A stretch of DNA of 64,000 nt from Planctomycetota bacterium. GTDB taxonomy: Bacteria; Planctomycetota; UBA1135; GCA-002686595. Under the pieces are notes generated by a model. The model did no database searches. It saw nothing but the letters and a program-made list of their open reading frames with translations, and was not told the DNA's origin. How positions within the stretch are numbered: the first letter of the stretch is position 1; each line of letters begins with the position of its first letter. Shown one piece after another: positions 1 to 64,000 of this stretch. The DNA lies in contig JASLMK010000023.1 of the NCBI GenBank assembly GCA_030746555.1, positions 1 to 64,000 of the forward strand, in the 5' to 3' direction. Made by a program: the position numbers and the translations under genes.

Positions 1-1
1 G

Positions 2-1285
2 GCCCACATCGAGCGCGTCTGGGTCGGCGCCCAGGGCCACGAGTTCGTCTTCAGCGCCGCCGACCGCGTCCTGATCGCCTCCCGCGCGCTCCTGTTCTAC
101 CCGGCCAAGCTCCTCGCGCCCTGGCCCCTGCTCTTCAACTACCCGCGCTGGGAGATCGATCCGAGCGTGGCGTGGCAGTGGTGGCCGCTGATCGCGGTGG
201 CCGGCGTCTCCCTGGTCGTCCTCCGCACCTACCTGCGCGGCGTGCGCGGCCCGGCCCTGGCCCTCGCCTTCTTCGCCGGCTCCGCCTTCCCCGCCCTGGG
301 CTTTGTCACCTACTACCCGATGCTGTTCGCCTTCGTGGCGGACCACTTCGTCTACCTGCCGTGCCTCGGCGTCCTGGTGCTCATCGCCGCGGGCTGGACG
401 AGCCTCGTCCGCCGCCTCGCCTGGCCCCGGCCCGCGCTGCTCGTCCCCGCCCTGGCCGCGGGCGGCCTGACCGTCGCCCAGAGCGCACACTTCGCCGACG
501 CCGAGACGCTCTACCGCCACACCCTCACCCACAACCCCGACTCCTGGCTGTGCCAGTCCGAGCTCGGGGCGCTCCTGCTCCAGCGCGGACGCCAGCTCGG
601 CCGCGAGCGGGGCACGGCGGAGCTGGCGGAGGCGCGCGACCTGCTCGCCGGGGCCGTCGCACGCAAGGACGACCACTTCATGATCCGCTGGAACAATGCA
701 CTGGTGCTCTCGACCCTGGGTGAGGACTCGGCGGCCCTGGACCACGCGCGGCGGGCGGCCGAGCTGCGCGAGGGCTGGGCCGAGCCGCCGGCCCTGGCCG
801 CCGTCCTCCTGCACCGCATGGGGCACGGTGAGCAGGCCGAGGTCTGGGCGCGACGCGCCCTCGCCGCCGACCCCGGACACTTCACCGCCCACCTGTTCCT
901 CGCGGACCGCACGCGGATCACCGACCGCGCGGCCGAGGCCGCCGGGCACTACGCCGCCGCCTGGAGCGCAGCACCGAACGACGCCAGCGTCCTGGAGGCG
1001 GGGCTCAAGTACGCCTGGTTCCTGTCCACGGCCCGCGAGGAGAGCCTGCGCAACGGGGGCCTGGCCTTGGAGGTGCTCGCACGGGTCGAGGGACTGACGG
1101 GCGCGGGCGCCGGACCCTCCGCTCGCGTGCGTGCCGCGGCCCTGGCCGAGACCGGCGAGCCGGCGCGGGCGACGGAGCTCCTCGCGGGGTTGCGCGCCTC
1201 ACTCCTGGAGGCGGGCCTCCGCCTGCCGACGGGACTGGAGGCCCAGCTCGCCGCCCACCGACAGGGCTCCGCCTGGCGCGAGTAG
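2..1285 (+). CDS. TMTC-like TPR membrane protein (5' end outside window)
   Basis: The reading frame is open from the first bases of the window to the TAG at 1283-1285, so the gene starts upstream; the GTG at 167 is internal. The visible part begins in a stretch resembling the RALLFYPAKL.APWPL region of TMTC-type membrane proteins. Two or three hydrophobic segments follow (about 180-470), and then a helical, Ala/Leu/Arg-rich C-terminal half with TPR-like spacing (HNPDSWLCQSELGALLLQRG and several A..Y/H..A..A.P.. repeats). In this family an integral membrane N-terminus carries C-terminal TPRs. Many bacterial members are annotated only as TPR proteins, and a glycosyltransferase activity is not demonstrated here. 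It converges on the sulfatase-like gene 66 bp downstream. The class is fairly sure; the function is not. Confidence 0.7.
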   Translation, partial: AHIERVWVGAQGHEFVFSAADRVLIASRALLFYPAKLLAPWPLLFNYPRWEIDPSVAWQWWPLIAVAGVSLVVLRTYLRGVRGPALALAFFAGSAFPALGFVTYYPMLFAFVADHFVYLPCLGVLVLIAAGWTSLVRRLAWPRPALLVPALAAGGLTVAQSAHFADAETLYRHTLTHNPDSWLCQSELGALLLQRGRQLGRERGTAELAEARDLLAGAVARKDDHFMIRWNNALVLSTLGEDSAALDHARRAAELREGWAEPPALAAVLLHRMGHGEQAEVWARRALAADPGHFTAHLFLADRTRITDRAAEAAGHYAAAWSAAPNDASVLEAGLKYAWFLSTAREESLRNGGLALEVLARVEGLTGAGAGPSARVRAAALAETGEPARATELLAGLRASLLEAGLRLPTGLEAQLAAHRQGSAWRE

Positions 1286-1312
1286 GCCGCGGCCCCCCCG
1301 TGGGGGTCGGAC

Positions 1313-1341
1313 GAGCGGTGCGGCGCGGGCGATCACCGCTC
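1313..1341. terminator. hairpin between convergent genes
   Basis: A perfect 8-bp inverted repeat (GAGCGGTG at 1313-1320, CACCGCTC at 1334-1341) with a 13-nt loop sits in the 66-bp gap between two convergent genes. It has no real T-tract, so it may act as a weak bidirectional terminator. Confidence 0.35.
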
Positions 1342-1351
1342 TATCGTGGCA

Positions 1352-2896
1352 TCACCGACCGTCGGCGGCATCGGTGTAGCCCAGGGCGGAGAGGGCGTCA
1401 CTCGTCATGGCGTCCATGCCCCGGAAGCCGCGGCCGCCCGCCGCGGCCTTGCGCCGGGCGTCGAGCTCGAGCGCCTCGGCGGTCCACTCGGCGGCGCGTG
1501 CGGCGTCGCCCGATGCCACCACCGGGCGGTGCTCGCCGGGATCGGCAGAGAGGTCGAAGAAGGCGGTCTGGGTGACCGCGCCGGTCGCGTCGCACAGGAG
1601 CACGAGCTTCTCGGTCGCCGAGCGCAGGCCGAGCCACGAGTGGGGAGACGGCCAGGCCTGGCGCTCGCGCAGCGCCTGCAGGAGGATGCGGCGCGGCGCG
1701 CCCGGGACGAGGGCGTCGCCGTCGAAAAGAGGCGCGCCCTCGACCTCGGCCCAGGCAGGGGCGTCGATCGCTGCCAGGACGGTCGGGGCGATGTCGGTCG
1801 TGCGCACGAGAGAGTCGACGACGCTCCCCGCCGAGCGCCCGCCGGGACGCTTGACGATCAGCGGCACGCGCAGCACCTCGTCGAAGACCTCGCCGTTGTG
1901 CTCCCAGAGCTGGCCGTGCTCCCCGAAGCCCTCGCCGTGGTCGCCGACGACGATCACCAGGGTCTCGTCCCAGCGGCCGGCGGCCTCCAGAGCCGCGAAC
2001 AGGCGGCCGAGCTCCCGATCGAGGTAGGCCAGCTCCCCGTCGTAGCGGGCGATCATGTGCTCCATCTCCCGTGCGGGCGCGCTCCCCGCCGGCCAGGAGT
2101 GCTGCTCGGCGGCGCGGTAGAAGGTGCCCAGGTCGCCGTCCAGCGGTCCCTCGTAGTCGGGGTCGTAGAGCGTCCCGAAGGTTCCCGGCGCCTGGTAGCT
2201 CGCGTGGGGGTCGAAGGCGTGCAGCCACAAGAAGAACGGCTCGTCGGAGGCGGTCTCCAGCCACGCGAGCGCGCCGTCGACGACGGCCTCCGCCCGACGC
2301 TGGTAGGGCGAGGCCTGCTGGGCGAACCACTTCTTCTGCTCCTCGGTCAGCTCCCCGCTCTCCCGCAAGGCCTCCAGGTCGCGGTCGATCAGCGGCGCGG
2401 TCATCTCGTCGTCGTAGGTCGCGAACCCCTGGTCGAGGCCGAACTGGCGGTCGAGGACGAAGGCGGCGACGAAGGCCGCGGTGGCGTAGCCCTGGTCGGA
2501 GAGGCGCTCGGCGAGGGTCGTGAAGCTCCCGTCGAGGCGGTAGATCCCGTTGTCGTGGACGCCGTGACGGGCGGGCGACGCACCGGTCATGATCGAGCAG
2601 TGCGACGGCAGGGTGGAGGGAACGGGACTGAAGGCGCGCTCGAAACGCACGCCGTCCCGGGCGAGGGCGTCGAGGCGCGGCGTGTCGATGCGCTCGTTCC
2701 CGTAGCACCCCAGCCGGTCCGCCCGCGTGGTGTCGAGGGTCACGAGCAGCACGTCGGGACGCTCCGCGCCGTCCCCCCCACAGGCCGCCACGGCCAGAGC
2801 CAGGACAATGGCGGAGGCGCCGCCACTGCCTGCGTCTCCCGCGCGAGCCCGGCGCCACCCGCGCGAACCGGGGCTCCCCTCGTTGGCCTCGAACAC
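1352..2896 (-). CDS. sulfatase-fold lipoprotein with Thr in place of the formylglycine Cys
   Basis: 514 aa from a GTG start. A basic N-terminus, a hydrophobic stretch and the lipobox AVAAC (Cys39) indicate a lipoprotein. The alkaline-phosphatase/sulfatase fold is clear: first metal-site motif TLDTTRAD (Asp55), the signature region around residues 90-110, VVGDHGEGFGEHG in the second half, and the ending LSALGYT typical of this branch. The sulfatase signature C/S-x-P-S-R reads T95-L-P-S-H99, so the residue normally converted to formylglycine is Thr. A Thr nucleophile is known in other superfamily members such as phosphodiesterases and phosphomutases. A phospho- or sulfo-ester hydrolase in the cell envelope is likely; the substrate is unknown. 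A second, divergent relative starts 275 bp away on the other strand. Confidence 0.85.
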   Translation of the reverse strand: MFEANEGSPGSRGWRRARAGDAGSGGASAIVLALAVAACGGDGAERPDVLLVTLDTTRADRLGCYGNERIDTPRLDALARDGVRFERAFSPVPSTLPSHCSIMTGASPARHGVHDNGIYRLDGSFTTLAERLSDQGYATAAFVAAFVLDRQFGLDQGFATYDDEMTAPLIDRDLEALRESGELTEEQKKWFAQQASPYQRRAEAVVDGALAWLETASDEPFFLWLHAFDPHASYQAPGTFGTLYDPDYEGPLDGDLGTFYRAAEQHSWPAGSAPAREMEHMIARYDGELAYLDRELGRLFAALEAAGRWDETLVIVVGDHGEGFGEHGQLWEHNGEVFDEVLRVPLIVKRPGGRSAGSVVDSLVRTTDIAPTVLAAIDAPAWAEVEGAPLFDGDALVPGAPRRILLQALRERQAWPSPHSWLGLRSATEKLVLLCDATGAVTQTAFFDLSADPGEHRPVVASGDAARAAEWTAEALELDARRKAAAGGRGFRGMDAMTSDALSALGYTDAADGR

Positions 2897-2980
2897 CGTC
2901 GGGGATTGTAGGCCGCACGCCGACTCGCGCGCCCACGGACAATCCGATTCCTGCAGGCGGGTGCCCCGACCGGCGCTCGC

Positions 2981-3071
2981 TCAACAGTCGACGCGCACCG
3001 CGTGGGCGAGGTCGAAGGCCTGGCCGCAGGGGGAACCGGCAGAATCGGCGTACCGGAAGCCCTCCGCAATA
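2981..3071 (-). pseudogene. remnant of a shared exported-protein C-terminal module
   Basis: In the 274-bp gap between the two sulfatase-fold genes, the minus strand encodes a short open stretch ending in TGA (2981-2983). Its last residues, SPCGQAFDLAHAVRVDC, align without gaps to SPCGSGFNLTNGVAVTF, the end of the cupredoxin at 21573-22403. Shared positions include Y, D, SPCG, F, L and two V. No start codon or upstream module was found in the same frame. It looks like the degraded 3' end of a gene that once carried this module, but the match is short and could be chance. Confidence 0.4.
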
Positions 3072-3170
3072 CACGCCGAACGGCGCCCCGGGACGCGCCG
3101 GCGCGGCCGCGTTGACCACGCTCGCCGACGCTCCTACGATCCCGCGGCTCCGGGCCGCCTCAAAGACGCG

Positions 3171-4979
3171 ATGAAGAGAATACGATTCGGATTCCTGGGA
3201 GGGCTGGCGGCCGGGAGCGTCGCCGCGGCGCTGGACGCCGCGAAGCTCGTGTGGGACGTGGGCCTGTTCTGGCTCGACGCTCCGGCGGTCCTCGCCTCCC
3301 TGGCAGCGGCCCTCGCCCTGGGGGGCGCGGTGGGTGCGGCGGCGGCGGCCACGTGGGCCCTCTTCGCGCGCCCGCCGGCCGACACCGACCTGGGCACCCT
3401 GGAGGGCTGGACGGCCGGCCTGAGCGCGGCGGGGCTGATGGGCCTGGGCGCCTTCCACCTCTACGACCTCGGTCTACCCTCCCACGAACGGACGGAACCG
3501 CTGGCCTACTGGCCGCTGTTGATCGTCGGCGGTGTCGCCGCCGAGGCGGCTTGGGTGTTCCTCATCGGCATCAAGGCCCTGCTCGGCGAGCGCGCCGGCG
3601 CCGCGGCCCTGGCCTTCGTCGCCTTCGTGGGCGGGGCGCCCCTCGCCGCGAGCTGCCTGGACATCGGTGGCGGGGGCGACGCGGGTGACGACCCGCGCCC
3701 GAACCTGATGCTCTTCGTCCTGGACACCCTGCGCCGCGACGCGATCTCGCACTACGGCGGCGGCCGATCGACGACGCCGAACCTCGATCGCATCGCGCGT
3801 GAGGGAGTGGTCTACACCAATGCCATCGCCGCCGGCTCCTGGACCTTGCCGACCCACGGTTCGATGTTCACCGGGCTCTACCCGACGCACCACGGAACCC
3901 ACTCACACCAGGTGCTGCTCCACGCGAGTGGGCCGACCCTGGCGGAGGCGCTCTCGGGCGCCGGCTACCAGACTCTGTACGTCGCCAGCAAGGCCGCCAT
4001 CCCGCCGTCGAAGGGCTTCGGCCGGGGCTTCGACCGCGCCGTGGCCCTGGAGCTGGAGTCGAAGACCGACACGTGGCTGGAGCGCCTCGCCCAGCACTTC
4101 CTGGGGAAGGGTCCGCCCCAGGCGCGCGAGATCACCGACCTCGCCCTGCGCTGGCTGGAGAGCCGGGACGAGAGCCGCCCCTCGTTCCTGTTCGTGAACG
4201 TCAACGAGCCCCACGTCCCCTACATCCGCCGCGAACCGTGGGTCGCCGACTGTGCCGAGAACATCGCGGCCGAGGGGCTCGATCGACACAAGGTCGAGCG
4301 CGCCGCGGCCCTCAAGGAGGGACTCAAACGCCACAACGCGGGAGAAGCTCCGTTCACCGAAGAGGAGCTCACCTACCTCGCCTGCCTCTACTACGGGGAG
4401 TGCATGTACCAGGACGAGTTGATCGGCTCGTTCTTCGACGACCTGCGCGACGCCTCCGGCGAGCGCGGCCTGGTGGCTCTGGTGACTTCCGACCACGGCG
4501 AGCTCCTGGGAGAGAACGGCATCGTCGAGCACCCTCCGTACCTGGACGCGGGCCTGATCCACATCCCGTGCATCCTGTGGGGCACCGGGGAGAGCGGGAC
4601 GGTCGATGGGATGATCTCCCAGGTGGACTTCTACCCGCTGCTGCTCTCCCACGCCGGCGTCCCCTACGACGGCTCGAGCATCGACGGCGTCTTTCCCCTG
4701 CCGGCCGATCCCGACCGCATGGTCTTCGCGGAGACGTTCCACGTGGGCGTGGCGAAGAAGGCGGTCGTGACCCGCGCGCAGCAGTTCCTGTGGGATTCCG
4801 AGGGCGCGGAGCACCTCATCGACCGCGACGGCGCACCCGCGACCGCCCGCAGGAAGACCGCAGCGGCATTCCTCGACGAGCTGCGCGGCCGATTCGATCT
4901 CACCGACCGGGGCGTGGGCGCCGGAGACGTCGAGGCGGATACCCTCCAGGACCTGCGGGCGATCGGGTACGTCGAGTAG
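3171..4979 (+). CDS. membrane-anchored sulfatase-fold hydrolase (Thr-type)
   Basis: 602 aa; ATG at 3171 is the first start that leads straight into a plausible membrane N-terminus (MKRIRFGFLGG). The open frame extends farther upstream, but that part looks non-coding. Residues 1-165 form four or five hydrophobic segments, and the catalytic domain follows from about residue 176. The metal motif is VLDTLRRD (Asp185). The signature site reads T225-L-P-T-H229 rather than C-x-P-x-R, and the second metal region is TSDHGELLGENG. The chain ends in LRAIGYVE, as in close relatives. The likely role is hydrolysis or transfer of a phosphate or sulfate ester outside the membrane. LtaS-type glycerophosphate transferases have a similar membrane-plus-catalytic layout and also use Thr, so a transferase is an alternative. 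Substrate unknown. Confidence 0.85.
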   Translation: MKRIRFGFLGGLAAGSVAAALDAAKLVWDVGLFWLDAPAVLASLAAALALGGAVGAAAAATWALFARPPADTDLGTLEGWTAGLSAAGLMGLGAFHLYDLGLPSHERTEPLAYWPLLIVGGVAAEAAWVFLIGIKALLGERAGAAALAFVAFVGGAPLAASCLDIGGGGDAGDDPRPNLMLFVLDTLRRDAISHYGGGRSTTPNLDRIAREGVVYTNAIAAGSWTLPTHGSMFTGLYPTHHGTHSHQVLLHASGPTLAEALSGAGYQTLYVASKAAIPPSKGFGRGFDRAVALELESKTDTWLERLAQHFLGKGPPQAREITDLALRWLESRDESRPSFLFVNVNEPHVPYIRREPWVADCAENIAAEGLDRHKVERAAALKEGLKRHNAGEAPFTEEELTYLACLYYGECMYQDELIGSFFDDLRDASGERGLVALVTSDHGELLGENGIVEHPPYLDAGLIHIPCILWGTGESGTVDGMISQVDFYPLLLSHAGVPYDGSSIDGVFPLPADPDRMVFAETFHVGVAKKAVVTRAQQFLWDSEGAEHLIDRDGAPATARRKTAAAFLDELRGRFDLTDRGVGAGDVEADTLQDLRAIGYVE

Positions 4980-5197
4980 CCCGCCCGACCGCGGGTAGGA
5001 ACGTCACGGCAGAGCCGAAGGTCCACGGGCGCCGCAGGACGCGCGGTCCGGCCCCTCCCCAGGACTCCCAGAGCCCATCCCGACGCAAGGCCGATGTAAG
5101 TTTCGACGGGCATCCGGCCACGGCCCGGACGCGATGTGCGAGACTCGACCTCAGGCCCAGGGCATCCGACATCAGTCCCCGCTCCGATCCCATACCC

Positions 5198-7780
5198 ATG
5201 CAATCGATCCCCGTGCGTGCGTTGCTACTGCGCTCCTTCCCGGTCGCGATCCTGTCCCTGTTTGCCTCCGCTTCCCCCGCGGCTGCCCTCGCCCCGGCGG
5301 GCGACGTCGACGTCGAAGCCAGCCGCAAGCCTCCCTACACGGAGGTCCCCGGGAAGCTCGAGTTCAGCGGCGAGCTCACCGCGCGCCCGCTCCGGGTCTC
5401 CCAGGCACCCGACCTCGGCCTCACCGCCCAGGAGGTCCGCGCGCGCGCCAACACGGCGGTCGCCCTGCTCGGCGCCTACGACCTCGTGCGCCACGTTACG
5501 GAGACCGACGAGTACCTGATCCGGGTCCCCGCCGGTTCGACGGAGAACCAGATCGCGACCCAACTCCTCGCCAGCGGCTGCTTCCAGTACGTCGAGCCGA
5601 ACTGGATCGTCTACCCCATCGGCTGCTCGACGGACCCGCTGCTAGGAAACCAGTGGCACCACGACGCGAACATCATGCAGTCCTGCGACGCCTGGACCGT
5701 CGGCACGGGCGATCCGGGCGTGGTCGTCTCAATCTGCGACACGGGCGTGCGCACGACCCACCAGGACCTCCAACTCCACCGCTACGAGGGCTTCAACAGC
5801 GTCGACAACCAGTGGGAGAGCAACGGCGGCCAGATCAATGACGTCAACGGCCACGGGACGCTGACGACGGGCTGCGCGGCGGCCAACGGCAACAACGGCG
5901 TCGGGGTCTCCGGAGTGGGCTGGAACACCGGCCACCGCATGATGCGCGTGTCCAACAGCGGCAGCGGTAACTCCACCCTCGACGCCCTCACCCTCGCCGC
6001 GCGGACGGCCGCCGACGTCGGCGACCGGGTCGCGAGCGTCAGCTACTCGGGCGTGACGACCAACAGCCTGCAGGTCACCGGCCAGTACCTGCTCGATCGC
6101 GGCGCGTGGCTCGTGTGGGCCGCCGGCAACGACGGCGACAACCTCAGCGGCAACCGCGACGACAACATCATCGTCGTCGGGGCCACCGACTCCGGCGACG
6201 ACCGTGCGGGCTTCTCCAACTACGGGCCCTTCGTGGACCTCTTCGCCCCCGGGGTGAGCGTCTACTCGACGAGCAACGGCGGAAACTCGAGCTACAGCTC
6301 CGCGTCCGGGACGAGCTTCGCCTGCCCGCTCACCGCGGGCCTGGTGGGCTTGATCTGGTCCTTGGGCACGACCCTGACGCCAGCGGAGGTCGAGGACATC
6401 CTGCGCCAGGGCTGCGACGACCTGGGCGACCCCGGCGAGGACAACGTCTACGGCTTCGGACGCATCAACAGCTACCAGTCCGCGGACCTCGCGACGCCGC
6501 CCTTGATCATCTCCTTCCCGGGCGGGATCCCCGAGTACGTCGAGCCGTCGGGCACCACGACCCTGACGGTGAACACCGCGGACGGCCTGGACTCGGCGGT
6601 CCCCGGCTCTGGCGTGCTGCACGTCTCCGTGGCCGGCCAGCCGACCCAGGTGCCCCTGACGGACACGGCGCCGGGGGTGCACGAGGGGAACTTCCCCGCG
6701 ACCGCGTGCGGATCGCAGCTCGACTGGTATGTGAGCTTCGCCCTCACCGGCGGCGGCTCCCACACCTCCCCGGGCGGCGCCCCGGCGCAGACCTACGCCT
6801 CGGTGTCCGGTTTCCCGGCGATCGTCGCCAGCGACGATCTCGAGAGCGACAGCGGCTGGACCGGAGGAGTCGCGGGCGACGACGCGACGACCGGGGTGTG
6901 GACGCGGGTGGACCCGATCGGCACCCAGGCCCAGCCCGAGGACGACCACACCCCGGCACCGGGATCCCAGTGCTGGGTAACTGGTCAGGGTTCCAACGGC
7001 GGTTCAAACGGTGAAAACGACGTGGACGGCGGGAGCACGACCCTGCTCACACCGGTCTACGACCTGTCCGGCCTCACCGACCCGACGGTCAGCTACTGGC
7101 GCTGGTACTCCAACAGCAGCGGCGCCTCGCCCAACAACGACGTGTTCGTGATCGGCGCCTCCGACGACGGAGGAGCGAGCTGGACGACGGTGGAGACCGT
7201 GGGACCCGACGGTGCCGAGGTGGACGGTGGCTGGATCCAGCACGCCTTCCTCGTGTCCGATTTCGTGACCCCCAGCGCCCAGGTCAGACTGCGCTTCGTC
7301 GCTTCCGATCTCGGCTTCGGCTCGATCGTCGAGGCGGCCGTGGACGATCTGGTGATCTCAGATCTGGCCTGCGACGACTGTGGGGCGAACAACTACTGCA
7401 TCTCCGAACCCAACTCCTCGGGCTCGGCGGGGGAGATCAGTGCCACCGGCAGCTTCGTCGTCGGGGACAACGACCTGCACCTGTCCGCCTTCGGCGTCGC
7501 CCCCAGCCAGCCGGGACTGTTCTACTACGGACCGAACCAGGTCCAGTTCCCCTTCGGCAACGGCTTCCGCTGCGTCGGGGGCACCGTGGTCCGCCTGCCG
7601 GTCATCAACAGCGACTTCGCGGGCGACGCGGCCTACGATCCCGACCTGACCAACCTTCCGCCCAACGGTCAGATCACCCCGGGCTCGACCTGGAACTTCC
7701 AGTACTGGTTCCGTGATCCTGTCGCAGGTGGAGCGAACTTCGACTTCACCGACGGGGTCGAGATCCACTTCTGCCCCTGA
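5198..7780 (+). CDS. secreted subtilisin-like serine protease (S8) with shared C-terminal half
   Basis: 860 aa from ATG 5198, giving a clean signal peptide (MQSIPVRALLL...PAAALA). A propeptide-like region follows (about 30-150, ending in DEYLIRVPAG and FQYVEPNWIVYP), and then the peptidase S8 domain. The catalytic triad is Asp181 (SICDTGVR), His219 (NGHGT) and Ser373 (GTSFACP), with oxyanion Asn311 (AAGND). From residue 434 to the end the protein matches the C-terminal half of the next gene. That part has a Cys-containing beta-rich segment (about 545-715) and a final CGANNYCISEPNSSG...NFQYWFRDP...VEIHFCP module. All key catalytic residues are present, so an active extracellular or envelope protease is expected. 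The C-terminal half probably serves binding, display or export. The two genes run in the same direction with 128 bp between them. Confidence 0.9.
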   Translation: MQSIPVRALLLRSFPVAILSLFASASPAAALAPAGDVDVEASRKPPYTEVPGKLEFSGELTARPLRVSQAPDLGLTAQEVRARANTAVALLGAYDLVRHVTETDEYLIRVPAGSTENQIATQLLASGCFQYVEPNWIVYPIGCSTDPLLGNQWHHDANIMQSCDAWTVGTGDPGVVVSICDTGVRTTHQDLQLHRYEGFNSVDNQWESNGGQINDVNGHGTLTTGCAAANGNNGVGVSGVGWNTGHRMMRVSNSGSGNSTLDALTLAARTAADVGDRVASVSYSGVTTNSLQVTGQYLLDRGAWLVWAAGNDGDNLSGNRDDNIIVVGATDSGDDRAGFSNYGPFVDLFAPGVSVYSTSNGGNSSYSSASGTSFACPLTAGLVGLIWSLGTTLTPAEVEDILRQGCDDLGDPGEDNVYGFGRINSYQSADLATPPLIISFPGGIPEYVEPSGTTTLTVNTADGLDSAVPGSGVLHVSVAGQPTQVPLTDTAPGVHEGNFPATACGSQLDWYVSFALTGGGSHTSPGGAPAQTYASVSGFPAIVASDDLESDSGWTGGVAGDDATTGVWTRVDPIGTQAQPEDDHTPAPGSQCWVTGQGSNGGSNGENDVDGGSTTLLTPVYDLSGLTDPTVSYWRWYSNSSGASPNNDVFVIGASDDGGASWTTVETVGPDGAEVDGGWIQHAFLVSDFVTPSAQVRLRFVASDLGFGSIVEAAVDDLVISDLACDDCGANNYCISEPNSSGSAGEISATGSFVVGDNDLHLSAFGVAPSQPGLFYYGPNQVQFPFGNGFRCVGGTVVRLPVINSDFAGDAAYDPDLTNLPPNGQITPGSTWNFQYWFRDPVAGGANFDFTDGVEIHFCP
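6497..7780 (+). repeat. C-terminal module, copy 1 (paralogous to 9097-10383)
   Basis: This segment of the protease gene is paralogous over its whole length to 9097-10383 in the next gene. Most of it has diverged at many codons, but 6932-7027 matches 9532-9627 at 95 of 96 positions, and the last ~95 nt also differ at only a handful of positions. Confidence 0.9.
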
Positions 7781-7799
7781 AGGCGCAGCGATTCACCAC

Positions 7800-7833
7800 G
7801 GAGGGGCGGCGTCCGAACACGGACCGTCCCTCC
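7800..7833 (+). terminator. hairpin after the S8 protease gene
   Basis: An imperfect stem (7800-7814 against 7821-7833, GGAGGG... with ...TCCCTCC) with a small loop lies 20 bp past the protease stop. No T-run follows. It may terminate or attenuate transcription before the next gene. Confidence 0.4.
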
Positions 7834-7908
7834 ATTGAGAGCGACTACCTGGCAAGGACCAGGAACACGCACTCCCCACCCCCAGCATCCGTCGAAAAGC
7901 GTGATCCC

Positions 7909-10383
7909 ATGAAATGGAACAAGACGAAGACCCTGACCCTCTGGCTGGCTAGCGCGGCCCTCGGTGGGGTCGCCATCGGCCAGACCGGCGCCGCGATCAC
8001 GACCATCAAGGTCGGCATCGACGGCGGAGACCAGAACGACTTCCACTACTACGGGCAGAGCGGCGGGATCGCCGCCTACTCGATGGGCACGACCTCCTGT
8101 AATCCGGGAACGGAGGTGGTCACCTGGACCAGCAGCAACCATCCCGTCATCGGGCAGAACTTCTTCCGGCTGAAGGATGGTCGCTTCGAGCAGATCGGCC
8201 AGAGCTGGCTCAAGCACGGCTTCTGCGCCGTGAACGAGAGCGGCTGCGGCTCCTGCCAGGGCACCTCCTGCAACACCCTCGGACTCGGCTGCGCGGACAC
8301 GTATTGGGCGACGCTCAACGACGGCGCAGGCGGCGGACCCAAGTACCAGGTGAACGCCACCAGTGGAGTCCACCAACACCCCTATCCGAGTCCCAGCGGG
8401 CCCTCCACCATCCGCGGGCGGCTGCAGGTTCAGGTCAGCGATATCGACCCGACGCTGAACACCGGCGCGGAGTACTTCGCCGAGGCACAGTACGTCTCAC
8501 AGCACACCGCAGAGGACGGTAACGGCGGAATCTCCAACGCCTGGCGCAAGCTGAACGTCGTCTCGGTGAGCAACATCGACGGCGGCGGGATCACGATGGT
8601 CGACCAATGCGCACCCTACGCGTGGGCGTCGGAGGACAGCTCGGTCAACGTACAGGACATCATGTACGTCGACGAGGGCGGCAGCTCCATCCACGGCCAC
8701 TACACGGTGGGCTACAAGGTCGAGGCTCTCGGCAGCTCGTGGCGTTACACCTACGTCGTCTACAACCGCACGTCCGACTCCAGCGCCGGCTCCCTGTCGA
8801 TCCCGGTGGGCAGCTCGGCGACGCTGACCAACTTGTACTTCAACGACGTCGCCTACCACAGCGGCGAGCCCTTCAACTCCAACGACTGGTTGACCAGCCA
8901 GGCCGGCGGGATGCTCACGTGGCAGACCGACGAGACCTTCAGCCAAAACCCCAACGCCAACGCAATCCGCTGGGGGAACATGTGGAGCTTCGGGTTTGAC
9001 GCCGACGTCCCGCCGACGCCCGGCACGGCCGAACTCGGGATGTTCAAGGACAGCCACGTCATCCAGTTCGGCGTCGCAGGCCCCGGCGGCGATCCGCCGC
9101 CGCTGTTCATCAGCTTCCCCGAGGGCATCCCTGAGCTGGTCAACCCCTCGGGCAACACCACCCTGTCGGTGCACACCGCACCGGGCCTCGACTCCGCCAT
9201 CCCCGGCTCCGGCATCCTGCACGTGAACGTCGCCGGCCAGCCGACCCAGGTCCCCCTGACCGACACGGCTCCGGGCGAACACGAGGGGAACTTCCCTGCC
9301 GTGGACTGCGGATCTCAACTCGACTGGTACGTGAGCTTCGACCTCACGGGGGGCGGCACCTACTCCTCCCCCGCCGGAGCCCCAGCTGACACCTATACGT
9401 CCCTGGCCTGGGTGGTGAACCAGATAGCGGCAGATGACCTCGAGAGCGACACCGGCTGGACCGGCGGAGTTCCCGGTGACGACGCCACGACCGGTATGTG
9501 GACACGGGTCGATCCCATAGGCACCGACATCCAGCCCGAGGACGACCACACCCCGGCACCGGGCTCCCAGTGCTGGGTAACTGGTCAGGGTTCCAACGGC
9601 GGTTCAAACGGTGAAAACGACGTGGACAATGGCAGTACCACTCTGCTCTCACCCGTCTACAACATGTCGGGAACGATCGATCCCACGCTGAGCTATTGGC
9701 GCTGGTACAACAACGGAAGTGGGAGCAACCCCGCTCCCAACGCCGACGTGTTCGTCATCGACATCTCGAATGACGGCGGCGCTAGCTGGACGAACGTCGA
9801 GACCGTCGGCCCCAGCGGCGCGGAGACGAACGGCGGCTGGATCGAGCACGCATTCCTCGTCTCCGACTTCGTCACGCCCACGGCTGCTGTCCAGCTACGC
9901 TTCGTAGCCTCTGACCTCGGCAGCGGGTCATACGTCGAAGCGGCCATAGACGACCTGCAGGTCACCGACTTCGGCTGCGGCTGCGGTGCGAGCAACTACT
10001 GCATCTCCGAGCCCAATTCCTCGGGTGCGGCGGGGGTGATCAGCGCCTCGGGCAGCTTCGACGTCGGCGACAACGACCTGCACCTGTCCGTCGCCGGGGT
10101 CGCCTCCAGCCAGCCGGGGATCTTCTATTACGGCCAGAACCAGACGCAGATACCCTTCGGCAATGGCTTTCGCTGCATCGGCGGCTCAGTGGTACGCCTG
10201 CCGGTGGTCTGGAGCGACGGCACGGGCAGCTCGAGCTACGACCCCGACCTGACGAACCTCCCGCCCGGGGGCCAGATCGACCCGGGCTCTACCTGGAACT
10301 TCCAGTACTGGTTCCGTGATCCGGTCGCAGGTGGAGCGAACTTCGACTTCACCGACGCGATCGAGATCCACTTCTGCCCCTGA
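7909..10383 (+). CDS. exported protein of unknown function sharing the protease C-terminal half
   Basis: 824 aa; ATG 7909 gives a typical signal peptide (KTKTLTLWLASAALGGVAIG). Residues 25-395 form a unique N-terminal region that I do not recognise. It is beta-rich, with several Cys (SGCGSCQGTSCNTLGLGC near 113-125) and aromatic-rich stretches such as YTVGYKVEALGSSWRYTYVV. Residues 397-824 are paralogous to residues 434-860 of the upstream protease and end with the same NFQYWFRDP...IEIHFCP sequence. No catalytic motif is visible. The shared half and tandem arrangement suggest duplication of the display or adhesion part onto a different N-terminus. A strong hairpin at 10403-10439 closes the pair. 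Confidence 0.75.
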   Translation: MKWNKTKTLTLWLASAALGGVAIGQTGAAITTIKVGIDGGDQNDFHYYGQSGGIAAYSMGTTSCNPGTEVVTWTSSNHPVIGQNFFRLKDGRFEQIGQSWLKHGFCAVNESGCGSCQGTSCNTLGLGCADTYWATLNDGAGGGPKYQVNATSGVHQHPYPSPSGPSTIRGRLQVQVSDIDPTLNTGAEYFAEAQYVSQHTAEDGNGGISNAWRKLNVVSVSNIDGGGITMVDQCAPYAWASEDSSVNVQDIMYVDEGGSSIHGHYTVGYKVEALGSSWRYTYVVYNRTSDSSAGSLSIPVGSSATLTNLYFNDVAYHSGEPFNSNDWLTSQAGGMLTWQTDETFSQNPNANAIRWGNMWSFGFDADVPPTPGTAELGMFKDSHVIQFGVAGPGGDPPPLFISFPEGIPELVNPSGNTTLSVHTAPGLDSAIPGSGILHVNVAGQPTQVPLTDTAPGEHEGNFPAVDCGSQLDWYVSFDLTGGGTYSSPAGAPADTYTSLAWVVNQIAADDLESDTGWTGGVPGDDATTGMWTRVDPIGTDIQPEDDHTPAPGSQCWVTGQGSNGGSNGENDVDNGSTTLLSPVYNMSGTIDPTLSYWRWYNNGSGSNPAPNADVFVIDISNDGGASWTNVETVGPSGAETNGGWIEHAFLVSDFVTPTAAVQLRFVASDLGSGSYVEAAIDDLQVTDFGCGCGASNYCISEPNSSGAAGVISASGSFDVGDNDLHLSVAGVASSQPGIFYYGQNQTQIPFGNGFRCIGGSVVRLPVVWSDGTGSSSYDPDLTNLPPGGQIDPGSTWNFQYWFRDPVAGGANFDFTDAIEIHFCP
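9097..10383 (+). repeat. C-terminal module, copy 2 (paralogous to 6497-7780)
   Basis: Second copy of the 430-codon module. It includes the 96-nt block 9532-9627, which has a single difference (9564) from 6932-7027. Confidence 0.9.
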
Positions 10384-10402
10384 GGGCGCGGGACGACATC
10401 AC

Positions 10403-10439
10403 GGACGGGGCGGCCTCCAGCGGTGGGGCCGCCCCGTCC
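10403..10439. terminator. strong hairpin terminator
   Basis: A perfect 13-bp GC stem (GGACGGGGCGGCC at 10403-10415 with its complement at 10427-10439) and an 11-nt loop begins 20 bp after the stop of the exported-protein gene. It has no T-tract, as is common at this GC content, and could work in both directions. Confidence 0.6.
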
Positions 10440-10447
10440 TGCGTCCC

Positions 10448-10567
10448 CTAGACCATCTTCAGGTAGACGCGCTTCTCCAGCACGCTGGCGGTCAGCATGC
10501 CGCTGGCCATGGCGCTGATGACGCCGATGGAGGCGGCGTCGACGCCGGTCATCAACAAGCGCGGACC
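10448..10567 (-). pseudogene. 3' remnant of an FAD-dependent oxidoreductase
   Basis: Reading the minus strand from 10567 to the TAG at 10448-10450 gives GPRLLMTGVDAASIGVISAM followed by ASGMLTASVLEKRVYLKMV. This resembles the C-terminal end of phytoene-desaturase/retinol-reductase-like FAD oxidoreductases, where L.LTGQD....GV.GAL..G...AS closes the FAD-binding domain. The frame is closed by a stop at about 10589 and the segment just upstream has no matching sequence, so only about 39 codons survive. It lies next to the repeat-rich patch at 10.64-10.93 kb, which suggests that a rearrangement removed the rest. Confidence 0.5.
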
Positions 10568-10638
10568 TACGGTGTCGCACGCACTGCGTCACCTCACCGA
10601 CACGAGAGTGCCGCACACCCACCTTGGACGGGGAGCGG

Positions 10639-10842
10639 CTAGCCCGGATGATTCATGAAGACGTGCACCAGACCCAGCAACTCGGTTCGGGGTGGTGCCT
10701 TGCGGGTTCTGGCGACGCAGGCGACCCTGAACGGGTCGTCGAGGAAGCCAGGTTCTCATAAAGCGCCGCCAGGGGCCGAGAGGCCGTCGAAGACGGCCGG
10801 TTGCGAAGTCTGGTGTGCGTGTTCATGGATCATCCGGGCTGG
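10639..10842. mobile_element. short inverted-repeat-bounded element (MITE-like)
   Basis: The left end (10639-10668, CTAGCCCGGATGATTCATGA...) and right end (10814-10842, ending TTCATGGATCATCCGGGCTGG in part) are imperfect inverted repeats. Over the outer 25 nt they pair at 22 positions. The roughly 145-bp interior has no convincing ORF. Size, long terminal inverted repeats and lack of coding capacity fit a non-autonomous transposon remnant. The family is not assigned. No clear target-site duplication was seen. Confidence 0.5.
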
Positions 10843-10925
10843 CGTCCCGGGGATCGCCGCTCGAAGGCCATTGCCCGCGAGTCTGGCGTCCCGGGGATCG
10901 CCGCTCGAAGGCCATCGCCCGCGAG
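10839..10925. repeat. two tandem copies of a 43-bp repeat
   Basis: Copies at 10839-10881 and 10883-10925 begin CTGGCGTCCCGGGGATCGCC and differ at one position. The first overlaps the right end of the inverted-repeat element. With the remnant at 10448-10567 and the element at 10639-10842, they account for most of the 680-bp gene-free stretch 10384-11063; nothing further is recognised in 10926-11063 apart from the leader of the next gene. Confidence 0.8.
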
Positions 10926-11063
10926 CGCACGGCCGCGGGGAGCTCCCAGCTTCGCGGTGCGAAAGCGGTTGAGCCGCCAACCGATTCCACTAGCCTGCGT
11001 AGGCCCTGGGCGCGCTCCGGCGGCCACCGGGCGCCTCCGCCACGCCCTATCCCCCCCGAGATC

Positions 11064-12011
11064 ATGGAATCCGCCGCCCCCACGCCCCCGCGCTCGGCCG
11101 CCGTCGTCGTGCGCGTCGCCGCCCTGTGGGTCGCCGCGGGCGCCCTCTTCAAGCTCTTCGCCGGGACTCCCAACGACCTGCCTCCGGTGGTGCAGGAGTT
11201 CTTTCTAGGCCGGGACCTGACGTTTCGCCTGGCGATCGCCGTCGAGCTCTCGATCGTGCTGCTCGCCTTCCTGCGCCCGCGGGTGGCCTGGCCGATCCTG
11301 GTGGCGCTCTTTGTCGTGTTCGACCTCGTCCTGTGGCTGCTCGTACGGATGTTGGTCGAGTCCGAAGGCGTCTCGACCCTCGAGGCGCTCTTCTCCGAGG
11401 AGGCCTCCTGCGGTTGCTTCGGCTCCAACGTCCACCTCGCTCCGGGCTGGATGATCCTGATCGACACGATCCTGGTGGTCGCCGTGGTCGCGAGCAGGCC
11501 CTGGCGCCGCCCCGCGCCGCCGACGGGCTCCTCCTGGCTGTTGGCGGGCCTGGGCGCACTGGTGTGGATCGCGCCGTTCGTGCTGATTCCCTCGGCGGGC
11601 CTCGGGGAGGGCCAGCAGTTGGAGAGCAAGCGCTTCATCGAACTCGACGTGGAGAGCTGGCAGGGCGAGTTCGTCTACGACCTCGAGGTCCTGCGCCAGG
11701 CCGTCCCCGACCTCGACAGCCTGCCGCCCGACGCGACCTGGCTGTTCTACCGCCAGACCTGCAGCCACTGCGCCGTCCACCTGGCCGAGCTGGCCGCGGC
11801 CGACGACGGCTCGGGGGCCTTCGTCCTGGTGCGCCTGGTGGAGGAGCACGACACGCCCGAGAACGACGAGTGCCTCGTGAAGCCCTCGGGCGGCCACGTG
11901 TTCGAGGTCACCTTCCCCTCGACCACCCAGTGGGTGCTCACTACGCCTGGGGAACTGACGGTGGAGGGCGGCACGATCACCGGCGCGCGCGAGGGGATCG
12001 GCCGGGAGTAG
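11064..12011 (+). CDS. MauE/DoxX-like membrane protein with C-terminal thioredoxin-like CxxC
   Basis: 315 aa from ATG 11064; the frame runs on upstream into the repeat patch, which is not credible coding. Four hydrophobic segments occupy roughly residues 10-165. A conserved SCGCFGSN motif between the second and third pairs of helices is typical of the MauE/DoxX redox-associated family. After one more hydrophobic segment (about 156-176) the soluble C-terminus carries FYRQTCSHCAVH, a CxxC motif in thioredoxin-like surroundings. The fusion suggests transfer of reducing or oxidising equivalents across the membrane to an exported dithiol, in the manner of VKOR or DsbD systems. The partner is unknown. 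It converges on the methyltransferase 18 bp away. Confidence 0.7.
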   Translation: MESAAPTPPRSAAVVVRVAALWVAAGALFKLFAGTPNDLPPVVQEFFLGRDLTFRLAIAVELSIVLLAFLRPRVAWPILVALFVVFDLVLWLLVRMLVESEGVSTLEALFSEEASCGCFGSNVHLAPGWMILIDTILVVAVVASRPWRRPAPPTGSSWLLAGLGALVWIAPFVLIPSAGLGEGQQLESKRFIELDVESWQGEFVYDLEVLRQAVPDLDSLPPDATWLFYRQTCSHCAVHLAELAAADDGSGAFVLVRLVEEHDTPENDECLVKPSGGHVFEVTFPSTTQWVLTTPGELTVEGGTITGAREGIGRE

Positions 12012-12029
12012 GTCGCGCCGGCTCGCCGG

Positions 12030-12986
12030 CTACTTCTCGGAGACGAGGTAGGCGATCCAGGACTCGCAGTTCTCGCCGCGCTCGTCGGGGGAGAACTCCC
12101 CGTTGCCCTCCTCGGGATCGTCGGGGTCCTCGCCCTCGAAGTAGGGCGTGACCTTGCTGAAGCCCGCCTCTCGCAGCAGGTCCTTCAGCTCGGGCAGGTT
12201 CCAGAAGCGCCACTCGTAGGCGAAGGCGCGCTTCATCTTGCTCCCGTCGCGGAAGTGGAAGTGGATGAAGCAGCGGAACTCACCACTGCCGGGGTAGTAG
12301 CAGTCCTGATCCCAGATGTAGGTGAAGCCCTCCTCGATCTTGCGGTCCTCGGTCATCTCCTCGTTGGACTCGGTCCCGCCGTAGAGGTCGATCACGAAGA
12401 TGCCGTCGTCGCCGAGGCCCGCGCGGGCGCGCCGGAAGTAGTCGAGCAGCTCGGCCCGCTCGCGAAAGATCCAGTAGGAGAAGTTCTGGGCGATGCGCAC
12501 GTCCGCGAGGCGCTCACCCTCCTCGCGGGCATCGGCGAGGTGGAGCTCGATGCGCTCGGCGTCGGCGCCGATCTTGGAGTGGTTGTTCTCCCGCCCCCAC
12601 TCGAGGGGCTCGGGGTCGAGGTCGTAGCCCTCGGCGGTGTACTCCGCGCCGAGCTTCACCCACTCGCAACAGAGCAGGCTCGTCCCGCAGAAGTCCTCGC
12701 GCAGGTGCCGGGGGCCTTGTCCGCGGATCGACCGGTAGGTGCTGTCGAGGAACTTCACGTCGAGGTCGGCCGACTGCACGGCGAGCTGGTAGAGCTCGTA
12801 CTTGTCGGCGGTCGCGGCCGTGAAGGGCGGCGGTGTGGAAGGCCGCTTGCCCCCCTTGCGCTTCTTGCGCTTCTTGCGCTCCTCGGCCTTGCGGGCCTGG
12901 AGCGCTTCCCGCTTGGCGGCTTTGCGCTCTCCCTTCGTGGTCGCCTTGCCGGCGCGCTCGGTGATCACCGTGCTGTCCTTGCTCAC
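12030..12986 (-). CDS. class I SAM-dependent methyltransferase
   Basis: 318 aa. The GTG at 12986 is chosen because AAGGAG lies 6 nt upstream; the longer open frame has no comparable site. Residues 10-50 are a highly basic tail (ERKKRKKRKGGKRP). The methyltransferase fold follows: motif I is EDFCGTSLLCCEWVKLG, then an acidic strand (AEGYDLDPEPLEWG), LHLADARE, and FVIDLYGGTES as the later strand. The substrate cannot be read from sequence. The basic tail may bind RNA, DNA or acidic membranes. It does not overlap its neighbours and lies 90 bp before the M28 peptidase stop in the same direction. Confidence 0.8.
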   Translation of the reverse strand: MSKDSTVITERAGKATTKGERKAAKREALQARKAEERKKRKKRKGGKRPSTPPPFTAATADKYELYQLAVQSADLDVKFLDSTYRSIRGQGPRHLREDFCGTSLLCCEWVKLGAEYTAEGYDLDPEPLEWGRENNHSKIGADAERIELHLADAREEGERLADVRIAQNFSYWIFRERAELLDYFRRARAGLGDDGIFVIDLYGGTESNEEMTEDRKIEEGFTYIWDQDCYYPGSGEFRCFIHFHFRDGSKMKRAFAYEWRFWNLPELKDLLREAGFSKVTPYFEGEDPDDPEEGNGEFSPDERGENCESWIAYLVSEK

Positions 12987-13075
12987 TGCTTCTCCTTCTC
13001 GGTCGCCGCCTGGGGATCGGGCATGGTAAGCGGAATCCGCACCGTCCGCGAGGGACAGGTCGAGGAGCTTGCGCG

Positions 13076-14491
13076 TCAGCGCCGCGCGGGGTTCATCCCC
13101 TCGTTCCACTCGGGGACGATCACTCCGTCGGCGAGGAGCCTGGAGGCGGCGTAGGCCGCCCGCGCACAGGTCTCCATGTGCTCGTAGTCGAGCGTGTCGG
13201 CCTCGTCGGTCACCCGGTGGTAGTCGGTGTGCAGGTTGTAGGTCGACAGGGTCTGGGCCACGATCCCGCGCAGGGCGAAGGCGAAGTTGTCGGAGCGTTG
13301 GAAGAAGTTCTGCTCGGGCCGGACGTCGGGCCCGATGGGGATCCCGGCCTCGACGAAGGCCTCGTGGAGGTTCGTGCGCTCGTGCCCGGTCAGCCACAGG
13401 CGCCCGGCCCCGCCGGCCTGGGAATCGGGGCGCCCGATCATCTCGAAGTTGAGGTTGCAGAGGGTCCTCGCGAGGGGCACGGGCGGGTGATCGAGGTAGT
13501 AGTGGGTGCCGAGCAGTCCCTTCTCCTCTGCGGTGGCGAGCAGGAACAGCAGGGTGTGGGCCGGCTTGGGCCCGCGGGCGAAGGCGCGAGCGAGTTCGAG
13601 GACGCAGGCGGTCCCCGAGGCGTCGTCGTCGGCGCCGTTGCGGATCACGTCGCGCTCTGGGTTGTCGGGATCGGGCTCCCCGGCGCCGATGTGATCGTAG
13701 TGGGCGGAGAAGACGATCACGTCCTCGCCCTCGCCGCTGACGCGCCCGATGACGTTGTAGGTCTCGACGCGCTCGAGCTCCACGTTCGGCGAGAGGTCGA
13801 GCTTGGCGAAGTGCCCCGACTGGAAGCGCGCCCGCAGGTCGCCGTTGACGCGCACACGCGGCGGCGAACTCACCGCGCCCGCCTCATCGAGTCGCGGTCG
13901 GCCGACCCCGGGACGGAAGCGGCTGCGGCCGGGGCGGGAGGAGCCGGGGAACAGGAGCGCACCGAAGCCCTCCCCCGACTCGTAGCCGGCGGAGGCGATC
14001 CACTTCATGCCGGTGGAGTAGCGCGTCGCGACGTACAAGGCGGCCCCCTCGTCCGGCTCGGCGGGGAGCTCGTCCTCGCCGCGCACGATGACGACGCGCA
14101 GGCCCTCGCGCGGGGCGACGCCACCTCCGAGCAGGGTGAAGTCCGCCCCGTACTCGACCGCCTTCTCGACGCCGGCGTCGTCGAAGAGGGTCATCGCGGG
14201 CGGCTCGGAGCGGATCTCGCGCACCAGTGGCACGGCCTGCAGGAAGCCGTCGCCGTCACCCGCGGGCTCGACCCCTCCCCGGCGCAGGACGTCGGCGAGG
14301 TAGCGGGCCGCGCGGTTCAGCTCCTCGGAGCCGGTGTCACGGCCCCGCAGCTCGTCGGAAGCGAGGAAGCGCACATGGGCTTCGAGGTCCACACGGGCGA
14401 TCTCGACCGCGGGAGCACGCTGCGCATCCTGGGGGCGCGCAGCGGTCGGGATACAGAGCGCGACCAGGCAGAGGGCGTGGAGTGAGGGCAT
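13076..14491 (-). CDS. exported M28-family metallopeptidase
   Basis: 471 aa from ATG 14491, which puts a signal peptide at the N-terminus (MPSLHALCLVALCIPTAARP); a start 30 bp upstream is possible. The peptidase M28 domain is in the second half, with two-zinc ligand motifs FSAHYDHIGAG, NGADDDASGT, LATAEEKGLLGT (catalytic Glu pair), NLNFEMIGRP and a late His in TDYHRVTDEADT. The first half contains a probable PA-like insert (about 130-240). Members are aminopeptidases or carboxypeptidases that trim peptides in the periplasm or outside the cell. All metal ligands expected for the family appear present. Confidence 0.9.
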   Translation of the reverse strand: MPSLHALCLVALCIPTAARPQDAQRAPAVEIARVDLEAHVRFLASDELRGRDTGSEELNRAARYLADVLRRGGVEPAGDGDGFLQAVPLVREIRSEPPAMTLFDDAGVEKAVEYGADFTLLGGGVAPREGLRVVIVRGEDELPAEPDEGAALYVATRYSTGMKWIASAGYESGEGFGALLFPGSSRPGRSRFRPGVGRPRLDEAGAVSSPPRVRVNGDLRARFQSGHFAKLDLSPNVELERVETYNVIGRVSGEGEDVIVFSAHYDHIGAGEPDPDNPERDVIRNGADDDASGTACVLELARAFARGPKPAHTLLFLLATAEEKGLLGTHYYLDHPPVPLARTLCNLNFEMIGRPDSQAGGAGRLWLTGHERTNLHEAFVEAGIPIGPDVRPEQNFFQRSDNFAFALRGIVAQTLSTYNLHTDYHRVTDEADTLDYEHMETCARAAYAASRLLADGVIVPEWNEGMNPARR

Positions 14492-14540
14492 CTTCGGATG
14501 AGCGGCGGTTGAGCGCCTCACGCGTGCGGGGTGGAGTCCT

Positions 14541-14858
14541 CTAGGCGACGAATTCCCTGATGGCGCGGAAGATCTCCTCGTTGTGGCGTGGGTCGGAGAC
14601 GAAGATGCGCACCATCCCGGCGACGTCGCGGTTGACCTTCATCGAGCCGGGGCCGAGACGACGGTTCACCTTGCGCGCGAGCGCGGTCGGTTCGGTGACC
14701 TCCAGCATGATCCAGGTGCCCACCGAGGGCAAGGTGCGCACGCCGTCGATGCCCGACAGACGCGAAGTCAGCCGGTCCTTCTCCTCTGCGTTCACTCCAC
14801 CGGCGGGGGCGGCCGACCTCGGAGCACCGCTCCCAACTGCACCGTTCTGCGTGTCCAT
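14541..14858 (-). CDS. solitary aminotransferase-like C-terminal domain (hypothetical)
   Basis: 105 aa. The start at 14858 is supported by a strong GGAGG run 5 nt upstream. After a 30-residue low-complexity N-terminus the protein reads like the small C-terminal domain of HisC-type fold-I aminotransferases: a short helix, LPSVGTWIMLEVTEPTALAR, a Gly-rich turn, then MVRIFVSDPRHNEEIFRAIR, where full-length enzymes have (L/I)RI.VG...EN...L..L. The PLP-binding lysine domain is absent and no such domain precedes it. It could be a relic with its own ribosome-binding site, or a genuine small ligand-binding protein. It is divergent from thrB. Confidence 0.55.
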   Translation of the reverse strand: MDTQNGAVGSGAPRSAAPAGGVNAEEKDRLTSRLSGIDGVRTLPSVGTWIMLEVTEPTALARKVNRRLGPGSMKVNRDVAGMVRIFVSDPRHNEEIFRAIREFVA

Positions 14859-15091
14859 CCTGTCCCCCCTCCGGTCGTGGTGTGCGCCGCGGGCGCGCCT
14901 GGTTCGTCTGGAAGTGCCCCGGGAGCCCGAACGGTCGACGCCCTCCGTCGACGGTCCAACCCCTCCTTGAAGGCCACCCTATATGGTGTTTCGAGACGAT
15001 CCAAGCCCAACCTGGCGCGTTTCTTTGCAAGTTCGCAACCGGCGAGCGGCCTCTCGACGCGGCCCACGACGCGCGGGATGATGGGTGTGCG

Positions 15092-16021
15092 ATGTTCAAC
15101 GACTCCCTCGGTGACGCACCGCGCATGCGGGTTCGCGTCCCCTGTTCGACCTCCAACCTCGGGCCCGGGTTCGACTGCCTCGGCCTCGCTCTCTCCCTGG
15201 AACTCGAGGTCGAACTCCATGTGCGTCCGGATCGCACTGCCCACGAGCTCGCGGAGCTCGCCGGGTTCGCCACCGACTGGCCGCTGGAGGGAAACTGCCT
15301 CCCGACGGCCTTCGACCACGTGTTCGGCGAGCTGGGTCTGCGATCTCCCGCCTGCGACTTCCGCGTGAACTCGACCATCCCCACGGCGCGCGGGCTCGGC
15401 AGCAGCGGCGCGGCCACCGCCGCCGGCCTGCTCCTGGGGGCGTCCTTCGCGCCTCAGCCCGTCGAAGTGAAGCAGCTCCTGCGCTGGGGCACCGCCCTCG
15501 AGGGGCACCCCGACAACGCGACCGCCTCCCTGCTCGGAGGCTGTACCTTGGGCGTGCCCCACGGTGGCGACCTGGCGGTGGTGCGGCCCCGTGTGCACCC
15601 TGATCTGGTCTTCCCCGTGGCCTGGCCGGCGGAACCGACCCCGACGGCCGAGGCGCGGTCGGTGCTGCCCGAGTCCGTCCCCTTCGCCGACGCGGTCGAG
15701 AATCCCCGACGCCTGGCCCTGCTGCTCGCGGGTCTGCGCGAGGGGGACCCCGAATTGTGCCGCCTGGGGATCGAGGATCGGCTCCACGCTCCCTACCGCC
15801 TGGCGCTCATCGGGGGGGCGCGAGACGCCCTGGCCGCCGCGCTAGAGGCGGGCGCTCACGCGGCGACGATCAGCGGCAGCGGCTCGGGCCTGGTCGCGAT
15901 CTGCGACGCGCACGACGGCCCCGCGGTGGCAGCGGCCCTGGCGGGGGGCCTGCAGGGCGACGGGGTCGAACAGCGCGTCCTCGCCCCCGTCTTCGGAGCG
16001 CCGCGAGTCGAGCGCCTCTGA
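15092..16021 (+). CDS. thrB: homoserine kinase
   Basis: 309 aa from ATG 15092; a second ATG at 15125 would give 298 aa and starts closer to the conserved core (MRVRVPCSTSNLGPGFDCLG). This GHMP kinase phosphorylates L-homoserine on the way to threonine in the cytosol. Landmarks are the N-terminal P.S..NLGPGFDCLGLAL, the ATP-binding IPTARGLGSSGAATAAG, the EGHPDNATASLLGG segment and the C-terminal ISGSGSGLVAI. Length is normal for the family. No other threonine-pathway gene is nearby. It converges on the enzyme-I-like gene with 10 bp between stops. Confidence 0.93.
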   Translation: MFNDSLGDAPRMRVRVPCSTSNLGPGFDCLGLALSLELEVELHVRPDRTAHELAELAGFATDWPLEGNCLPTAFDHVFGELGLRSPACDFRVNSTIPTARGLGSSGAATAAGLLLGASFAPQPVEVKQLLRWGTALEGHPDNATASLLGGCTLGVPHGGDLAVVRPRVHPDLVFPVAWPAEPTPTAEARSVLPESVPFADAVENPRRLALLLAGLREGDPELCRLGIEDRLHAPYRLALIGGARDALAAALEAGAHAATISGSGSGLVAICDAHDGPAVAAALAGGLQGDGVEQRVLAPVFGAPRVERL

Positions 16022-16031
16022 CGCGCGGCGC

Positions 16032-17816
16032 TCAGCGCCGCAGGAGGTCGAGCACCTCGTCGCGGCCGCCCGCCTCCATGGCCCGCCGCGCGAGATCGCG
16101 GGCGCGGTGTGCGTCGAGGGACTGCACGCGCTCCGCGAGCCCGGGCAGGTCCGCCGGCGCCACGCAGAACTCCTCCACGCCCAGACCGACCAGCAGCGGC
16201 AGATGGGCCGGGGACACAGCGCCCACGCCGAACATCGAGAGCGGTCGGCGCTCCCGCGCGGCGGAGCGCACGACCTCGCGCACCAGGCGCAGCATGGCCG
16301 GGTGGGCGACGTCGAAGTAGTGGTCCAGGGCGTGACCGTGCCGGTCCGCCGCCATCACGAACTGCGAGAGAGCGTCGAAGCTGACCATCAGGAAGTCCCC
16401 GGCGGCCGCCAGCTCGCTCGCCGCGAGCGCGGCGAGGGGAACCTCGATCACGGCGCCCAGCTCGAGCTCGGTGCCGAACAGTGCCCCCGCGCGGCGCAGG
16501 CGCGCGCTCTCCTCGGCCAACAGGTCGGCCACGCGCAGGAGCTCGGCCCGATCGGTCACGAAGGGCACGGCGATGCGCACCTGTCCGCTGTCCCCCGCGA
16601 CGCGCAGGCAAGCGGCGAGCTGAGCGCGCAGCACGTCCTCGCGCGCCAGGAGGGCGCGCACGCCGGCGAGGCCCAGGGCCGGGTTGGCCTCCCTGTGCTC
16701 GTGCAGGTACGCCAGCCCCAGGCCCGAGTCGGCGTGGAGCAGGCGGAAGGTCACCGCTCCTCCTTGCGCCTCCTCGATGACCGCGCGGTAGTGGGCGACG
16801 AGGGACTCGATCGAGGGAGGCTCGCTCCCGACGAAGTGCATCAGCTCTGTCCGGTAGAGTCCCACCGACCCGACGCCCACGGAGAGGGCGGAGGAGACTT
16901 CCGGCAGGTTGCCGCAGCTCGCGGTCAGGACCACCCTCGTGCCGTCGGCGCACGAGAGTTCCTCTCCCGCCCACTCGCCGATGACCGGAGGTGAGGGGTT
17001 GGCGGGCGGCGAGGTGTCGCGATACTGCGCGAGCAGGGCCTCGGTCGGCGCCATGCGCAAGACGCCCTCGCTCGCGTCGAGCAGGGCGCTCTCGCCGTCG
17101 CCCACCCGTGCGAGCAGCCCCTCGACGCCGGTGACCGTCGGGATCCCCATCGAGCGGGCGAGGATCGCCGCGTGGCTCGTGACGCCGCCGGTCTCGGTCA
17201 CGATGCCGAGCACGTGGTCGTTCTCGAGGTTGAACATGTCCACGATGGACAGCTCGCGGGCCGCGATGATGTAGTCCCGCGCACGCGACCGCTCCCGCGG
17301 CGCAGGCTCCTCCGCCCCCTCGGCGCCTCCGAGGTTGCGCAGGACTCGGATACCTATGTCGCGCAGGTCCACGGCCCGCTCTCGGAGCACGCTGTTCTCC
17401 ACGAGGCGGAAGATGCGGTCGAAGTCCGCCACGACCTTGGCGATCGCGGCCTCCAGGCTCATCTGCTCGTTGAGGATCAGGTTCTCGACGTCGGAGAGGA
17501 AGACCGTGTCCTTGAGGTAGGCGAGGTGCGTGTCGAGGATGCGCACGTGGTCGGCCGACACCTTGCCCTCCAGGTGCAGCTTCAACCCCTCGAGCTGAGC
17601 GCGCGACTCCCGCAGTGCCTCGTGGAAGCGGTTGAGCTCGCGCTCGACCGCGTCGGGGGGGACGCGCTGCGCCGCGGCCCGCTGCAGGTCCTGGTCCTTG
17701 CGATAGATCTCGCCCACCGCCAGCCCCGGTGCAACCGGCGTGCCCTCGAGGATCGCTCCTTCCTCTGCAGCGCCGCCCGCCGGGGCAGCGGCGGCGGGTG
17801 CCGGTCCCTCGCTCAT
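16032..17816 (-). CDS. PTS enzyme I homologue with degenerate PEP site
   Basis: 594 aa from ATG 17816 (a GTG 27 bp upstream is less likely). The layout is that of phosphoenolpyruvate-protein phosphotransferase: a helical HPr-binding region, the swivelling phospho-His domain with GGVTSHAAI (His215), and a C-terminal TIM-barrel. LYRTELMHF keeps the PEP-binding Arg and IEVPLAAL keeps the Glu ligand. However, the normal GTNDLxQY reads SFDALSQF, so Asn becomes Asp and the metal-binding Asp becomes Ala, and the general-acid Cys of the CGE motif is replaced (MFGVGAV). Autophosphorylation with PEP is therefore doubtful. No HPr or EII gene is present here. A regulatory relative of enzyme I or an altered donor specificity are alternatives. 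Confidence 0.85.
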   Translation of the reverse strand: MSEGPAPAAAAPAGGAAEEGAILEGTPVAPGLAVGEIYRKDQDLQRAAAQRVPPDAVERELNRFHEALRESRAQLEGLKLHLEGKVSADHVRILDTHLAYLKDTVFLSDVENLILNEQMSLEAAIAKVVADFDRIFRLVENSVLRERAVDLRDIGIRVLRNLGGAEGAEEPAPRERSRARDYIIAARELSIVDMFNLENDHVLGIVTETGGVTSHAAILARSMGIPTVTGVEGLLARVGDGESALLDASEGVLRMAPTEALLAQYRDTSPPANPSPPVIGEWAGEELSCADGTRVVLTASCGNLPEVSSALSVGVGSVGLYRTELMHFVGSEPPSIESLVAHYRAVIEEAQGGAVTFRLLHADSGLGLAYLHEHREANPALGLAGVRALLAREDVLRAQLAACLRVAGDSGQVRIAVPFVTDRAELLRVADLLAEESARLRRAGALFGTELELGAVIEVPLAALAASELAAAGDFLMVSFDALSQFVMAADRHGHALDHYFDVAHPAMLRLVREVVRSAARERRPLSMFGVGAVSPAHLPLLVGLGVEEFCVAPADLPGLAERVQSLDAHRARDLARRAMEAGGRDEVLDLLRR

Positions 17817-17892
17817 GGTGGCCCCGTCCTCTCGTGCGTACACTGCATGCTGATCGTGCGCATCCTAGCGAGCCCCCAGATCCCCCGCACCG

Positions 17893-18924
17893 ATGATTCC
17901 CGCCCTCCCGCTCCTCCTCGCCGGCGCTTGCGCCCCACAGGACCCCGCGTCCCCCGCGCCCTCTCCGACTCGACCGGCTGATCTCGAGCTGCTCGAGGTC
18001 GTCAAGGTCGTCGACGGCGACACCCTGCACGTGATGCGTGACGGCGCGAAGGAGAAGCTGCGGCTGCTCTCGGTCGACACCGAGGAGAAGTTCAATCCCT
18101 CCTACCGCGGGTCGCCCACCAAACCCCAGACGGTCTACGGAGAGGAGTGCGCCGCCTGGGCGCGCGAGTTCTTCGCCGAGCGGGCTGCGGTCGAGGGGGT
18201 GATGAAGGTCGGTCTGGCCTTCCCCGCCGGCGTGGAGGAGCGCGACATCTACGGAAGACTGCTCTGCCACGTCCTGCTGCCCGACGGAACGGACTTCAAC
18301 CTGCTCCTCGTGGAGCAGGGCAGGAGTCCCTACTTCAACAAGTACGGCAACAGCAGGATCTGCCACGGGGCCTTCGTCGCGGCGCAGGCGCGCGCCCGGG
18401 AGGCCGGCCTCGGCGTCTGGAATCCAAAGACCAACGCCGCCGCCCCGGGGCGGCCGGCGGTCCGCCGGCCCTACGAGCGCCTCCTCCCCTGGTGGCAGGC
18501 GCGCGCCGATGCCATCGACGACTACAGGAAGCGGCGGGGAGAGCGGGTCGTGGCCGCCGACGACGCCGACGGCCTCGCGCGCGCGGTCGCCCTCGAGGAT
18601 CCGACCATCACGGTCTTCGGCACGCCGGACCGCTACTTCGAGGAAGCCGACGGCAGCCTGACCGTCCTGTTCCGGGCCTCCGATCGCAAGCGCGCCCTGC
18701 GCGTGCGGATCGCGGCGGATCTGCGCGAGGCCCACGCGAGCCTGGACCTCGACGGCCTCGACGACGAGTTCCGCCAGAACTACGTCTACGTGAACGGGCG
18801 CCTCGTGCAGGGCGAGCGCGGCTTCGAGCTGCCCTCCACCGGGCCCCAGGCCTGGCGCCGGGCGGGGCCCGAGCCTCGAGCGCCGGCCCCCGAGGCCGCC
18901 GGCGACACATCGCCCGGCGGCTGA
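17893..18924 (+). CDS. staphylococcal-nuclease-like lipoprotein (thermonuclease family)
   Basis: 343 aa. A short N-terminus ends in the lipobox LAGAC (Cys13), though it lacks the usual basic residues. The SNase/OB domain spans about 30-175: VVKVVDGDTLHV, LRLLSVDTEE (first catalytic Arg and acidic residues) and RDIYGRLLCHVLL (second Arg in the DxYGR motif), then LLVEQGRSPYF. A C-terminal extension (190-343) is not recognised; its ...DPTITVFGTPDRYFEEADGS part looks like an OB or beta-barrel segment. The family hydrolyses DNA and RNA at the cell surface. Divergent from the enzyme-I gene, with 76 bp between. Confidence 0.8.
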   Translation: MIPALPLLLAGACAPQDPASPAPSPTRPADLELLEVVKVVDGDTLHVMRDGAKEKLRLLSVDTEEKFNPSYRGSPTKPQTVYGEECAAWAREFFAERAAVEGVMKVGLAFPAGVEERDIYGRLLCHVLLPDGTDFNLLLVEQGRSPYFNKYGNSRICHGAFVAAQARAREAGLGVWNPKTNAAAPGRPAVRRPYERLLPWWQARADAIDDYRKRRGERVVAADDADGLARAVALEDPTITVFGTPDRYFEEADGSLTVLFRASDRKRALRVRIAADLREAHASLDLDGLDDEFRQNYVYVNGRLVQGERGFELPSTGPQAWRRAGPEPRAPAPEAAGDTSPGG

Positions 18925-18935
18925 CGCCGGGCGCC

Positions 18936-19442
18936 TCAGCCGCCGCGGCTCTGGGACACGAGGTGCCCGGCTTCGGGCAGGACGATCGACTCCATCGCCA
19001 GGCGCAGGGCCTTGGGGGAGCCGGGCATGGCGAGCACGACCCGATCCCCCACCAAACCGCCGACGGCGCGGCTGAGGATGGCGGCGCTGCCGATCTCGGC
19101 ATGGGAGAGCTGGCGGAAGAGCTCGCCGAAGCCGGGGATCTCGCTGTCGAACAGGCCGCGCAGCGTCGTGTAGGCGACGTCGGTGGGCGCGATGCCCGTA
19201 CCGCCGGTGGTCAAGACCAGGTCGACGTCGGTGCGCTCCGCCGCGGCCAGCACGGCGGCGCTGATGCGCGCGGGGTCGTCGGGACACAGGCCCCGCTCGA
19301 CGACCCGGTGCCCGGCGGCTTCGATCGCCTCCACGAGGTAGTCGCCGCCGCGATCGGTCGAGGCGTCACGAGTGTCGCTGAAGGTCCAGACGGCGAAGGC
19401 GATTCGGTCGGGGGAAGCGGCGCGGTGCTCTACGAGGCCCAT
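18936..19442 (-). CDS. moaB: molybdenum cofactor biosynthesis protein MoaB/MogA family
   Basis: 168 aa, normal for MoaB. Molybdopterin-binding features are visible: FSDTRDASTDRGGDYLVEAI near the N-terminus, LTTGGTGIAPTDV, IPGFGELFR and the final AMPGSPKALRLAM. The family adenylylates molybdopterin or acts as its structural paralogue in cofactor assembly. It starts 30 bp after the BtpA gene and is probably co-transcribed with it. No other moa/moe gene is in view. Confidence 0.9.
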   Translation of the reverse strand: MGLVEHRAASPDRIAFAVWTFSDTRDASTDRGGDYLVEAIEAAGHRVVERGLCPDDPARISAAVLAAAERTDVDLVLTTGGTGIAPTDVAYTTLRGLFDSEIPGFGELFRQLSHAEIGSAAILSRAVGGLVGDRVVLAMPGSPKALRLAMESIVLPEAGHLVSQSRGG

Positions 19443-19472
19443 CGTCGAAGGCTACCGGGAGCCGGCGGGTCC

Positions 19473-20309
19473 CTACAAGTCGTCGCCGCGATCTGCGCTG
19501 CGGGAGGGGAGCCCGTCCATCGCCGCGCGCAGGCGCCGCACCCGTTCGGGGTCGACCGGACCCTCGATCCGGCCGTCGCGCTTGAGCGAGGTCCCCACGA
19601 TCGCGCCGTCGGCCCCGTGCAGCAGAGCGATGTCCTCCGCGCGGACTCCGGCTCCGACGAGCAGGCGACCGTCGCCGATCGCCCTGCGCACCCGCATCAG
19701 ATCCTCGGACGAGGGGGCGCAGCCCGTGGCCGACCCGGTCAGGATCACCGCGTCCGCCAGGCCGCGCCCGAGGGTCTCGCGGGCGGCATCCTCGATGCTC
19801 TCGGTGCCGAGCGGAGTCGCGTGCTTGACGTGTACGTCCGCCAGGATGGCGACCTGGGGGCACAGCCGCGCCCGCTCCCGCAGGGTCTCGGCCGCCCGCC
19901 CCGCGATGAGGCCCTGGTCCGTCGTCGCCGCGCCGGTGTGCACGTTGACCCGCACGAAGCTCGCACCGGTGGCGGCGCAGATCCCCAGGGCCGCGCGCAC
20001 GTCGTTGCGCAGGACGTTGACGCCCACGGGCAGGGCGCCGACCGCCTCGCGCACGGCGTGCACGGCGAGGGTCAGGCCGGCGACGGTCTCGGGAGGAACC
20101 GCACCGGCATGGAAGGGCGCGTCGCCGAAGTTCTCGACGATCACGGCCTGGGCGCCGCCCTCCGCCAGGGTACGTGCGTCCTCCACCGCCTCCTCGATCA
20201 CGCGACCCATCTCCCCGCCGTGGCGCGGCGCTCCGGGGAGGGGCGCGAGGTGGCAGACACCGATCAGGGTGCGCGCGGGTCGAAACAAGTCGTCTCCGTG
20301 CCCGCTCAT
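19473..20309 (-). CDS. BtpA/SgcQ family protein (TIM-barrel)
   Basis: 278 aa from ATG 20309, which overlaps the stop of the upstream SGNH gene as ATGA. The sequence matches the BtpA family throughout: LIGVCHLAPLPGAP at the N-terminus, VIVENFGDAPF, GVNVLRNDVRAAL, FVRVNVHTGA, and VGAGVRAEDIALLHGADGAI near the C-terminus. In cyanobacteria BtpA affects photosystem I stability, and non-photosynthetic homologues are thought to be TIM-barrel enzymes of unknown reaction. Nothing here suggests photosynthesis, so only the family is assigned. Confidence 0.88.
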   Translation of the reverse strand: MSGHGDDLFRPARTLIGVCHLAPLPGAPRHGGEMGRVIEEAVEDARTLAEGGAQAVIVENFGDAPFHAGAVPPETVAGLTLAVHAVREAVGALPVGVNVLRNDVRAALGICAATGASFVRVNVHTGAATTDQGLIAGRAAETLRERARLCPQVAILADVHVKHATPLGTESIEDAARETLGRGLADAVILTGSATGCAPSSEDLMRVRRAIGDGRLLVGAGVRAEDIALLHGADGAIVGTSLKRDGRIEGPVDPERVRRLRAAMDGLPSRSADRGDDL

Positions 20310-21463
20310 CCGTCGTACTCCCCTCGCAATCCTCCGAGGATCGCCGGGAACACGGCCCGGTTGCCTCTCTGGGACAGGTGACCCCGCATCGTGCCCTCCT
20401 GGACGTAGTAGTCCTGCCAGGTCCCTCCGGTCGCCGCGTGGTCCTCGCGCAGGGCGCGCTTGGAGGAGACGAAGGGAATCGACAGCTCGGTGCAGACGTC
20501 GACCAGCAGCTCCTCGCGCCAGCCCCACGGCCCCTCGCTGGCCGCCGACTCGGGAGCGTGGAAGAACACGAAGAAGAACTCGACCTCGCGGGCGCGGAGC
20601 TCGGTGGCGAGGGCTTCGATGATCGCACGCGAGATGGCGCTCTTGCGCGCCACGAGGCCCGGCTCGTCTCCGCGCGGCGGCCTGAGGAACGCGGGCCACC
20701 AGGGCGCCTGGACGGCGAGGTACCGCCACAGGTAGCTCGTGATCGCGGGAGGATGCTCCTCCAGCCACTCGTCGACGTCCCCGATGCGCGGGGGCTCGAC
20801 GGCGAGCTCCCCGTCCGCGAGGCGCAGCACCGGCTTGGGACAGCCGCGGAAGTCCAGCAGGCAGCGATCGAGGTCGTTGTCCACCAAGACGCCGATGACG
20901 ACGACGGGGTCCCGGTCCATCCAGAGGTCGATCGACGCACCCATCAGGAGGTAGGCCTGATCGAGCCCGAAGGCGCTCGTTCCGTAGTTCAGCATCATGA
21001 ACTCCGAGCGCAGGGGCGACTTCTCCAGGAGGCCCTGCCAGCAGGAGGCGTCGGGCACGACGCAGGCGGCGAAGGAGTCGCCGTACATCAGGACGGGGCG
21101 CCGGTCCACGAGCCAGCGACTCTGGGCGTGCTCGTAGGTACCGGGGACGACGTTGTCGTCCAGCCAACCGACCAGCTCGTCCTTCCTGACGAACGTGTCG
21201 CGCCTGGCGCGGTCGGTGAACAGGTGGTGGAGCTTCCAGTAGTCGCCGTCGGCGTCGGGATCGGTGAAGAACACCGCCTGGCGCACCTCACCCCCGAGGT
21301 GCTCGGTCAGGAAGCCCTCACCGAAGAGCACCTCGCGGAAGATCAGCTCGCCGGCGCCCGCCGACACGGCAAGCCCCAGGAGGCCGGCCAGCAGGGCACG
21401 CCGCCCCCTCTTGGGGAGTCGGGCCCGGTGGCGGTCGGGCTGGTCCTCTCGCGTCGTGTCCAT
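20306..21463 (-). CDS. membrane-anchored SGNH/GDSL-like hydrolase or acyltransferase
   Basis: 385 aa from ATG 21463 (GTG 21472 is an alternative). A basic N-terminus and one hydrophobic segment (about 23-42) make it a signal-anchor protein facing the periplasm. Block I of the SGNH family is PVLMYGDSFAACV (nucleophile Ser), the following NYGTSAFGLDQAYLL carries the Gly/Asn turn, and GTMRGHLSQRGNRAVF near the end supplies the catalytic His in the position of DxxH. Relatives modify exported glycans or lipids by adding or removing acyl groups. The stop overlaps the BtpA start, so the two are translationally coupled. Confidence 0.75.
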   Translation of the reverse strand: MDTTREDQPDRHRARLPKRGRRALLAGLLGLAVSAGAGELIFREVLFGEGFLTEHLGGEVRQAVFFTDPDADGDYWKLHHLFTDRARRDTFVRKDELVGWLDDNVVPGTYEHAQSRWLVDRRPVLMYGDSFAACVVPDASCWQGLLEKSPLRSEFMMLNYGTSAFGLDQAYLLMGASIDLWMDRDPVVVIGVLVDNDLDRCLLDFRGCPKPVLRLADGELAVEPPRIGDVDEWLEEHPPAITSYLWRYLAVQAPWWPAFLRPPRGDEPGLVARKSAISRAIIEALATELRAREVEFFFVFFHAPESAASEGPWGWREELLVDVCTELSIPFVSSKRALREDHAATGGTWQDYYVQEGTMRGHLSQRGNRAVFPAILGGLRGEYDG

Positions 21464-21572
21464 CGTCTGCACGGCCGGGGGGCCGGCGCGGCCCTCCTCG
21501 TGCGGACACTCTAACCTCCCTCACCCGCGCTTGAAGTCGCGGGAGGAGTGGTCCGGCCAACCGCCGCCCCGG

Positions 21573-22403
21573 TCAGGGAGTGAAGGTGACGGCGACGCCG
21601 TTGGTCAGGTTGAAGCCCGACCCGCAGGGACTGAACTGAGGGTCGCGGTACCAGCCCTGGAAGTTGCGGGTGTCCCCCGAGCTCCAGCCACCCCCAGCAC
21701 CCAGTCCCGGGCCCCATTGGGCGCGGCCGAGGGAGTCGGGGACGGCCACGCCCAGGCGCCGGACGTTCTGGCCCGCACAGCGCAGGCCGTCTCCGAAGGT
21801 GACGCCGTTGCCGCCGTTGATCGCGTTGTTCCCCGAGAACAGGAGGGCGGGTTGACTGAACAGCAGGGAGTCGGCGTGGAAGGCGAGGTCGTCCGCGCCC
21901 ACGCTGTCGTTTCCCTCGGAGATCAGCCGCGCACCCAGACTGCTGATGGAGTTGGCGCAGCCGCGGCCGGCCTGACCCGCGTTCGAGCAGGGCGGGGCGG
22001 TGCCGGAACCGTCGCAGGAGCAGAACGAGGTCCCCGGCCCCTCGACGACCGTCACGACGCCGTCCATGCCCAGGAACACGTGCGGCAGGCACTGGTAATC
22101 GTAGCGGTTCCCAGGACGGGGGAAATTCGTGAGCATCGCCTGGTCGAAGACGACGTCGAAGACTGGCACGGTCGCGGTGAGGAGGGAGTGGAAGGCCTCG
22201 CTCCCGTCCAGCGTGCCGTCGGTGCCCTCGGTGACCGTGTGGTCTCCGTTGTGCCAGATGAAGCGCACGGTGTCGCCGAGGCTGACCGTCACCTCCTGGG
22301 GGAAGAAGTCGAAGCCCTGCTGGTGGACCTCGACGATGTCGGCCCGGGCGAAGCTGCAGAGGGGGAACAGCAGAGCCGGCGCCACGAGGAAGGTGCGATT
22401 CAT
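21573..22403 (-). CDS. exported cupredoxin (type 1 copper) with planctomycete-type C-terminal module
   Basis: 276 aa; ATG 22403 gives a signal peptide (RTFLVAPALLFPLCSFARA). Residues 23-122 are a plastocyanin-like cupredoxin. The type 1 copper ligands are His55 (NGDHTVTEG), Cys105 and His108 (YQCLPHVF) and Met113 (LGM), so it should bind copper and carry electrons. From residue 128 a second module begins (CSCDGSGTAPPCSNAGQ), running through GNDSVGADDLAFHADSL and FGDGLRCAGQNVRRLG to NFQGWYRDP...CGSGFNLTNGVAVTFTP. That module is related to the ends of the proteins at 5198-7780 and 7909-10383. Its function is not known to me. Confidence 0.85.
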   Translation of the reverse strand: MNRTFLVAPALLFPLCSFARADIVEVHQQGFDFFPQEVTVSLGDTVRFIWHNGDHTVTEGTDGTLDGSEAFHSLLTATVPVFDVVFDQAMLTNFPRPGNRYDYQCLPHVFLGMDGVVTVVEGPGTSFCSCDGSGTAPPCSNAGQAGRGCANSISSLGARLISEGNDSVGADDLAFHADSLLFSQPALLFSGNNAINGGNGVTFGDGLRCAGQNVRRLGVAVPDSLGRAQWGPGLGAGGGWSSGDTRNFQGWYRDPQFSPCGSGFNLTNGVAVTFTP

Positions 22404-22571
22404 CGGAGTGGAATCCTGGGTGTGATGGGCTCCCACAGCGGTGGATCGTGCGCGGGAGTGAGGGAGCGGTAGCTCGGCTCCATCGTCAGGGGCCTCCCCC
22501 GGTCTGTCAAGGTGAGCCGGGTTCGGGCCGTGTACGCTATGCGTGAGCGGCCCGCACCCGCACCTCCCGGC

Positions 22572-24059
22572 ATGACCACCCCTCGACGGCCCAATCCGCG
22601 CGCACTCGCGCTCGTGCTCGCCATCGGCTCCTGTCTGGCCCTGGCCGCGTGGCTTGCGAGCGAGGAGAGGTCCACCGACGAGAACGCCTCCCTCATGCCG
22701 GCGCAACGCACGCAGGCTGCGTCGAAGGCGAGTCAAGAGCTGCGGGCTCCCGCGGCCGGCGACAGAGGAGCGGTCGAAGGGGCCGTAGCGCCCGAACGCA
22801 GCGAAGGGCGCGCGCGGGTGGAAGCCGGCGCCGATCCGAGCGCGGGAGCGATCCGCGGCACGGTCGTCCTGCCCGACGGCACCCCCGCCGGAGCCGGCGT
22901 CTTGGTCGTCGCCACCCCCGGTCGCGGCGAGTGTCCCCTGGAGTTCGCCGAGCAGCTGCGGGAGGCGCCCGAGAGCGGCACCGCTGCCCTGACCGACGGA
23001 GACGGCGCCTTCACCATCGTCGGCCTGCGCCGCTCGGCGGACTACTCCCTCACCATCGGCGGCGCCGGCTTCGTCGGCCACCAGCGCCAGTGGATCACCA
23101 ACACCGACCGCCCCGACGGTGTCTACCGGGTGATGCGCCTGTACGGCTACGTGGTCTCGCTCACCGAGGCCTCCGGGGCGCCCATCCGCCTGCACGCGGG
23201 GCTGCTCGGCCAGCGCGCGGGCCAGGGACGGCTGAAGATTCCGGGTGTCTTCCCTCTCACGGGCACGCCCGCCGCCGCGGTCCTGGCGGGCATCACTCCC
23301 GACGACCTGCGCGGTGGCGACGTCGGCCGGCGTACGCTGCTCTACACGAGCGCCGAGGACGCACTCGAGCTCGGCCCGATCACGTTCCAGGCCAACCTCC
23401 CCGGCTACGCGCCCCTGAGCCTGGAGGTGCGGGCGCGCGCCGTGACCGAGGGACTCGCCCGCTACGCGGCGCGGGTCGAGCCGACCTCCGCGGGGTTCGG
23501 ACAGCTCGAGGTGACGCTCGCCGGCTGGCGGGGTCCCGGTCCGGCCTTCGTCGGCCCCGACGGCCCCGGGGCGACGCTCCACCTGCAGTCGGTGCGCGGC
23601 GTGCGCGTCGCCTTCGCCCTCGGCCCCTTCGAGGACGGGCGGATCCTCGTCGAGGGCCTGCCATACGGGACCTGGCGCTGCTCCCTCGGAGCGCCCGGCG
23701 CCATGGTCAACCTGGCCCGCGCCATGACCGAGGAGCACGAGGTGGAGATCGGGACGCGCCCGGAGCGCTACATCGTCGATCTCGACGCCGTGGCCGTGTG
23801 CGAGCTGGTGATCGAGACCGCCGACGGTGTGCCCTGGACGGGGCGCGCGTCGGTGGTCTACGCCTCTGCGCAGAGCCCACGGGAGGGCTGGAAGAGCCAG
23901 CACTTCCGTTCCGCGCCCTACCGCCTCGACGGCCTGGAGCCCGGCTCCTACCGCCTCGCTCTGCGTCTGCCGTTCCCCGCGGGTACTTCGGTCGAGGAGC
24001 CGGTGACGATGAGCCTGCGCGGCGGCGAGTGCTCTCGCATCGAGCTGCGCGAGCGTTGA
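22572..24059 (+). CDS. exported protein with carboxypeptidase-regulatory-like beta domains
   Basis: 495 aa from ATG 22572, which places a signal-anchor helix (RALALVLAIGSCLALAAWLA) at residues 10-32; an upstream in-frame start is less plausible. After a low-complexity linker, residues 95-190 resemble a carboxypeptidase-regulatory-like fold: AIRGTVVLPDGTPAGAGVLV, TDGDGAFTIVGLRRSADYSL. Further beta-sandwich-like segments follow to the end (for example YRLDGLEPGSYRLALRLPF). No catalytic residues are visible. Such domains usually stiffen or bind in exported proteins. Divergent from the cupredoxin across 168 bp. Confidence 0.65.
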   Translation: MTTPRRPNPRALALVLAIGSCLALAAWLASEERSTDENASLMPAQRTQAASKASQELRAPAAGDRGAVEGAVAPERSEGRARVEAGADPSAGAIRGTVVLPDGTPAGAGVLVVATPGRGECPLEFAEQLREAPESGTAALTDGDGAFTIVGLRRSADYSLTIGGAGFVGHQRQWITNTDRPDGVYRVMRLYGYVVSLTEASGAPIRLHAGLLGQRAGQGRLKIPGVFPLTGTPAAAVLAGITPDDLRGGDVGRRTLLYTSAEDALELGPITFQANLPGYAPLSLEVRARAVTEGLARYAARVEPTSAGFGQLEVTLAGWRGPGPAFVGPDGPGATLHLQSVRGVRVAFALGPFEDGRILVEGLPYGTWRCSLGAPGAMVNLARAMTEEHEVEIGTRPERYIVDLDAVAVCELVIETADGVPWTGRASVVYASAQSPREGWKSQHFRSAPYRLDGLEPGSYRLALRLPFPAGTSVEEPVTMSLRGGECSRIELRER

Positions 24060-24164
24060 GCCGCGCCGCCTCCGCCGACCGGGGTCCGTTTGTGCCCCTC
24101 CCGCCCGCCCGCTATCGTTCGCACCGAGCCACCCTCGGCTCGCCCTCCCCCACCCAGCACCCCC

Positions 24165-25847
24165 ATGAGCCGCCTGATCGAGTGCGTCCCCAACTTCAGC
24201 GAAGGTCGTGATCCCGCCGTCATCGCGCGCATCACCGAGAAGATCGAGAGCGTCGATGGTGTGCGCTTGCTGGACGTGGATCCGGGTGCGGCCACCCACC
24301 GCACCGTGGTCACCTTCGTCGGCCCTCCCGAACAGGTGATCGAGGCCGCGGTGCTCGCCGTCGGCACCGCCTGCGAGCTGATCGACATGAGCCGCCACAG
24401 CGGCGAGCACCCCCGGTTCGGCGCCACCGACGTCTGCCCCCTCGTGCCCGTCTCGGGCGTGACGATGGAGGAGACCGCCGAGTACGCCCGCGAGCTCGCC
24501 CGGCGTCTCGGCGAGGAGCTCGGGGTGACCGTGTTCTGCTACGAGGCCGCCGCGTCCTGCGAGGAGCGCCGCAACCTCGCGGCCGTGCGCGCCGGAGAGT
24601 ACGAGGGGCTCGAGGAGCGCCTGGCCGACCCGGCCTGGCGCCCCGACTTCGGGCCGGCACGGTTCCATCCGCGCTGGGGAGCGACCGCCGTCGGCGCGCG
24701 CGACTTCCTGGTGGCCTACAACGTCAACCTCAACACGACCTCCACCCGGCGCGCCAACGCGATCGCCTTCGACGTGCGGGAGAAGGGACGCATCCTGCGC
24801 GAGCCCGACCCGCTGACCGGCGAGATCGTTCGGGACGAGGCCGGCGAGCCCCTCTGGTCCCCCGGCTCCCTCGAGCACGTCAAGGCCATCGGCTGGTTCA
24901 TCGAGGAGTACGGCGTGGCGCAGATCTCGATGAACCTGACGAACATCTCCAAGACCTCCCTGCACACCGCCTTCGACGAGGTCTGCCGCAAGGCCGACAC
25001 GCGCGGGGTGCGGGTGACCGGTTCGGAGCTGGTCGGGCTGATCCCCCTGGCGGCGATGCTCGCGGCGGGGCGGCACTTCCTGCGCAAGCAGCACCGCTCG
25101 GTCGGCGTCAGCGACGAGGAGCTGATCAAGATCGCCGTGCGTTCCCTGGGCCTGGACGAGCTGGCGCCCTTCGAGCCGCGGGAGAAGATCATCGAGTACG
25201 TCCTCGAGGCGGACGCCCCCCGTCGCCTGGTCGACGCGACCCTTCGGGGTTTCGTCGGGGAGACCGCCAGCGAGTCCCCGGCGCCCGGCGGGGGCTCGGT
25301 GTCGGCCGCGGTGGGCGCCCTGGGAGCGGCCCTGGGCACGATGGTCGCCAATCTGTCGTCCCACCGCCGCGGCTGGGACGCGCGCTGGGAGGAGTTCAGC
25401 GACTGGGCCGAGAAGGGCAAGGGCCTCCACGAGGAGCTCACGGGTCTGGTCGACGCCGACACCGACGCCTTCAACGCCGTCCTCGCGGCGAACCGCCTGC
25501 CGGGCGGCAGCGAGGCCGAGCGGCGCGCCCGGGCCGAGGCGATCGAAGCCGCCACACGGGGAGCGATCGAGGTCCCCCTGCGGGTGATGGAGGTCGCCCT
25601 CGAATCGCTCGAGCTGCTGGGCGCCATGGCCCGCGACGGCCAGGAGACCTCCGCCTCGGACGCGGGGGTCGGCGCACTGTGCGCGCGCGCGGCGGTGCGC
25701 GGGGCCTACCTGAACGTCCGCATCAACGCCGCCGATCTGGCCGACGATGCGGCGCGGGAGCAGGCGATCGGCCGCGGGAGGGAGCTCGAGGAGCGCGCCC
25801 GCGAACGGGAGCGCGAGGTGCTCGAGGCGGTGGACGAGCGGCTCTGA
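24165..25847 (+). CDS. bifunctional glutamate formimidoyltransferase / formimidoyl-THF cyclodeaminase
   Basis: 560 aa from ATG 24165, the first start that gives the conserved N-terminus MSRLIECVPNFSEGRD. Residues 1-~330 form the formiminotransferase: HRTVVTFVGPPEQV, MSRHSGEHPRFGATDVCPLVP with the catalytic His, FGPARFHPRWGATAVGARDF and LVAYNVNLNT. From about 340 to the end is the cyclodeaminase domain: SPAPGGGSVSAAVGALGAAL and the long helical bundle to the C-terminus. Together they move the formimino group from formiminoglutamate to tetrahydrofolate and release ammonia in histidine breakdown. The domain order matches animal FTCD. No hut gene is adjacent. Confidence 0.93.
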   Translation: MSRLIECVPNFSEGRDPAVIARITEKIESVDGVRLLDVDPGAATHRTVVTFVGPPEQVIEAAVLAVGTACELIDMSRHSGEHPRFGATDVCPLVPVSGVTMEETAEYARELARRLGEELGVTVFCYEAAASCEERRNLAAVRAGEYEGLEERLADPAWRPDFGPARFHPRWGATAVGARDFLVAYNVNLNTTSTRRANAIAFDVREKGRILREPDPLTGEIVRDEAGEPLWSPGSLEHVKAIGWFIEEYGVAQISMNLTNISKTSLHTAFDEVCRKADTRGVRVTGSELVGLIPLAAMLAAGRHFLRKQHRSVGVSDEELIKIAVRSLGLDELAPFEPREKIIEYVLEADAPRRLVDATLRGFVGETASESPAPGGGSVSAAVGALGAALGTMVANLSSHRRGWDARWEEFSDWAEKGKGLHEELTGLVDADTDAFNAVLAANRLPGGSEAERRARAEAIEAATRGAIEVPLRVMEVALESLELLGAMARDGQETSASDAGVGALCARAAVRGAYLNVRINAADLADDAAREQAIGRGRELEERAREREREVLEAVDERL

Positions 25848-25862
25848 GCAGCGGCGGGTCGC

Positions 25863-27677
25863 TCAGGCGGACCCCGGCAGGATCAGGCGGAAGCACGCGC
25901 CGCCCTCGCCCTGCTCCAGGCCCAACTCGCCTCCGAGGTCGCGGGCGAGCCCCCGGGCCAGGGCCAAGCCCAGGCCGACCCCGGGCTCGGGGTCGGACGG
26001 ATCCCGCTCGCCGCGCTCGAAGGGGCGGAAGACGACGCGCGCCAGGTGCTCGGGCACCCCCGCGCCGTGGTCGCGGACCCAGAGCTCGACGCGGCCCTGG
26101 GCCGCTCGCGCTCCAAGCTCCAGGGGCGGCTCGCCGTACTTGCAGGCGTTGTCGACGAGGTTGAAGAGGATCTGCGCCACCGCCTCGGGATCGGTCGCGA
26201 CCTTCGCCGTAGCCCCGTCGGAGAGGTCCACGACGAGCTCGACGCCCGCTTCCGCCGCCCGGCGCTCGAGGTCGGCGCGCACGCGGTCGACGAGCGCTTC
26301 GAGGGTCAGGGTCTCGCGGCGCTCCCGTCCGCGCCCCTCCTCCAGCCGCGCATAGGCGAGGACGTTCTCGACCAACCACGACAGGCGCGCCGCTTCGTGC
26401 TGGAGGGTCTCGAGGTACTCGCTGCGCTTGTCTTGCGCGACCATGCCCTCCGCCAGCATCTCCGAGTACATGCGGAAGGTCGTCAATGGCGTGCGCAGCT
26501 CGTGGGTGACGGTCGACGCGAAGCGGCTGCGCTGCTCACCGAAAGCGATGCTGGCGCGCAGGGTGAAGCCCACGACGACCAGGGCCAGGATGGCCGCGAT
26601 CCACGAGACCAGGAGGGTGACCCGCGCCGGTCCGAATCCCTCGATCTCTGCGGCGGCGAGGCGTGCGACCTCCAGGCGGGCCGGGAACGAGGCGAGGTGA
26701 GCGCCCCCGGTCTGCTCCGCGCGCGTCGCCTCCCGCAGCGGCGCGAGGGAGGCCTGGGGGAAGAGGTCCGCGATCTCGCCGCGGAGCAGGGAAGCGAGCT
26801 GGTCCCAGTCGCCGACGAACCCCTGGAGCAACTCCACAGGCCCTCCGGTCACACGCCGCAGGAAGAGCAGGTCGGGTCCGATCTGGGGTCCGCGGGGCGC
26901 CAGCCAGATGGGCACGAAGGGCCCGACGCGAACGCCGCTGCGGGCTCGGCTCAACCAACTGACGTCCTTGCGCGACTGCTCGAGGTTGGCGTCCTGGGCG
27001 AGGTACTGGGACTGGGCGCGCTTGGTGAGCTCGACGGCGTTCTGGAGCAGCTGGCTCTCGCCGGCCCGCTCCCACTCGGCCGGGCCGCCTCCGTCGTCCT
27101 CGGCGGCGACGAGATCGTCGGGGGGCCCGCACATCAACGCCTCCAGGGCCCCCTCCGAGCGGTCCATCGCCGCCCGCAGGGTCTCGTGCTCCACGCGCTC
27201 GCGCAGCTCGGCGAGGCGGCGGCCGGCGCGCTCGATGCGTCCGCCGTCGAAGCCCGCGCCCTGGGCGAGGTCCAGCAGGTTCCCCTCCGGCGCCTGGGGG
27301 GACGACCAGTGCCCCTCCGTCGAGACCTGGAAGTGCAAGGGGAACAGCTCCGAGTCGAACGTGAGCAGCGGCGAGGGGATCAGCACCTCCCCCGGATCGA
27401 TCTTGCTCAGCATGCGCGTGTAGGAGAGCGGCTGGGGGAAGTAGGGTTCGTACTCGTAGAACGGGCGCGACGCCTCGCGCGCGAGGTAGGGACCGATGCG
27501 CGAGTCCATGCGCCACAGGGCCAAACGCAACGAGGCCTGGTGCTCGGCCTCGCCGGTCGCCTCGCGCTCGGCGGCCTCCAGGTCCAGGACGGCGGCCGTC
27601 GTCCAGGCCAGCGCCCCCAGGGCGAGGAGGGCGCAGACGGCGTAGACGACCCACCAGGCGTGGCGCGTTGTCTTCAC
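25863..27677 (-). CDS. sensor histidine kinase
   Basis: 604 aa with a GTG start whose first bases overlap the stop of the response-regulator gene (GTGA). Two transmembrane segments (about 8-31 and 353-373) bracket a 320-residue periplasmic sensor region with no recognised fold. The cytoplasmic part has the H-box STVTHELRTPLTT (His392), the N-box NLVDNACKYGE, G1 RDHGAGVP and G2 GVGLGLALARGLA. All catalytic motifs are intact. It should autophosphorylate and pass phosphate to Asp54 of its coupled partner. The signal is unknown. Confidence 0.95.
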   Translation of the reverse strand: MKTTRHAWWVVYAVCALLALGALAWTTAAVLDLEAAEREATGEAEHQASLRLALWRMDSRIGPYLAREASRPFYEYEPYFPQPLSYTRMLSKIDPGEVLIPSPLLTFDSELFPLHFQVSTEGHWSSPQAPEGNLLDLAQGAGFDGGRIERAGRRLAELRERVEHETLRAAMDRSEGALEALMCGPPDDLVAAEDDGGGPAEWERAGESQLLQNAVELTKRAQSQYLAQDANLEQSRKDVSWLSRARSGVRVGPFVPIWLAPRGPQIGPDLLFLRRVTGGPVELLQGFVGDWDQLASLLRGEIADLFPQASLAPLREATRAEQTGGAHLASFPARLEVARLAAAEIEGFGPARVTLLVSWIAAILALVVVGFTLRASIAFGEQRSRFASTVTHELRTPLTTFRMYSEMLAEGMVAQDKRSEYLETLQHEAARLSWLVENVLAYARLEEGRGRERRETLTLEALVDRVRADLERRAAEAGVELVVDLSDGATAKVATDPEAVAQILFNLVDNACKYGEPPLELGARAAQGRVELWVRDHGAGVPEHLARVVFRPFERGERDPSDPEPGVGLGLALARGLARDLGGELGLEQGEGGACFRLILPGSA

Positions 27678-28387
27678 GGCGAGGAGACCTCCACGCCCTC
27701 GCCGAGCATGTAGCCCTTGGAGCGCACGGTCACGACCACGCGCGCCTCGCCGGCGTCCTCGCCCAGCTTCTCCCGCAGGCGGGCGACGTGCATGTCCACG
27801 GTGCGGGTCTCGATGCCGCGCGTGTCCAGGCCCCAGACGCGCTGCAGGAGCTCCTCCCGCGAGACCGCCCGCCCCCGCCGGGCCGCGAGGTAGCGCAGGA
27901 TCTCGGCCTCCCGCTCCGAGAGCGCGCGGACCTCCCCGTCACCCAGGCGCGCCTCCCGGCGCTCGAGGTGGACGGCCAGTCCGTCGAAGGCCAGCTCCGC
28001 GACGTCCGCCGGTCTCTCGGCGGAGCGGCGCAGGACCGCCTCGACGCGCGCGAGGAGTTCGCTGGAGCTGAAGGGCTTGACGACGTAGTCGTCCGCGCCG
28101 GTCCGCAGGCCGCGCACCCGGTCCTCCTCCGCGCCCCGGGCCGTGACCATGATCACCGGGAGGCTGGGGTGCTGCTCGCGCAGCTCGGGCAACAGCTCGA
28201 ATCCGGTCACGCCGGGCAGCACGACGTCGAGCAGGACGAGGTCCAGGGCCGCCCCGCGCAGGATGCGGCGAGCCTCCGACCCGTCGGCGCACTCGAGCAC
28301 GTCGTAGCCGGCGAAGCGCAGACTGTCGACGAGACCCCGCCGGATGGCGGGGTCGTCCTCGACCACCAGGACTACGGGTTTCGACAC
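27674..28387 (-). CDS. OmpR/PhoB-family response regulator
   Basis: 237 aa. The receiver domain has acidic pair Asp11-Asp12, phosphoacceptor Asp54 (LVLLDVVLPG), the Thr of VTARG and the Lys of YVVKPFS. The C-terminal winged helix has the family pattern ALSEREAEILRYLA, ETRTVDMHVARLREKL and VRSKGYML. It is transcribed first and overlaps the kinase start, so the two are made in step. Targets are not evident. Confidence 0.96.
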   Translation of the reverse strand: MSKPVVLVVEDDPAIRRGLVDSLRFAGYDVLECADGSEARRILRGAALDLVLLDVVLPGVTGFELLPELREQHPSLPVIMVTARGAEEDRVRGLRTGADDYVVKPFSSSELLARVEAVLRRSAERPADVAELAFDGLAVHLERREARLGDGEVRALSEREAEILRYLAARRGRAVSREELLQRVWGLDTRGIETRTVDMHVARLREKLGEDAGEARVVVTVRSKGYMLGEGVEVSSP

Positions 28388-28416
28388 CAGCTACGCTCCC
28401 CGACCATTGTGGCAGA

Positions 28417-29943
28417 TCAGGGCCCGGTCGCACCCGCGCCGGTGGCCTGCTCGGCGGACCCGGCGGGCGGGGGCGCGCTCTCGGTTGCGTCCGCGGGCTC
28501 GGGCACCTCCGGGGGCGCGGCGGCCGGCGGGACGTCGAGCCGCTGCAGGAGAGGAGGAACGGTGCCCGCCGCGCCGCCCTGCGCCTGCTGGGCGCGCGGG
28601 TGCGCGTTCGGCGCGCAGGAGTTGACCGCTGCGCCGGCCTGGGCCGGCACCGCCGCCTGCTGCGCCCCGGGAGCAGGCGCGGCGGGAGTCGCCGGCGTCG
28701 CCTGCGTACCCTCGGTGCCGGCGGTCGGCGGCTTCTCGACGGCCGGGAACGTGAACCCGCAAGTGCCGGCCTGGGAGCGGATGGCCGCCCGGATGGCCGC
28801 GTCGAAGGCGAGGTCGCTCTCGAGCCCCTGCCGACGGAGCTCCGCATCGAGGAACGCCTGGCGCTGGACGTTCAGCTCCCCCACGCGGGCCTGGATCGCC
28901 TTGCGCTCGGCGGCCATGCCCTCCACGAACTCCCGGCGCTCTTCGAGACTCATGGCCCGCATCTGCTCGGGCAGTTGCTCAGGGGGCAGCGTCGCCAGGT
29001 CGACGATCCCCGCGTCACACCCGTCGACCAGGTCCCACCTCCCGTTCCAGTACAGCCCACCGGCCTTGCAGGCGGCGCGCTCGGCGACGGCCCCGGGGTT
29101 GAGCCCGGCGGCGTTGTCGTCCTGGGCCACCTGGTTCTCCGCGGCGGCCTGTCCCGTCACGCCGTAGGCCAGGTAGGTGCCGTTGATCTCCCCGCTGAGG
29201 GCGGCCAGCTGGTCGTCGAAGGGTGTCGCGATCGTGACCGTGCCGTGGTCCTGGTCGATGGCGGCGAACTGGCCGTCCGCCAGACGGGCGACGTCCCTCC
29301 ACGCCGGGGCCAGCTCGTCGGCCGGGTTCCCGCAGTAGATCGCGTTCACGATGATGTCGCGCCCGATGGCGGACTTGCAGGCGTCGCCGAAGCGCACCTG
29401 CTGGTCCTGGTCCGCGGACTCGTTGCCCGCGACGACGATCAGCTTCAGGACGCCGGGCCCTGAAGTCCAGTCGAGCTCGGTCGTCGCGCTGTGGACGACG
29501 CGCCCGACGAGCTCCGTACCACCGTTGGTCGTGAGGGCGAAGAGCTCGCGCGAGACGAGGTCGAGGTCCTCGGTCAGCGGCACGAGCCGTCGCACCCAGC
29601 CGCGGGCGGGGTCGTCCCCGTCGTTGCCGAAGGAGAACAGGGCAACGCGCAACAGCGGCAGGGGCTCGGCGAGGGCGAGGTCGTTGACGATGGCCCAGAT
29701 CTTCTGCTTCGCAGCGGAGAGCAGGCCGTCCATGCTCCCGCTGGTGTCGAGGCAGATGGCCAGGTCGATGGCGCGACCCGCGGATACGGGAGCATCGGCG
29801 GCCTCGCCGCCGTGAGCGACGTCGACGACCGGCGCCGCCTCGATGCCGGCTCCCAGACCCGGGGGCGTGAAGCCCTGGGGGGCGGCCGAGGCCGTCGCGC
29901 CTGCGCAGAACAGGATCGATCCGGTCAGGATGAAGTGGTTCAT
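28417..29943 (-). CDS. exported von Willebrand factor A (VWA) protein with Pro/Ala-rich tail
   Basis: 508 aa with a signal peptide (MNHFILTGSILFCAGATASA). The VWA domain (about 58-255) has an intact metal-ion-dependent adhesion site, AICLDTSGSMDG, and a later Thr in TTNGGTELVG. A Cys-containing region follows, then a helical charged stretch (MSLEERREFVEGMAAERKAI) and a 110-residue Pro/Ala/Gln-rich tail. It is 54 bp downstream of the VIT/VWA gene on the same strand, so they are probably one unit. The role is likely protein-protein contact in the envelope; no enzyme motif is seen. Confidence 0.85.
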   Translation of the reverse strand: MNHFILTGSILFCAGATASAAPQGFTPPGLGAGIEAAPVVDVAHGGEAADAPVSAGRAIDLAICLDTSGSMDGLLSAAKQKIWAIVNDLALAEPLPLLRVALFSFGNDGDDPARGWVRRLVPLTEDLDLVSRELFALTTNGGTELVGRVVHSATTELDWTSGPGVLKLIVVAGNESADQDQQVRFGDACKSAIGRDIIVNAIYCGNPADELAPAWRDVARLADGQFAAIDQDHGTVTIATPFDDQLAALSGEINGTYLAYGVTGQAAAENQVAQDDNAAGLNPGAVAERAACKAGGLYWNGRWDLVDGCDAGIVDLATLPPEQLPEQMRAMSLEERREFVEGMAAERKAIQARVGELNVQRQAFLDAELRRQGLESDLAFDAAIRAAIRSQAGTCGFTFPAVEKPPTAGTEGTQATPATPAAPAPGAQQAAVPAQAGAAVNSCAPNAHPRAQQAQGGAAGTVPPLLQRLDVPPAAAPPEVPEPADATESAPPPAGSAEQATGAGATGP

Positions 29944-29997
29944 GGTGGACTCCGTTTCTGTCGGTTTCGTGGCATGAGTGGACGATGGTGCCGGCTG

Positions 29998-32334
29998 TTA
30001 TCTGCCGACCCCGTTCTCGACCAGGACGTTGGCGTCCGCGTGGCGTAGGAGGATGCGACCGGGGAGGGAAAGGACACCCTGACGGCCCTCGTCGACGAGG
30101 GCGCTGACGAGCTCCTTGTGGCGAGCGCTGCCGAACTCGATGACCTCGAGGGCCTCGTCGTCGATCTCGGCGCCGACCAACCTGCCGTCGATCCAGTCGC
30201 CGCCGCGCTGGAAGAAGCAGCGGTCGGCCAGCTGCTGGACGCCGCCGATGGTCTCGACCTCGTTGCTCTCGTTCCAGAAGCGGTTGTCGTAGGCCAGCTT
30301 GGCCTGCAGCTTGTTCGCGTTGAAGTTGCGCCCCTGGTTCACGGCCCCCGCGCCGTAGCGCGTCCAGACGGCGCGCCGCTCCAGGTTGTCGTCGCAGGCG
30401 ACCTGGAGGGCGTTCCAGTCTCCGAGGTCGGTGCCCTCGCGAGCCAGGAACGCCGTGTACTCGCTGAGCACGCCGAAGCGCGAGGAGAGCCGCAGGATCT
30501 CCTCGGCGAGCTCCTTGTAGCGCGGGTCCGCCAGAAGCGGCGCGCCGCCGGGAACGGCGGCCCCCGCCGCGGCCGCGCCGGCCTGGCGGATCTCGTCGAT
30601 CAGGGCGGCGATCTTGCGCGTGGCCCACAAGCGGGGAACGAAGGCGTTGCGCGTGCTCGCCTGCGCCAGACCGAAGGAGAACTCGAAGCTGCGCGGGGTG
30701 CCCAGGTAGTTCCCCGAAACGGTGAAGCGCAGCGGCCCCTCCTCGCGGTACTGGCCGAGGACGAGGAGCTGGTCCCCCTCGAACAGATCGGGCAGACGCT
30801 CGGGCATCAGCTCGCGCACGGCGCGCGTGGTCACCCCGCCGCCCTCGTCGCGCGTCCCGAGCGCCAGGCCCGCGAGGACCGGGCCGTGCAGGCGGCGGAA
30901 GACCGCGGCCACCTTGACCTCGACGTCCTCCCCGGGGAGCACGAAGGTCGAGGTGGCGCGCGTGGCGTCGGAGAGCCGGTCGAGGAGCGGCACGTTGACG
31001 TCGTTGCCCACGCCGAAGGTGAAGACGCGCCGGCCGTGGGCGTTGCCCTCCTCGAGCCGCGCGCGGATCGCGACCTCCGAGGTGTTGCCGACCGTGGGCA
31101 GGCCGTCGGTCAGGAACAGGACCAGGGAGAGCATGCCCGGGTTCGGCTCCTGGCGCAGGGCCTCGACGAGGGCATCGTGGATGTTCGTGCCGCCCTGGGC
31201 GCGGATCGAGGCCAGGTAGGCGCGTACGCGTTCGATGCTCTCGCGGTCCTTGATCACCGGCTGCGGCGCGAACATCGCGACCTGGCTGGAGTAGTCGATG
31301 ACGTTGAAGGCCTCGCCGTCGTCGAGCCCCTCGATCACCTGACGAGCCGCCGCGAGGGCCTGGTCCAGCTTCTCTCCGGCCATGCTGCCCGAGCGGTCGA
31401 GCACCAGGGTCACCTCTCGCGGGATCCGCTTGGTCGCCTCCTCGTGGCTCACGGGCAGTCCGGCCATCAACAGGAAGTAGCCGCCGCCGACCTCGGGATC
31501 GGGGTAGGCCACCAGCGAAGCGGAGAGGCCGTCGCGCTCCAGGAGGATGGAGAGCAGGAAGGGCCCCGGATCCCGCACACAGGCATCGCGCACGACCAGC
31601 TCGAGGTGGCGCGGATCCCGCCGGAGTGTGTCGTAGTCGTGGCTGGGGGAGTAGACCATCGAGATCGGCGTCGCCGCGCTGATCTCGACGGACACGTTCC
31701 AGGGCACCTGCGCGGCGAGGGACTCGCTGCGCGGTAGGACGTAGTCGATGCGCTCGCCGCTGGCGTCCAGCAGGTGCTCGTAGGTGATCCGCACGCGCTG
31801 GGTTCCCCCGGCGGGGACGGGGAAGACGCTCGAGCGGATCAGGCCGTACCCGGCGAACTCGAGCAGGGCCGGGTCCTTGATGCGCGCCACGATCTCGTCG
31901 TAGGTGCGGCGCGCAAGGTCCGCGGGCAAGAGCTCCGCGGTCGGCTCGGCGGCGGCGCCCTCGAAGAGGAACGAGCCGACGGCCGCCCCGTCGGGGACGG
32001 GCAACAAGAGGACCGCCTCCGCGTCCCGGCCGGCCGGGTTGCGCAGGGCGATCTCCAAGGTCGTGGCGGCGGCGCGCTCGACGATCTTCACGCGGGCGTC
32101 GACAGACTCGATCTGGATCGGGGAGCGGTCGCGCTCGAACGAGAAGCCGCGGGCCTGGGGAACGACCACGTGGGACGAGCGCGAGAGCCAGGTGATGGCA
32201 TCGAGGCCCTGCGAGCCCCGCGTCTGGGCGCCGAGCGGCTCCGCCGAAGCCCCCGAGAACAGGAGGGTCGCCAGGCCCAGCCCCAGTCGCACGCCGGAAG
32301 TCCCCGTCCATCCGCCACGTTGTTGCATTCCCAT
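29998..32334 (-). CDS. exported VIT and VWA domain protein
   Basis: 778 aa from ATG 32334, chosen because GGAG stands 7 nt upstream; an ATG at 32361 would add 9 residues. The signal peptide is near residues 10-35. A VIT domain (about 70-200: SVDARVKIVERAAATTLEIA, NPAGRDAEAVLLLPVPDGAA, FVYGLIRSSVFPV-like strand) is followed by a VWA domain (about 310-470) with MIDAS VTLVLDRSGSMAGEKLD, GGTNIHDALVEAL and LFLTDGLPTVG. The C-terminal 270 residues are alpha/beta with no recognised fold. VIT-VWA proteins (the inter-alpha-trypsin-inhibitor type) mediate adhesion or complex assembly. Paired with the next VWA gene. Confidence 0.88.
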   Translation of the reverse strand: MGMQQRGGWTGTSGVRLGLGLATLLFSGASAEPLGAQTRGSQGLDAITWLSRSSHVVVPQARGFSFERDRSPIQIESVDARVKIVERAAATTLEIALRNPAGRDAEAVLLLPVPDGAAVGSFLFEGAAAEPTAELLPADLARRTYDEIVARIKDPALLEFAGYGLIRSSVFPVPAGGTQRVRITYEHLLDASGERIDYVLPRSESLAAQVPWNVSVEISAATPISMVYSPSHDYDTLRRDPRHLELVVRDACVRDPGPFLLSILLERDGLSASLVAYPDPEVGGGYFLLMAGLPVSHEEATKRIPREVTLVLDRSGSMAGEKLDQALAAARQVIEGLDDGEAFNVIDYSSQVAMFAPQPVIKDRESIERVRAYLASIRAQGGTNIHDALVEALRQEPNPGMLSLVLFLTDGLPTVGNTSEVAIRARLEEGNAHGRRVFTFGVGNDVNVPLLDRLSDATRATSTFVLPGEDVEVKVAAVFRRLHGPVLAGLALGTRDEGGGVTTRAVRELMPERLPDLFEGDQLLVLGQYREEGPLRFTVSGNYLGTPRSFEFSFGLAQASTRNAFVPRLWATRKIAALIDEIRQAGAAAAGAAVPGGAPLLADPRYKELAEEILRLSSRFGVLSEYTAFLAREGTDLGDWNALQVACDDNLERRAVWTRYGAGAVNQGRNFNANKLQAKLAYDNRFWNESNEVETIGGVQQLADRCFFQRGGDWIDGRLVGAEIDDEALEVIEFGSARHKELVSALVDEGRQGVLSLPGRILLRHADANVLVENGVGR

Positions 32335-32510
32335 CGCGTTCTCCGTCTGTTGCGCGTCCATCGTTCCCCGGTCAGGCGAAGGTACGACGCACGGCGCCGG
32401 GACTTGGTAACGGGGCCGTAACGGGCCTGCCGGACAGATCCTCGATCCGTTCCGTCTCGAACGTCCTCCTTTCACTACGCGGCGGCCGGCGGCCCTACCA
32501 TGGGCCTGCG

Positions 32511-33968
32511 ATGGTCCCCATCCCTCCCATCGAGCTGCCCGGAATCCGCCTGATTCCGGGGCTCTTGGCCTCGGTCCCGCTCCTGGCGGCGGGCTGTTGG
32601 GGAGGGGGGACGGGCGCACCCGACGCCGGCGATCCGCCGCCGGGAGGGAACGGCGGTGGAGAGTCGAGCCTGGACCTCTCCCCCGAGTTCGCGCTCCTCG
32701 ACCATCCCGATCAGCTCCCCGGCTCGGAGTTCGGTACGTCCACCTGCATCCTCGACTTCGACGGCGACGGCCACTCCGACCTCGCCGTCGGCGCATGCGG
32801 CGAGCAGGGGCAGAGCGGCGCGGTCTACGTGTTCTGGGGTCCCAACATCCGCCAGGACCAGTACCTGCGCATCGGGGCTCCCGACCCCCAGATGGACGGG
32901 CTGTTCGGCTCGGAGGTGCGCAACGGCGGTGACCTCGACGGCGTTAGCGGGGACGAGCTCCTCGTGGGCGCACCCGAGGAGCGCACCGACGGCCTTGGTG
33001 CCGCCGGAGCCGCCTACATCCTGTCGTTCACCGACGAGCCGATCCGCATCGTCTCCGGTGCACCCGAAGCCGACGCCCGCTTCGGAGCCAGCCTGGCCGC
33101 AGGCGACTTCGAGGGTCGCGGCGCGCCCCAGATCGCCGTCGGCGTGCGGGGCGCGACGAGCGTACCGGGCGTGACCGGCGGGAGGGTGGAGCTCTTCTAC
33201 ATCGGCCCCTTCGGCCTGCTGCAGTCGGGGCGCGTGCTCATCAACCCCAACCCCACGCCGGACGCCGCCAACGGCAACTTCGGACGCCTGCTGGCCGTGG
33301 AGCCCGACGAGCACGGGAGCGCCAGGCACCTGATCGTGCCCGCCCTGGCCAACCCGGCTGGGGGGCACCCCGACGCGGGCCTGATCTACGTCTACGACCT
33401 GCCCCTCGCCTCGATGCCGGCCGCAGTGCTCTCGAGCCCCGTGTTGGAGTGGGAGGAAGGCGAGGGGACGCGCCTGGGCATGTCACTGAACGCCGCGCCC
33501 GGGCTCCTCCTGGCGGGGGCTCCGCGCCACGACATCGAGGAGGCAGGTCCGGTGTCGTTGGACAACGCGGGCTGCGCGCTCCTCTTCGAGGGCCCTGAAT
33601 ACGACGGCGCGCCGCCACGCATCCTGCGCCGCTCCGACCACCCCCTGGAGATCGACCTCCCGTTCGATCTCAACGGATACAGGGTCGCTCTGGCGGAGGT
33701 GCTCTCCGACGACACCGTCCCCGACATCGTCGTCTTCGGCCTCAACATCCACTCAGAGCACGGGATGTCGATCCTGGTCTACGACGGCTCGGCCCCGCAA
33801 GCCGCTCCCTTGTTCATCGAGCCCCTGCCGGACTCCAGCGGGCACTTCGCCGAGGGCGTGTGCAGCGGCCAGCTGAATGCGGGCGGTCCCGAGGAGCTGG
33901 TGGTGGGAGACGCCCGCTTCGGCCCGGGCGAGGACCGCCGCGGTCGCGTGGTGATCTACGCCTTCTGA
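32511..33968 (+). CDS. FG-GAP repeat lipoprotein (integrin-alpha-like propeller)
   Basis: 485 aa. The signal peptide ends in the lipobox LLAAGC (Cys29), followed by a Gly/Pro-rich spacer. The rest is a repeated beta pattern of about 60 residues with FG-GAP hallmarks: GSEFGTSTCILDFDGDGHSD, FGSEVRNGGDLDGVSGDELL, ARFGASLAAGDFEGRG and so on. The DxDGDG loops should bind calcium. This is an outer-surface beta-propeller, function unknown. Divergent from the VIT/VWA gene across about 175 bp. Confidence 0.88.
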   Translation: MVPIPPIELPGIRLIPGLLASVPLLAAGCWGGGTGAPDAGDPPPGGNGGGESSLDLSPEFALLDHPDQLPGSEFGTSTCILDFDGDGHSDLAVGACGEQGQSGAVYVFWGPNIRQDQYLRIGAPDPQMDGLFGSEVRNGGDLDGVSGDELLVGAPEERTDGLGAAGAAYILSFTDEPIRIVSGAPEADARFGASLAAGDFEGRGAPQIAVGVRGATSVPGVTGGRVELFYIGPFGLLQSGRVLINPNPTPDAANGNFGRLLAVEPDEHGSARHLIVPALANPAGGHPDAGLIYVYDLPLASMPAAVLSSPVLEWEEGEGTRLGMSLNAAPGLLLAGAPRHDIEEAGPVSLDNAGCALLFEGPEYDGAPPRILRRSDHPLEIDLPFDLNGYRVALAEVLSDDTVPDIVVFGLNIHSEHGMSILVYDGSAPQAAPLFIEPLPDSSGHFAEGVCSGQLNAGGPEELVVGDARFGPGEDRRGRVVIYAF

Positions 33969-34031
33969 TCCACCGATCCGCGCGCGGACGCCGTCGATCC
34001 CGCCGGGAGTCATCAAGGCGATGAGGCAGCT

Positions 34032-34200
34032 CTACGAGCACGGCCAGTTCGAGGTCCGGTGCATCGGGTTCATCGCGAGCTCCTTCCACACCGCGAGCTC
34101 GGGGATCTTGCTGAAGACGTGCAGCCGGACGATTTGCAGCCAGCCGCGGCCGCCGACCCCGCGGAGGGGGACCGGATCACCGGTCCCAGCAGAGTCGCAA
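34032..34200 (-). other. possible gene remnant downstream of tRNA-Thr
   Basis: The minus strand reads an open stretch ending at TAG 34032-34034. Its sequence looks more protein-like than neighbouring frames (GWLQIVRLHVFSKIPELAVW, then KELAMNPMHRTSNWPCS), but I cannot assign it. It lies just past the 3' end of the tRNA, where integrated elements often leave debris. No start codon or att-like repeat was found. Confidence 0.25.
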
Positions 34201-34241
34201 CGGCGGCGCCGTTTGGCCCGCGCCGGCTCAGGAAGGGATGG

Positions 34242-34313
34242 AGCCAGATATCGGATTCGAACCGATGACCCCTGCTTTACGAAAGCAGTGCTCTACCACT
34301 GAGCTAATCTGGC
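34242..34313 (-). tRNA. tRNA-Thr (anticodon CGT)
   Basis: A full cloverleaf folds on the minus strand: acceptor GCCAGAT/ATCTGGC (7 bp), D arm GCTC-AGTGGTA-GAGC, anticodon stem CTGCT/AGCAG with loop TTCGTAA (anticodon CGT at plus positions 34279-34281), a 5-nt variable loop, and T arm ATCGG-TTCGAAT-CCGAT. The discriminator base is T and CCA is not encoded. Length 72 nt. Confidence 0.96.
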
Positions 34314-34379
34314 ACGGAGCTGTTCCCGAGCCGCCGTGGGCGCTCGGTTGCCCAGTCTGGCCGACCCCGTCGCCGGAGT

Positions 34380-36473
34380 CTACTGGCTGACGTTGACTCG
34401 AGCGCCCTGGGTGAACCCGGCGCGCTGCGAGGGGTCCATCCCCAGACGGCCGAGGGCGCGGGAGGCGGCGGTGCGCACGCCCAAGGATGCGTCGGATCCC
34501 AGGACCGCGCCGAGGGTCGACAGGATGTCCTCGTTCGCGTCGAGCCGCTGGCGGCCGGCGATGCCGGCCAGGGCGTCGGCTGCGGAGGTCCGCGCGGCGT
34601 CCGAGCGACCCGCGTCACCCAGGACCGCCAGCAGGGCGGGAACCTGGGCCGCACCGCCGGCCGCGGAGAGAGCCCGCATGGCCGGAACGGTCACGCTGTC
34701 GGGCCGGGCCGCGAGGGTCGAGGTCAGATCGTCCACGGCGGGAGAGATGTCCCGGCCACCGGCGCCGTAGGCCAGGGCCGCCAGGGTCTCGGCGGCGCGC
34801 GCCGCGAGGGCGTTGGCCTGGTCGCGGTCGTGGCCGAGGCCGGCGCTCATCCCCTCCTCGACGGCGGCGGCGCCGTCGGGTCCGGAGATCGTGCCCGCGA
34901 CCCCGTCGTACATGTCTCCGGCATCGGCGTCCGCGGAGATCAGGAACACGGGCACTTCGGCGGTGCGCTCGTTGCCGCGCACGCTGTCGAGCACTTGGGC
35001 CGCGGTGAGGTCGTCGAGCTGGTCGGCGATCAGGATCGCGTCCACTCCGGGGACGCGATGCAACAGGGCCAGGCCCTTGGCGCCCGAGCCCCAGTGGGTG
35101 GCGATCATCCCGCGCCCGGCCAGGGAGTCGGCGACGGCGGCGCCACGCTCGCCGTCGGAGTCGATCACCACGGCCATGCGCAGCACCTCCAGCCCGGCGG
35201 CGCGGCCCAGACCGGCGGTCGTGTCCCCCGATGCGCCGCGACCGTTCTCGTAGGCGATGGTCCCCAGGGCGAGGGCCGCCTCGGCCGCCAGGCCGCCGTC
35301 GGCGCTGCGCAGGGCGCCGGTCAAGCCGGCGGTGGGCTCGGGAGCCATCGCGCCGAGGACGCGGCAGAGCTCGATGCCGGTCTGCACGTCACCGGTCTCC
35401 ACGCTCCAGCCCAAGGCCAGGTCCAGGGCGGAGACTCCGGCGGTGTTGACGGCGATGGAGGCCTCGGCCAGCTGGTCCTCGACGCCCTCCCCGTCCAGAC
35501 CCGCCTCCAGGCGCGCGGCCATCTCGGCTTGCTGGGAGACGTAGGCGCGCACCAGACCCGCGCGAGCGGCGACGCTCTGGGGATCGACCCGCAGAGCGTC
35601 GGAGTACGCTGCCTTGGCCAGCTCGTCTGCGTAGAGGGCGCGCGGGACCGCGGTCGCGACGAGCCCGTCGTCGGCCCAGCTCCAGACCACGTCACTGTGG
35701 AAGTGCGCCCGCAGGACGTTCCCGCGGCCGTGGTGGTAGTCGTCGCCGAGCTGCTCGAAGAGCGGCAAGGGATCGCCGTTGGAGCCGCACTTGATGGCGG
35801 CGGCCTTGGCGGCCATCTCGACGCCGGGGTCGTCGTCGTTGAGGGCGACCCAGGTCAGGGCGCCGGCGGCGCGCGGGTCGGCGATGTAGCCCAAGGTCAG
35901 GGCCACGTTGCGACGCAGGAACGCGTCATCGGTGTTCATCGCGGCGACCAGCGGCAGGACCACGTCGCTGTCCATCTCGGTCAGCGAGTGCATCATCAGC
36001 ACCCGGCGCTCCTCGTCGTCGGGGTCGCCGAGGGAGTACAGCATGTGCGGCACCGCGTACTCGCCGTAGTTCGCGCCCAGCTCGCGCACGGCCCGCTTGC
36101 GGTCCACCACGTCGTTGTCGGGGGTGACTCGCCGCAGGAGGGCGCGGATGCCCTCCGCGTCGTTCTCGCGCTCGCTGCGCGCCAGCTCGCTCAGGCTCAT
36201 GACGCGCTTGGCGAAGAGCTCGAACTGCCCGCCCTTGACCAGCATGGTCAACCACATGTCCTCGTCGGTCGACTTCCACATCTCGTAGGCCGACTCGTGG
36301 TCCGGCTCGGCGGCCAAGACCTGGGTGAAGCGCGCGAGGGCCTCCTCGTCCTTCCCCTGGCGCAGGAACTCGACCCCCTCGGCGAAGAGAGCGTCGGCGT
36401 CCTGGCTGGAGGCCGGCAGGGAGATGCTCGCCAGGGCGAGACCGAGACCGAGAGCGCGGCAGAGGCCGATCAT
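34380..36473 (-). CDS. exported TPR/HEAT-repeat protein with a receiver-like insert
   Basis: 697 aa from ATG 36473, with AAGGA 6 nt upstream and a signal peptide (CRALGLGLALASISLPASS). Residues 25-65 are a TPR (ALFAEGVEFLRQGKDEEALA). HEAT/PBS-lyase-type repeats occupy about 125-230 and 575-690 (ARTSAADALAGIAGRQRL, GVRTAASRALGRLGMDP). Between them, residues 430-545 read like a CheY fold: MAVVIDSDGERGAAVADSL, PGVDAILIADQLDDL with Asp484 near the phosphoacceptor position, and VPVFLISADADAG. The conserved Lys is lacking. With an exported N-terminus, phosphorylation is unlikely and the domain is probably a binding unit. It looks like an envelope scaffold protein. Confidence 0.75.
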   Translation of the reverse strand: MIGLCRALGLGLALASISLPASSQDADALFAEGVEFLRQGKDEEALARFTQVLAAEPDHESAYEMWKSTDEDMWLTMLVKGGQFELFAKRVMSLSELARSERENDAEGIRALLRRVTPDNDVVDRKRAVRELGANYGEYAVPHMLYSLGDPDDEERRVLMMHSLTEMDSDVVLPLVAAMNTDDAFLRRNVALTLGYIADPRAAGALTWVALNDDDPGVEMAAKAAAIKCGSNGDPLPLFEQLGDDYHHGRGNVLRAHFHSDVVWSWADDGLVATAVPRALYADELAKAAYSDALRVDPQSVAARAGLVRAYVSQQAEMAARLEAGLDGEGVEDQLAEASIAVNTAGVSALDLALGWSVETGDVQTGIELCRVLGAMAPEPTAGLTGALRSADGGLAAEAALALGTIAYENGRGASGDTTAGLGRAAGLEVLRMAVVIDSDGERGAAVADSLAGRGMIATHWGSGAKGLALLHRVPGVDAILIADQLDDLTAAQVLDSVRGNERTAEVPVFLISADADAGDMYDGVAGTISGPDGAAAVEEGMSAGLGHDRDQANALAARAAETLAALAYGAGGRDISPAVDDLTSTLAARPDSVTVPAMRALSAAGGAAQVPALLAVLGDAGRSDAARTSAADALAGIAGRQRLDANEDILSTLGAVLGSDASLGVRTAASRALGRLGMDPSQRAGFTQGARVNVSQ

Positions 36474-36754
36474 GGGGATTCCTTTTGAGACGCCCGAGGG
36501 GGCGATGGTGTGGGACGCCGTGGGGCGCGTTGCTGGGGAGGGGGTTCGGGCCGGGACCGGGGAGGGAGCGGCGGCTCGCCGCCGGCACCCGAACACGATC
36601 GGTTCGACCACGCCGCGGAGGCGCGGAGGGCCCGAGGAGATGGCCAAAGAGAAGGGTCGCGGGATGATACCGGAGGGGCCTGGAGGGTCAAGAACGAGGT
36701 CTCTGGCGCCCGCCGGACGCGATCGGAACCCTCTACCCGGCCGGGACGGCCCGG

Positions 36755-37939
36755 CTACGGGGGCGGCGGGCTGATCTTGCCCAGTACGCGCCCCTGTGCG
36801 GCCCCCGTGGCGCCCGTGCTGGTCACGGCCTCCCCCAACAGGCAGCGGGCGGCCAGGGTGGCGAAGACCAGGGCCTCGCGGCCGTCGGGGTCGACCCCGG
36901 CCGCGGCGGTGGTCTCCAGGGGGCGTCCGAGGCGTCGTTCCAGGGCCGCGACGAGGGCGCGGTTGTGCACGCCGCCGCCGGCGAGCAGCAGGCGTCGGGG
37001 AGCCGCCGGCAGGCGGGCCAGGGCTCCGGCGACGGCCTCGGCGACGACCTCCACGGCCGCCGCGAAGAGGTCGGCGGGGTCTTCGCCCGGGCGCCACACC
37101 CCCTCGGCCGCCGCCCGCTCGCAGAGTTCGTCCAGCCAGGCCTCGCCGAAGGTGTCCCGGCCCGTGCTCTTGGGGGGAGCCTTGTCGAAGAAGGGGTGGG
37201 CGAGGCAGGCGCTCACGAAGGCCTCGTCCGGCCGGCCCGCCGCCGCGCAGGCGCCGTCGCGGTCGAGGGGCGCGTCGAGCAGGCGCCGCGCGAGCCCGTC
37301 GAGCAGGCTCCCGGCCGGGCCGGTGTCGAAGGAGAGGGTCTCGGCACCGCTCTCGGGCAACAGGGTCAGGTTCGCCATGCCGCCCAGGTTCAGGACGCCC
37401 AGGGGCCGCGGCTCCGAGGCGAAGAGCAGGTCGTCGGCCAGGGCGGAGATCGGCGCGCCCTCGCCGCCGCAGGCCATGTCCCGCTGGCGGAAGTCGCTCA
37501 CCACGCAGCACCCCGCCGCCTCGGCCGCGAAGTCGCCGTCGCCGAGTTGCAGGGAGGCCGGGCCGCACTCCTCGGCGCCGTCGTGGTGGTAGACCGTCAG
37601 GCCGTGGCTGCCGAGGAGGTCGAGCGTCCGCTCCGCCCGCCCGGCGACCGCGACCGCCGCCGCCCCGAAGGCGGCGCCCAGGTCCCGGTGGAGCAGGGCG
37701 AGCTCGCGTGCCCCGCCCGCCTCACCGTCGAGGGCACGGCGCACCCGCGGCGCGAGGTCACCGGGGAACGGCAGGGTCTCGAAGGCCAGGGGCTCGCAGC
37801 GCCACAGGCGGAACCCGCGCTCGCCGCGGCGCGCGGCGAAGCGCGCCAGCCCCACGTCCACGCCGTCGCCCGAGGTCCCCGACAGCACCCCCGCCACCAC
37901 CGCCCGCCCCCGCTCCAGTCTCTCGACGAGCTCCCGCAT
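36755..37939 (-). CDS. anmK: anhydro-N-acetylmuramic acid kinase
   Basis: 394 aa, slightly longer than the usual ~370. It phosphorylates and opens 1,6-anhydroMurNAc so that cell-wall sugars can be reused in the cytosol. Landmarks are GVLSGTSGDGVDVGLARF (ATP/phosphate loop), LLGSHGLTVYHH, SDFRQRDMACGGEGAPI (catalytic Asp in DFRxxD), LNLGGMANLT and LLLAGGGVHNRAL. All are intact. It is divergent from the NtrC-type regulator with 64 bp between. It implies peptidoglycan recycling. Confidence 0.93.
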   Translation of the reverse strand: MRELVERLERGRAVVAGVLSGTSGDGVDVGLARFAARRGERGFRLWRCEPLAFETLPFPGDLAPRVRRALDGEAGGARELALLHRDLGAAFGAAAVAVAGRAERTLDLLGSHGLTVYHHDGAEECGPASLQLGDGDFAAEAAGCCVVSDFRQRDMACGGEGAPISALADDLLFASEPRPLGVLNLGGMANLTLLPESGAETLSFDTGPAGSLLDGLARRLLDAPLDRDGACAAAGRPDEAFVSACLAHPFFDKAPPKSTGRDTFGEAWLDELCERAAAEGVWRPGEDPADLFAAAVEVVAEAVAGALARLPAAPRRLLLAGGGVHNRALVAALERRLGRPLETTAAAGVDPDGREALVFATLAARCLLGEAVTSTGATGAAQGRVLGKISPPPP

Positions 37940-38003
37940 CGCCGCAGCCTAGCGCGAACGTGCCCCTTCGCGTCGCGCGCCACCGTCGATTAGGCTCTCG
38001 CCC

Positions 38004-39416
<1,413 letters not shown>

Positions 39417-39468
39417 TCCGGGCGGGTACTGCCGCGCGGGGCCGCTTCCGGCGTGCCGGACCCTCGCT

Positions 39469-40299
39469 TCAGGGCAGGCGCAGCTCGGTGCCGGGAACGA
39501 GGACCGCGTCGATGTCGACGAGCACGTCCTCGTTGGCCTTGAAGATGCTCAGGTACTTCTCGCCCGAACCGTAGTGCCGGCTCGCGATGTTCCACAGGCT
39601 GTCGCCCTCGCCGACGGTGTAGAGGGTGAAGTCGCCCTCCGCGCCGCCGACGGCGACTCCCTCGGCGCGCTCGTCGTGGAGAGGCACCCAGACCTGTTCG
39701 CCCGGGGCGATCTCTCCGCGGCCTTCGTTGGCGCGGCGCAGGAGCTCCGCGGCCGCCGGGTCGCCGTAGTAGCGCCGGGCGAGCTTCGCGAAGCTGTCAC
39801 CGGCACACCAGGTGTAGAGCCGGTCCCCGCCGGGAAGGGTCTCCTCCAACCCCTCGAGGGTGATCAGGGCTGAGCCCCGGGGAAGCCCTCGGGGGGCGAC
39901 CTCCGCCGCCGGCTCGTCGTCGGGCACCGCCTCGTCTCCGGTGGAGCCGATGTTCGCGCTCAACAAGAGGCCCGGGGCGCGCGCCCCGGCGGCGGTCACC
40001 TCATCGGCCCGCACCGCGACCGGGTCGGGGGCGTCGCTCGCTCCGGAGTCCTCGACGATCTCGTCGAAGTCGGAAAGGACCGCCGGGCCGCCGGCTTCGG
40101 TCTCGGTCGAACCCAGTCCCGCCAGGCGGACCGGAGCGGGAGGAGCCGCCTGCGCGGCCCCGTCCTGCGCCGCCGGCGCCGCGGCCGGATCCACCGCGGT
40201 CGCCAGCAGGTCTCCGTCCTCCGAGCGCATGGAGACCACCAGGATCACCGAGACCAGGAACAAGACGGTGAGGACGACGATCTTCTCGAACTGACCCAT
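39469..40299 (-). CDS. membrane-anchored protein with two LysM domains
   Basis: 276 aa from ATG 40299; the open frame continues upstream but lacks coding character. A single N-terminal helix (VVLTVLFLVSVILVV, residues 8-23) anchors it, and an acidic Ala/Pro-rich linker spans about 25-150. LysM 1 (about 160-207) is LYTWCAGDSFAKLARRYYGD...IAPGEQVWVP, and LysM 2 (about 224-276) is LYTVGEGDSLWNIASRHYGS...LVPGTELRLP. LysM domains bind peptidoglycan, so it probably links membrane and cell wall. It converges on the NtrC-type gene. Confidence 0.85.
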   Translation of the reverse strand: MGQFEKIVVLTVLFLVSVILVVSMRSEDGDLLATAVDPAAAPAAQDGAAQAAPPAPVRLAGLGSTETEAGGPAVLSDFDEIVEDSGASDAPDPVAVRADEVTAAGARAPGLLLSANIGSTGDEAVPDDEPAAEVAPRGLPRGSALITLEGLEETLPGGDRLYTWCAGDSFAKLARRYYGDPAAAELLRRANEGRGEIAPGEQVWVPLHDERAEGVAVGGAEGDFTLYTVGEGDSLWNIASRHYGSGEKYLSIFKANEDVLVDIDAVLVPGTELRLP

Positions 40300-40598
40300 G
40301 GTGGCGGCGACTTCCGGTGAGGCTGACGTTTCGGCGGAAATGCTTGTGAAACGGAGACTTAGGGACGCCGCCCGGACCCGCGACCGGCGCCTTGGACTCC
40401 TAAGGCGGTTATCCGCTCCGGCGGGGGCGCAGTCAAACGGAAAGGGGCGCTTTCCACCAGATGGAGGGTCCCGATCGCTTACCCACACATCATGGGCGGC
40501 CACCTCGCGGGGAGTGCCCGGCGCGCAAGGAATCGGCGGGCTCGGCCGATATCCTTGGCGGCGGCACCATGTCGAGCGCACGGCACGAGGAGTCCTAC
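40300..40598. promoter_or_regulatory. 299-bp divergent intergenic region
   Basis: This stretch separates the LysM gene (minus) from the glycosyltransferase gene (plus) and must hold both promoters. Its GC content is visibly lower near 40315-40365. I could not pick out convincing -35/-10 or -24/-12 boxes, so no promoter is placed. The glycosyltransferase start has GAGGAG just upstream (about 40587-40592). Confidence 0.4.
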
Positions 40599-42989
40599 AT
40601 GAGCGAGGAACGGTCGGCGGGCGCCGGGGAGCCGCGCGTGCCCTTCGTCTCGCGTGGCGACGCGCACGACGCCCCGCGCCCCGCGGGCGTGGGCGCCGAC
40701 GGCGAGCCGATCCCGCGCGCCGCCGACCCCGAGGTCGCGGCCGTGCTCGCCTTGGCCGTCGCCCTGCTCCTGTTCTCCTGGTCGAGGCTCTCCGGCTACC
40801 AACTGGCCGACTCGGTCGAGTACATGGACCGGGCCCACTCCCTGGTGGAGGGGATCGTCCAGGATCCGGCCGGCTCGAGCCGCTCCTTCGCGTTCTCGGC
40901 CCTGCTCACGCCCTTCTTCGCCGTCGCGGACTTCCTCCAGCTCGCCGACCGCGGACCGGTCGTGATCGCCGTGCGCCTGATGCAGATCCTGCTCGCAACG
41001 GTCTTGGTGCTCGCGATCATGCGCATCACCGCCCGCCTGCACGGGCGCTCGGCCGCCCTCGCTGCGGGGCTCGTCGTGGCCGCCAACCCGATCTTCCTGC
41101 AGTACGCGGTATCCCCCATCGCGGGGATCGCCGCGGCGGTCTGCACGGCCATGGGCATCGATTCGCTCCTGCGGCGCGAGGGGGAGCGGCGCGCCCTCGT
41201 CGGCGGCCTGTGGCTCGGCGGGGCGCTCCTGATGGCCTACCAGACCTTCGTCATCGCGCTGCCGCTCTTGGCTCTGGTCGCCCTGCGCGACCGCAAGCGG
41301 GCGCCGCGCTGCATCGCGGCCGCCGGCGCGGGCGTCGCCGTGGCGTTGGCGGCACAGGTCGCCCTCGACCGCTTCACCTGGGGCAGCTGGGGGATGAGCC
41401 TGGAGTTCTACCTCGTCCAGAACGTGGGCGGCGTCGCCGTGCGCGTCCTGCACGAGCTCGGCCTCGATTCCCTCGCGCGCCCGATCTACGAGCGCATGGG
41501 CGAGGTCTTCACCCAGACGGCGGCACAGTCCGCCGCCGAGGAGGAGGTCCGCCAGCTCCAGGCGCCGACCTGGTACTTCACGAACCTGCACCTGATGCTC
41601 TCCTGGCCTGCCCTGGTCCTCACGGCCGCCGGGCTGTGGCGCTCCTGGCGCAAGCCGGGCTTCGGCGCGGCGATCCTGATCGCGCTCCTGGTCCTCAACG
41701 TGGGCGTGATGAGCATGAAGGGCTCGAAGTCCTTCCGGCTCTGGCTGCCGCTGCTGCCGATGATCGCGCCCCTGTGCGGAATCGGCTGGGCCGCCCTGCG
41801 AGGCGCGGCCCCCGGCGTCTTTCGCCCGCGCGTGCTCGGCTCCTGGGCCCTGCTGGCCGCCGTGGTGGTGCTGGGGGTGTGGCGCCTGGGCCAGCTCAAC
41901 TCCCGGCGTTTCGGCACCTACTGGGAGGCGATGCAGTTCGTCGTGGACCACGCCGTGCCCATGCCCGACGAGGGCGGTGACGTGACGCGCCGACCCGTCG
42001 TAACCAGCGCCTACCACTGGGCGGTCGCCTTCCGCGAGGGCGGGGACGTCGAGCTGTTCAAGCTCCCCCACCACCTCGACCAGTGGAAGCACCTCGAACA
42101 GGAACGGCGCGCCGAGGTCGTGGACCACCTCGGCTCGATGGACTGGCTGCTCCTGCACGGCGGGATCCTCGAACAGGAGCGGTCCCTGTTCGAGGCGATC
42201 CGCACGCGATTCGGCGTGGCCGACTACTTCTGGAACCCCGAGGCGGACGCGGAGCTGGGGCCGGTGTACGTCCTGGCGACGCCAGACGCCTACCCCGACG
42301 CCCGCGAGCTGGTGGAGGTCGACAGCTCGGGACCCGATCCGACCGGATACCGCCGCAGCCTCCAGCTCGACCGCGCCCTGCCCATGCCCCTGGACTTCGT
42401 GGGCCGCTCGAGCCCCGGCGGCCCCTTCGACCGGCGGCTGACGTTGTTGGGCTGGCGGTACGAGACCCTGCCGGCCTCCGGGAACGGCTGGATCACCTAC
42501 CACTGGACGACGCCGACCGGCCTCGACAACGACTACACGGTCGTCGATCGCGTGACCGCCGCCGAGGGCAAGCACGCCTGGCAGAACAACCACGGCGGAG
42601 GCTGGGGCTTCTTCCCAACGCACGAGTGGGAGCCGGGCTGGGTCGTGCGCGAGAGCTACCCGATCCTGGCCGGCGAGGAGCCCTTCAGCGAGGACTTCGT
42701 CCCGCTAGGAGGGCCCTATCGGAGGGGAGATCGCATCCCGGTGACCCTGTGGATGACCGTGGCGGTCTACGGCGAGGGCCAGACCTTCGCCGTGCGCCTG
42801 CGCCCGGCCGAGTGGGAGGCGCCCGAGGCGATCGACTGGGAGGACGCCCAGCTGATGCCCGGCAACTGCGTGCTGAGTGCCGAGGGCTTCCTGCAGAGCC
42901 CCGACGATCTGGTCCGGGTGGGGCCGTTCACGATCCCCGTCCATGACCGGTTCCGCTGGCCGGACGACGGTGGGGCCGATCCTCCCTGA
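40599..42989 (+). CDS. GT-C-type membrane glycosyltransferase
   Basis: 796 aa. ATG 40599 is chosen over 40569 because GAGGAG lies 6-7 nt upstream. A disordered N-terminus is followed by a first helix (VLALAVALLLFSW) and then the acidic loop motif YQLADSVEYMDRAHSL expected after the first helix of GT-C enzymes. About ten more hydrophobic segments extend to residue ~440. The 350-residue C-terminal part is soluble and periplasmic, with a beta-rich region. Relatives such as ArnT or PMT use polyprenyl-phosphate sugars as donors to modify lipids or proteins outside the membrane. Donor and acceptor here are unknown. Confidence 0.75.
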   Translation: MSEERSAGAGEPRVPFVSRGDAHDAPRPAGVGADGEPIPRAADPEVAAVLALAVALLLFSWSRLSGYQLADSVEYMDRAHSLVEGIVQDPAGSSRSFAFSALLTPFFAVADFLQLADRGPVVIAVRLMQILLATVLVLAIMRITARLHGRSAALAAGLVVAANPIFLQYAVSPIAGIAAAVCTAMGIDSLLRREGERRALVGGLWLGGALLMAYQTFVIALPLLALVALRDRKRAPRCIAAAGAGVAVALAAQVALDRFTWGSWGMSLEFYLVQNVGGVAVRVLHELGLDSLARPIYERMGEVFTQTAAQSAAEEEVRQLQAPTWYFTNLHLMLSWPALVLTAAGLWRSWRKPGFGAAILIALLVLNVGVMSMKGSKSFRLWLPLLPMIAPLCGIGWAALRGAAPGVFRPRVLGSWALLAAVVVLGVWRLGQLNSRRFGTYWEAMQFVVDHAVPMPDEGGDVTRRPVVTSAYHWAVAFREGGDVELFKLPHHLDQWKHLEQERRAEVVDHLGSMDWLLLHGGILEQERSLFEAIRTRFGVADYFWNPEADAELGPVYVLATPDAYPDARELVEVDSSGPDPTGYRRSLQLDRALPMPLDFVGRSSPGGPFDRRLTLLGWRYETLPASGNGWITYHWTTPTGLDNDYTVVDRVTAAEGKHAWQNNHGGGWGFFPTHEWEPGWVVRESYPILAGEEPFSEDFVPLGGPYRRGDRIPVTLWMTVAVYGEGQTFAVRLRPAEWEAPEAIDWEDAQLMPGNCVLSAEGFLQSPDDLVRVGPFTIPVHDRFRWPDDGGADPP

Positions 42990-43118
42990 GGGGCGCGGGC
43001 GGCCGGCGAGGCACGCGATCGTACCGCCGGTCTTGAGGGACTCCGGCGCGCTTCCTATCTTGTGCCGGCGTGGGTGGGCTCTCGCGGATCCTGCGGCCCC
43101 GCCCCGACCACAGACACC

Positions 43119-43631
43119 GTGAGCCACCGCATCCTGATCCTCTCGCTCCTCGCCGCCTGCGCGGCCACGCCCGGCGCAAGCGTCGACGGCGTCGGCGCGC
43201 CCGCCCGGGTGACCTTCAGCGAGTTGCGCAACGGCGTCACGATGACGCTCGTGAACGAGTCGCACTCCGATCCCCTCGCGCTCTACTCGCAGGTACGCAA
43301 CCGGCCAGGCCCCAAGGTCACGACCGACGAGGTCATGGCGGCCATGCTCGACCACTTCGAGGACGAGGGCTGGGGGCGCTTCGCCTCCGCCGGCGCGGCC
43401 GTCGCGATCACCCCGGAGACCTATCAGACGCTCGAGGTCGACAGCGATGGGCACACGACGCACCTGTTGAACGGCCCGCGGACCCCCGAGGAAGCGCGGG
43501 GCGCCTTCCGGCGCTGCCTGCTCGCCTTCCTCCAGGTTCAGGAGCTCACCCAACAGAACCAGGCAGTCAGCAACTCGCGGGGCACGGGGATCTTCCGCGA
43601 TCCCAAGGCGGAGGGCGGCGGCACGCGATGA
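43119..43631 (+). CDS. small lipoprotein of unknown function
   Basis: 170 aa from GTG 43119, which gives a short signal peptide ending in the lipobox LLAAC. The mature part begins RVTFSELRNGVTMTLVNESH and has no domain I recognise; several Gln/Asn residues cluster near the C-terminus. Its stop overlaps the kdsB start as ATGA, so it is translated together with kdsB. That pairing hints at an envelope role, but no function is claimed. Confidence 0.65.
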   Translation: MSHRILILSLLAACAATPGASVDGVGAPARVTFSELRNGVTMTLVNESHSDPLALYSQVRNRPGPKVTTDEVMAAMLDHFEDEGWGRFASAGAAVAITPETYQTLEVDSDGHTTHLLNGPRTPEEARGAFRRCLLAFLQVQELTQQNQAVSNSRGTGIFRDPKAEGGGTR

Positions 43632-44485
43632 TGCCGCCCCCCGCGCCGGGCATGCCCTCAGCGCCGCGCGCTGTGGCCATCCTCCCGGCTCGGCTCGCCT
43701 CGACCCGCCTCGAGCGCAAGATGCTCCTCGCCGAGACGGGACGCGCCCTGTTCCTCCACACCGCCGAGGCAGTGACCGCATGTGACGCTATCGGCCGCGT
43801 GGTGGTCGCCACCGACAGCGAGGAGATCCTCGCGGTCGCGGAGGCTGCAGGAATCGAGGCGCTGCTCACCGCTCCCGACCACGCCTGCGGCACCGACCGC
43901 GTCTACGAGGCCCTCGGCCTGCTCGGCGAAGAGCCCGACGTCGTCGTCAACGTCCAGGGCGACGAGCCGGAGGTCGCAGCCGCCGACCTCGAGCGCCTCG
44001 TGACCGCCTTCGTCGACGACGAGGTCGAGGTGGCGACCCTCGCGGCCCCCCTCGTCGACGAGGCCGACGTTGGCGCACGCGACGTCGTCAAGGTCGTCGT
44101 GGACGGACGGGGCGACGCGCTCTACTTTTCGCGCGCGCCGATCCCCGACCGCTCCCACTCCCGCGCGGGCGCGAGCGCGCCGGCCTGGCGGCACATCGGC
44201 GTCTACGCCTTCCGCCCGGCGGCGCTCGCGCGGTTCTGCTCCCTGCCGGTGGGCGCCCTGGAGGCGACCGAGAGCCTGGAGCAACTGCGCTGGCTCGAAG
44301 CCGGCGGGCGCATCCGCGTCCTCGAAGCCGCCCGCGCCCCCGCGGGGATCGACACGGTCGAGGACTACGCGCGCTTCGTTGCCTCGACCGCGCGGACGAC
44401 TCCTCCCGCTCCACGCACCGACCCCACCACCGAGACTCCCCCGCCCCGTCCTCCGGGAGGGTCCGCGGAGCGCTCTCTCCCCTAG
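43628..44485 (+). CDS. kdsB: 3-deoxy-manno-octulosonate cytidylyltransferase
   Basis: 285 aa; the usual length is about 250, and the extra residues are a Pro/Thr-rich tail. It activates Kdo with CTP for lipopolysaccharide core assembly in the cytosol. The N-terminal nucleotide-binding loop is ILPARLASTRLERKML, followed by VVVATDSEEIL, VNVQGDEPEV (the metal-binding Asp region) and WRHIGVYAFRPAAL. Residues of the active site appear complete. It begins within the stop of the lipoprotein gene and is followed after 24 bp by pyrG, whose product makes the CTP it uses. Confidence 0.92.
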   Translation: MMPPPAPGMPSAPRAVAILPARLASTRLERKMLLAETGRALFLHTAEAVTACDAIGRVVVATDSEEILAVAEAAGIEALLTAPDHACGTDRVYEALGLLGEEPDVVVNVQGDEPEVAAADLERLVTAFVDDEVEVATLAAPLVDEADVGARDVVKVVVDGRGDALYFSRAPIPDRSHSRAGASAPAWRHIGVYAFRPAALARFCSLPVGALEATESLEQLRWLEAGGRIRVLEAARAPAGIDTVEDYARFVASTARTTPPAPRTDPTTETPPPRPPGGSAERSLP

Positions 44486-46470
<1,985 letters not shown>

Positions 46471-46490
46471 AGCACGACTCCGCGGCCGCG

Positions 46491-47660
46491 TCAGCGATAG
46501 GCGGAGATGCCCGTCAGCTCGTGGCCGAGGGCGAGGGTGTGGATGTCGTGGGTCCCCTCGTAGGTGAAGACCGACTCCAGATTGCACATGTGGCGACCGG
46601 TCTGGTACTCGAGGCTGATGCCGTTCGCGCCGAGCATGTCGCGCACGGTGCGCGCCGTCTCCAGGGCCATCTCCACATTGTTGCGCTTGATCAGGGAGAC
46701 CTGCGCCGGGGTCATCTTGCCCGCCTGCTTCAGACGCCCGACCCGCAGGGCGGCGAGCTGGGCGAGGGTGATGCGGGTGGCCATGTGGGCGAACTTCTGC
46801 TGGGCGAGCTGGAAGCCAGCCAGGGGCCGGTCGAAGACGATGCGCTCCCGGCTGTACTGGAGCGCCTCGTCGAAACAGGCCAGCGCCGCGCCGATCGCTC
46901 CCCATGCGATGCCGTAGCGGGCCTGGGTCAGACAGCTCAGCGGCCCCTTCAGTCCGCGCGCGTCGGGGAGCATCGCATCCGCGGGCAACCGCACGCCCTC
47001 TAGCACGAGCTCCGAGGTGGTCGAGGCGCGCAGACTCCACTTGTGTTTCTGCTCGGGTGCGCTGAACCCGGGCGTCTGGGCGGGGACGAGGAACCCGCGG
47101 ATGGTGTCCTCGCAGCGCGCCCACACGAGAGCGAGGTGGCAGCAGGTGCCGTTGGTGATCCACATCTTGCGGCCGTCGAGCACCCACTCGTCTCCGTCGC
47201 GCACGGCGCGGGTCTGCATGCCGCCGGGGTTGGAGCCGTGGTCGGGCTCGGTCAAGCCGAAGCAGCCGATCGCCTCGCCGGCGGCCAGGCGCGGCAGCCA
47301 GTACTCCTTCTGTTCCTCGCTCCCGAAGGCGTGGATGGGCCACATGACCAGGGACCCCTGGACCGAACAGAACGATCGCAGCCCCGAGTCGCCGCGCTCC
47401 AGCTCCTGGCAGATCAGGCCGTAGGAGACGTCGTCGAGTCCCGCGCAACCGTAGCGTTCGGGGAGGCTGGGGCCGAAGACACCGAGCTCCGCCAACTCGC
47501 CGACCTGATCGAGGGGGAACTCCCCGGCCTCGAAGTGGTCGGCGATGCCCGGCAGGAAGCGCTCGGACACCCAGGCGCGGATCGCGTCGCGCACCATGCG
47601 TTGGTCCTCGGAGAGCTCTTCCTCGAGCTCCAGGAAATCGAGCGGACGGAAGGGTCCCAT
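46491..47660 (-). CDS. acyl-CoA dehydrogenase, glutaryl-CoA dehydrogenase-like
   Basis: 389 aa from ATG 47660. The acyl-CoA dehydrogenase fold is complete: N-terminal helices, IGCFGLTEPDHGSNPGGMQT, WVLDGRKMWITNGTCCHLAL, and the C-terminal helical domain with YSRERIVFDRPLAGFQLAQQ. The catalytic base sits in SVFTYEGTHDIHTLALG, the glutaryl-CoA dehydrogenase arrangement, and EPDHGSNPGGM also matches that subgroup. The expected reaction is FAD-dependent oxidation and decarboxylation of glutaryl-CoA in lysine/tryptophan breakdown. Other short-chain substrates are possible. Confidence 0.88.
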   Translation of the reverse strand: MGPFRPLDFLELEEELSEDQRMVRDAIRAWVSERFLPGIADHFEAGEFPLDQVGELAELGVFGPSLPERYGCAGLDDVSYGLICQELERGDSGLRSFCSVQGSLVMWPIHAFGSEEQKEYWLPRLAAGEAIGCFGLTEPDHGSNPGGMQTRAVRDGDEWVLDGRKMWITNGTCCHLALVWARCEDTIRGFLVPAQTPGFSAPEQKHKWSLRASTTSELVLEGVRLPADAMLPDARGLKGPLSCLTQARYGIAWGAIGAALACFDEALQYSRERIVFDRPLAGFQLAQQKFAHMATRITLAQLAALRVGRLKQAGKMTPAQVSLIKRNNVEMALETARTVRDMLGANGISLEYQTGRHMCNLESVFTYEGTHDIHTLALGHELTGISAYR

Positions 47661-47789
47661 GAGGAGATGGAGCGCTGTGGCCTGCGTATACTGCCTGGTG
47701 TGGTTCGCGGATGGGGTGAGCGGCCATTCTAGACGGCCTGGAGCCCGCGAGGAAGCTCCGCACACGCGCCCGGTGAACCCTGACGCCAC

Positions 47790-48917
47790 ATGCCGACCGT
47801 TCCCTGCCACCTCTGCGGCTACGACTCTCCCGACGCCGAGTGCGTCCACTGCGGCCACACCTCCGCCGAGCCCTCCCTGGCCGACCCGCGCCCCGGCATC
47901 CTGCTCGCCATCCTCGACGGCCTGCGCGCGGTGCCGACGGGCCTGTTCCTGCTGGCGAGGACGTCGGGGGTCAAGCGCTTCCTCGTCCCGCCGTTCGTCC
48001 TGACCCTGGCCCTGTTCGCCGTGCTGTTCTGGTGGGCCTGGGGTGGGCTGAGCGCCCTCCTCGACGCCGCGCACCTGCAGGATCTCTCGGCACTCGACCT
48101 CGAGGCAGGCTGGGTGCGCGACGCCGCCACCTGGCTCATCGAGAAGCAGGTCGTCGTGTGGACCGCGAAGCTCTCGGGCGGGTTGGTCTTCCTGCTGGCG
48201 TCCTCCCTGGTGGCCCTCTACACCTTCTCCGTCGCCTACGAGGCCCTGTCGGGGCCGTTCCTCGACGAGATCCAGGGTCGCCTGGAAGAGCGCTGGTTCG
48301 GGCGCAACCCGCGGAACACGATCCAGCGTCCCACCGAACTGGGGGTGAATCGCTGCATCGCCCTCAGCACGATCGTGGGAGCGGTCGCCGCCGCCGCCGT
48401 CGCGGCCTGGTGGACGCTCTCGGCCCCGGCCGCCTGGCTGGCCCTGCTCGCCGTGCCCCTCGTCGTCGCCGTCACCGTCGTCCTCGAGCGCGAGTACGGA
48501 GTCTGGCTGTGGTGGGTGGTGCGCGTCGAGGGCCACACCCTGTGGGTGAGCGTGAAGGCCTCGATCCTGGCTCTGCTCGTGCTCGTGATGTTCTTCTGGT
48601 TGAAGTTCGTGCCCGTCATCGGCTACGCCCTGTTCGTGGCCCTCGCCGGCTTCAGTACGGCGATCACCCTGCTCGACATCCCCTTCTCGCGCCGCCAGTG
48701 GCCCCTGGAGAAGCGCCTGCAATTCGTGGTGCACCAGTTCCTGCCGACGGTCGCCTACGGCGCCGTGGCCAGCCTGCTCTTCCTGATCCCCGTCCTCGGG
48801 CCGATCCTGATGGTCCCCGCCGCCTCGATCGGCGGCCAGTGGCTCGTCTGCAGGCTCGACAAGAGCTCCCTGCGTCCCAAGGACGTGCGCGTCGCCGCCC
48901 CGCCGCCGCAGGCCTGA
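47790..48917 (+). CDS. EI24/CysZ-like membrane protein with N-terminal zinc ribbon
   Basis: 375 aa. The N-terminus CHLCGYDSPDAECVHCGH is a compact four-Cys zinc ribbon. From residue ~40 it is an integral membrane protein with about six hydrophobic segments; AYEALSGPFLDEIQGRLEER after the second helix pair is the hallmark of the EI24/CysZ family. CysZ takes up sulfate in some bacteria, and homologues elsewhere are unassigned. The zinc ribbon is an unusual addition that could sense a metal or bind a partner. It precedes metG by 80 bp on the same strand. Confidence 0.8.
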   Translation: MPTVPCHLCGYDSPDAECVHCGHTSAEPSLADPRPGILLAILDGLRAVPTGLFLLARTSGVKRFLVPPFVLTLALFAVLFWWAWGGLSALLDAAHLQDLSALDLEAGWVRDAATWLIEKQVVVWTAKLSGGLVFLLASSLVALYTFSVAYEALSGPFLDEIQGRLEERWFGRNPRNTIQRPTELGVNRCIALSTIVGAVAAAAVAAWWTLSAPAAWLALLAVPLVVAVTVVLEREYGVWLWWVVRVEGHTLWVSVKASILALLVLVMFFWLKFVPVIGYALFVALAGFSTAITLLDIPFSRRQWPLEKRLQFVVHQFLPTVAYGAVASLLFLIPVLGPILMVPAASIGGQWLVCRLDKSSLRPKDVRVAAPPPQA

Positions 48918-48997
48918 ACAGGGCCTACAGATCCGCCGCCTTCCGGCGCGTCCCGCCCCGTGCCGACCTTAGGATGCCCGCCAGAGGAGTCCGAACC

Positions 48998-50710
48998 GTG
49001 CCCAGAACCCTCGTCACCAGTGCACTGCCCTACGCGAACGGCCCGATCCACTTCGGCCACGTCGCCGGAGCCTATCTGCCGGCCGACGTCTACGTTCGCA
49101 CCCTGCGCCAGCAGGGCGAGGAGGTGTGCTACGTCTGCGGGGGAGACGAGTACGGCGTCGCCATCACGATCGGTGCCGAGCGCGAGGGCGTGCCCTACGC
49201 CGAGCACGTAGCTCGTTGGCGCGCGGTCATCAAGGAGACCTTCGACCGCTTCGGGATCGAGTTCGACGTCTGGTCGGGGACGAGCATCTGCCCTCACCAC
49301 GAGCGCACCAGTCAGGAGTTCTTCCGCCGCCTCGACGCCAACGGCTTCCTGTTCAAGGAGACCACCGAGCAGCTCTACTGTCCGCGCGACGAGATGTTCC
49401 TCGCGGACCGCTTCGTCGTCGGTACCTGTCCCCACTGCGGACACGAGGGCGCCAGGGGTGACGAGTGCCCCGCGTGCGCGACCTGGCTCGACGCCCAGGA
49501 GCTGCAGCACCCCTCGTGCAAGGTGTGCGGCACCGAGCCGGAGCAGCGGGCGACCACGCACTGGTACCTCGACCTCCCCAAGCTACGGGACGAGTACATC
49601 GGGGAGTGGTTCGAGCGCGGCGACTGGAAGCCGAACGTGAAGGCGTTCATCAGCCGCATGCTCGCCGATCTTCAGCCGCGGCCGATCACGCGCGACATGA
49701 AGTGGGGTGTGCCGCTCCCCGCGGACCTGGCGGGCGAGGAGACTGGGAAGGTGCTCTACGTCTGGTTCGACGCTCCGATCGGCTACGTCTCGATGACCGA
49801 GGAGTGGGGAGACGCCGTCGGGCGCCCGAACGCGGTGGACGAGTTCTGGCGCAGCGAGGACTCGCGCCTGGTGCACTTCATCGGCAAGGACAACATCCCC
49901 TTCCACGCCCTCGTGTTCCCCTCGATGCTCTACGGCGTGAAGGACGGCTTCCAGCTGCCATCCGCTGTCGCCGCCAACGAGTTCTACAACCTTCAGGGCA
50001 GCAAGTTCTCGACCTCCTCGGGACACACGATCGACATGGAGCGCTTCTTCGCGCGCCATGACGCAGAGGCCGCCCGCTTCCACCTGATCGCCAGTGCGCC
50101 GGAGACCGCGGACAGCGAGTGGCGCTGGGAAGACTACCAGCGCACGGTCAACTCCTCGCTAGCGGACACGATCGGGAACCTCGTCACGCGCGTCCTGCGA
50201 TTCGTGGACAAGCACTTCGAGAGTCGCATCCCGGCCCTGGATCCGGCCCACCGCGCCGAGTTGGACCGCGTGATCCTCGAGGAGTGCGGTGCGTTCGCGG
50301 ATCCGGCGATCCACATTCGAGAGTTCCGCATGCGCAGGGGCGCGGAGCAGCTCCTGGCCAACGCGGCGGTCGCCAACGTGTTCGTCGACCGCATGGCTCC
50401 CTGGAAGGCGAACAAGACCGACCCGCTCCTGGCTGCTTCCATCCTGAATACCTCTTGCGAGTGGATCGCCTGGCTGGCGCGCTGGATGGTCCCGTTCATG
50501 CCGGGCAAGGCCCAGGCCATCTGGGAGATGCTCGGCGGGGAGGGACGGGTGGCCGAGTCGGGCTCGCCGGGGACGCCGGCGGCGGATACCTGGCGCGGTC
50601 TGCGAACCGGTCAAGGCCTCGGAGAGGTCTGCGCCCTGTTCGGCAAGCTCGATGACGCGATCGTCACCGAGGAGCTCGAGTTCCTGGCTGGGGAACGCAG
50701 CGGGGCCTAG
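48998..50710 (+). CDS. metG: methionyl-tRNA synthetase
   Basis: 570 aa from GTG 48998, selected because AGAGGAG lies 7 nt upstream; ATG 48974 would add 8 residues. It charges tRNA-Met in the cytosol. The class I signature is HFGH (18-21) and the KMSKS loop is KFSTS (Lys336). A four-CxxC-like zinc knuckle lies at about 125-190 (LYCPRDE, CPHCGH, CPACATW, CKVCGTEP), the double-knuckle form. The anticodon-binding helical domain ends the protein, and the C-terminal EMAP-type dimerisation domain of E. coli MetG is absent. Confidence 0.96.
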   Translation: MPRTLVTSALPYANGPIHFGHVAGAYLPADVYVRTLRQQGEEVCYVCGGDEYGVAITIGAEREGVPYAEHVARWRAVIKETFDRFGIEFDVWSGTSICPHHERTSQEFFRRLDANGFLFKETTEQLYCPRDEMFLADRFVVGTCPHCGHEGARGDECPACATWLDAQELQHPSCKVCGTEPEQRATTHWYLDLPKLRDEYIGEWFERGDWKPNVKAFISRMLADLQPRPITRDMKWGVPLPADLAGEETGKVLYVWFDAPIGYVSMTEEWGDAVGRPNAVDEFWRSEDSRLVHFIGKDNIPFHALVFPSMLYGVKDGFQLPSAVAANEFYNLQGSKFSTSSGHTIDMERFFARHDAEAARFHLIASAPETADSEWRWEDYQRTVNSSLADTIGNLVTRVLRFVDKHFESRIPALDPAHRAELDRVILEECGAFADPAIHIREFRMRRGAEQLLANAAVANVFVDRMAPWKANKTDPLLAASILNTSCEWIAWLARWMVPFMPGKAQAIWEMLGGEGRVAESGSPGTPAADTWRGLRTGQGLGEVCALFGKLDDAIVTEELEFLAGERSGA

Positions 50711-50827
50711 CGCCGAGTCCGCTACGGGTCCAACGAAGCACGCGGGCCAACTCGACTGCCCGTCTCTCCGGCCTCGTGCGGCCGATCCCCTATGGTGTCC
50801 GTCGCGCCGCTCGCGACCCAACGAGAA

Positions 50828-50861
50828 GGACGGCCGCCCGACCAGCGCCGGGCGACCGTCC
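50828..50861. terminator. bidirectional hairpin between metG and HU
   Basis: A 13-bp stem (50828-50840 GGACGGCCGCCCG against 50849-50861) with one mismatch and an 8-nt loop lies in the gap between convergent genes. It is well placed to stop transcription from both sides. Confidence 0.55.
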
Positions 50862-50882
50862 GTGAACTCCCGTGGCTAGGGA

Positions 50883-51152
50883 TCAGACCGATTCCTTGAG
50901 GGCCTTCCCGACTCGGAAGCCGACCCTCCTTCCGGCTGCGATCTTGATGGGTTCGCCTGTCTGCGGGTTGCGTCCGACGCGCTCCTTGCGAGCCTTCACC
51001 TCGAAGGTGCCGAACCCGCTCAGGGTGACGCTCTGGTCTCGCTGGAGACCGTCCCGGATCCCGGCCAGGACCGTATCGACCAGGCGCGCGGCCTGGAGCC
51101 GAGACGTCTGCAACTCGCCCGCCACGTACGCAACCAGGTGGCTCTTGTTCAC
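50883..51152 (-). CDS. HU-family DNA-binding protein
   Basis: 89 aa, standard size. N-terminal helical half (MNKSHLVAYVAGELQTSRLQ), then the diagnostic GFGTFEVKARKERVGRNPQT leading into the DNA-binding beta-arm with the Asn-Pro that intercalates, and AAGRRVGFRVGKALKE at the end. It dimerises and bends DNA in the nucleoid. It sits 24 bp downstream of the Lys-rich chromatin-like gene on the same strand, so the two may be co-transcribed. Confidence 0.95.
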   Translation of the reverse strand: MNKSHLVAYVAGELQTSRLQAARLVDTVLAGIRDGLQRDQSVTLSGFGTFEVKARKERVGRNPQTGEPIKIAAGRRVGFRVGKALKESV

Positions 51153-51176
51153 GGCAAGCCCTCGGTTCAGCAGGGC

Positions 51177-51545
51177 CTAGCGGCGGCGCGCCGTCTTCTT
51201 CTTGGCCTTCTTCTTGGCCTTCTTCTTGGCCTTCTTCTTGGTCTTCTTCTTGGCCTTCTTCTTGGTCGCCTTCTTCTTGGCCTTCTTCTTGGCCTTCTTC
51301 TTGGTGGCCTTCTTCTTGGCCTTCTTCTTGGCCTTCTTCTTGGCCTTCTTCTTGGTGGCCTTCTTCTTGGCCCTCTTCTTGGTGGCCTTCTTCTTGGCCT
51401 TCTTCTTGGTCACCTTCTTCTTGGCCTTCTTCTTGGCCTTCTTCTTGGTCGTCCGCTTGGCGGCTTTCTTCTTGGTCTTGCGCTTCGCGGCCTTCTTGCG
51501 GGTGGTCTTCCGCTTGGCGGCCTTGCGCTTGGCTTTCTTGGCCAT
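51177..51545 (-). CDS. histone H1-like Lys/Ala repeat protein
   Basis: 122 aa from the ATG at 51545 (MAKKAKRKAAKRKTTRKK), with GAGGAG upstream. The whole chain is a near-regular array of 4-residue units (KKKA, KKAT, KKAK and variants) with Arg only at the two ends, like the C-terminal tail of histone H1 and the Hc1/AlgP-type bacterial proteins. It should be extended or helical and coat DNA through charge. The DNA is correspondingly repetitive (12-bp period), so the copy number of units is likely to vary between strains. The location beside HU supports a nucleoid role. Confidence 0.88.
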   Translation of the reverse strand: MAKKAKRKAAKRKTTRKKAAKRKTKKKAAKRTTKKKAKKKAKKKVTKKKAKKKATKKRAKKKATKKKAKKKAKKKAKKKATKKKAKKKAKKKATKKKAKKKTKKKAKKKAKKKAKKKTARRR

Positions 51546-52267
51546 CAGGAACTGTCTCCTCGATGTGTTTTCCGATCGGATGCGCCCCACGGGCGCAGAT
51601 TCCACGACATCAAGCGGTCGAATCGGTAGCGCCGGGGGAGTGCTTGCCCCGCTTCCACCGAGTTTTCGCCGCGTCCAGCACCCTCTGAGGGCACGGGGGC
51701 GATGTTCTGCCTCGGTTCATCGCGAGTGAGGCGCTCTCCGCCTCGTGGCGCGCACCCGGCCCCATTCTGGCGGATGCCCCCCCCACGAGACGGGCGGAGA
51801 GAGCCTCACCGCCTGGCCGACACCTCCTCTAAGCCATGCACAGAACGCTGCTTACGTTTGGCCTACAGACGGGCCGCACGCACCGGAGAGGTCGCGGGCA
51901 CCATCGAGGCGGCACCGGGACTGGCGGGATCCGCACCGTCGTGGGCACCCCTCGCCCCCCTACTCGGTAGCGACGGCTCGGGGCGTCACCGGGAGCAGCA
52001 CCATCATTCCCGTTTGCAGGATCATGCCCGCTTGCAAGGTCCTCTCGAACGCAACGGGAGCGCGTGTTTTTCCGACGATGTCCCCTCGCCTGGAACGAAA
52101 ACGCCACGGTTCGTTCGTGCGCGGGACCGGTCCGCCGGATACGAGGAAGGTCGGAGTGGTGGCGCGCGCACCCGTCCACAGCTTCTCAACAACGCGACCC
52201 GGGCCAGCAGCCCATCACCGCCCAGGGAACGGCAAGCCGGGTCCGCACGCGCGGACGACGCTTCCGC
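51546..52267. other. 722-bp gene-free stretch between the H1-like gene and rpmB
   Basis: No ORF here has protein-like composition on either strand, and base composition is less GC-rich than the surroundings in places (51550-51730, 52000-52080). I looked for tmRNA, SRP RNA and RNase P RNA signatures and found none. A short direct repeat (CCCGTTTGCAGG near 52008 and CCCGCTTGCAAGG near 52028) is present. It must contain the promoter of the H1-like gene and could hold a structured RNA that I cannot identify. Confidence 0.5.
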
Positions 52268-52519
52268 CTAGCGAACGATCTGCGCCTGGGCGACGGGCTT
52301 TTGGATCACGCCGCTCTTGAGGCAGCGGGTGCAGACCTTGACACGCCGGGTCTGGCCGTCAACCAGGGCGCGGACGCGCTGGATGTTGGGCTTGAACTTG
52401 CGCTTGCTCCGGCCCGTGATGTTGAGGCCGACGCCACCCTTCTTCTTGGGCAGCCCGCGCCGGGCGATCGAACCACCCGAAACCGTTCCCTTGCCGCAGT
52501 AATCGCAGACCCGTGCCAT
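52268..52519 (-). CDS. rpmB: 50S ribosomal protein L28
   Basis: 83 aa. It carries two CxxC pairs (Cys5/Cys8 and Cys63/Cys66), the zinc-binding form of L28. The conserved body is RRGLPKKKGGVGLNITGRSK, RKFKPNIQRVRALVDG and VKVCTRCLKSG. It is part of the large subunit. It stands apart from the usual rpmB-rpmG pair. Confidence 0.95.
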   Translation of the reverse strand: MARVCDYCGKGTVSGGSIARRGLPKKKGGVGLNITGRSKRKFKPNIQRVRALVDGQTRRVKVCTRCLKSGVIQKPVAQAQIVR

Positions 52520-52673
52520 ATCGCTTCGCCCCGTACTGGAATCGCTCCGAGGACCCTCCGCGGGGCTGCGGCCGTGGGTCGGCCGAGCACCTCCCGCGAG
52601 GATCGGGCGAAGAATCTAGCGCGCCGGCGAGGCCGGCGCAAGGCCGGGACCCACGGGAAAGGCCTTCTGGGGC

Positions 52674-53180
52674 CTAGAAGAGGTCGTCGAGGGCCTTGGC
52701 GGCGCTGGAGGTGAAGTCCTCGGCCAGCCCCTCTCGGCCGTCACCGCCCGCCGGGCGTGAGGCGATCTCCCTCAAGAGGGCCTCGAGGTGCCCGCATCGC
52801 TCTCGGGCGTAGTAGCGCACGAGCCCCAGGTTCGAGCGCTCGTCGAACACGACCGTGAACAGGGCCCGGCCCCCGACGTGCTCGATCTGGACGCTCTCGC
52901 GCGCGCCCTGGTGGAACAGGGAGCTGAAGCTCTCCTCCCCCAGCAGGCGAGCCATCTCCCGCGTGGCCGCGAAGGACGCCGCCGCCAGGGCGGCCACGGA
53001 TTCTGGTGAGTGGGCCACGGACTCGCCGCGGCGCGTCACGAGGTGGCCGCTCTCGTCGATGAGCATCGCGCAACGCGCGCCGGAGGTCTCGAGGAACCCG
53101 TCCAGCTCGTGGTCGATGCGATCCACGTCGTCGGCGTAGAAGACCAGTCTGTCCGCTCGGAGTTGATCGTCTGAGACCAT
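52674..53180 (-). CDS. roadblock/LC7-domain protein (MglB-like), last gene of the GTPase operon
   Basis: 168 aa from ATG 53180, 11 bp after the GTPase stop. Residues ~20-125 have the roadblock/LC7 pattern: an N-terminal helix, LETSGARCAMLIDESGHLVT, a central helix AALAAASFAATREMARLLGE, and SVQIEHVGGRALFTVVFDER followed by the closing helix. A 40-residue acidic tail ends DDLF. In Myxococcus, MglB is the GTPase-activating partner of MglA and is a dimer of this fold. The same role is the natural guess here, directly downstream of the MglA-like gene. Confidence 0.85.
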   Translation of the reverse strand: MVSDDQLRADRLVFYADDVDRIDHELDGFLETSGARCAMLIDESGHLVTRRGESVAHSPESVAALAAASFAATREMARLLGEESFSSLFHQGARESVQIEHVGGRALFTVVFDERSNLGLVRYYARERCGHLEALLREIASRPAGGDGREGLAEDFTSSAAKALDDLF

Positions 53181-53191
53181 CGCGGGGTGTC

Positions 53192-54502
53192 CTACTGCAA
53201 GAAGGAGAGAGCCAGGCTGCCGAGGACAGCACCGAGGCCGACCGAGACGATGACGATCACGCCGGTCACCAGTGCGCTCTGGTGCCCAGGGCTCACGACC
53301 GGGGTCGGACGAGCAGCGCTCCGGCGAGCGGCGGCCTCGTCGGCGACTCCGAGCGGGTGCACGACGGCCCGAGGCGGCGGCGGAGCGACGAGATCGTGGT
53401 CGGGTTCCATCAGGGTGCGCGTGTCGGCGACCACGGGAGTGGCGGCGGCGGTGTGCGCGGCGTCGAGGCCCGGCTGCGGCGGTGGAGTCGCCGCCTGCGG
53501 AACGGAAGGGGTCGGCACGGAGGCGAGAGTGAGCGGCGCGGGGGGGGCGCAGGCCGGCGGCTGCGGCGCAGCCGGCGCCGGCTGCGACGGTTGCTCGGGC
53601 TCGGCGGCGCTCAGGCGGATCGAGGATCGCGCCGGCTGCGTAGTCGGCACGGGATGGGGCGCGGGGGCGGGAGGCGGGGCCTGCTGGGCAGCAGCGGGCG
53701 AGACAGGAAGCGGGATGGACGCCGGCTCCGTGGCCCGCGGATCGTCCTCGGCGGGCGCGGGCGCGGGCGCCGTCGACGAGGCTTCGGCCGCCACGGGTGC
53801 CACGGGGGGCATCGCGGCGCCGGCGGGTGCCTGAGCAACCGCCGGTGCGACAGGGGCCGCCGCGGGCTGCGGGCTCGGCGCGGGAGCGACCGGCGCTCGG
53901 TCGGCGTTGGTCGACTGCTGCTGGCTGTGGATGCTCTCGAGGACCGCGGCCGCCAGGGCCTTGAGGGTCGGGAACACGCCCTGCCCGGTGTGCGCCGTCG
54001 CCTCGAAGCTCCGCAGGCCGCGCGGGTTGAGCTCCCGCTCGAGCGACTCGATCGGCAAGGCGTCGGTCAGATCGCGCTTGTTGTACTGGATGACCATCGG
54101 CAGGTCGGCGAGCGAGCGCCCGTACTCGGCCATGTTCGCTTCGAGGTTGCGCAGGGACTCGAGGTTCTCCTCCACCATCGAGGCGGACGAGTCGGCGACG
54201 AAGATCACGCCGTCCACCCCCTGCAACACGAGCTTGCGCGTCGAGTTGTAGTAGACCTGCCCGGGCACGGTGTAGATCTGGAAGCAGGTCTTCATCCCCG
54301 CCACGGTGCCGAGGTCGAGGGGCATGAAGTCGAAGAAGAGCGTGCGGTCGCCGTCGGTGCTGATGCTGGTCAGCTCGCCACGGTTCTCCTGGGGTGCACG
54401 CTGGTGAACGACCTCGAGGTTGGTCGTCTTCCCGGACATCCCGGGGCCGTAGTAGACGACTTTCGCGTTCACCTGCTTCTGAGCGAAGTTGATCTGGACC
54501 AT
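53192..54502 (-). CDS. MglA-type Ras-like GTPase with Pro/Ala linker and C-terminal membrane anchor
   Basis: 436 aa; MglA itself is about 195. Residues 1-195 are a complete small GTPase: P-loop GPGMSGKTTN (19-28), switch I region with STDGDRTLFFDFMP, G3 TVPGQVYYNSTRK (Gly-Gln in place of the Ras Asp-x-x-Gly), FVADSSA, and G4 NKRD (141-144). Then comes a roughly 210-residue linker almost entirely of Pro, Ala, Gln, Thr and Val, and finally one hydrophobic helix (ALVTGVIVIVSVGLGAVLGS) at the extreme C-terminus. The enzyme domain should therefore hang from the membrane on a long tether. ATG 54502 directly abuts the stop of the upstream roadblock gene. Known MglA proteins are soluble, so this is an unusual form. 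Confidence 0.92.
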   Translation of the reverse strand: MVQINFAQKQVNAKVVYYGPGMSGKTTNLEVVHQRAPQENRGELTSISTDGDRTLFFDFMPLDLGTVAGMKTCFQIYTVPGQVYYNSTRKLVLQGVDGVIFVADSSASMVEENLESLRNLEANMAEYGRSLADLPMVIQYNKRDLTDALPIESLERELNPRGLRSFEATAHTGQGVFPTLKALAAAVLESIHSQQQSTNADRAPVAPAPSPQPAAAPVAPAVAQAPAGAAMPPVAPVAAEASSTAPAPAPAEDDPRATEPASIPLPVSPAAAQQAPPPAPAPHPVPTTQPARSSIRLSAAEPEQPSQPAPAAPQPPACAPPAPLTLASVPTPSVPQAATPPPQPGLDAAHTAAATPVVADTRTLMEPDHDLVAPPPPRAVVHPLGVADEAAARRSAARPTPVVSPGHQSALVTGVIVIVSVGLGAVLGSLALSFLQ

Positions 54503-55006
54503 CTAGCTGTTCCTGCTTGATTCGGGGACCGAGTCGCCCGTCCTGTCGAGCCAGCCCGTCCCTCCAGGAGGCGACGGGCACGCCCCCGGGAACGCTTCCC
54601 GAGGTGTTCTGAGCCCCGCGGCGGCGGGCGGGTCGTCGGGCGCCGAGTCCGCCGGTCGGCGACGATGGCGGGCCAGCCGGGCAGCCGCGGCCTCCATGGG
54701 CAGGCGCAGCTCCCGTGGGGCGGCGCCACGCTCGAGCACGACCGCGAGGATGGCATGGTGGGCTGCGAGCAGGATCAACCCGCCGCGCTGGGCGCGCATC
54801 ACGGCGCGGGAGGGCACGCCCCAGGCGAGGGGATCCAAGTCGCGCTCGATGCCCTGCATCCAGCCCGCCGCAAGCGCGGCCACCGAGGCCGCGAGCGCCT
54901 CGTCCACCCCCGGTTGCGCCGCCGCGATCAGCACGCCGTCGGGAGCCACGAGCAGGGCGTGGCGCACGCCAGGCTCGCGAGTCAGGGCATCGAGGACCTC
55001 GTTCAT
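54503..55006 (-). CDS. second roadblock/LC7-like protein
   Basis: 167 aa. ATG 55006 overlaps the stop of the TPR gene (ATGA) and its own stop abuts the GTPase start. Residues 1-110 fit the roadblock fold: VLDALTREPGVRHALLVAPD, GVDEALAASVAALAAGW (central helix), SRAVMRAQRGGLILLAAHHA and ILAVVLERGAAPRELRLPME. A basic then Pro-rich tail follows. It is more divergent from MglB than the 52674-53180 protein. Two different roadblock proteins flanking one GTPase suggests a heteromeric regulator. Confidence 0.75.
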   Translation of the reverse strand: MNEVLDALTREPGVRHALLVAPDGVLIAAAQPGVDEALAASVAALAAGWMQGIERDLDPLAWGVPSRAVMRAQRGGLILLAAHHAILAVVLERGAAPRELRLPMEAAAARLARHRRRPADSAPDDPPAAAGLRTPREAFPGACPSPPGGTGWLDRTGDSVPESSRNS

Positions 55007-56085
55007 GCCGATTCTCCCTGCTCGCCGGACTCCCCGGCGAGCTCCTCCACCGCCCGCACGTGGGCCCGCTGCGGCTGCTCGGTGGTCCACACGGCTCCGG
55101 CGCCCACCTCGCCGGCGGCGAAGGCGAGGGTTCCGAACTCCCCCTCTACCTGCGCGAAGTGCAGCTGCCCGAGGCCGAGCTTTCGGGCCGCCGAGCGCGA
55201 GTGGTCGATCACGTCCCGTACACAGCGAGCCGTCCGCTCCGCCGTCGCGCCGCGCTGCCCCTGAACGAGCGCCGTTGCGCCGCGCACGTAGAAGGCCGCC
55301 CGAACACCGACGTCGGAGGCCAGGGCCTTGAGGGTGGGACGCACCGACCTCTCGGTCGCCCGCTGGGGGGCGTCACCGGTCTCGTCCGCCAACCGTCCAG
55401 TCCGCTCCACGGTTCGCAAGGCCTCGTCCACGTCCCCACCCTGCTCGGCGAGGGAAGCGACGGTCCGAAAGCGCGCCTCGAGCGCCGGGTCGCCGGGCAA
55501 CAGCTCCAACATGCGGGCCACGGTGCGGCGGGCCTCGATCCAGGCTCCGGCACGGGAAGCCAGGGCCAGGCGCAGTCGCAATGGCGCGAGCTCGCCGGGC
55601 ATGCAGGCCGCCGCCTCGTCCAACAAGGCGAAGGCCTCCTCGCCGTCGGCGCGCCGCCGGTCCGCAACGAAGCGCGCGACGCGCGCGTGCGCTCGGAAGA
55701 GGAGTGCCTCGGCGTCCTTCGGATTCGCAGCGCGCCACTCGCAGGCCGTCTCCTCGGCCCGCGCCACGCGGCCTGCCTCGAGGTGCAGCTCGCACAGCTC
55801 ACGCCAGACCGCCGGCCGCGGGGAGACGCGCATCTCCCCCTGGAGAGCACGCAGGCGATCCTCGCGCAACAGCTCGATGGTGCGGTCGAGCATCCGCCGC
55901 AGCTCGGTACTCTCGGGGTGGTTCTCCAGGCCTTCGGCGCAGATCCGGCGCACCTCCTCCAGCCTCCCGCTGGCCGCGTAGGCATGGGCCATGCGGGCGT
56001 AGTTGCGGGCGGAGGGATCCCGGGCGAGGATCCGGCCCGCGGCGCGTGTCCGCCCACGGGACAGGAAGCGTCCGAAGAGGGTCAC
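55003..56085 (-). CDS. TPR protein with C-terminal roadblock-like domain
   Basis: 360 aa from a GTG that overlaps the preceding stop (GTGA). Residues 20-235 are TPR-like helix pairs: ARNYARMAHAYAASGRLEEV, VWRELCELHLEAGRVARAEE, LFRAHARVARFVADRRRADG. Residues ~248-355 resemble the roadblock/profilin-like fold: PTLKALASDVGVRAAFYVRG, ATALVQGQ, a helix RTARCVRDVIDHSRSAARKL, FGTLAFAAGEVGAGAVWTTE and a last helix. No membrane segment. It is probably the scaffold that gathers the GTPase and roadblock proteins. Confidence 0.72.
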   Translation of the reverse strand: MTLFGRFLSRGRTRAAGRILARDPSARNYARMAHAYAASGRLEEVRRICAEGLENHPESTELRRMLDRTIELLREDRLRALQGEMRVSPRPAVWRELCELHLEAGRVARAEETACEWRAANPKDAEALLFRAHARVARFVADRRRADGEEAFALLDEAAACMPGELAPLRLRLALASRAGAWIEARRTVARMLELLPGDPALEARFRTVASLAEQGGDVDEALRTVERTGRLADETGDAPQRATERSVRPTLKALASDVGVRAAFYVRGATALVQGQRGATAERTARCVRDVIDHSRSAARKLGLGQLHFAQVEGEFGTLAFAAGEVGAGAVWTTEQPQRAHVRAVEELAGESGEQGESA

Positions 56086-57164
56086 GGGCCCTCCTCGATG
56101 AACGCCTCGAGGGCCGCCAAGTCCGCGAGGACGCGCGGGGAGTGCTCCCAGTCCTCGGCCGCATTGGCCGCCGAACGCCGCATGTGGGCCAGGGCCGCCT
56201 GGAGCTCGCCGTTTTGGATGGCGAGCAAGCCGTGTTCGCGCGAGGCCTCGGCGACAAGCCGGCGCCGCTCGCGCTCGAGGGCTTCCGCGCGCGCCTTCTC
56301 CGCGACGCGCCCCTCCAGCTTCACGACGCGCTCTCCGAGCGCCCGAATCTCGCCGCGGCGGGCCAAACCGCCGAGCCAGAGCCGGTTCTCGACCAGCATC
56401 TCCTCCAGGCGCGCGTGGCGCTCGATCAGCTCCTCTCCCGAGGCGATGTCACTGGCTCCCGGCAGGCTTCTGTACTCCTCGTGGAGTTGGCGCTCCCGCA
56501 GAGCGAGGGAGGAGAGCAACCCCGCCACGGCCATCGCCCCGACCGCCAGCCGATGCCGACGAGAGGTGCGCCGGCGGCACTCCATCTGCTCGTAGCGCAG
56601 GTCCCTGATCATGCGCGCCACGTCGCGGCGCGTTCGGTCGTGCAGCAGGACCTCCTGGAGGGCGTTGATCGCGTCCTTGTGGCGCCCATCGGCGGCCGCT
56701 TCCTCGGCGCGGCGCAGGTAACGCTCGACCATCTCCCCCACGTCCCCGTTGCGACGCAGGACACCGGCGAGGTCCTGCTCGACCTCGCGGGCCTCCGGCG
56801 CGTGCTGGGCGAGCACCTCCAGCACGCCGCGGGCGCGCTCCGCATCGCCCCGGTTCTCCAGCAAGGCCGCCAGCCTGCGGCCCTCCTCGATGAGGGAAAT
56901 GCGGTACTTGCGCAGAACGGGCGGATGCGCGATCCCCAAGATCAACAGGCTCTCCAGGCGGCGCACGTCTGACGGGTGGTCGCAGAGCCCCTCCACGAGG
57001 CAGCGCGCCAACAGGGCGGCCGTGCGGCGATCGAACTCCTCCGCGGCGTTCTGGATCTGGTCGGAGAGCTCGGGCCCGGTCCGGCCCTCGCTCTCCTCGG
57101 CCCCTATGAGGGTGTCGATCCACTCGTCGATGGACAGGCTCCCCAGGGTTGCTCTCGGGGTCAT
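56082..57164 (-). CDS. single-pass membrane protein with helical repeats and coiled coil; first gene of the GTPase operon
   Basis: 360 aa from ATG 57164 with GGAGAGGA a few bases upstream, the best start signal of the five genes. Residues 1-195 are all helical with TPR/ARM-like spacing (DVRRLESLLILGIAHPPVLR, HKDAINALQEVLLHDRTR). A basic stretch and one hydrophobic helix follow at about 204-222 (HRLAVGAMAVAGLLSSLAL), and then a long charged segment (225-350) with coiled-coil character. I do not recognise a family. Its place at the head of the operon, coupled through overlapping codons, suggests it anchors or senses for the GTPase module. Confidence 0.7.
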   Translation of the reverse strand: MTPRATLGSLSIDEWIDTLIGAEESEGRTGPELSDQIQNAAEEFDRRTAALLARCLVEGLCDHPSDVRRLESLLILGIAHPPVLRKYRISLIEEGRRLAALLENRGDAERARGVLEVLAQHAPEAREVEQDLAGVLRRNGDVGEMVERYLRRAEEAAADGRHKDAINALQEVLLHDRTRRDVARMIRDLRYEQMECRRRTSRRHRLAVGAMAVAGLLSSLALRERQLHEEYRSLPGASDIASGEELIERHARLEEMLVENRLWLGGLARRGEIRALGERVVKLEGRVAEKARAEALERERRRLVAEASREHGLLAIQNGELQAALAHMRRSAANAAEDWEHSPRVLADLAALEAFIEEGP

Positions 57165-57303
57165 TTCGGCGTCCTCTCCTGGAAGCTCCGCGGCCCACCG
57201 CGGGAGCGGAGCTCCGGCGGCGCAAGGGCTGTATCGGGCCCCCGAAGACGCGATCTGAAGCGAATTGCCCAAGTCGGAGTGAACCGCCGCGCCAGGAATC
57301 GAA

Positions 57304-57337
57304 GACGCCGGCGCACCCTCTCGGGCGCGCCGGCGTC
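57304..57337 (-). terminator. hairpin after the SbsA-Ig lipoprotein gene
   Basis: A perfect 11-bp stem (57304-57314 GACGCCGGCGC with 57327-57337) and a 12-nt loop lie about 42 bp beyond the stop of the minus-strand gene at 57380. It separates that gene from the GTPase operon, which is consistent with the operon having its own promoter in about 57165-57300. Confidence 0.55.
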
Positions 57338-57379
57338 GCACTCGCGTTCCCCCGCCGTGGGGCGGGGCAGACGCTCTCC

Positions 57380-60300
57380 CTAGAGCTCGGGGGTCACGCT
57401 CAGGGCTCCCGCCGTGTTGCGCGCGGGGTCGGGAAGCCCTGCGGCAAGGTCCAGCCAGTCGCCCTCCTCGAGCGCCTCGAGCATCACCACGCGCACGTAG
57501 TTGGGGTCGACGTCGAGCACGCCCGCGATCACCTGCCCCGCCGAAGCGGACCAGTTGAGGGCGTCGGTGGCGAAGTTCATGTCCACGTCCTCGTCGAACA
57601 GGACGTCCACGATCAGGCCGCTGGAATCCTCGTCACGGTTGACGAAGGCCGCGGCGATCCCCGGCGCGTCCGCGTCGCCGACGATCGTCCCGTTGAGGGG
57701 GACGGGCGTCGAGGACATGGCGTTACCGCTGTGGTCGGCGACGTTGGCGACGGCAATCGTCAGGGACTGGTTCGGATCGAGGTCCGAGTCGACACCGAGG
57801 TGGATGTCGACCGAGTTTGACCCGCTGACGTAGCGTGCGAGCGCTCCGACCAGGCTGACGCTGTTGGCACCGTTCGTCACGGTGTAGTTCGACAGGTCCA
57901 AGGCGGTCACGACCTCCACGGGCTCATCGAAGGTGATGGAGACGAAGTCCCCGCCACGATTGGGAACCGACGTCCCGTCCACCGACACCAACAGCGGCGG
58001 GGCGGAATCCGATCCGGCGACGTTGTTCACCAGGGCGCCGGTGAAGTTCCCCGCGAGGTCGGTCATGCCAAAGGCGATCGGGAACCCGATCTGAGGTTCG
58101 ACCGCGAAAGACACCCGGACCACGCGCGGGCCCACGAGCACCGCGGTCTGGCCGAAGTTCCCGTTGTTGTAGTTGTAGTTCCCCGCGGTGGAGGCGTACT
58201 CGCGGTCGAGCGCCTCGTCGGCGCGGAACAGGAGGGAGAACGAGTCAGCGTCCATCCTCCGGATGCCGTCGACACCGACGCTGGGGTCGACGAGGTCACC
58301 GCTCACGCTGACACCCGGAACGGAGTCGGCGGCGCTCATGGAGACTCCCTGAGCGCTTTGGACGTCGTCCACCGACACGGTGTAGGCGTTGGGGACCTGC
58401 AGGTTGTCGGCGCTGAGGGAGTCCAACTCGATCGAGACGGTCGAGGGCTCCTGGAAACCGAAGCTCGCACCGGAGAGGTCGATCTCGGTTCCGCCGTCGG
58501 TGACCGTGTAGTTCGACCAGTCCGTGAGATCCCAGGGGCTCATGCCCCTGTCGAAGTCGATCGTGATGATGTCGTTCGACTCTCCCGAGCGCGCCTCGAG
58601 GACGTCGACACCGAGGTTCATCAGTGGCTCGGAGGGGTCCTCGGACGCGAGGGGCATGGCCGTGACCGGGAACATGTAGTTCCCGACGAGGTCCGTCGTC
58701 CCCCAGACGTCCAGCGTGTCGCCGGCGTTCACGGTGAAGCCGAAGCTCAGGCGCACGCCCAGCCCGTCGTCGAGCTCGACGGCCGAGGACGGCGTCCCGC
58801 GCAGGTTGCCGAGCGAGTCGCGCAGCACGTACCGGGTTCCCTCTACGTTGCCCAGCTCGTCCCACAGGTCGGCTACGCCCCAGCAGTGCTCGCTGAAACG
58901 CACGACGACCTCGTCGAGGACGATCGAGTCGCGCCAACCCGTGTGGGCCGCGGGCAGGTTCTCCTCGGCGACGACCATCCCGGTCAACGCCGCGCTGACC
59001 ACCTCGTTGCCGGCGATGTCACGCATGCCGGAGAGGGTGATGCTGTAGTCGTCGCCGCGCTGCAGGTTGACGCCGGTAGCGTCGGCGAAGACGAGGGTCG
59101 CCCGCCTCATGGTCGGGTCGTAGGAGATCGAGGCGCCGGTGGTGTTGACCGGCGTCCCGACCGGCGACTCGACGCTCCAGTTGGCATCGTCGATCGCCTC
59201 TGTGGCGATGATGTCGTCATTGAACGCAACGAGCAGTTCGTCGTTGTTGGCACCCTCGATGGCCGAGGCCGTGGCGTGGGTGGCCCGCGGGGGAGTCGAA
59301 TCGGTCGACGTGATCGTGATCGCCGTCTGCGGGGCGGCCATCACGTTGCCCGCCAGGTCCTCGAGGTTGGACACGGTCAGGGTGTGGTCCCCGGGCGTGG
59401 GAGGGGCGTCGGTCAGCACGCGCACCCGATCGAGCCCGGTCTGCAAGGTCGCGGCCAGTACGTTCACGCTCCCGCCAACGAACGTCCAGTTGGCGGCGTT
59501 CTCGGCCGCCGACTGCTCGACGTCCTCGGAGAGCGTGACCTCGATCGTCTTCCCGAACGGGTCGAGCGAGCGGTTCTGGATGGCGCTGGTCACGAAGACG
59601 TCGGATTCGTCACCCGAGACGACACCCGTGGCGCTGGCCGTGAAACTCTGGCCGTCGACGTCCAGGACTGCGAGGGCGTCGAACTGGTAGGCGTCACCGT
59701 TCTTCATGTCGAAGTCGAGGCCGACCCGGAGGGTCTTCTCGATGAAGTCGTAGGTCCAGGTCTGCCCGGCAGGGTCGACGGGAGTCCCGTCGACGGTGAG
59801 CGTCCAGTTCCCCGAGTCGACGGCGGCGTCGGGATCGAAGGCCTGGTCGAAGCTGAGCGAGAGGTAGTCCTCGCCCTCGTTCTCCACCGTGGTCGCCTCG
59901 CTGGCCGCAAACGCGTTCTCGACCGGGGCGAGCTGCACGATGTCCTGGGGACCCCCGGCGTGGAGGTTCCCGTGGACGTCGGTCAGGTTCAGCAGGGTCA
60001 CCTGGTCCACCCCGGGGATGACCGCGGTGGAGAAGGTCACGCGCAGGGTCTCGGGCGAGGGCTGGGTGACGTTCAGTGCGATGTCGGGCAGAGGCAGGAG
60101 GAAGTTCGTGACGCTCAAGCACGTCATCGGGTCCATGGCCTCGTCGAAGGTGAAGTCCAAGACGCGGCCGTACTCGTCCTCGACGAGGTTCTGAGCGGCG
60201 CCGTCGGGCACGAGGTTGGGCGAGGTGCTGTCCCCCGCGGCCGTCCCGTCGACCGGCAGGTCGGAGACGGCTACGTCCGCCACGCTCCACATCGACGCGA

Positions 60301-60910
60301 CGGCGACCTGGAACGAGGGGTGCAGGTTCGCGCCGCTGCCGAGAGTCAGCGAGGCGACCTGGGTCGCAACGTCGAAGTCGATGGTGCTTCCTGCGAGGTC
60401 GAGCGCCTGACCGTCGATCCACAGGAGCCAGTTCGCCGGATCGGTCGCCTGCTCGGGGACCACGCGCGCGCCGGAGAAGGAGACCTCCAACCAGTCGCCG
60501 CCGAGCCCGGGATTCTGGATCCCGTCGGTGACGCTGAAGGTGGGCGCAGCGCCGTCCGTCGTCGTCACGTCCACGAACCCGTCGTCGATCGCTCCGACTC
60601 CGGTGATGCGGACCTGGTGGGAGGGCGTGACGCGCTCGTCCCAAACGACGAGGAAGTCCGCGCCGGTGCTGGAGACGCTGGATGCGGACTGCCCGCCGCT
60701 GGCCTCGAAGTTGGCCGCCGCCGGCGCGGTGAGCGGCTCGGTGTCGAGGGTGACCCGGGTCGTCAGGCCGTCCGGATCGGCGGAGAGGTCCTGGGAGACG
60801 TGCTCGATGTTGATGTCCGCGCCCGCGGTGGACGAACCGCCGGAGCAGCCGGCCGCAAGGAACACGAGACCACAGGCGAAGAGGTGGGTGATGCCGGTGA
60901 GGCGCTTCAT
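57380..60910 (-). CDS. giant lipoprotein with repeated SbsA-type Ig-like domains
   Basis: 1176 aa. The signal peptide ends in the lipobox LAAGC (Cys22). The remainder is about ten repeats of roughly 100 residues with the SbsA/Big_5 Ig pattern: a strand such as LSLSFDQAFDPDAAVDSGNW, then YTVTDGGTEIDLSGASFGF, and a DLAGN-type loop (VTDLAGNFTGAL, LEDLAGNVMA). Repeats differ enough that none is a recent copy. Such proteins are extracellular stalks or S-layer-like matrix components. It follows the beta-propeller gene on the same strand after 252 bp. Confidence 0.85.
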   Translation of the reverse strand: MKRLTGITHLFACGLVFLAAGCSGGSSTAGADINIEHVSQDLSADPDGLTTRVTLDTEPLTAPAAANFEASGGQSASSVSSTGADFLVVWDERVTPSHQVRITGVGAIDDGFVDVTTTDGAAPTFSVTDGIQNPGLGGDWLEVSFSGARVVPEQATDPANWLLWIDGQALDLAGSTIDFDVATQVASLTLGSGANLHPSFQVAVASMWSVADVAVSDLPVDGTAAGDSTSPNLVPDGAAQNLVEDEYGRVLDFTFDEAMDPMTCLSVTNFLLPLPDIALNVTQPSPETLRVTFSTAVIPGVDQVTLLNLTDVHGNLHAGGPQDIVQLAPVENAFAASEATTVENEGEDYLSLSFDQAFDPDAAVDSGNWTLTVDGTPVDPAGQTWTYDFIEKTLRVGLDFDMKNGDAYQFDALAVLDVDGQSFTASATGVVSGDESDVFVTSAIQNRSLDPFGKTIEVTLSEDVEQSAAENAANWTFVGGSVNVLAATLQTGLDRVRVLTDAPPTPGDHTLTVSNLEDLAGNVMAAPQTAITITSTDSTPPRATHATASAIEGANNDELLVAFNDDIIATEAIDDANWSVESPVGTPVNTTGASISYDPTMRRATLVFADATGVNLQRGDDYSITLSGMRDIAGNEVVSAALTGMVVAEENLPAAHTGWRDSIVLDEVVVRFSEHCWGVADLWDELGNVEGTRYVLRDSLGNLRGTPSSAVELDDGLGVRLSFGFTVNAGDTLDVWGTTDLVGNYMFPVTAMPLASEDPSEPLMNLGVDVLEARSGESNDIITIDFDRGMSPWDLTDWSNYTVTDGGTEIDLSGASFGFQEPSTVSIELDSLSADNLQVPNAYTVSVDDVQSAQGVSMSAADSVPGVSVSGDLVDPSVGVDGIRRMDADSFSLLFRADEALDREYASTAGNYNYNNGNFGQTAVLVGPRVVRVSFAVEPQIGFPIAFGMTDLAGNFTGALVNNVAGSDSAPPLLVSVDGTSVPNRGGDFVSITFDEPVEVVTALDLSNYTVTNGANSVSLVGALARYVSGSNSVDIHLGVDSDLDPNQSLTIAVANVADHSGNAMSSTPVPLNGTIVGDADAPGIAAAFVNRDEDSSGLIVDVLFDEDVDMNFATDALNWSASAGQVIAGVLDVDPNYVRVVMLEALEEGDWLDLAAGLPDPARNTAGALSVTPEL

Positions 60911-61162
60911 GCAGGAATCCTCAGGTGAGTCGTTTGGGTGGCCCCGCCACCGCCCCCGGGCCCGAGTGGGCGCGGGAGTGACCTGACGGATGCCGAGTCT
61001 CTCGGGGAAGCCCAGGGGTGGGCCCCAGGGCGTACGGGAGCGCTATCGACTCCCGCGTTCCCGGTCTTGAGACGACCTGCGAGTTCCTTGCGCGGGTCGG
61101 CGCCCGCGCGGAGCCGGGCGTGCGGCGGGAGCGTGGAGTGCGCCCGCCCGCCGGAGGTCCCC

Positions 61163-62779
61163 TCAGAGGATCAGAGGATCGACCACGTCGAGCGTGAAGC
61201 TCGAGCCGCCCGGCCCACGGAAGAAGGCCTGGGCGCAGACGTCCAGGCCGCGCAGGGCGGGGTGGTCGGGAAGGGGCAGGACCAAGTCCGCCCGTCCCGC
61301 GGCGTCCACGGCCCGGGGGAACACGCGCAGGCGCAGGGTCCGGTCGAGGGCCAGTCCTCCACCGACCCCGGGGAACACGGTGGGCTGGGCCGCCCGCCGG
61401 CCCAGGAGGAACAGGCACCACTGGCCGCCGGGCGCGCGGGCGGCGAGCTCGAGGGTCCCGCCGACCTGGGCGGGGGCGAGGATCGCCAGATCCCTGGGCC
61501 GGGTGTCGTACAGGCGCACCTCGCCGGTCGAGCCGACCTGGTTGGCGTGCAGGTTCTTCGCGGCCAGGACCAGACTCGCGCCGTCGTCCTCCAGGGCGAG
61601 CCCCAGGACGCTGCCCGGCAGGTCGACCTCCAGGACGGGCAGCGCCTCTCCCATGTCGGCCAGGATCAGCTCCGGCCGGTCGTCCCCCGCGCCCCAGCAG
61701 CCAAACGCCACGCGCCGGCCGTCGGCCGAGACGGCCACCGCCGCCGGGGAGTTCTGCAGGCCCGCCGCCGAGCCCTGCTGGACGAATTCGTGGACGCGCT
61801 GGTGGGCTGTCCCCTCGAAGGTCTCCAGGCGCACACCGCTTCCCGAGACGTACTCCCACCAGCCGACCGCGTAGGTCGTGCCGTCAGCGGCCACGGCGCA
61901 TCGAAGGGCCAGCTCGCTCCCGGCGCCGTCGTGCTCGGCGACCTCGACGTAGGCGCCGCCGACCTCGTCGAGCACGGCCAGACGGTCGAAGCGCGGGAAG
62001 ACGACCCGGCCACCGTCGGCGGAGAGGGCCACCGTCGGCGTGGGCGCGGGCAGGCTCTCGACGTGGAGCACGGCCCCGGCGGCGTCGAGGATCCGGACTT
62101 GCGGACCGGCAGCGACGACGAGGCGTGAGCCGTCGGCGGAGAGGGACAAGGCCGTCAACGGCGGCGCGGCGTAGTCGACCTCCGCGAGGGCGGCGCCGTC
62201 GTGGCCGTCCAACCAGGTCAGGTGGACCCGGCCGGCGGCGTCGTCCCAAGTCGCCGCGACCACGCGCCCTCCCGAGGCATCGCAGGCGAACAGGGCGGGA
62301 CCGTTGGAGTCGGGCGACAGGTCCGTGGTCCAACCCGGCGTGAAGGGCTGGCCCGCCCCCGCCGCGAGTGCGTCGTAGCGACTGATCCGGGTGCGGCGCG
62401 CCGCGCCCTGCGCCGCGGGGTACTGTGCCAGGGCGAACAGGCGCGTGGGGTCCTCCCCCGAGCAGACCGAGAGGGCGCCGGTCACCGTGCCCAGGGCGAG
62501 GTCCTCAAACAGCGGCTCGATCGCGCCCGAGCCCGGGGCGGTCAGGACCATCAAGCGCGCCTCGCCGGGGAAGCCGGCGGCCCAGACGAGCTCGCCACCG
62601 GCGGTCAGGCTCACCTCGGCCGGCAGCCAGGGGGCTGAGAGCTCGGCCGCGTGGACCCAGCGCAGACCGGGCTGGAACGGGTCTCCGACGGCCCCCGCCG
62701 GGCTCGACGTCAGGGCCAGGGTGCTCAGGGCGGCCGCCAGACGGAGGTTCGCCGCGGCGGGAAGGACGGGTCGGTTCAT
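61163..62779 (-). CDS. exported beta-propeller protein
   Basis: 538 aa with a signal peptide (LRLAAALSTLALTSSPAGA). Residues 30-410 are WD40/PQQ-like propeller blades: LTALSLSADGSRLVVAAGPQ, TVALSADGGRVVFPRFDRLA, AAVAVSADGRRVAFGCWGAG and others. The last 100 residues form a distinct beta module (GGTLELAARAPGGQWCLFLL, ...LPDHPALRGLDVCAQAFF, FTLDVVDPLIL) of a kind often seen at the ends of planctomycete exported proteins. It differs from the FRDP/NLT module of the cupredoxin. Function unknown. Divergent from the glycine riboswitch. Confidence 0.78.
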   Translation of the reverse strand: MNRPVLPAAANLRLAAALSTLALTSSPAGAVGDPFQPGLRWVHAAELSAPWLPAEVSLTAGGELVWAAGFPGEARLMVLTAPGSGAIEPLFEDLALGTVTGALSVCSGEDPTRLFALAQYPAAQGAARRTRISRYDALAAGAGQPFTPGWTTDLSPDSNGPALFACDASGGRVVAATWDDAAGRVHLTWLDGHDGAALAEVDYAAPPLTALSLSADGSRLVVAAGPQVRILDAAGAVLHVESLPAPTPTVALSADGGRVVFPRFDRLAVLDEVGGAYVEVAEHDGAGSELALRCAVAADGTTYAVGWWEYVSGSGVRLETFEGTAHQRVHEFVQQGSAAGLQNSPAAVAVSADGRRVAFGCWGAGDDRPELILADMGEALPVLEVDLPGSVLGLALEDDGASLVLAAKNLHANQVGSTGEVRLYDTRPRDLAILAPAQVGGTLELAARAPGGQWCLFLLGRRAAQPTVFPGVGGGLALDRTLRLRVFPRAVDAAGRADLVLPLPDHPALRGLDVCAQAFFRGPGGSSFTLDVVDPLIL

Positions 62780-62920
62780 GGTTTGGGGGTGCCGGCGGGG
62801 AGGTCCGGCGGCTCACCCCAAGCCTACCCCTGAACCCCGCCCTGGGAGGGGGGAAGGCCGGGCGGTCCGGGCTTGGACGGCGGGCCCCAGTGCCCTACAT
62901 TGAGGCCCACCGATCACCCG

Positions 62921-63055
62921 CAGGCCTGCGGGAGAGATCCAGGGGTCCGACGCCCGCCACCCCCCCGCGGAGCGAGTTTCGGACCTGCTGGACGCCGAAG
63001 GGGCAAGCCGGCCAGAGCGCCGCGCGAATCTCTCAGGCACCAGGACCCAGGCCTG
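62921..63055 (+). ncRNA. glycine riboswitch, single aptamer
   Basis: The conserved pieces appear in order: GGGAGAGA at 62930-62937, GCCGAAGGGGCAA at 62993-63005 and CTCTCAGGCACCAGGAC at about 63030-63045. The closing P1 stem is a perfect 8-bp pair, CAGGCCTG at 62921-62928 with CAGGCCTG at 63048-63055. Only one aptamer is present, whereas many glycine riboswitches are tandem. It lies about 140 bp ahead of gcvT, with a strong terminator between, so glycine binding should switch on expression of the glycine cleavage gene. Confidence 0.93.
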
Positions 63056-63109
63056 TTCCCTCCTGAACATCACCCATCGCGGCGCCGCGGCGCCCGAGAC
63101 GAGACGGAC

Positions 63110-63151
63110 AGGGGCGCAGCGGCCGCGAGGCCGGAGCGCCCCTGTTTTTTT
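63110..63151 (+). terminator. intrinsic terminator, expression platform of the glycine riboswitch
   Basis: An 8-bp outer stem (AGGGGCGC at 63110-63117, GCGCCCCT at 63136-63143) encloses a second stem (CGGCC/GGCCG) capped by GCGA, followed by T7 at 63145-63151. It is the only textbook T-tract terminator in the window. Between the aptamer and gcvT it fits transcriptional control by read-through when glycine is bound. Confidence 0.92.
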
Positions 63152-63196
63152 GTCCCGGCCCACTCGCCCCTGACTCCGGCTCCGACGCACCTCCCC

Positions 63197-64000
63197 ATGA
63201 AGCGGACTCCCCTCCACGACTGCCACGAAGCGCTGGGCGGGCGCATGATCGAGTTCGGCGGGTGGAGCATGCCGGTGCAGTACGGCCCGATCCTCGAAGA
63301 GGTCCGCCAGGTCCGGGAGCGCGTGGGCCTGTTCGACCTCGGCCACATGGGGCGCGTCCGCGTCTTGGGTCCCGACGCCCTGCGCTACATCGACAGGATC
63401 GCGACCAACCACTGTGAGCGCATCCCCCAGGGTTCCATCCGCTACGCCCTGTTCTGTCGCCCCGACGGCAGCCCGATCGACGACCTGTTGGTCTACCGCG
63501 AGCCCGAATCGGTCTACCTGGTGATCAACGCCGCCAACACCGACGCCGACCTGGAGTGGATGGCGGAGCACCTCGGCGAAGCGGACGCGGTGATCGAGGA
63601 CCTGACGGCGTCCACCACGATGCTCGCCCTGCAGGGGCCGCGCTCCACCGAGGTGCTGGCGAGCGTCTGCTCGCCCGGCGACATCGAGGCCCTGGGCTAC
63701 TACAAGTTCACGACGACGAGCGTGTGCGGCGTCGCGGGCACCCGCGTCAGCCGCACCGGCTACACCGGCGAGGTCGGCTACGAGATCTACGTGGCCAACG
63801 ACGACGCGCGGGGCGTCTGGGAAGGGCTGCTCGCCGCCGACGCCGCGGTGCGCCCGATCGGTCTGGGGGCCCGAGACACCCTGCGCCTGGAGGCGGGGAT
63901 GGCGCTCTACGGCCACGAGATCGACCCCACCCACAACCCGGTGGAGGCCGGCCTCTCGTTCGCGATCTCCTTCAGCGCGGAGAAGGGCGACTGGATCGGG
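63197..64000 (+). CDS. gcvT: glycine cleavage system T protein (aminomethyltransferase), 3' end outside window
   Basis: 268 codons from ATG 63197 run to the last base. GcvT takes the aminomethyl group from the H protein and transfers the one-carbon unit to tetrahydrofolate. The start MKRTPLHDCHEALGGRMIEF is typical. Folate-site and structural motifs present are GGWSMPVQYG, GLFDLGHMGRV, LALQGPRS, VSRTGYTGEVGYEIY and IGLGARDTLRLEAGMALYGH. About 100 residues of the C-terminal barrel are missing only because of the window edge. Controlled by the riboswitch and terminator just upstream. Confidence 0.96.
   Translation, partial: MKRTPLHDCHEALGGRMIEFGGWSMPVQYGPILEEVRQVRERVGLFDLGHMGRVRVLGPDALRYIDRIATNHCERIPQGSIRYALFCRPDGSPIDDLLVYREPESVYLVINAANTDADLEWMAEHLGEADAVIEDLTASTTMLALQGPRSTEVLASVCSPGDIEALGYYKFTTTSVCGVAGTRVSRTGYTGEVGYEIYVANDDARGVWEGLLAADAAVRPIGLGARDTLRLEAGMALYGHEIDPTHNPVEAGLSFAISFSAEKGDWIG

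Follow-up and report, generated by a model that had tools for sequence, protein, structure and literature searches.

A conserved family of Enzyme I homologues in Planctomycetota that lacks PEP-site residues and probably acts by binding or sensing

A stretch of DNA of 64,000 nucleotides from a Planctomycetota bacterium, here called the window, holds a gene that is confirmed as a full-length homologue of PTS Enzyme I (EI) with PEP-site residues lost. Judged by its sequences, the gene belongs to an old family of EI paralogues, here called A, that occurs mainly in one Planctomycetota order. The family A protein probably no longer works as an enzyme but by binding or sensing. We give a probability of about one half to the reading that it is a pseudoenzyme of the EI type whose docking partner is HPr or an HPr-like domain, with the old PEP pocket perhaps kept as an anion sensor; the loss of PEP activity, the partner, the ligand and the regulatory output are the parts of this reading that we infer.

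Results

The open reading frame lies on the minus strand, with its ATG at 17816 and its stop at 16032, and encodes 594 amino acids. The sequence-only reading had called the product an EI homologue, and rightly so, as a Pfam scan finds all three EI domains in order (PF05524, PF00391 and PF02896) and the protein passes the threshold of the NCBIfam EI model TIGR01417 (358.3 bits, cut-off 341.7). The AlphaFold model (mean pLDDT 86, pTM 0.60) has the EI fold, and comparison of its barrel with the PEP-bound EI domain 2xz7 gives a Z score of 40.5 at 2.0 Å over 316 residues (TM 0.90, target-normalised). The features discussed below are as follows.

16032..17816, minus strand: gene of the putative EI-like pseudoenzyme of family A (ORF and translation, Pfam, NCBIfam, AlphaFold model)
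17322..17666, minus strand: EIN alpha subdomain, residues 51-165, the HPr-binding part in canonical EI
17163..17189, minus strand: GGVTSHAAI loop with His215 (E. coli H189), His codon 17172-17174, by alignment
16119..16958, minus strand: former PEP-binding barrel, EIC, residues 287-566 (PF02896; match to 2xz7)
16368..16382, minus strand: SFDAL replacing GTNDL, with Asp481 at N454 and Ala482 at D455, by alignment
16224..16232, minus strand: FGV replacing CGE, with Phe529 at the Cys502 place, by alignment
14882..16021, plus strand: neighbouring GHMP kinase gene (PF00288, PF08544), the product presumably homoserine-kinase-like
17893..18924, plus strand: neighbouring gene for a protein with a staphylococcal-nuclease-homologue domain (PF00565)

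Residue numbers refer to E. coli EI (the MG1655 protein); the dikinase-like L002 and the duplicates L003 and L030 were left out of the alignment. In the window's copy the loop GGVTSHAAI is intact and His215 aligns with H189. GTNDL has become SFDAL, in which N454 is replaced by Asp and D455 by Ala, and MCGE has become MFGV, with Phe for C502 and Val for E504. The intact loop, the Ala for the metal Asp and the loss of the Cys had been noticed from the sequence alone, in a reading that had missed that T333, D335, K340 and R358 are replaced as well, by Leu, His, Leu and Ala respectively. R296, R332, E431 and R465 are retained. We take E431 and D455 to be metal ligands in EI, and Cys502 is reportedly essential, going by the title of a 2002 paper by Garcia-Alles. 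According to one account, PEP is held by the cluster R296/R332/R358/R465 and its carboxylate contacts the backbone of N454 and D455 (PMC9856155).

Sequencing error, misalignment and chance can all be ruled out as the source of the replacements, because the core changes (C502, N454, K340 and T333) recur across 75 distinct orthologues. The orthologues of families f6 and f7 read [VIL]-D-D-L at the place of GTNDL, which anchors the alignment and fixes both positions of SFDAL without a shift. The objection that a functional Asp and Cys could lie elsewhere in the barrel holds by half at best: Asp481 stands one residue before the lost metal Asp and might bind metal, but the place of C502 holds no Cys in any readable family member.

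PF02896 has three matches in the window's genome, G000 (4.0 Mb in 137 contigs, completeness 91.33): the window gene, a canonical EI on contig C42 whose active site is complete in the alignment (family B), and a gene on C128 that we guess from its length and weak match to be dikinase-like. There is one stand-alone HPr gene (L004, C17:221-505), and there are two EIIA_2 genes, on C72 and C106. A profile search of the genome gave no match to PF02378 (EIIC), and none to the C-terminal HPr kinase model PF07475, for which the same search was also blank in B. subtilis, a bacterium that we take to have an HPr kinase. The remark that no HPr or EII gene is near holds, since the HPr and EIIA matches are on C17, C66, C72 and C106 and none is on C23, the contig of the window. 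The PTS of this genome looks regulatory, with an apparently working EI of its own, as judged from the canonical EI with a complete site, the single stand-alone HPr, the two EIIA genes and the lack of a PF02378 match. The wider genome search that had been proposed thus adds a canonical EI of its own, together with an HPr and two EIIA genes, to the picture, and with these present a regulatory paralogue is likelier than an isolated odd enzyme.

Two gene arrangements around the PTS genes can be added. The HPr gene on C17 is followed by a gene that we name PilM-like from its sequence, and the EIIA gene on C106 (L007:153-1093) adjoins an ORF resembling a ribosome hibernation factor, in an arrangement that reminds us of the rpoN-hpf-ptsN clusters of proteobacteria.

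Family A is present, whole or as pieces cut by contig ends, in 39 of 41 genomes, the window's own and others of its genus, family and order, and in reduced form in the other two, G003 and G022. Among 81 genomes of the family it is found whole or in pieces in at least 62 and reduced in seven; neither form was detected among the matches listed in 12 of the 81, so the gene is dispensable. A sample of 294 genomes from the phylum, with at most four candidates scored per genome, gave A by score and residues in at least 18 of the 22 genomes of the same order. Outside the order, where 272 genomes were sampled, residues were read at the 12 top-scoring loci, each from a different genome, and were A-type in one (G099); the rest of the matches listed were judged by score alone. 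Among the best 80 loci from named genomes 32 have A-type residues. Three of these, L168, L171 and L193, are titled just "bacterium", and the others all carry Planctomycetota, Planctomycetia, Planctomycetaceae, Planctomycetes or planctomycete in the title.

A and B are about 30% identical. In a quick tree of 77 EIs, for which no root was inferred and in which A and B were each thinned from 35 to 26 sequences and joined by 25 other EIs, one branch sets all of A off from the rest (SH-aLRT 100) and another all of B (99), so that A is also separate from the 25 others. The B-type EIs of the order (L001 and others) mostly read GG[RK][FY]SHG where GGxTSH would be expected. Within family f1 their R126 is replaced by Tyr, Phe or Trp, and their R131 in most cases by Ser, Ala or Thr. 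In f17, another Planctomycetota family, the canonical EIs of six genomes (L307, L308 and L312-L315) have RGH for TSH in the phospho-His loop.

Inspection by eye of the ORF clusters common to 21 compared neighbourhoods showed no recognisable PTS gene next to A, among the matches listed. The recurring clusters listed include a GHMP kinase, an M28 peptidase and a protein with a molybdopterin-binding domain, these names coming from the Pfam scan of the window's own genes. The cluster with the GHMP kinase, which may mix in antisense ORFs, occurs in at least 16 of the 21.

Residues were counted in 75 distinct A proteins, left after 31 near-copies had been dropped from 106; four of them have a gap or are unreadable at C502. 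The Cys is kept in 0 of the 71 readable proteins and K340 in 0 of 75, the place of N454 is Asp in 74 and position 333 is Leu in all 75. D455 is kept in 15, E504 in 27 and R358 in 22. R296 and R332 are present in every protein (75/75 each), R465 in 73 and E431 in 70, with Asp in two more, and the phospho-His is found in 67, its loop well kept in most. Over 20 pocket positions of our own choice, A proteins share an identity of 0.61 and B proteins one of 0.90. Taken together, the counts and this identity suggest that the family has given up catalysis by the known route but still has a pocket lined with arginines.

The conservation order of the canonical EI is reversed in A. In the 31 of the 41 genomes in which both genes could be aligned, mean pairwise identity in A is 0.506 for the alpha subdomain, the most conserved of the compared parts, and 0.408 for EIC, whereas the values for B are 0.352 and 0.543. 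Alpha minus EIC comes to +0.098 in A, with a bootstrap interval over genomes of 0.058 to 0.143, and to -0.191 in B, with an interval of -0.210 to -0.170. The control of 43 canonical EIs, made up of E. coli and 42 loci whose titles name no planctomycete (8 further Planctomycetota loci were left out), gave 0.316 and 0.483. The alpha subdomain is the more conserved part in 366 of 465 pairs of A, and thus not in the other 99, compared to 1 of 465 pairs of B and 11 of 903 pairs of canonical EIs. The dN/dS values between G000 and the sister species G001 are 0.166 (alpha) and 0.21 (EIC) for A, and 0.33 and 0.13 for B. EIC of A is still under purifying selection and therefore has some role. In canonical EI the alpha subdomain is the part that binds HPr (PMC5537066).

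The sequence-only reading had stressed the phospho-His, which is dispensable in family A, since it is replaced in full-length proteins that remain under selection and is missing from the reduced forms. The replacement is found in 8 of the 75 proteins, by Arg in five and by Gln in three, and amounts to two changes on the tree: Arg in five of seven genomes of genus g44 and Gln in three of four of g10. The dN/dS of these His-less genes is 0.05-0.13 (four pairs), and 0.06-0.13 for EIC.

Seven genomes in three genera have reduced N-terminal forms only. All three species of g22 encode a His-less protein of EIN alone, about 250 residues from the first homologous stretch, with a dN/dS of 0.10-0.19, and shorter N-terminal pieces are found in G003 and G077 (g3) and in G074 and G076 (g52). 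The three reduced proteins that were scanned match PF05524 alone, L161 with 23.1 bits against a cut-off of 24.4. By eye, the reduced gene in G022 and G003 is near an ORF resembling the window's GHMP kinase, and the one in G074 is flanked by ORFs resembling the window's SNase protein and peptidase.

Discussion

Beyond the one odd gene first noticed there is a whole conserved family, A, which looks from its sequences like a pseudoenzyme. It shares the three-domain architecture, the fold and, in most members, the phospho-His loop with PTS Enzyme I (PtsI, TIGR01417), but it differs in the family-wide loss of PEP-site residues, the shift of conservation to the alpha subdomain and its separate clade (SH-aLRT 100); in the window's protein Asp455, Asn454, Lys340 and Arg358 of the PEP site are gone, and so is Cys502, where Phe529 stands. 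The retained fold of the model, the selection and the catalytic residues lost throughout the family make pseudoenzyme an apt term, and that of an HPr-binding regulator is one that we infer from the conservation of the alpha subdomain.

A comparison with EI-Ntr, PEP synthase and dikinase had been suggested, and the Pfam and NCBIfam features of those groups are absent from the window's protein. PEP synthase and pyruvate phosphate dikinase have an N-terminal ATP-grasp domain; Pfam finds none here, and the scores are far under the cut-offs for those enzymes, e.g. 68.9 against 843.45. EI-Ntr (PtsP) is likewise an EI paralogue in an apparently regulatory PTS, but A has no N-terminal GAF domain and has lost its catalytic residues; the window's protein has the EI domains alone, from residue 24 (Pfam). 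An N-terminal GAF domain is ascribed to EI-Ntr in PMC2405797, where the regulatory EI group R also includes genes of Planctomycetes. Among the matches listed, with subscription journals mostly outside their scope and hence as no proof of absence, we found nothing in the literature on an EI pseudoenzyme of Planctomycetes.

We hypothesize that the lasting job of A is docking by the N-terminal helical subdomain, which best explains the trend of the losses. The window's protein would no longer autophosphorylate with PEP, and HPr, or else the HPr-like domain of a second protein, P0002, would be the natural partner on which the subdomain docks. The docking would report on HPr, or compete for it, in a regulatory PTS for which the separate canonical gene supplies the working EI. 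The old barrel, which retains the fold and the larger part of the anion pocket (R296, R332, E431 and R465), would be a ligand sensor or a dimer platform that sets the docking, and in copies that bear the His, including the window's, a phosphate passed from HPr~P to the His may be the input signal. EIC of E. coli also binds the regulator alpha-ketoglutarate (PMC8295985). Of the three roles that had been offered from the sequence, the family comparison favours a sensor or binding protein and lends no support to a new direct phosphate donor; the window's copy, where the His is intact, may run backwards from HPr~P. There are points against docking as well: phosphotransfer may still matter in the majority that keep the His (67/75), EIC is under purifying selection, nearly as strong between G000 and G001 as that on the alpha subdomain, and hence not ballast and could hold an unrecognised chemistry, and the alpha subdomain may bind something other than HPr. 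The dispensability of the gene and the 99 pairs of A that depart from the reversed order weigh against it too.

P0002 (L005:1363-2787; G000 C66:51630-53051, minus strand) has 474 amino acids and is present in 32 of the 41 genomes. Its HPr-like domain is C-terminal and carries a Ser46-like residue and the His, which is invariant among 30 aligned sequences; the N-terminal domain is helical, about 330 residues long, and belongs to no Pfam family that we found. In the model (mean pLDDT 87.6) the C-terminus compares to the HPr fold with a Z score of about 11 and the remainder to common helical bundles, and the N-terminal domain has weak helical matches (PptA, E 0.069, probability 0.91; CHAD domain, E 0.25, probability 0.44). 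All 27 members scanned against Pfam match PTS-HPr; 12 other families turn up as well, each in a single member and with E no better than 0.013. The inheritance of P0002 together with A was considered as proof of a partnership and rejected: among the matches listed P0002 occurs without a detected A in eight of nine genomes of g58 and in G064, and it was not detected in any of seven f6 and f7 genomes that carry A.

The same protein could take part in a phosphate relay, in which HPr~P would phosphorylate His215 and the phosphate would move on to another carrier, e.g. the HPr-like domain of P0002. DhaM has EIIA-Man and HPr domains fused ahead of a truncated EI-like domain (NF008478), which presumably relays phosphate likewise. 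The reduced forms of g22 are like this domain in being an EI N-terminal domain without a PEP domain of its own, but the A chain has no EIIA or HPr domain, as the Pfam scan of the window's protein confirms, and full-length A still has the barrel. The N-terminal part of the window's protein has a match to the model for DhaM that reaches 93.9 bits where the cut-off is 520 (E 1.1e-26), and a relay would also make sense of the His kept in most A proteins and of the widespread second HPr-like domain with its invariant His. It is at odds with the His-less copies that persist under selection and with the uneven distribution of P0002 and A, and we regard it as unlikely.

It is a still weaker case that A is an altered enzyme, in which the barrel would still bind a metal through E458 and D481, along with a ligand that is a phosphate or a carboxylate, and would use some other donor to phosphorylate His215. 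The nearly invariant R296, R332, R465, E431 and Asp at 454 would fit such an enzyme, and so would the purifying selection on EIC, but D455, K340, R358 and E504 vary widely, the pocket is much less uniform than that of B, and the acceptor His is replaced in eight proteins that retain EIC. A mixed dimer, where the canonical EI would use its PEP domain to phosphorylate A in trans on the His, seems improbable to us. A and B do co-occur, the former with the better conserved alpha subdomain and the latter with the complete PEP site, and EI dimerises via EIC (PMC5537066); yet all 35 B sequences compared have a His of their own, B is present without a detected A in the 12 of 81 family genomes among the matches listed, and some A copies have no His. 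That A is simply a decaying gene with no role is hard to believe in spite of its stepwise losses, reduced copies and absence from some genera, given a whole-gene dN/dS of 0.05-0.23 in full and reduced pairs (synonymous sites are near saturation in some) and its presence, whole or in pieces, in most genomes of the family.

Returning to docking, it is tempting, if speculative, to extend it to a history. Within one order a PTS enzyme may have turned into HPr-docking regulators, losing first the PEP chemistry, then the His in some lines and the whole barrel in others until a minimal docking module was left, and the barrel, where retained, would sense a metabolite via the old arginine cluster.

If the docking reading is true, we would here have an EI pseudoenzyme that serves as an antagonist or a read-out of the PTS. 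The window's gene scores above the curated cut-off of NCBI for phosphoenolpyruvate--protein phosphotransferase, and PTS activity could thus be assigned to the wrong gene in such genomes. Family A is a natural series of losses in one gene, of the proton donor, the metal ligand, the phospho-His and the PEP domain, and it could reveal roles of EI beyond phosphotransfer in bacteria where the role of the PTS is poorly known.

Follow-up and report, generated by a model that had tools for sequence, protein, structure and literature searches.

A conserved Planctomycetota operon encoding a predicted membrane-anchored MglA-type GTPase, MglB, two further roadblock proteins and a candidate receptor

Organization of the gene cluster

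The window, meaning the whole 64,000-nucleotide stretch of Planctomycetota DNA that was analysed, belongs to a 4.0-Mb draft genome in 137 contigs (G000) and carries five coupled genes, here designated A to E, on the minus strand within positions 52674-57164. A sequence-only reading of the window had described these genes and their junctions, and coordinates, strand and junctions were confirmed exactly: A and B share a GTGA overlap, B and C share an ATGA overlap, the TAG of C is immediately followed by the ATG of D, and a gap of 11 bp separates D from E. The same reading had given the products, in order, as a membrane coiled-coil protein, a TPR plus roadblock-like protein, a roadblock protein, a Ras-like GTPase and another roadblock protein. 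All five identities held, with two amendments: A has TPR-like helices in addition, predicted to face the cytoplasm, and E is assigned to MglB itself. The features of the locus are as follows.

57304-57337, minus strand: 15-bp hairpin, G+C-rich and without a T run, between the upstream lipoprotein gene and A
57164-56082, minus strand: gene A, 360 aa; TPR-like helices, one transmembrane helix and a coiled-coil or helical far side
56496-56552, minus strand: transmembrane segment of A, residues about 204-223, predicted from hydropathy and alignment
56085-55003, minus strand: gene B, 360 aa; TPR superhelix and C-terminal roadblock domain
55030-55353, minus strand: roadblock domain of B, residues 245-352, from the AlphaFold model and hhalign
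55006-54503, minus strand: gene C, 167 aa; roadblock/LC7 protein that is by sequence not an MglB and ends in a variable, Pro-containing tail
54502-53192, minus strand: gene D, 436 aa; MglA-type GTPase with a linker and a C-terminal membrane anchor
53933-54502, minus strand: G domain of D, residues 1-190, with R53, Q82, TVPGQ and NKRD invariant
53219-53275, minus strand: C-terminal transmembrane tail of D, residues 410-428, predicted from hydropathy
53180-52674, minus strand: gene E, 168 aa; MglB, roadblock GTPase-activating protein (GAP), with a C-terminal ...ALDDLF motif

The hairpin at 57304-57337, which was absent from the output of the terminator scan, may mark a transcription boundary upstream of A.

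The GTPase and its GTPase-activating protein

Among bacterial polarity GTPases, MglA has been studied best, chiefly as the switch that steers the movement of Myxococcus, and it is reset by MglB through GTP hydrolysis. The G domain of D proved homologous to MglA structures along its whole length (E 2e-67 with the single sequence and 1e-94 with the profile), and its intrinsic arginine finger R53, Q82, P-loop, TVPGQ and NKRD motifs were invariant among 25 sequences. Group-1 MglA proteins are marked by an arginine next to the G2 threonine and by TVPGQ in G3 (PMC4316618), and D shows both marks, as R53-T54 and as TVPGQ with Q82; besides, D is coupled to the mglB gene E directly downstream. With 436 aa, and 294-557 aa in its homologues, D is longer than the single-domain proteins of at most 240 aa admitted to that survey, a length filter rather than a functional trait. 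By every sequence criterion tested other than length, D is assigned to the group-1-type MglA proteins and, with E, to the MglA/MglB kind.

Between the G domain, which ends at about residue 190-191, and the C-terminal helix, D carries a Pro/Ala-rich linker of approximately 215 residues. The helix is hydrophobic (mean hydropathy 2.43). Of 41 sequences from the window's family and order, two are truncated where their contig stops and all the other 39 have such a tail, as do 13 of 14 distant loci of the phylum. The membrane topology proposed for D, like that for A, is predicted from these hydrophobic segments.

The product of E matched the Pfam family Robl_LC7 (E 7e-10) and the NCBIfam MglB model NF052242 with an E-value of 1.6e-28, under the curated cut-off of that model. 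Moreover, it aligned to MglB over its full length (profile positions 12-168 to MglB 4-157, E 1e-34), and the match to MglB structures takes in the C-terminal helix end, which in Myxococcus MglB regulates nucleotide exchange (PMC6785124). These profile matches identify E as MglB, with a predicted GAP activity on D.

Two additional roadblock proteins

The sequence-only reading had staked itself on a roadblock fold in the proteins encoded at 54503-55006 and 55003-56085, and the fold was supported in both. C matched Robl_LC7 in Pfam (E 1.7e-9; 37.7 bits against a cut-off of 23), and the structures retrieved with C as query were other roadblock proteins, with no match to MglC. In B, Pfam matched the TPR repeats and gave no direct match for the C-terminal roadblock domain. 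Foldseek searches with the models of B and A listed TPR proteins in poor superposition and did not recover the roadblock domain; domain profiles were therefore used instead. When aligned with hhalign, the domain of B gave 97.4% against C (E 1e-11) and 80% against E, compared with at most 2% in 60 column shuffles and 0.3% for the TPR part of B. The AlphaFold model (mean pLDDT 91) shows the topology helix-strand-strand-helix-strand-strand-strand-helix, and the domain holds a conserved RGxTALVQG...GATAERTAR. Model and profiles support a roadblock fold for the C-terminal domain of B.

Gene A and a detached full-length receptor

The hydrophobic segment of A, which is preceded by the basic stretch RRRTSRRHR, is weak in the window (mean hydropathy 1.48) and scores 1.6 or more in 29 of 31 sequences. 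Outside the window's family, the gene before B encodes a protein of approximately 1,050 residues composed of a DUF4388 (PATAN) domain, TPR repeats, one transmembrane helix, a PEGA-like segment and a PQQ-type propeller. This long receptor-type A was seen in all six order relatives checked outside the family and in most of the distant loci whose contigs reach far enough. The A of the window's family aligns only to about positions 280-620 of the 1,048-position model of the long A, both ends being missing, and on this alignment represents the middle third of the phylum's receptor, without PATAN domain and propeller; the sensory role of the trimmed protein is thus that of a candidate.

One diverged full-length relative of the receptor was found in the same genome, on contig C104 and detached from the operon (L155, 2410-5514). 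It carries DUF4388 (E 5e-10) and matches the long-A model at 195-814 (E 8e-18), while its propeller was not recognized by Pfam. Orthologues of this protein occur in about 50 genomes of the window's family and were found in no sampled order relative. The adjoining genes, ThiF/MoeB-like and MobA-like, were considered as a functional clue and rejected as housekeeping genes. As a separate observation, one distant locus (L131) has apparently two receptor-type A genes (765-4118 and 7409-10885), which flank the GTPase block.

Conservation of the gene set

The search for related loci, whose patterns favour the window's family, yielded 41 loci titled Planctomycetota, planctomycete, Pla86 or 'bacterium', including the Pla86 chromosome, so that at least one relative has a complete genome record that is not metagenome-assembled. 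The order A-B-C-D-E was kept in 29 of the 30 loci of the window's Planctomycetota family that cover the whole block, with A to E joined by overlaps or short gaps and A shortened in a few; the sole exception (L066) retains A, D and a diverged E. Across the phylum, MglA was present in 179 of 392 genomes sampled, and a homologue of B, counted regardless of strand, lay within 3.5 kb upstream of the best MglA of the genome in 112 of the 147 MglA-bearing genomes listed. Of 20 distant loci, chosen by their match to B, every one except L128, whose contig stops short, has C after B. Where there is contig beyond that, D and E come next, except in L143, which has B and C alone. Such conservation of gene order, across the family and largely across the phylum, goes far beyond chance. 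The five genes, which the sequence-only reading had required to be conserved together, are indeed so conserved, and the block is not a local oddity but is widespread in Planctomycetota.

One family has D, E and a long A together without B and C (L160), and a relative bearing the same genus label (L143) carries the B-C pair at another place. In the lineage g22, B and C have been lost and A, D, a diverged E and the detached receptor are kept, and the scaffold is therefore dispensable in that lineage. Of all pairs, B and C showed the closest correlation in their divergence (r 0.84). These patterns suggest that a B:C scaffold would be separable from the D:E switch and the receptor.

Joint loss of the operon and the detached receptor

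Operon and detached receptor were found together in 49 genomes, neither was found in 7, the operon alone in 2 and the receptor alone in 3 (Fisher p 9e-6, ignoring kinship). The counts were tallied by hand with degenerate MglA scored as absent; the five mismatches are incomplete or fragmented genomes, and G017 and G026, apparently without the operon but with contigs that end just past the lipoprotein gene, were excluded from the strict count. In G014, G037 and G054 the distance from the lipoprotein gene to the bL28 gene is only about 220, 340 and 590 bp, respectively, with no remnant of A-E, whereas G036 and G053 have only degenerate A and D left and lack the detached receptor. In the lipoprotein tree the former three genomes form one clade and the latter two another, and these two separate clades without operon and receptor point to joint loss in at least two lineages; the co-loss statistic rests on few independent events. 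Since the detached receptor is missing where A-E have been lost, including the clean five-gene deletions, the six genes probably form one system.

In G036 (L158), a degenerate MglA gene (6971-7747; about 42% identity, in a 259-aa frame) lies next to a shortened A, and B, C, E and the detached receptor were not detected; this MglA gene may represent either a stage of decay or a repurposed GTPase.

One could argue that A-E are mere neighbours held in place by general synteny with the bL28 and HU genes, since the flanking lipoprotein, bL28 and HU genes are likewise syntenic in the window's family. However, A-E were deleted as a single block while the flanks were retained, B-C-D-E persist in distant families, and a receptor unlinked to the operon was lost along with it, all of which makes this explanation very hard to credit.

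Proposed mechanism and output

From the parts and their order, the invariant catalytic residues, the hydrophobic segments, the co-inheritance and the co-loss, all of them read from sequence, we infer the pairing of B with C, a direction of signalling and a pilus output. We regard as reasonably likely, though well short of assured, a system in which a membrane-tethered MglA has its state set by an envelope signal, is reset by MglB, works with a roadblock scaffold and most likely steers type IV pili. D would be fixed to the inner membrane by the helix at its C-terminus, and a long, flexible linker would tether its G domain; unlike the soluble MglA of Myxococcus, D is proposed not to need recruitment from the cytoplasm. 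E would reset D by GTP hydrolysis through the Arg53 and Gln82 of D itself. C and the roadblock domain of B probably bind each other directly and would form a scaffold, and the TPR superhelix of B could dock effectors or the GTPase. A and the detached PATAN-TPR-TM-PEGA protein would span the inner membrane and relay an envelope or surface signal to the scaffold, and the relayed signal would set the place or the time at which MglA is in its GTP-bound state. Local control of type IV pilus extension would be the most likely output, leading to surface movement or attachment. Signals may run from receptor to GTPase or from GTPase to receptor. An MglA switch is probably wired to a surface receptor in Planctomycetota. 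The sequence-only reading had proposed a purpose-built GTPase machine equipped with a scaffold and a membrane receptor of its own, and this is borne out beyond what that reading could draw on, since a full receptor A exists outside the family and the detached copy is lost with the operon; it is refined in that, within the window's family, the operon retains just the central third of the receptor as A, and the polarity or motility output is kept here as a proposal.

The pilus output is the weakest step. The source genome carries PilB/PilT-type ATPases, but PilT was above the cut-off in 384 of 392 genomes of the phylum, and a near-universal gene is uninformative on the link to pili; besides, no pilus gene was seen beside the operon. 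In its favour are findings from other bacteria. In Myxococcus the TPR protein SgmX is the effector of MglA-GTP for pili (PMC7519303), and in Bdellovibrio the TPR protein Bd2492 binds MglA (PMC3983030); both are MglA partners in pili or invasion. Work on Synechocystis cited in PMC10519157 found that the pilus motor PilB is a binding partner of PATAN domains. Alternatively, the same membrane-bound switch could serve envelope growth, polarity of the budding or division site, or the sorting of proteins at the membrane, which we consider a lesser but serious possibility. The PEGA and propeller ectodomain and the permanent tethering would suit envelope surveillance, the widespread operon is not tied in position to pilus genes, and G036 retains pilus motors despite its degenerate system. 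Yet motility or pili are what the characterized group-1 MglA systems act on, and independent links to pilus motors exist both for TPR partners and for PATAN domains, for which reasons steering of type IV pili is preferred here.

Comparison with known systems

The MglA/MglB pairs of Myxococcus xanthus and Thermus share with the operon the G domain with the same Arg finger and TVPGQ, the C-terminal helix of MglB and the adjacency of GTPase and GAP genes. Unlike the M. xanthus MglA, which has 195 aa and no tail, D carries the Pro/Ala linker and the transmembrane tail, and compared with those pairs the operon adds two roadblock proteins and a membrane receptor and lacks a RomR-type receiver protein. 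The MglB/MglC/RomR system of M. xanthus likewise has more than one roadblock protein per MglA, and its roadblock paralogues bind each other (PMC12719032); however, C was unmatched to MglC in the structure search, and B fuses its roadblock domain to a TPR superhelix. Among the TPR partners of MglA, Bd2492 comes near to B in length (353 aa), but in the available text on SgmX and Bd2492 a roadblock domain is not described, and their genes lie in other operons than mglA.

A transcription-linked cassette similar to the actinobacterial conservons (CvnA-D), with the GTPase as the output of a sensor rather than as a polarity marker, would likewise combine, within a single operon, a small GTPase with a roadblock protein and a membrane sensor (PMC4316618). 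The GTPase of the conservons belongs to group 2 and their sensor is a histidine kinase, and they have neither a TPR-roadblock protein nor a tail-anchored GTPase, whereas D shows the group-1 marks R53 and TVPGQ, neither A nor B yielded a histidine kinase domain, and the block holds no DNA-binding gene. This alternative therefore appears improbable, although less so than chance adjacency of the five genes.

At the level of design, the proposed scaffold resembles the eukaryotic Ragulator-Rag system, in which roadblock pairs scaffold small GTPases at a membrane (PMC5680233), although the Rag GTPases, unlike what is predicted for D, are not known to span the membrane themselves. A broader proposal, in which an integral-membrane GTPase, a B-C hetero-roadblock scaffold and a PATAN/propeller sensor form a phylum-wide receptor-GTPase machine of Ragulator-Rag-like design that couples envelope sensing to pilus motors or polarity, is advanced only tentatively.

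New here are the predicted membrane anchor of the GTPase, the fusion of TPR and roadblock, the operon that includes a receptor and the spread across the phylum. No description of MglA or roadblock GTPases in Planctomycetota was found among the open-licence papers searched, and one may exist elsewhere. The 2014 survey of prokaryotic small GTPases by Wuichet and Sogaard-Andersen discarded every sequence longer than 240 aa, and Planctomycetes are absent from its lists (PMC4316618); a long membrane-anchored MglA would thus have been filtered out. How outside signals feed MglA is understood in few species. In an entire phylum, MglA seems to be a built-in membrane protein, encoded next to a candidate receptor, a scaffold and a GAP, and the operon offers a compact gene set for testing receptor-to-GTPase signalling.

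Flanking genes and further observations

Upstream of A lies a lipoprotein-like gene (57380-60910, minus strand; 1,176 aa) with a signal ending in LAAGC and no Pfam match, which is full-length in most genomes of the window's family and gives only partial repeat matches outside it. It was considered as a sixth member of the operon and rejected because it is retained in genomes without A-E. Draft contigs often break just past this gene, at or within the MglA block (G017, G026, G047, G050, G008 and G031), perhaps owing to the repetitive Pro/Ala linker sequence. At 51177-51605 on the minus strand, adjoining the HU gene, is a gene for a histone-H1-like protein of 142 aa, very rich in lysine and alanine, with AKKKAKKK-type repeats. 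In addition, a second MglA paralogue, 42-49% identical, occurs in families f3, f6 and f7 (e.g., G074:C8:129483-130040), mostly within open frames of 580-750 residues that represent large GTPase fusions.

Follow-up and report, generated by a model that had tools for sequence, protein, structure and literature searches.

The locus lies in the window, by which we mean the whole 64,000-nucleotide stretch of Planctomycetota DNA that was analysed. Positions 53192-54502 on the minus strand (stop codon included) hold an ATG-initiated open reading frame for a predicted membrane-tethered MglA of 436 aa, the sole MglA match in its own genome, which is 91% complete; no MglA-type protein was found when the same interval was read on the plus strand. 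The protein consists of a GTPase domain (residues 1-192; 53927-54502, minus strand), a Pro/Ala-rich linker (residues 193-408; 53279-53926, minus strand) and a predicted C-terminal transmembrane (TM) helix (residues 409-434; 53201-53278, minus strand) that is followed by only two residues.

A first-pass annotation of the window had described an intact MglA-like GTPase, a Pro/Ala tether of about 210 residues and a single C-terminal transmembrane helix, and each of these descriptions held up. The P-loop (GPGMSGKTTN), the R53-T54 pair, TVPGQ (residues 78-82) and NKRD (141-144) are all present, and in a PDB sequence search residues 1-192 aligned end to end with the crystallised MglA of Thermus thermophilus (3t12, E 1.4e-68), with Myxococcus xanthus MglA matching the GTPase at E 1.8e-67. 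Pfam reported only Arf above its cut-off (E 2.9e-6), and NCBIfam gave zero matches above its cut-offs. In an AlphaFold2 model built from a 36-row alignment, the GTPase is folded to residue 200 and well predicted overall, with low confidence at residues 41-60; Foldseek searches with this model returned MglA structures at ranks 1-14 (E 4e-22 to 2e-18), and Ras came next. Residues 201-407 (207 residues) have no predicted secondary structure (block pLDDT 43-68), and proline or alanine accounts for 111 of the 215 residues from 196 to 410. A single helix, residues 408-435 (block pLDDT 85-91), closes the chain, and it is only at this end that 19-residue windows exceed a Kyte-Doolittle (KD) value of 1.4, peaking at 2.43. 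The protein begins directly with the GTPase and lacks an N-terminal signal sequence. By sequence and model, it would therefore qualify as a tail-anchored protein, having a single TM segment less than about 30 residues from the C-terminus, a cytosolic N-terminal domain and no signal peptide.

Directly downstream lies the gene for MglB (52674-53180, minus strand), a 168-aa roadblock protein (Robl_LC7, E 7e-10) with the motif ALDDLF in its C-terminal helix. A profile of 35 MglB sequences matched M. xanthus MglB (6izw) at E 4.4e-41 and aligned to the C-terminus, where ALDDLF corresponds to DIDNLF. The C-terminal helix of M. xanthus MglB is described as binding alpha5 of MglA and promoting exchange (PMC6785124, in the part drawn on here); the alpha5 lysines, a proposed contact of that helix, are mostly reduced to K181 in the anchored relatives. 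What the locus holds is an intact MglA/MglB pair with a leash and a predicted anchor on MglA. Three genes precede MglA on the same strand, each touching or overlapping the next. RBu (54503-55006), a second roadblock protein (Robl_LC7, E 2.3e-9), ends with its stop codon immediately ahead of the MglA start codon. TPR_RB (55003-56085), a TPR protein by Pfam, is assigned a C-terminal roadblock-type domain for which evidence in the window copy is weak: at an E cut-off of 0.01, Robl_LC7 was detected in 13 of the 42 members but not in the window copy, and the TPR_RB profile matched RBu at E 5.5e-4 with an hhalign probability of only 30% (0.4% against MglB). Its model (mean pLDDT 91.9) has the order H-EE-H-EEE-H at residues 245-349, and the matches listed by a fold search cover the TPR part; VIA-align with this model listed TPR-type structures and no roadblock entry, which carries no weight either way. 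TPR_TM (56082-57164) is a predicted bitopic membrane protein of the TPR family with a putative TM segment at about residues 204-222. A hydropathy peak falls near residues 194-237 in 33 of 35 members, at a KD value of only 1.48 in the window copy, and TPR repeats were detected in up to 31 of the 35, the window member having no Pfam match at E 0.01. The overlap of TPR_RB with RBu recurs across loci.

Further upstream, a gene for a predicted lipoprotein of 1176 aa (57380-60910, minus strand; LAAGC near the N-terminus, no Pfam match) keeps its place beside the MglA operon in relatives from the window's family; the 215 bp gap suggests that it may be a separate transcription unit. Scans for promoters and terminators gave nothing beyond chance expectation. 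Elsewhere in the genome (91% complete), no further Robl_LC7 match was found. Also on the minus strand, positions 51177-51605 encode a 142-aa Lys/Ala-repeat protein with no Pfam match, which we take to resemble histone H1-like proteins.

The search for other MglA proteins with a C-terminal TM helix that the first-pass annotation had proposed was carried out on relatives from Planctomycetota and other phyla. From 143 relatives, a contig scan retained 80 loci, mainly from Planctomycetota, and 60 further regions of the phylum were hand-picked from the top of the match list, with some short-frame ones; other loci were taken best-hit first. Removal of identical copies left 188 distinct proteins, of which 165 were complete (23 cut open reading frames excluded) and 150 came from Planctomycetota. 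MglA matches were present in 115 of 154 genomes of the window's class and in 155 of 294 genomes in a phylum-wide search. By hydropathy, a terminal TM helix was found in 125 of the 150 Planctomycetota proteins and an internal one in 5 more; because the loci were best matches or hand-picked, such proportions are not random samples. Against these 125 distinct proteins stand 0 of 59 from the control phyla described below. The remaining Planctomycetota proteins are 8 histidine-kinase fusions, 5 tailless forms and 7 others: one with a TPR tail (L194), three with basic amphipathic-type ends (L204, L217, L227) and three (L027, L028, L210) whose tails look like assembly errors. The kinase fusions and the last three were kept in the denominator of 150. 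Unanchored relatives in the same operon context, which the first-pass annotation had named as telling against its proposal, do exist, but they are few, namely the TPR-tailed protein and the three amphipathic-tailed ones; in the latter three, MglB still follows MglA.

The anchored form is spread over 36 different family codes among the terminal-TM rows of the tree and is present in the complete genomes of two cultured isolates, Poly30 and Pla163, presumably Saltatorellus ferox and Rohdeia mirabilis, respectively. Of the 120 anchored loci whose sequence extends far enough, 116 have MglB immediately after MglA; it is absent from that place in L131, L142, L233 and L235. Across the 125 proteins the linker ranges from 77 to 340 residues (median 156), and the chain ends 0-14 residues beyond the TM peak. 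Mean net charge is +2.2 over the 15 residues preceding the helix, compared to +0.3 after it; the preceding charge is the higher in 103 of 125 proteins, equal in 13 and lower in the rest, a bias that agrees with an N-in topology. For the tree, the 188 distinct proteins were reduced to 107 rows by removing cut open reading frames and near copies. The Planctomycetota forms make up one set of 87 rows (SH-aLRT 87, by a quick method that leaves many forks open).

Several Planctomycetota proteins depart from the usual form. The kinase fusions (L134-L141, about 560-625 aa) are second copies in families f2, f6 and f8, in which an MglA-like GTPase is joined to a histidine kinase; in L140, Arf/MglA at the N-terminus is followed by HisKA and HATPase_c, and seven rows of these fusions form one clade in the tree. 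In L215, L219, L222 and L229, three of which belong to family f17, the hydropathy peak is not terminal and 30-95 residues lie beyond it. L050 (6001-7752) and L146, both from one genome, have MglA, linker and TM in frame with MglB as a single 584-aa protein. If real, this fusion would put MglB beyond the membrane, and a lost stop codon or an assembly error is therefore likely. For family f7 of the window's class, which comprises 26 genomes (G094-G119), the matches listed contain a single weak MglA hit, in G113, and this near-absence is a natural loss.

Conservation is distributed very unevenly along the anchored proteins. K25, T26, R53, T54, the TVPGQ stretch at 78-82, N141, K142 and D144 are identical in 125 of 125, so that the intrinsic Arg adjoining the G2 Thr (R53-T54) is invariant. 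In a comparison of 1200 pairs, which took in 98 of the 125 proteins, GTPase identity was 0.65-0.83 by bin, while the linker reached 0.31-0.38 (0.29-0.32 when shuffled) and the TM segment 0.27-0.32 (0.24-0.26 when shuffled). Since the linker and the TM segment barely exceed shuffled identity, leash and anchor are kept as a property and not as a sequence.

A different kind of tail was found in Zixibacteria, where MglA occurs in 109 of 118 genomes. All 29 complete proteins fetched from that phylum have KKRGFFKRLFGIK or a close variant at the C-terminus. Adding those from the first scan gives 32 distinct complete proteins, and in every one the tail closes with a basic amphipathic-type motif; the preceding linker is 108-196 residues long and rich in A, P and S. 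The C-terminus GFFKRLFGIK resembles the end of E. coli K-12 MinD (KKGFLKRLFGG, translated here), and its agreement with the MinD-type pattern GFxKRLFG makes it a candidate membrane-targeting sequence. The MinD tail GFLKRLFGG is described as a membrane-targeting amphipathic helix, a single copy of which was reported to be too weak for significant binding (PMC8155659, in the part drawn on here), and the Zixibacteria tail may therefore need clustering. A PDB search with this tail did not find MinD. The Zixibacteria rows group together (SH-aLRT 96) apart from the 87 Planctomycetota rows, again by the quick method with many open forks. Because the two phyla separate in the tree, the TM anchor and the MinD-like anchor are likely, although unproven, to have had two independent origins.

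At the hydropathy threshold used for Planctomycetota, TM helices were found in none of 30 complete MglA proteins from Gemmatimonadota, all of 192-225 aa, and in none of 29 from Nitrospirota, of which 12 are short and the others have different tails. In 25 of the 30 Gemmatimonadota copies (L282-L306; 224-225 aa versus 192 aa), the last helix is preceded by an insertion of about 33 residues near residue 160. The long-tailed MglA proteins L318, L321, L322 and L326 of Nitrospirota end in a basic peptide like KKNKTMFQKFFGH, perhaps a third type of membrane-binding end, and L071, L075, L078, L081 and L310-L317 (Desulfuromonadales, Aminicenantes and Nitrospirota) have a small unassigned C-terminal domain or tail. 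The usual presence of the anchored form across the phylum, the MinD-like anchor of Zixibacteria and the adjoining MglB with its C-terminal helix were all unforeseen by the first-pass annotation.

From these data we consider it probable that the window gene encodes a catalytically normal MglA/MglB switch that is tail-anchored and confined to the inner membrane. The C-terminal helix would insert in the inner membrane, leaving the GTPase on its cytoplasmic side, and the disordered linker would allow the G domain to contact partners close to the membrane; by polymer estimate, this linker would span about 75 nm fully stretched and about 10-15 nm on average. The adjoining MglB may serve as GAP and exchange aid via its C-terminal helix, by analogy with M. 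xanthus. Where a GTPase unable to leave the membrane sits would depend on lateral diffusion and on capture by MglB dimers, TPR and roadblock partners, and effectors, in place of cytosolic exchange. In Zixibacteria a similar state would be reached through the MinD-type tail, whose membrane binding is probably reversible. The proposal in the first-pass annotation that the anchor is permanent stands as the natural reading, in view of the basic residues before the helix and the 0-14 residues after it, and as a prediction from sequence and model. What that annotation drew from the anchor, movement confined to the membrane or contact relayed over a long radius, is likewise a prediction, so that its interpretation is supported in part.

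Other explanations for the C-terminal helix can be weighed against the same data. The helix could be chiefly an interaction device that pairs with itself or with TPR_TM, so that the GTPase would be fixed in a membrane complex and not roaming. Small-xxx-small motifs exceed the shuffled expectation (36 GxxxG observed in anchored TM segments versus 22.6 expected, sd 4.4), although these counts come from phylogenetically non-independent rows; moreover, TPR_TM, for which a TM segment of its own is predicted, is encoded in the same operon, and the TPR_RB and RBu genes overlap. However, a TM identity near the shuffled level is unlike that of a specific interface, and TPR_TM was present at only 63 loci compared to 129 for TPR_RB and 183 for MglB (duplicates and short flanks included). 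We therefore regard helix pairing as the main function to be unlikely. Still less probable is a transmembrane relay, in which the part beyond the membrane would sense the periplasm and report to the G domain. It could draw on the five Planctomycetota proteins that continue past the TM segment, but the fifth, L050, runs in frame into the MglB gene that follows, leaving L215, L219, L222 and L229. In 125 of the 130 TM-bearing proteins the 0-14 residues after the helix are insufficient for sensing, and a disordered linker of 77-340 residues conveys no conformational signal.

A hydrophobic helix at the extreme C-terminus is also what a PEP-CTERM-like sorting or export signal would provide, with the protein ending up outside. 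This is very improbable, as the protein has no N-terminal signal sequence and no basic cluster follows the helix (mean +0.3), and as both the GTPase and MglB require GTP and the cytosol. Finally, the window derives from a MAG assembly, and the tails of L027, L028 and L210 resemble assembly errors, so a frameshift or read-through joining an ordinary MglA to unrelated sequence had to be considered, as the first-pass annotation had pointed out. No frameshift was found. The third-position GC of the linker and tail (0.83 and 0.85) agrees with a coding frame, and the nearest relative, L002, has the same architecture within one open frame. The architecture is repeated in 125 distinct proteins, including those of the complete isolate genomes, and we rejected the artefact, to which we give almost no weight.

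What the predicted membrane-confined switch controls is harder to say. Our best guess, held at somewhat less than even confidence, is the surface polarity of pili or of an adhesion/motility system. All 154 genomes of the class have PilT, with or without MglA, including the 26 of family f7; being universal there, it is uninformative and ties the anchored MglA to pili in no way. Since the window's own genome has PilM above the cut-off, pili are a possible client of the MglA switch, and the adjoining lipoprotein makes surface adhesion another. A broader proposal is speculative, and we think it doubtful in its full form: two phyla would have independently made MglA membrane-resident at the end of a long disordered tether, by means of a permanent TM anchor in one and, in the other, of a MinD-type helix that dips into the membrane. 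Together with TPR scaffolds and three roadblock-type proteins, MglA would form a membrane signalling platform that works like the eukaryotic Ras/Rag-roadblock systems; on it, sites of polarity or adhesion would form through diffusion in two dimensions and capture, with no cytosolic shuttling.

We found no description of a TM-bearing or amphipathic-tailed MglA in a literature search of open-licence PMC text, a corpus outside which most subscription papers and preprints fall. In the part drawn on here, the main survey of prokaryotic small GTPases, from 2014, left out of account any MglA-clade sequences longer than 240 aa, and 449 of the 488 sequences in its MglA subclade were shorter than that (PMC4316618). 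This may explain why the anchored MglA has gone unnoticed, and annotation built on that survey may miss the class. Models of MglA assume a soluble protein that binds to its sites and leaves them again. If MglA is usually tied to the membrane throughout a phylum, as predicted here, that phylum offers a natural test of whether on/off exchange is needed, and two cultured isolates carry this form. The Zixibacteria form would be its reversible counterpart. If borne out, these proteins would show bacteria reaching the Ras solution of a disordered C-terminal region plus a membrane anchor.

Compared with known systems, the window protein is closest to the Group 1 MglA proteins of M. xanthus, T. thermophilus and Bdellovibrio, as these are defined in the part of PMC4316618 drawn on here. 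It shares with them the homologous G domain, TVPGQ, the intrinsic Arg beside the G2 Thr and a coupled MglB, which the survey expects within four genes and which here is the next gene. However, Group 1 is limited there to single-domain proteins of 150-240 aa, with known members of 195-197 aa (PMC4316618), whereas the window protein has 436 aa and the Planctomycetota form adds a linker of 77-340 aa and a TM segment; it is therefore a Group 1 member by homology that falls outside the size definition. The window MglB has the roadblock domain and C-terminal helix motif in common with M. xanthus MglB (PMC6785124, in the same part). Unlike in M. xanthus, the gene order is MglA then MglB, and the operon contains further roadblock-type genes. 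E. coli MinD, whose GFLKRLFGG resembles the Zixibacteria MglA end, belongs to a different family, being a dimerising ATPase, and the window MglA has a TM segment instead. Ras, Rab and Rheb are likewise small GTPases held at the membrane through a variable C-terminal region, with a mode of attachment that has changed repeatedly; they differ in being eukaryotic, in having mostly lipid anchors and in lacking an adjoining roadblock GAP, and the Rheb forms with C-terminal TM segments include a SAR paralog with four of them (PMC5869587, in the part drawn on here). The conservons of Streptomyces (CvnA-D) offer a further likeness in that they combine an MglA-type GTPase, a roadblock protein and a membrane sensor (PMC13343842 and PMC4316618, each in part). 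No kinase was found by Pfam in the window operon, nor a counterpart of the sensor kinase CvnA; the membrane protein of conservons is a separate histidine kinase-like protein, unlike the window MglA, in which the predicted anchor belongs to the GTPase itself. Tail-anchored GTPases with a single C-terminal TM segment are familiar from Miro and Toc34, which are organellar and belong to other GTPase families.
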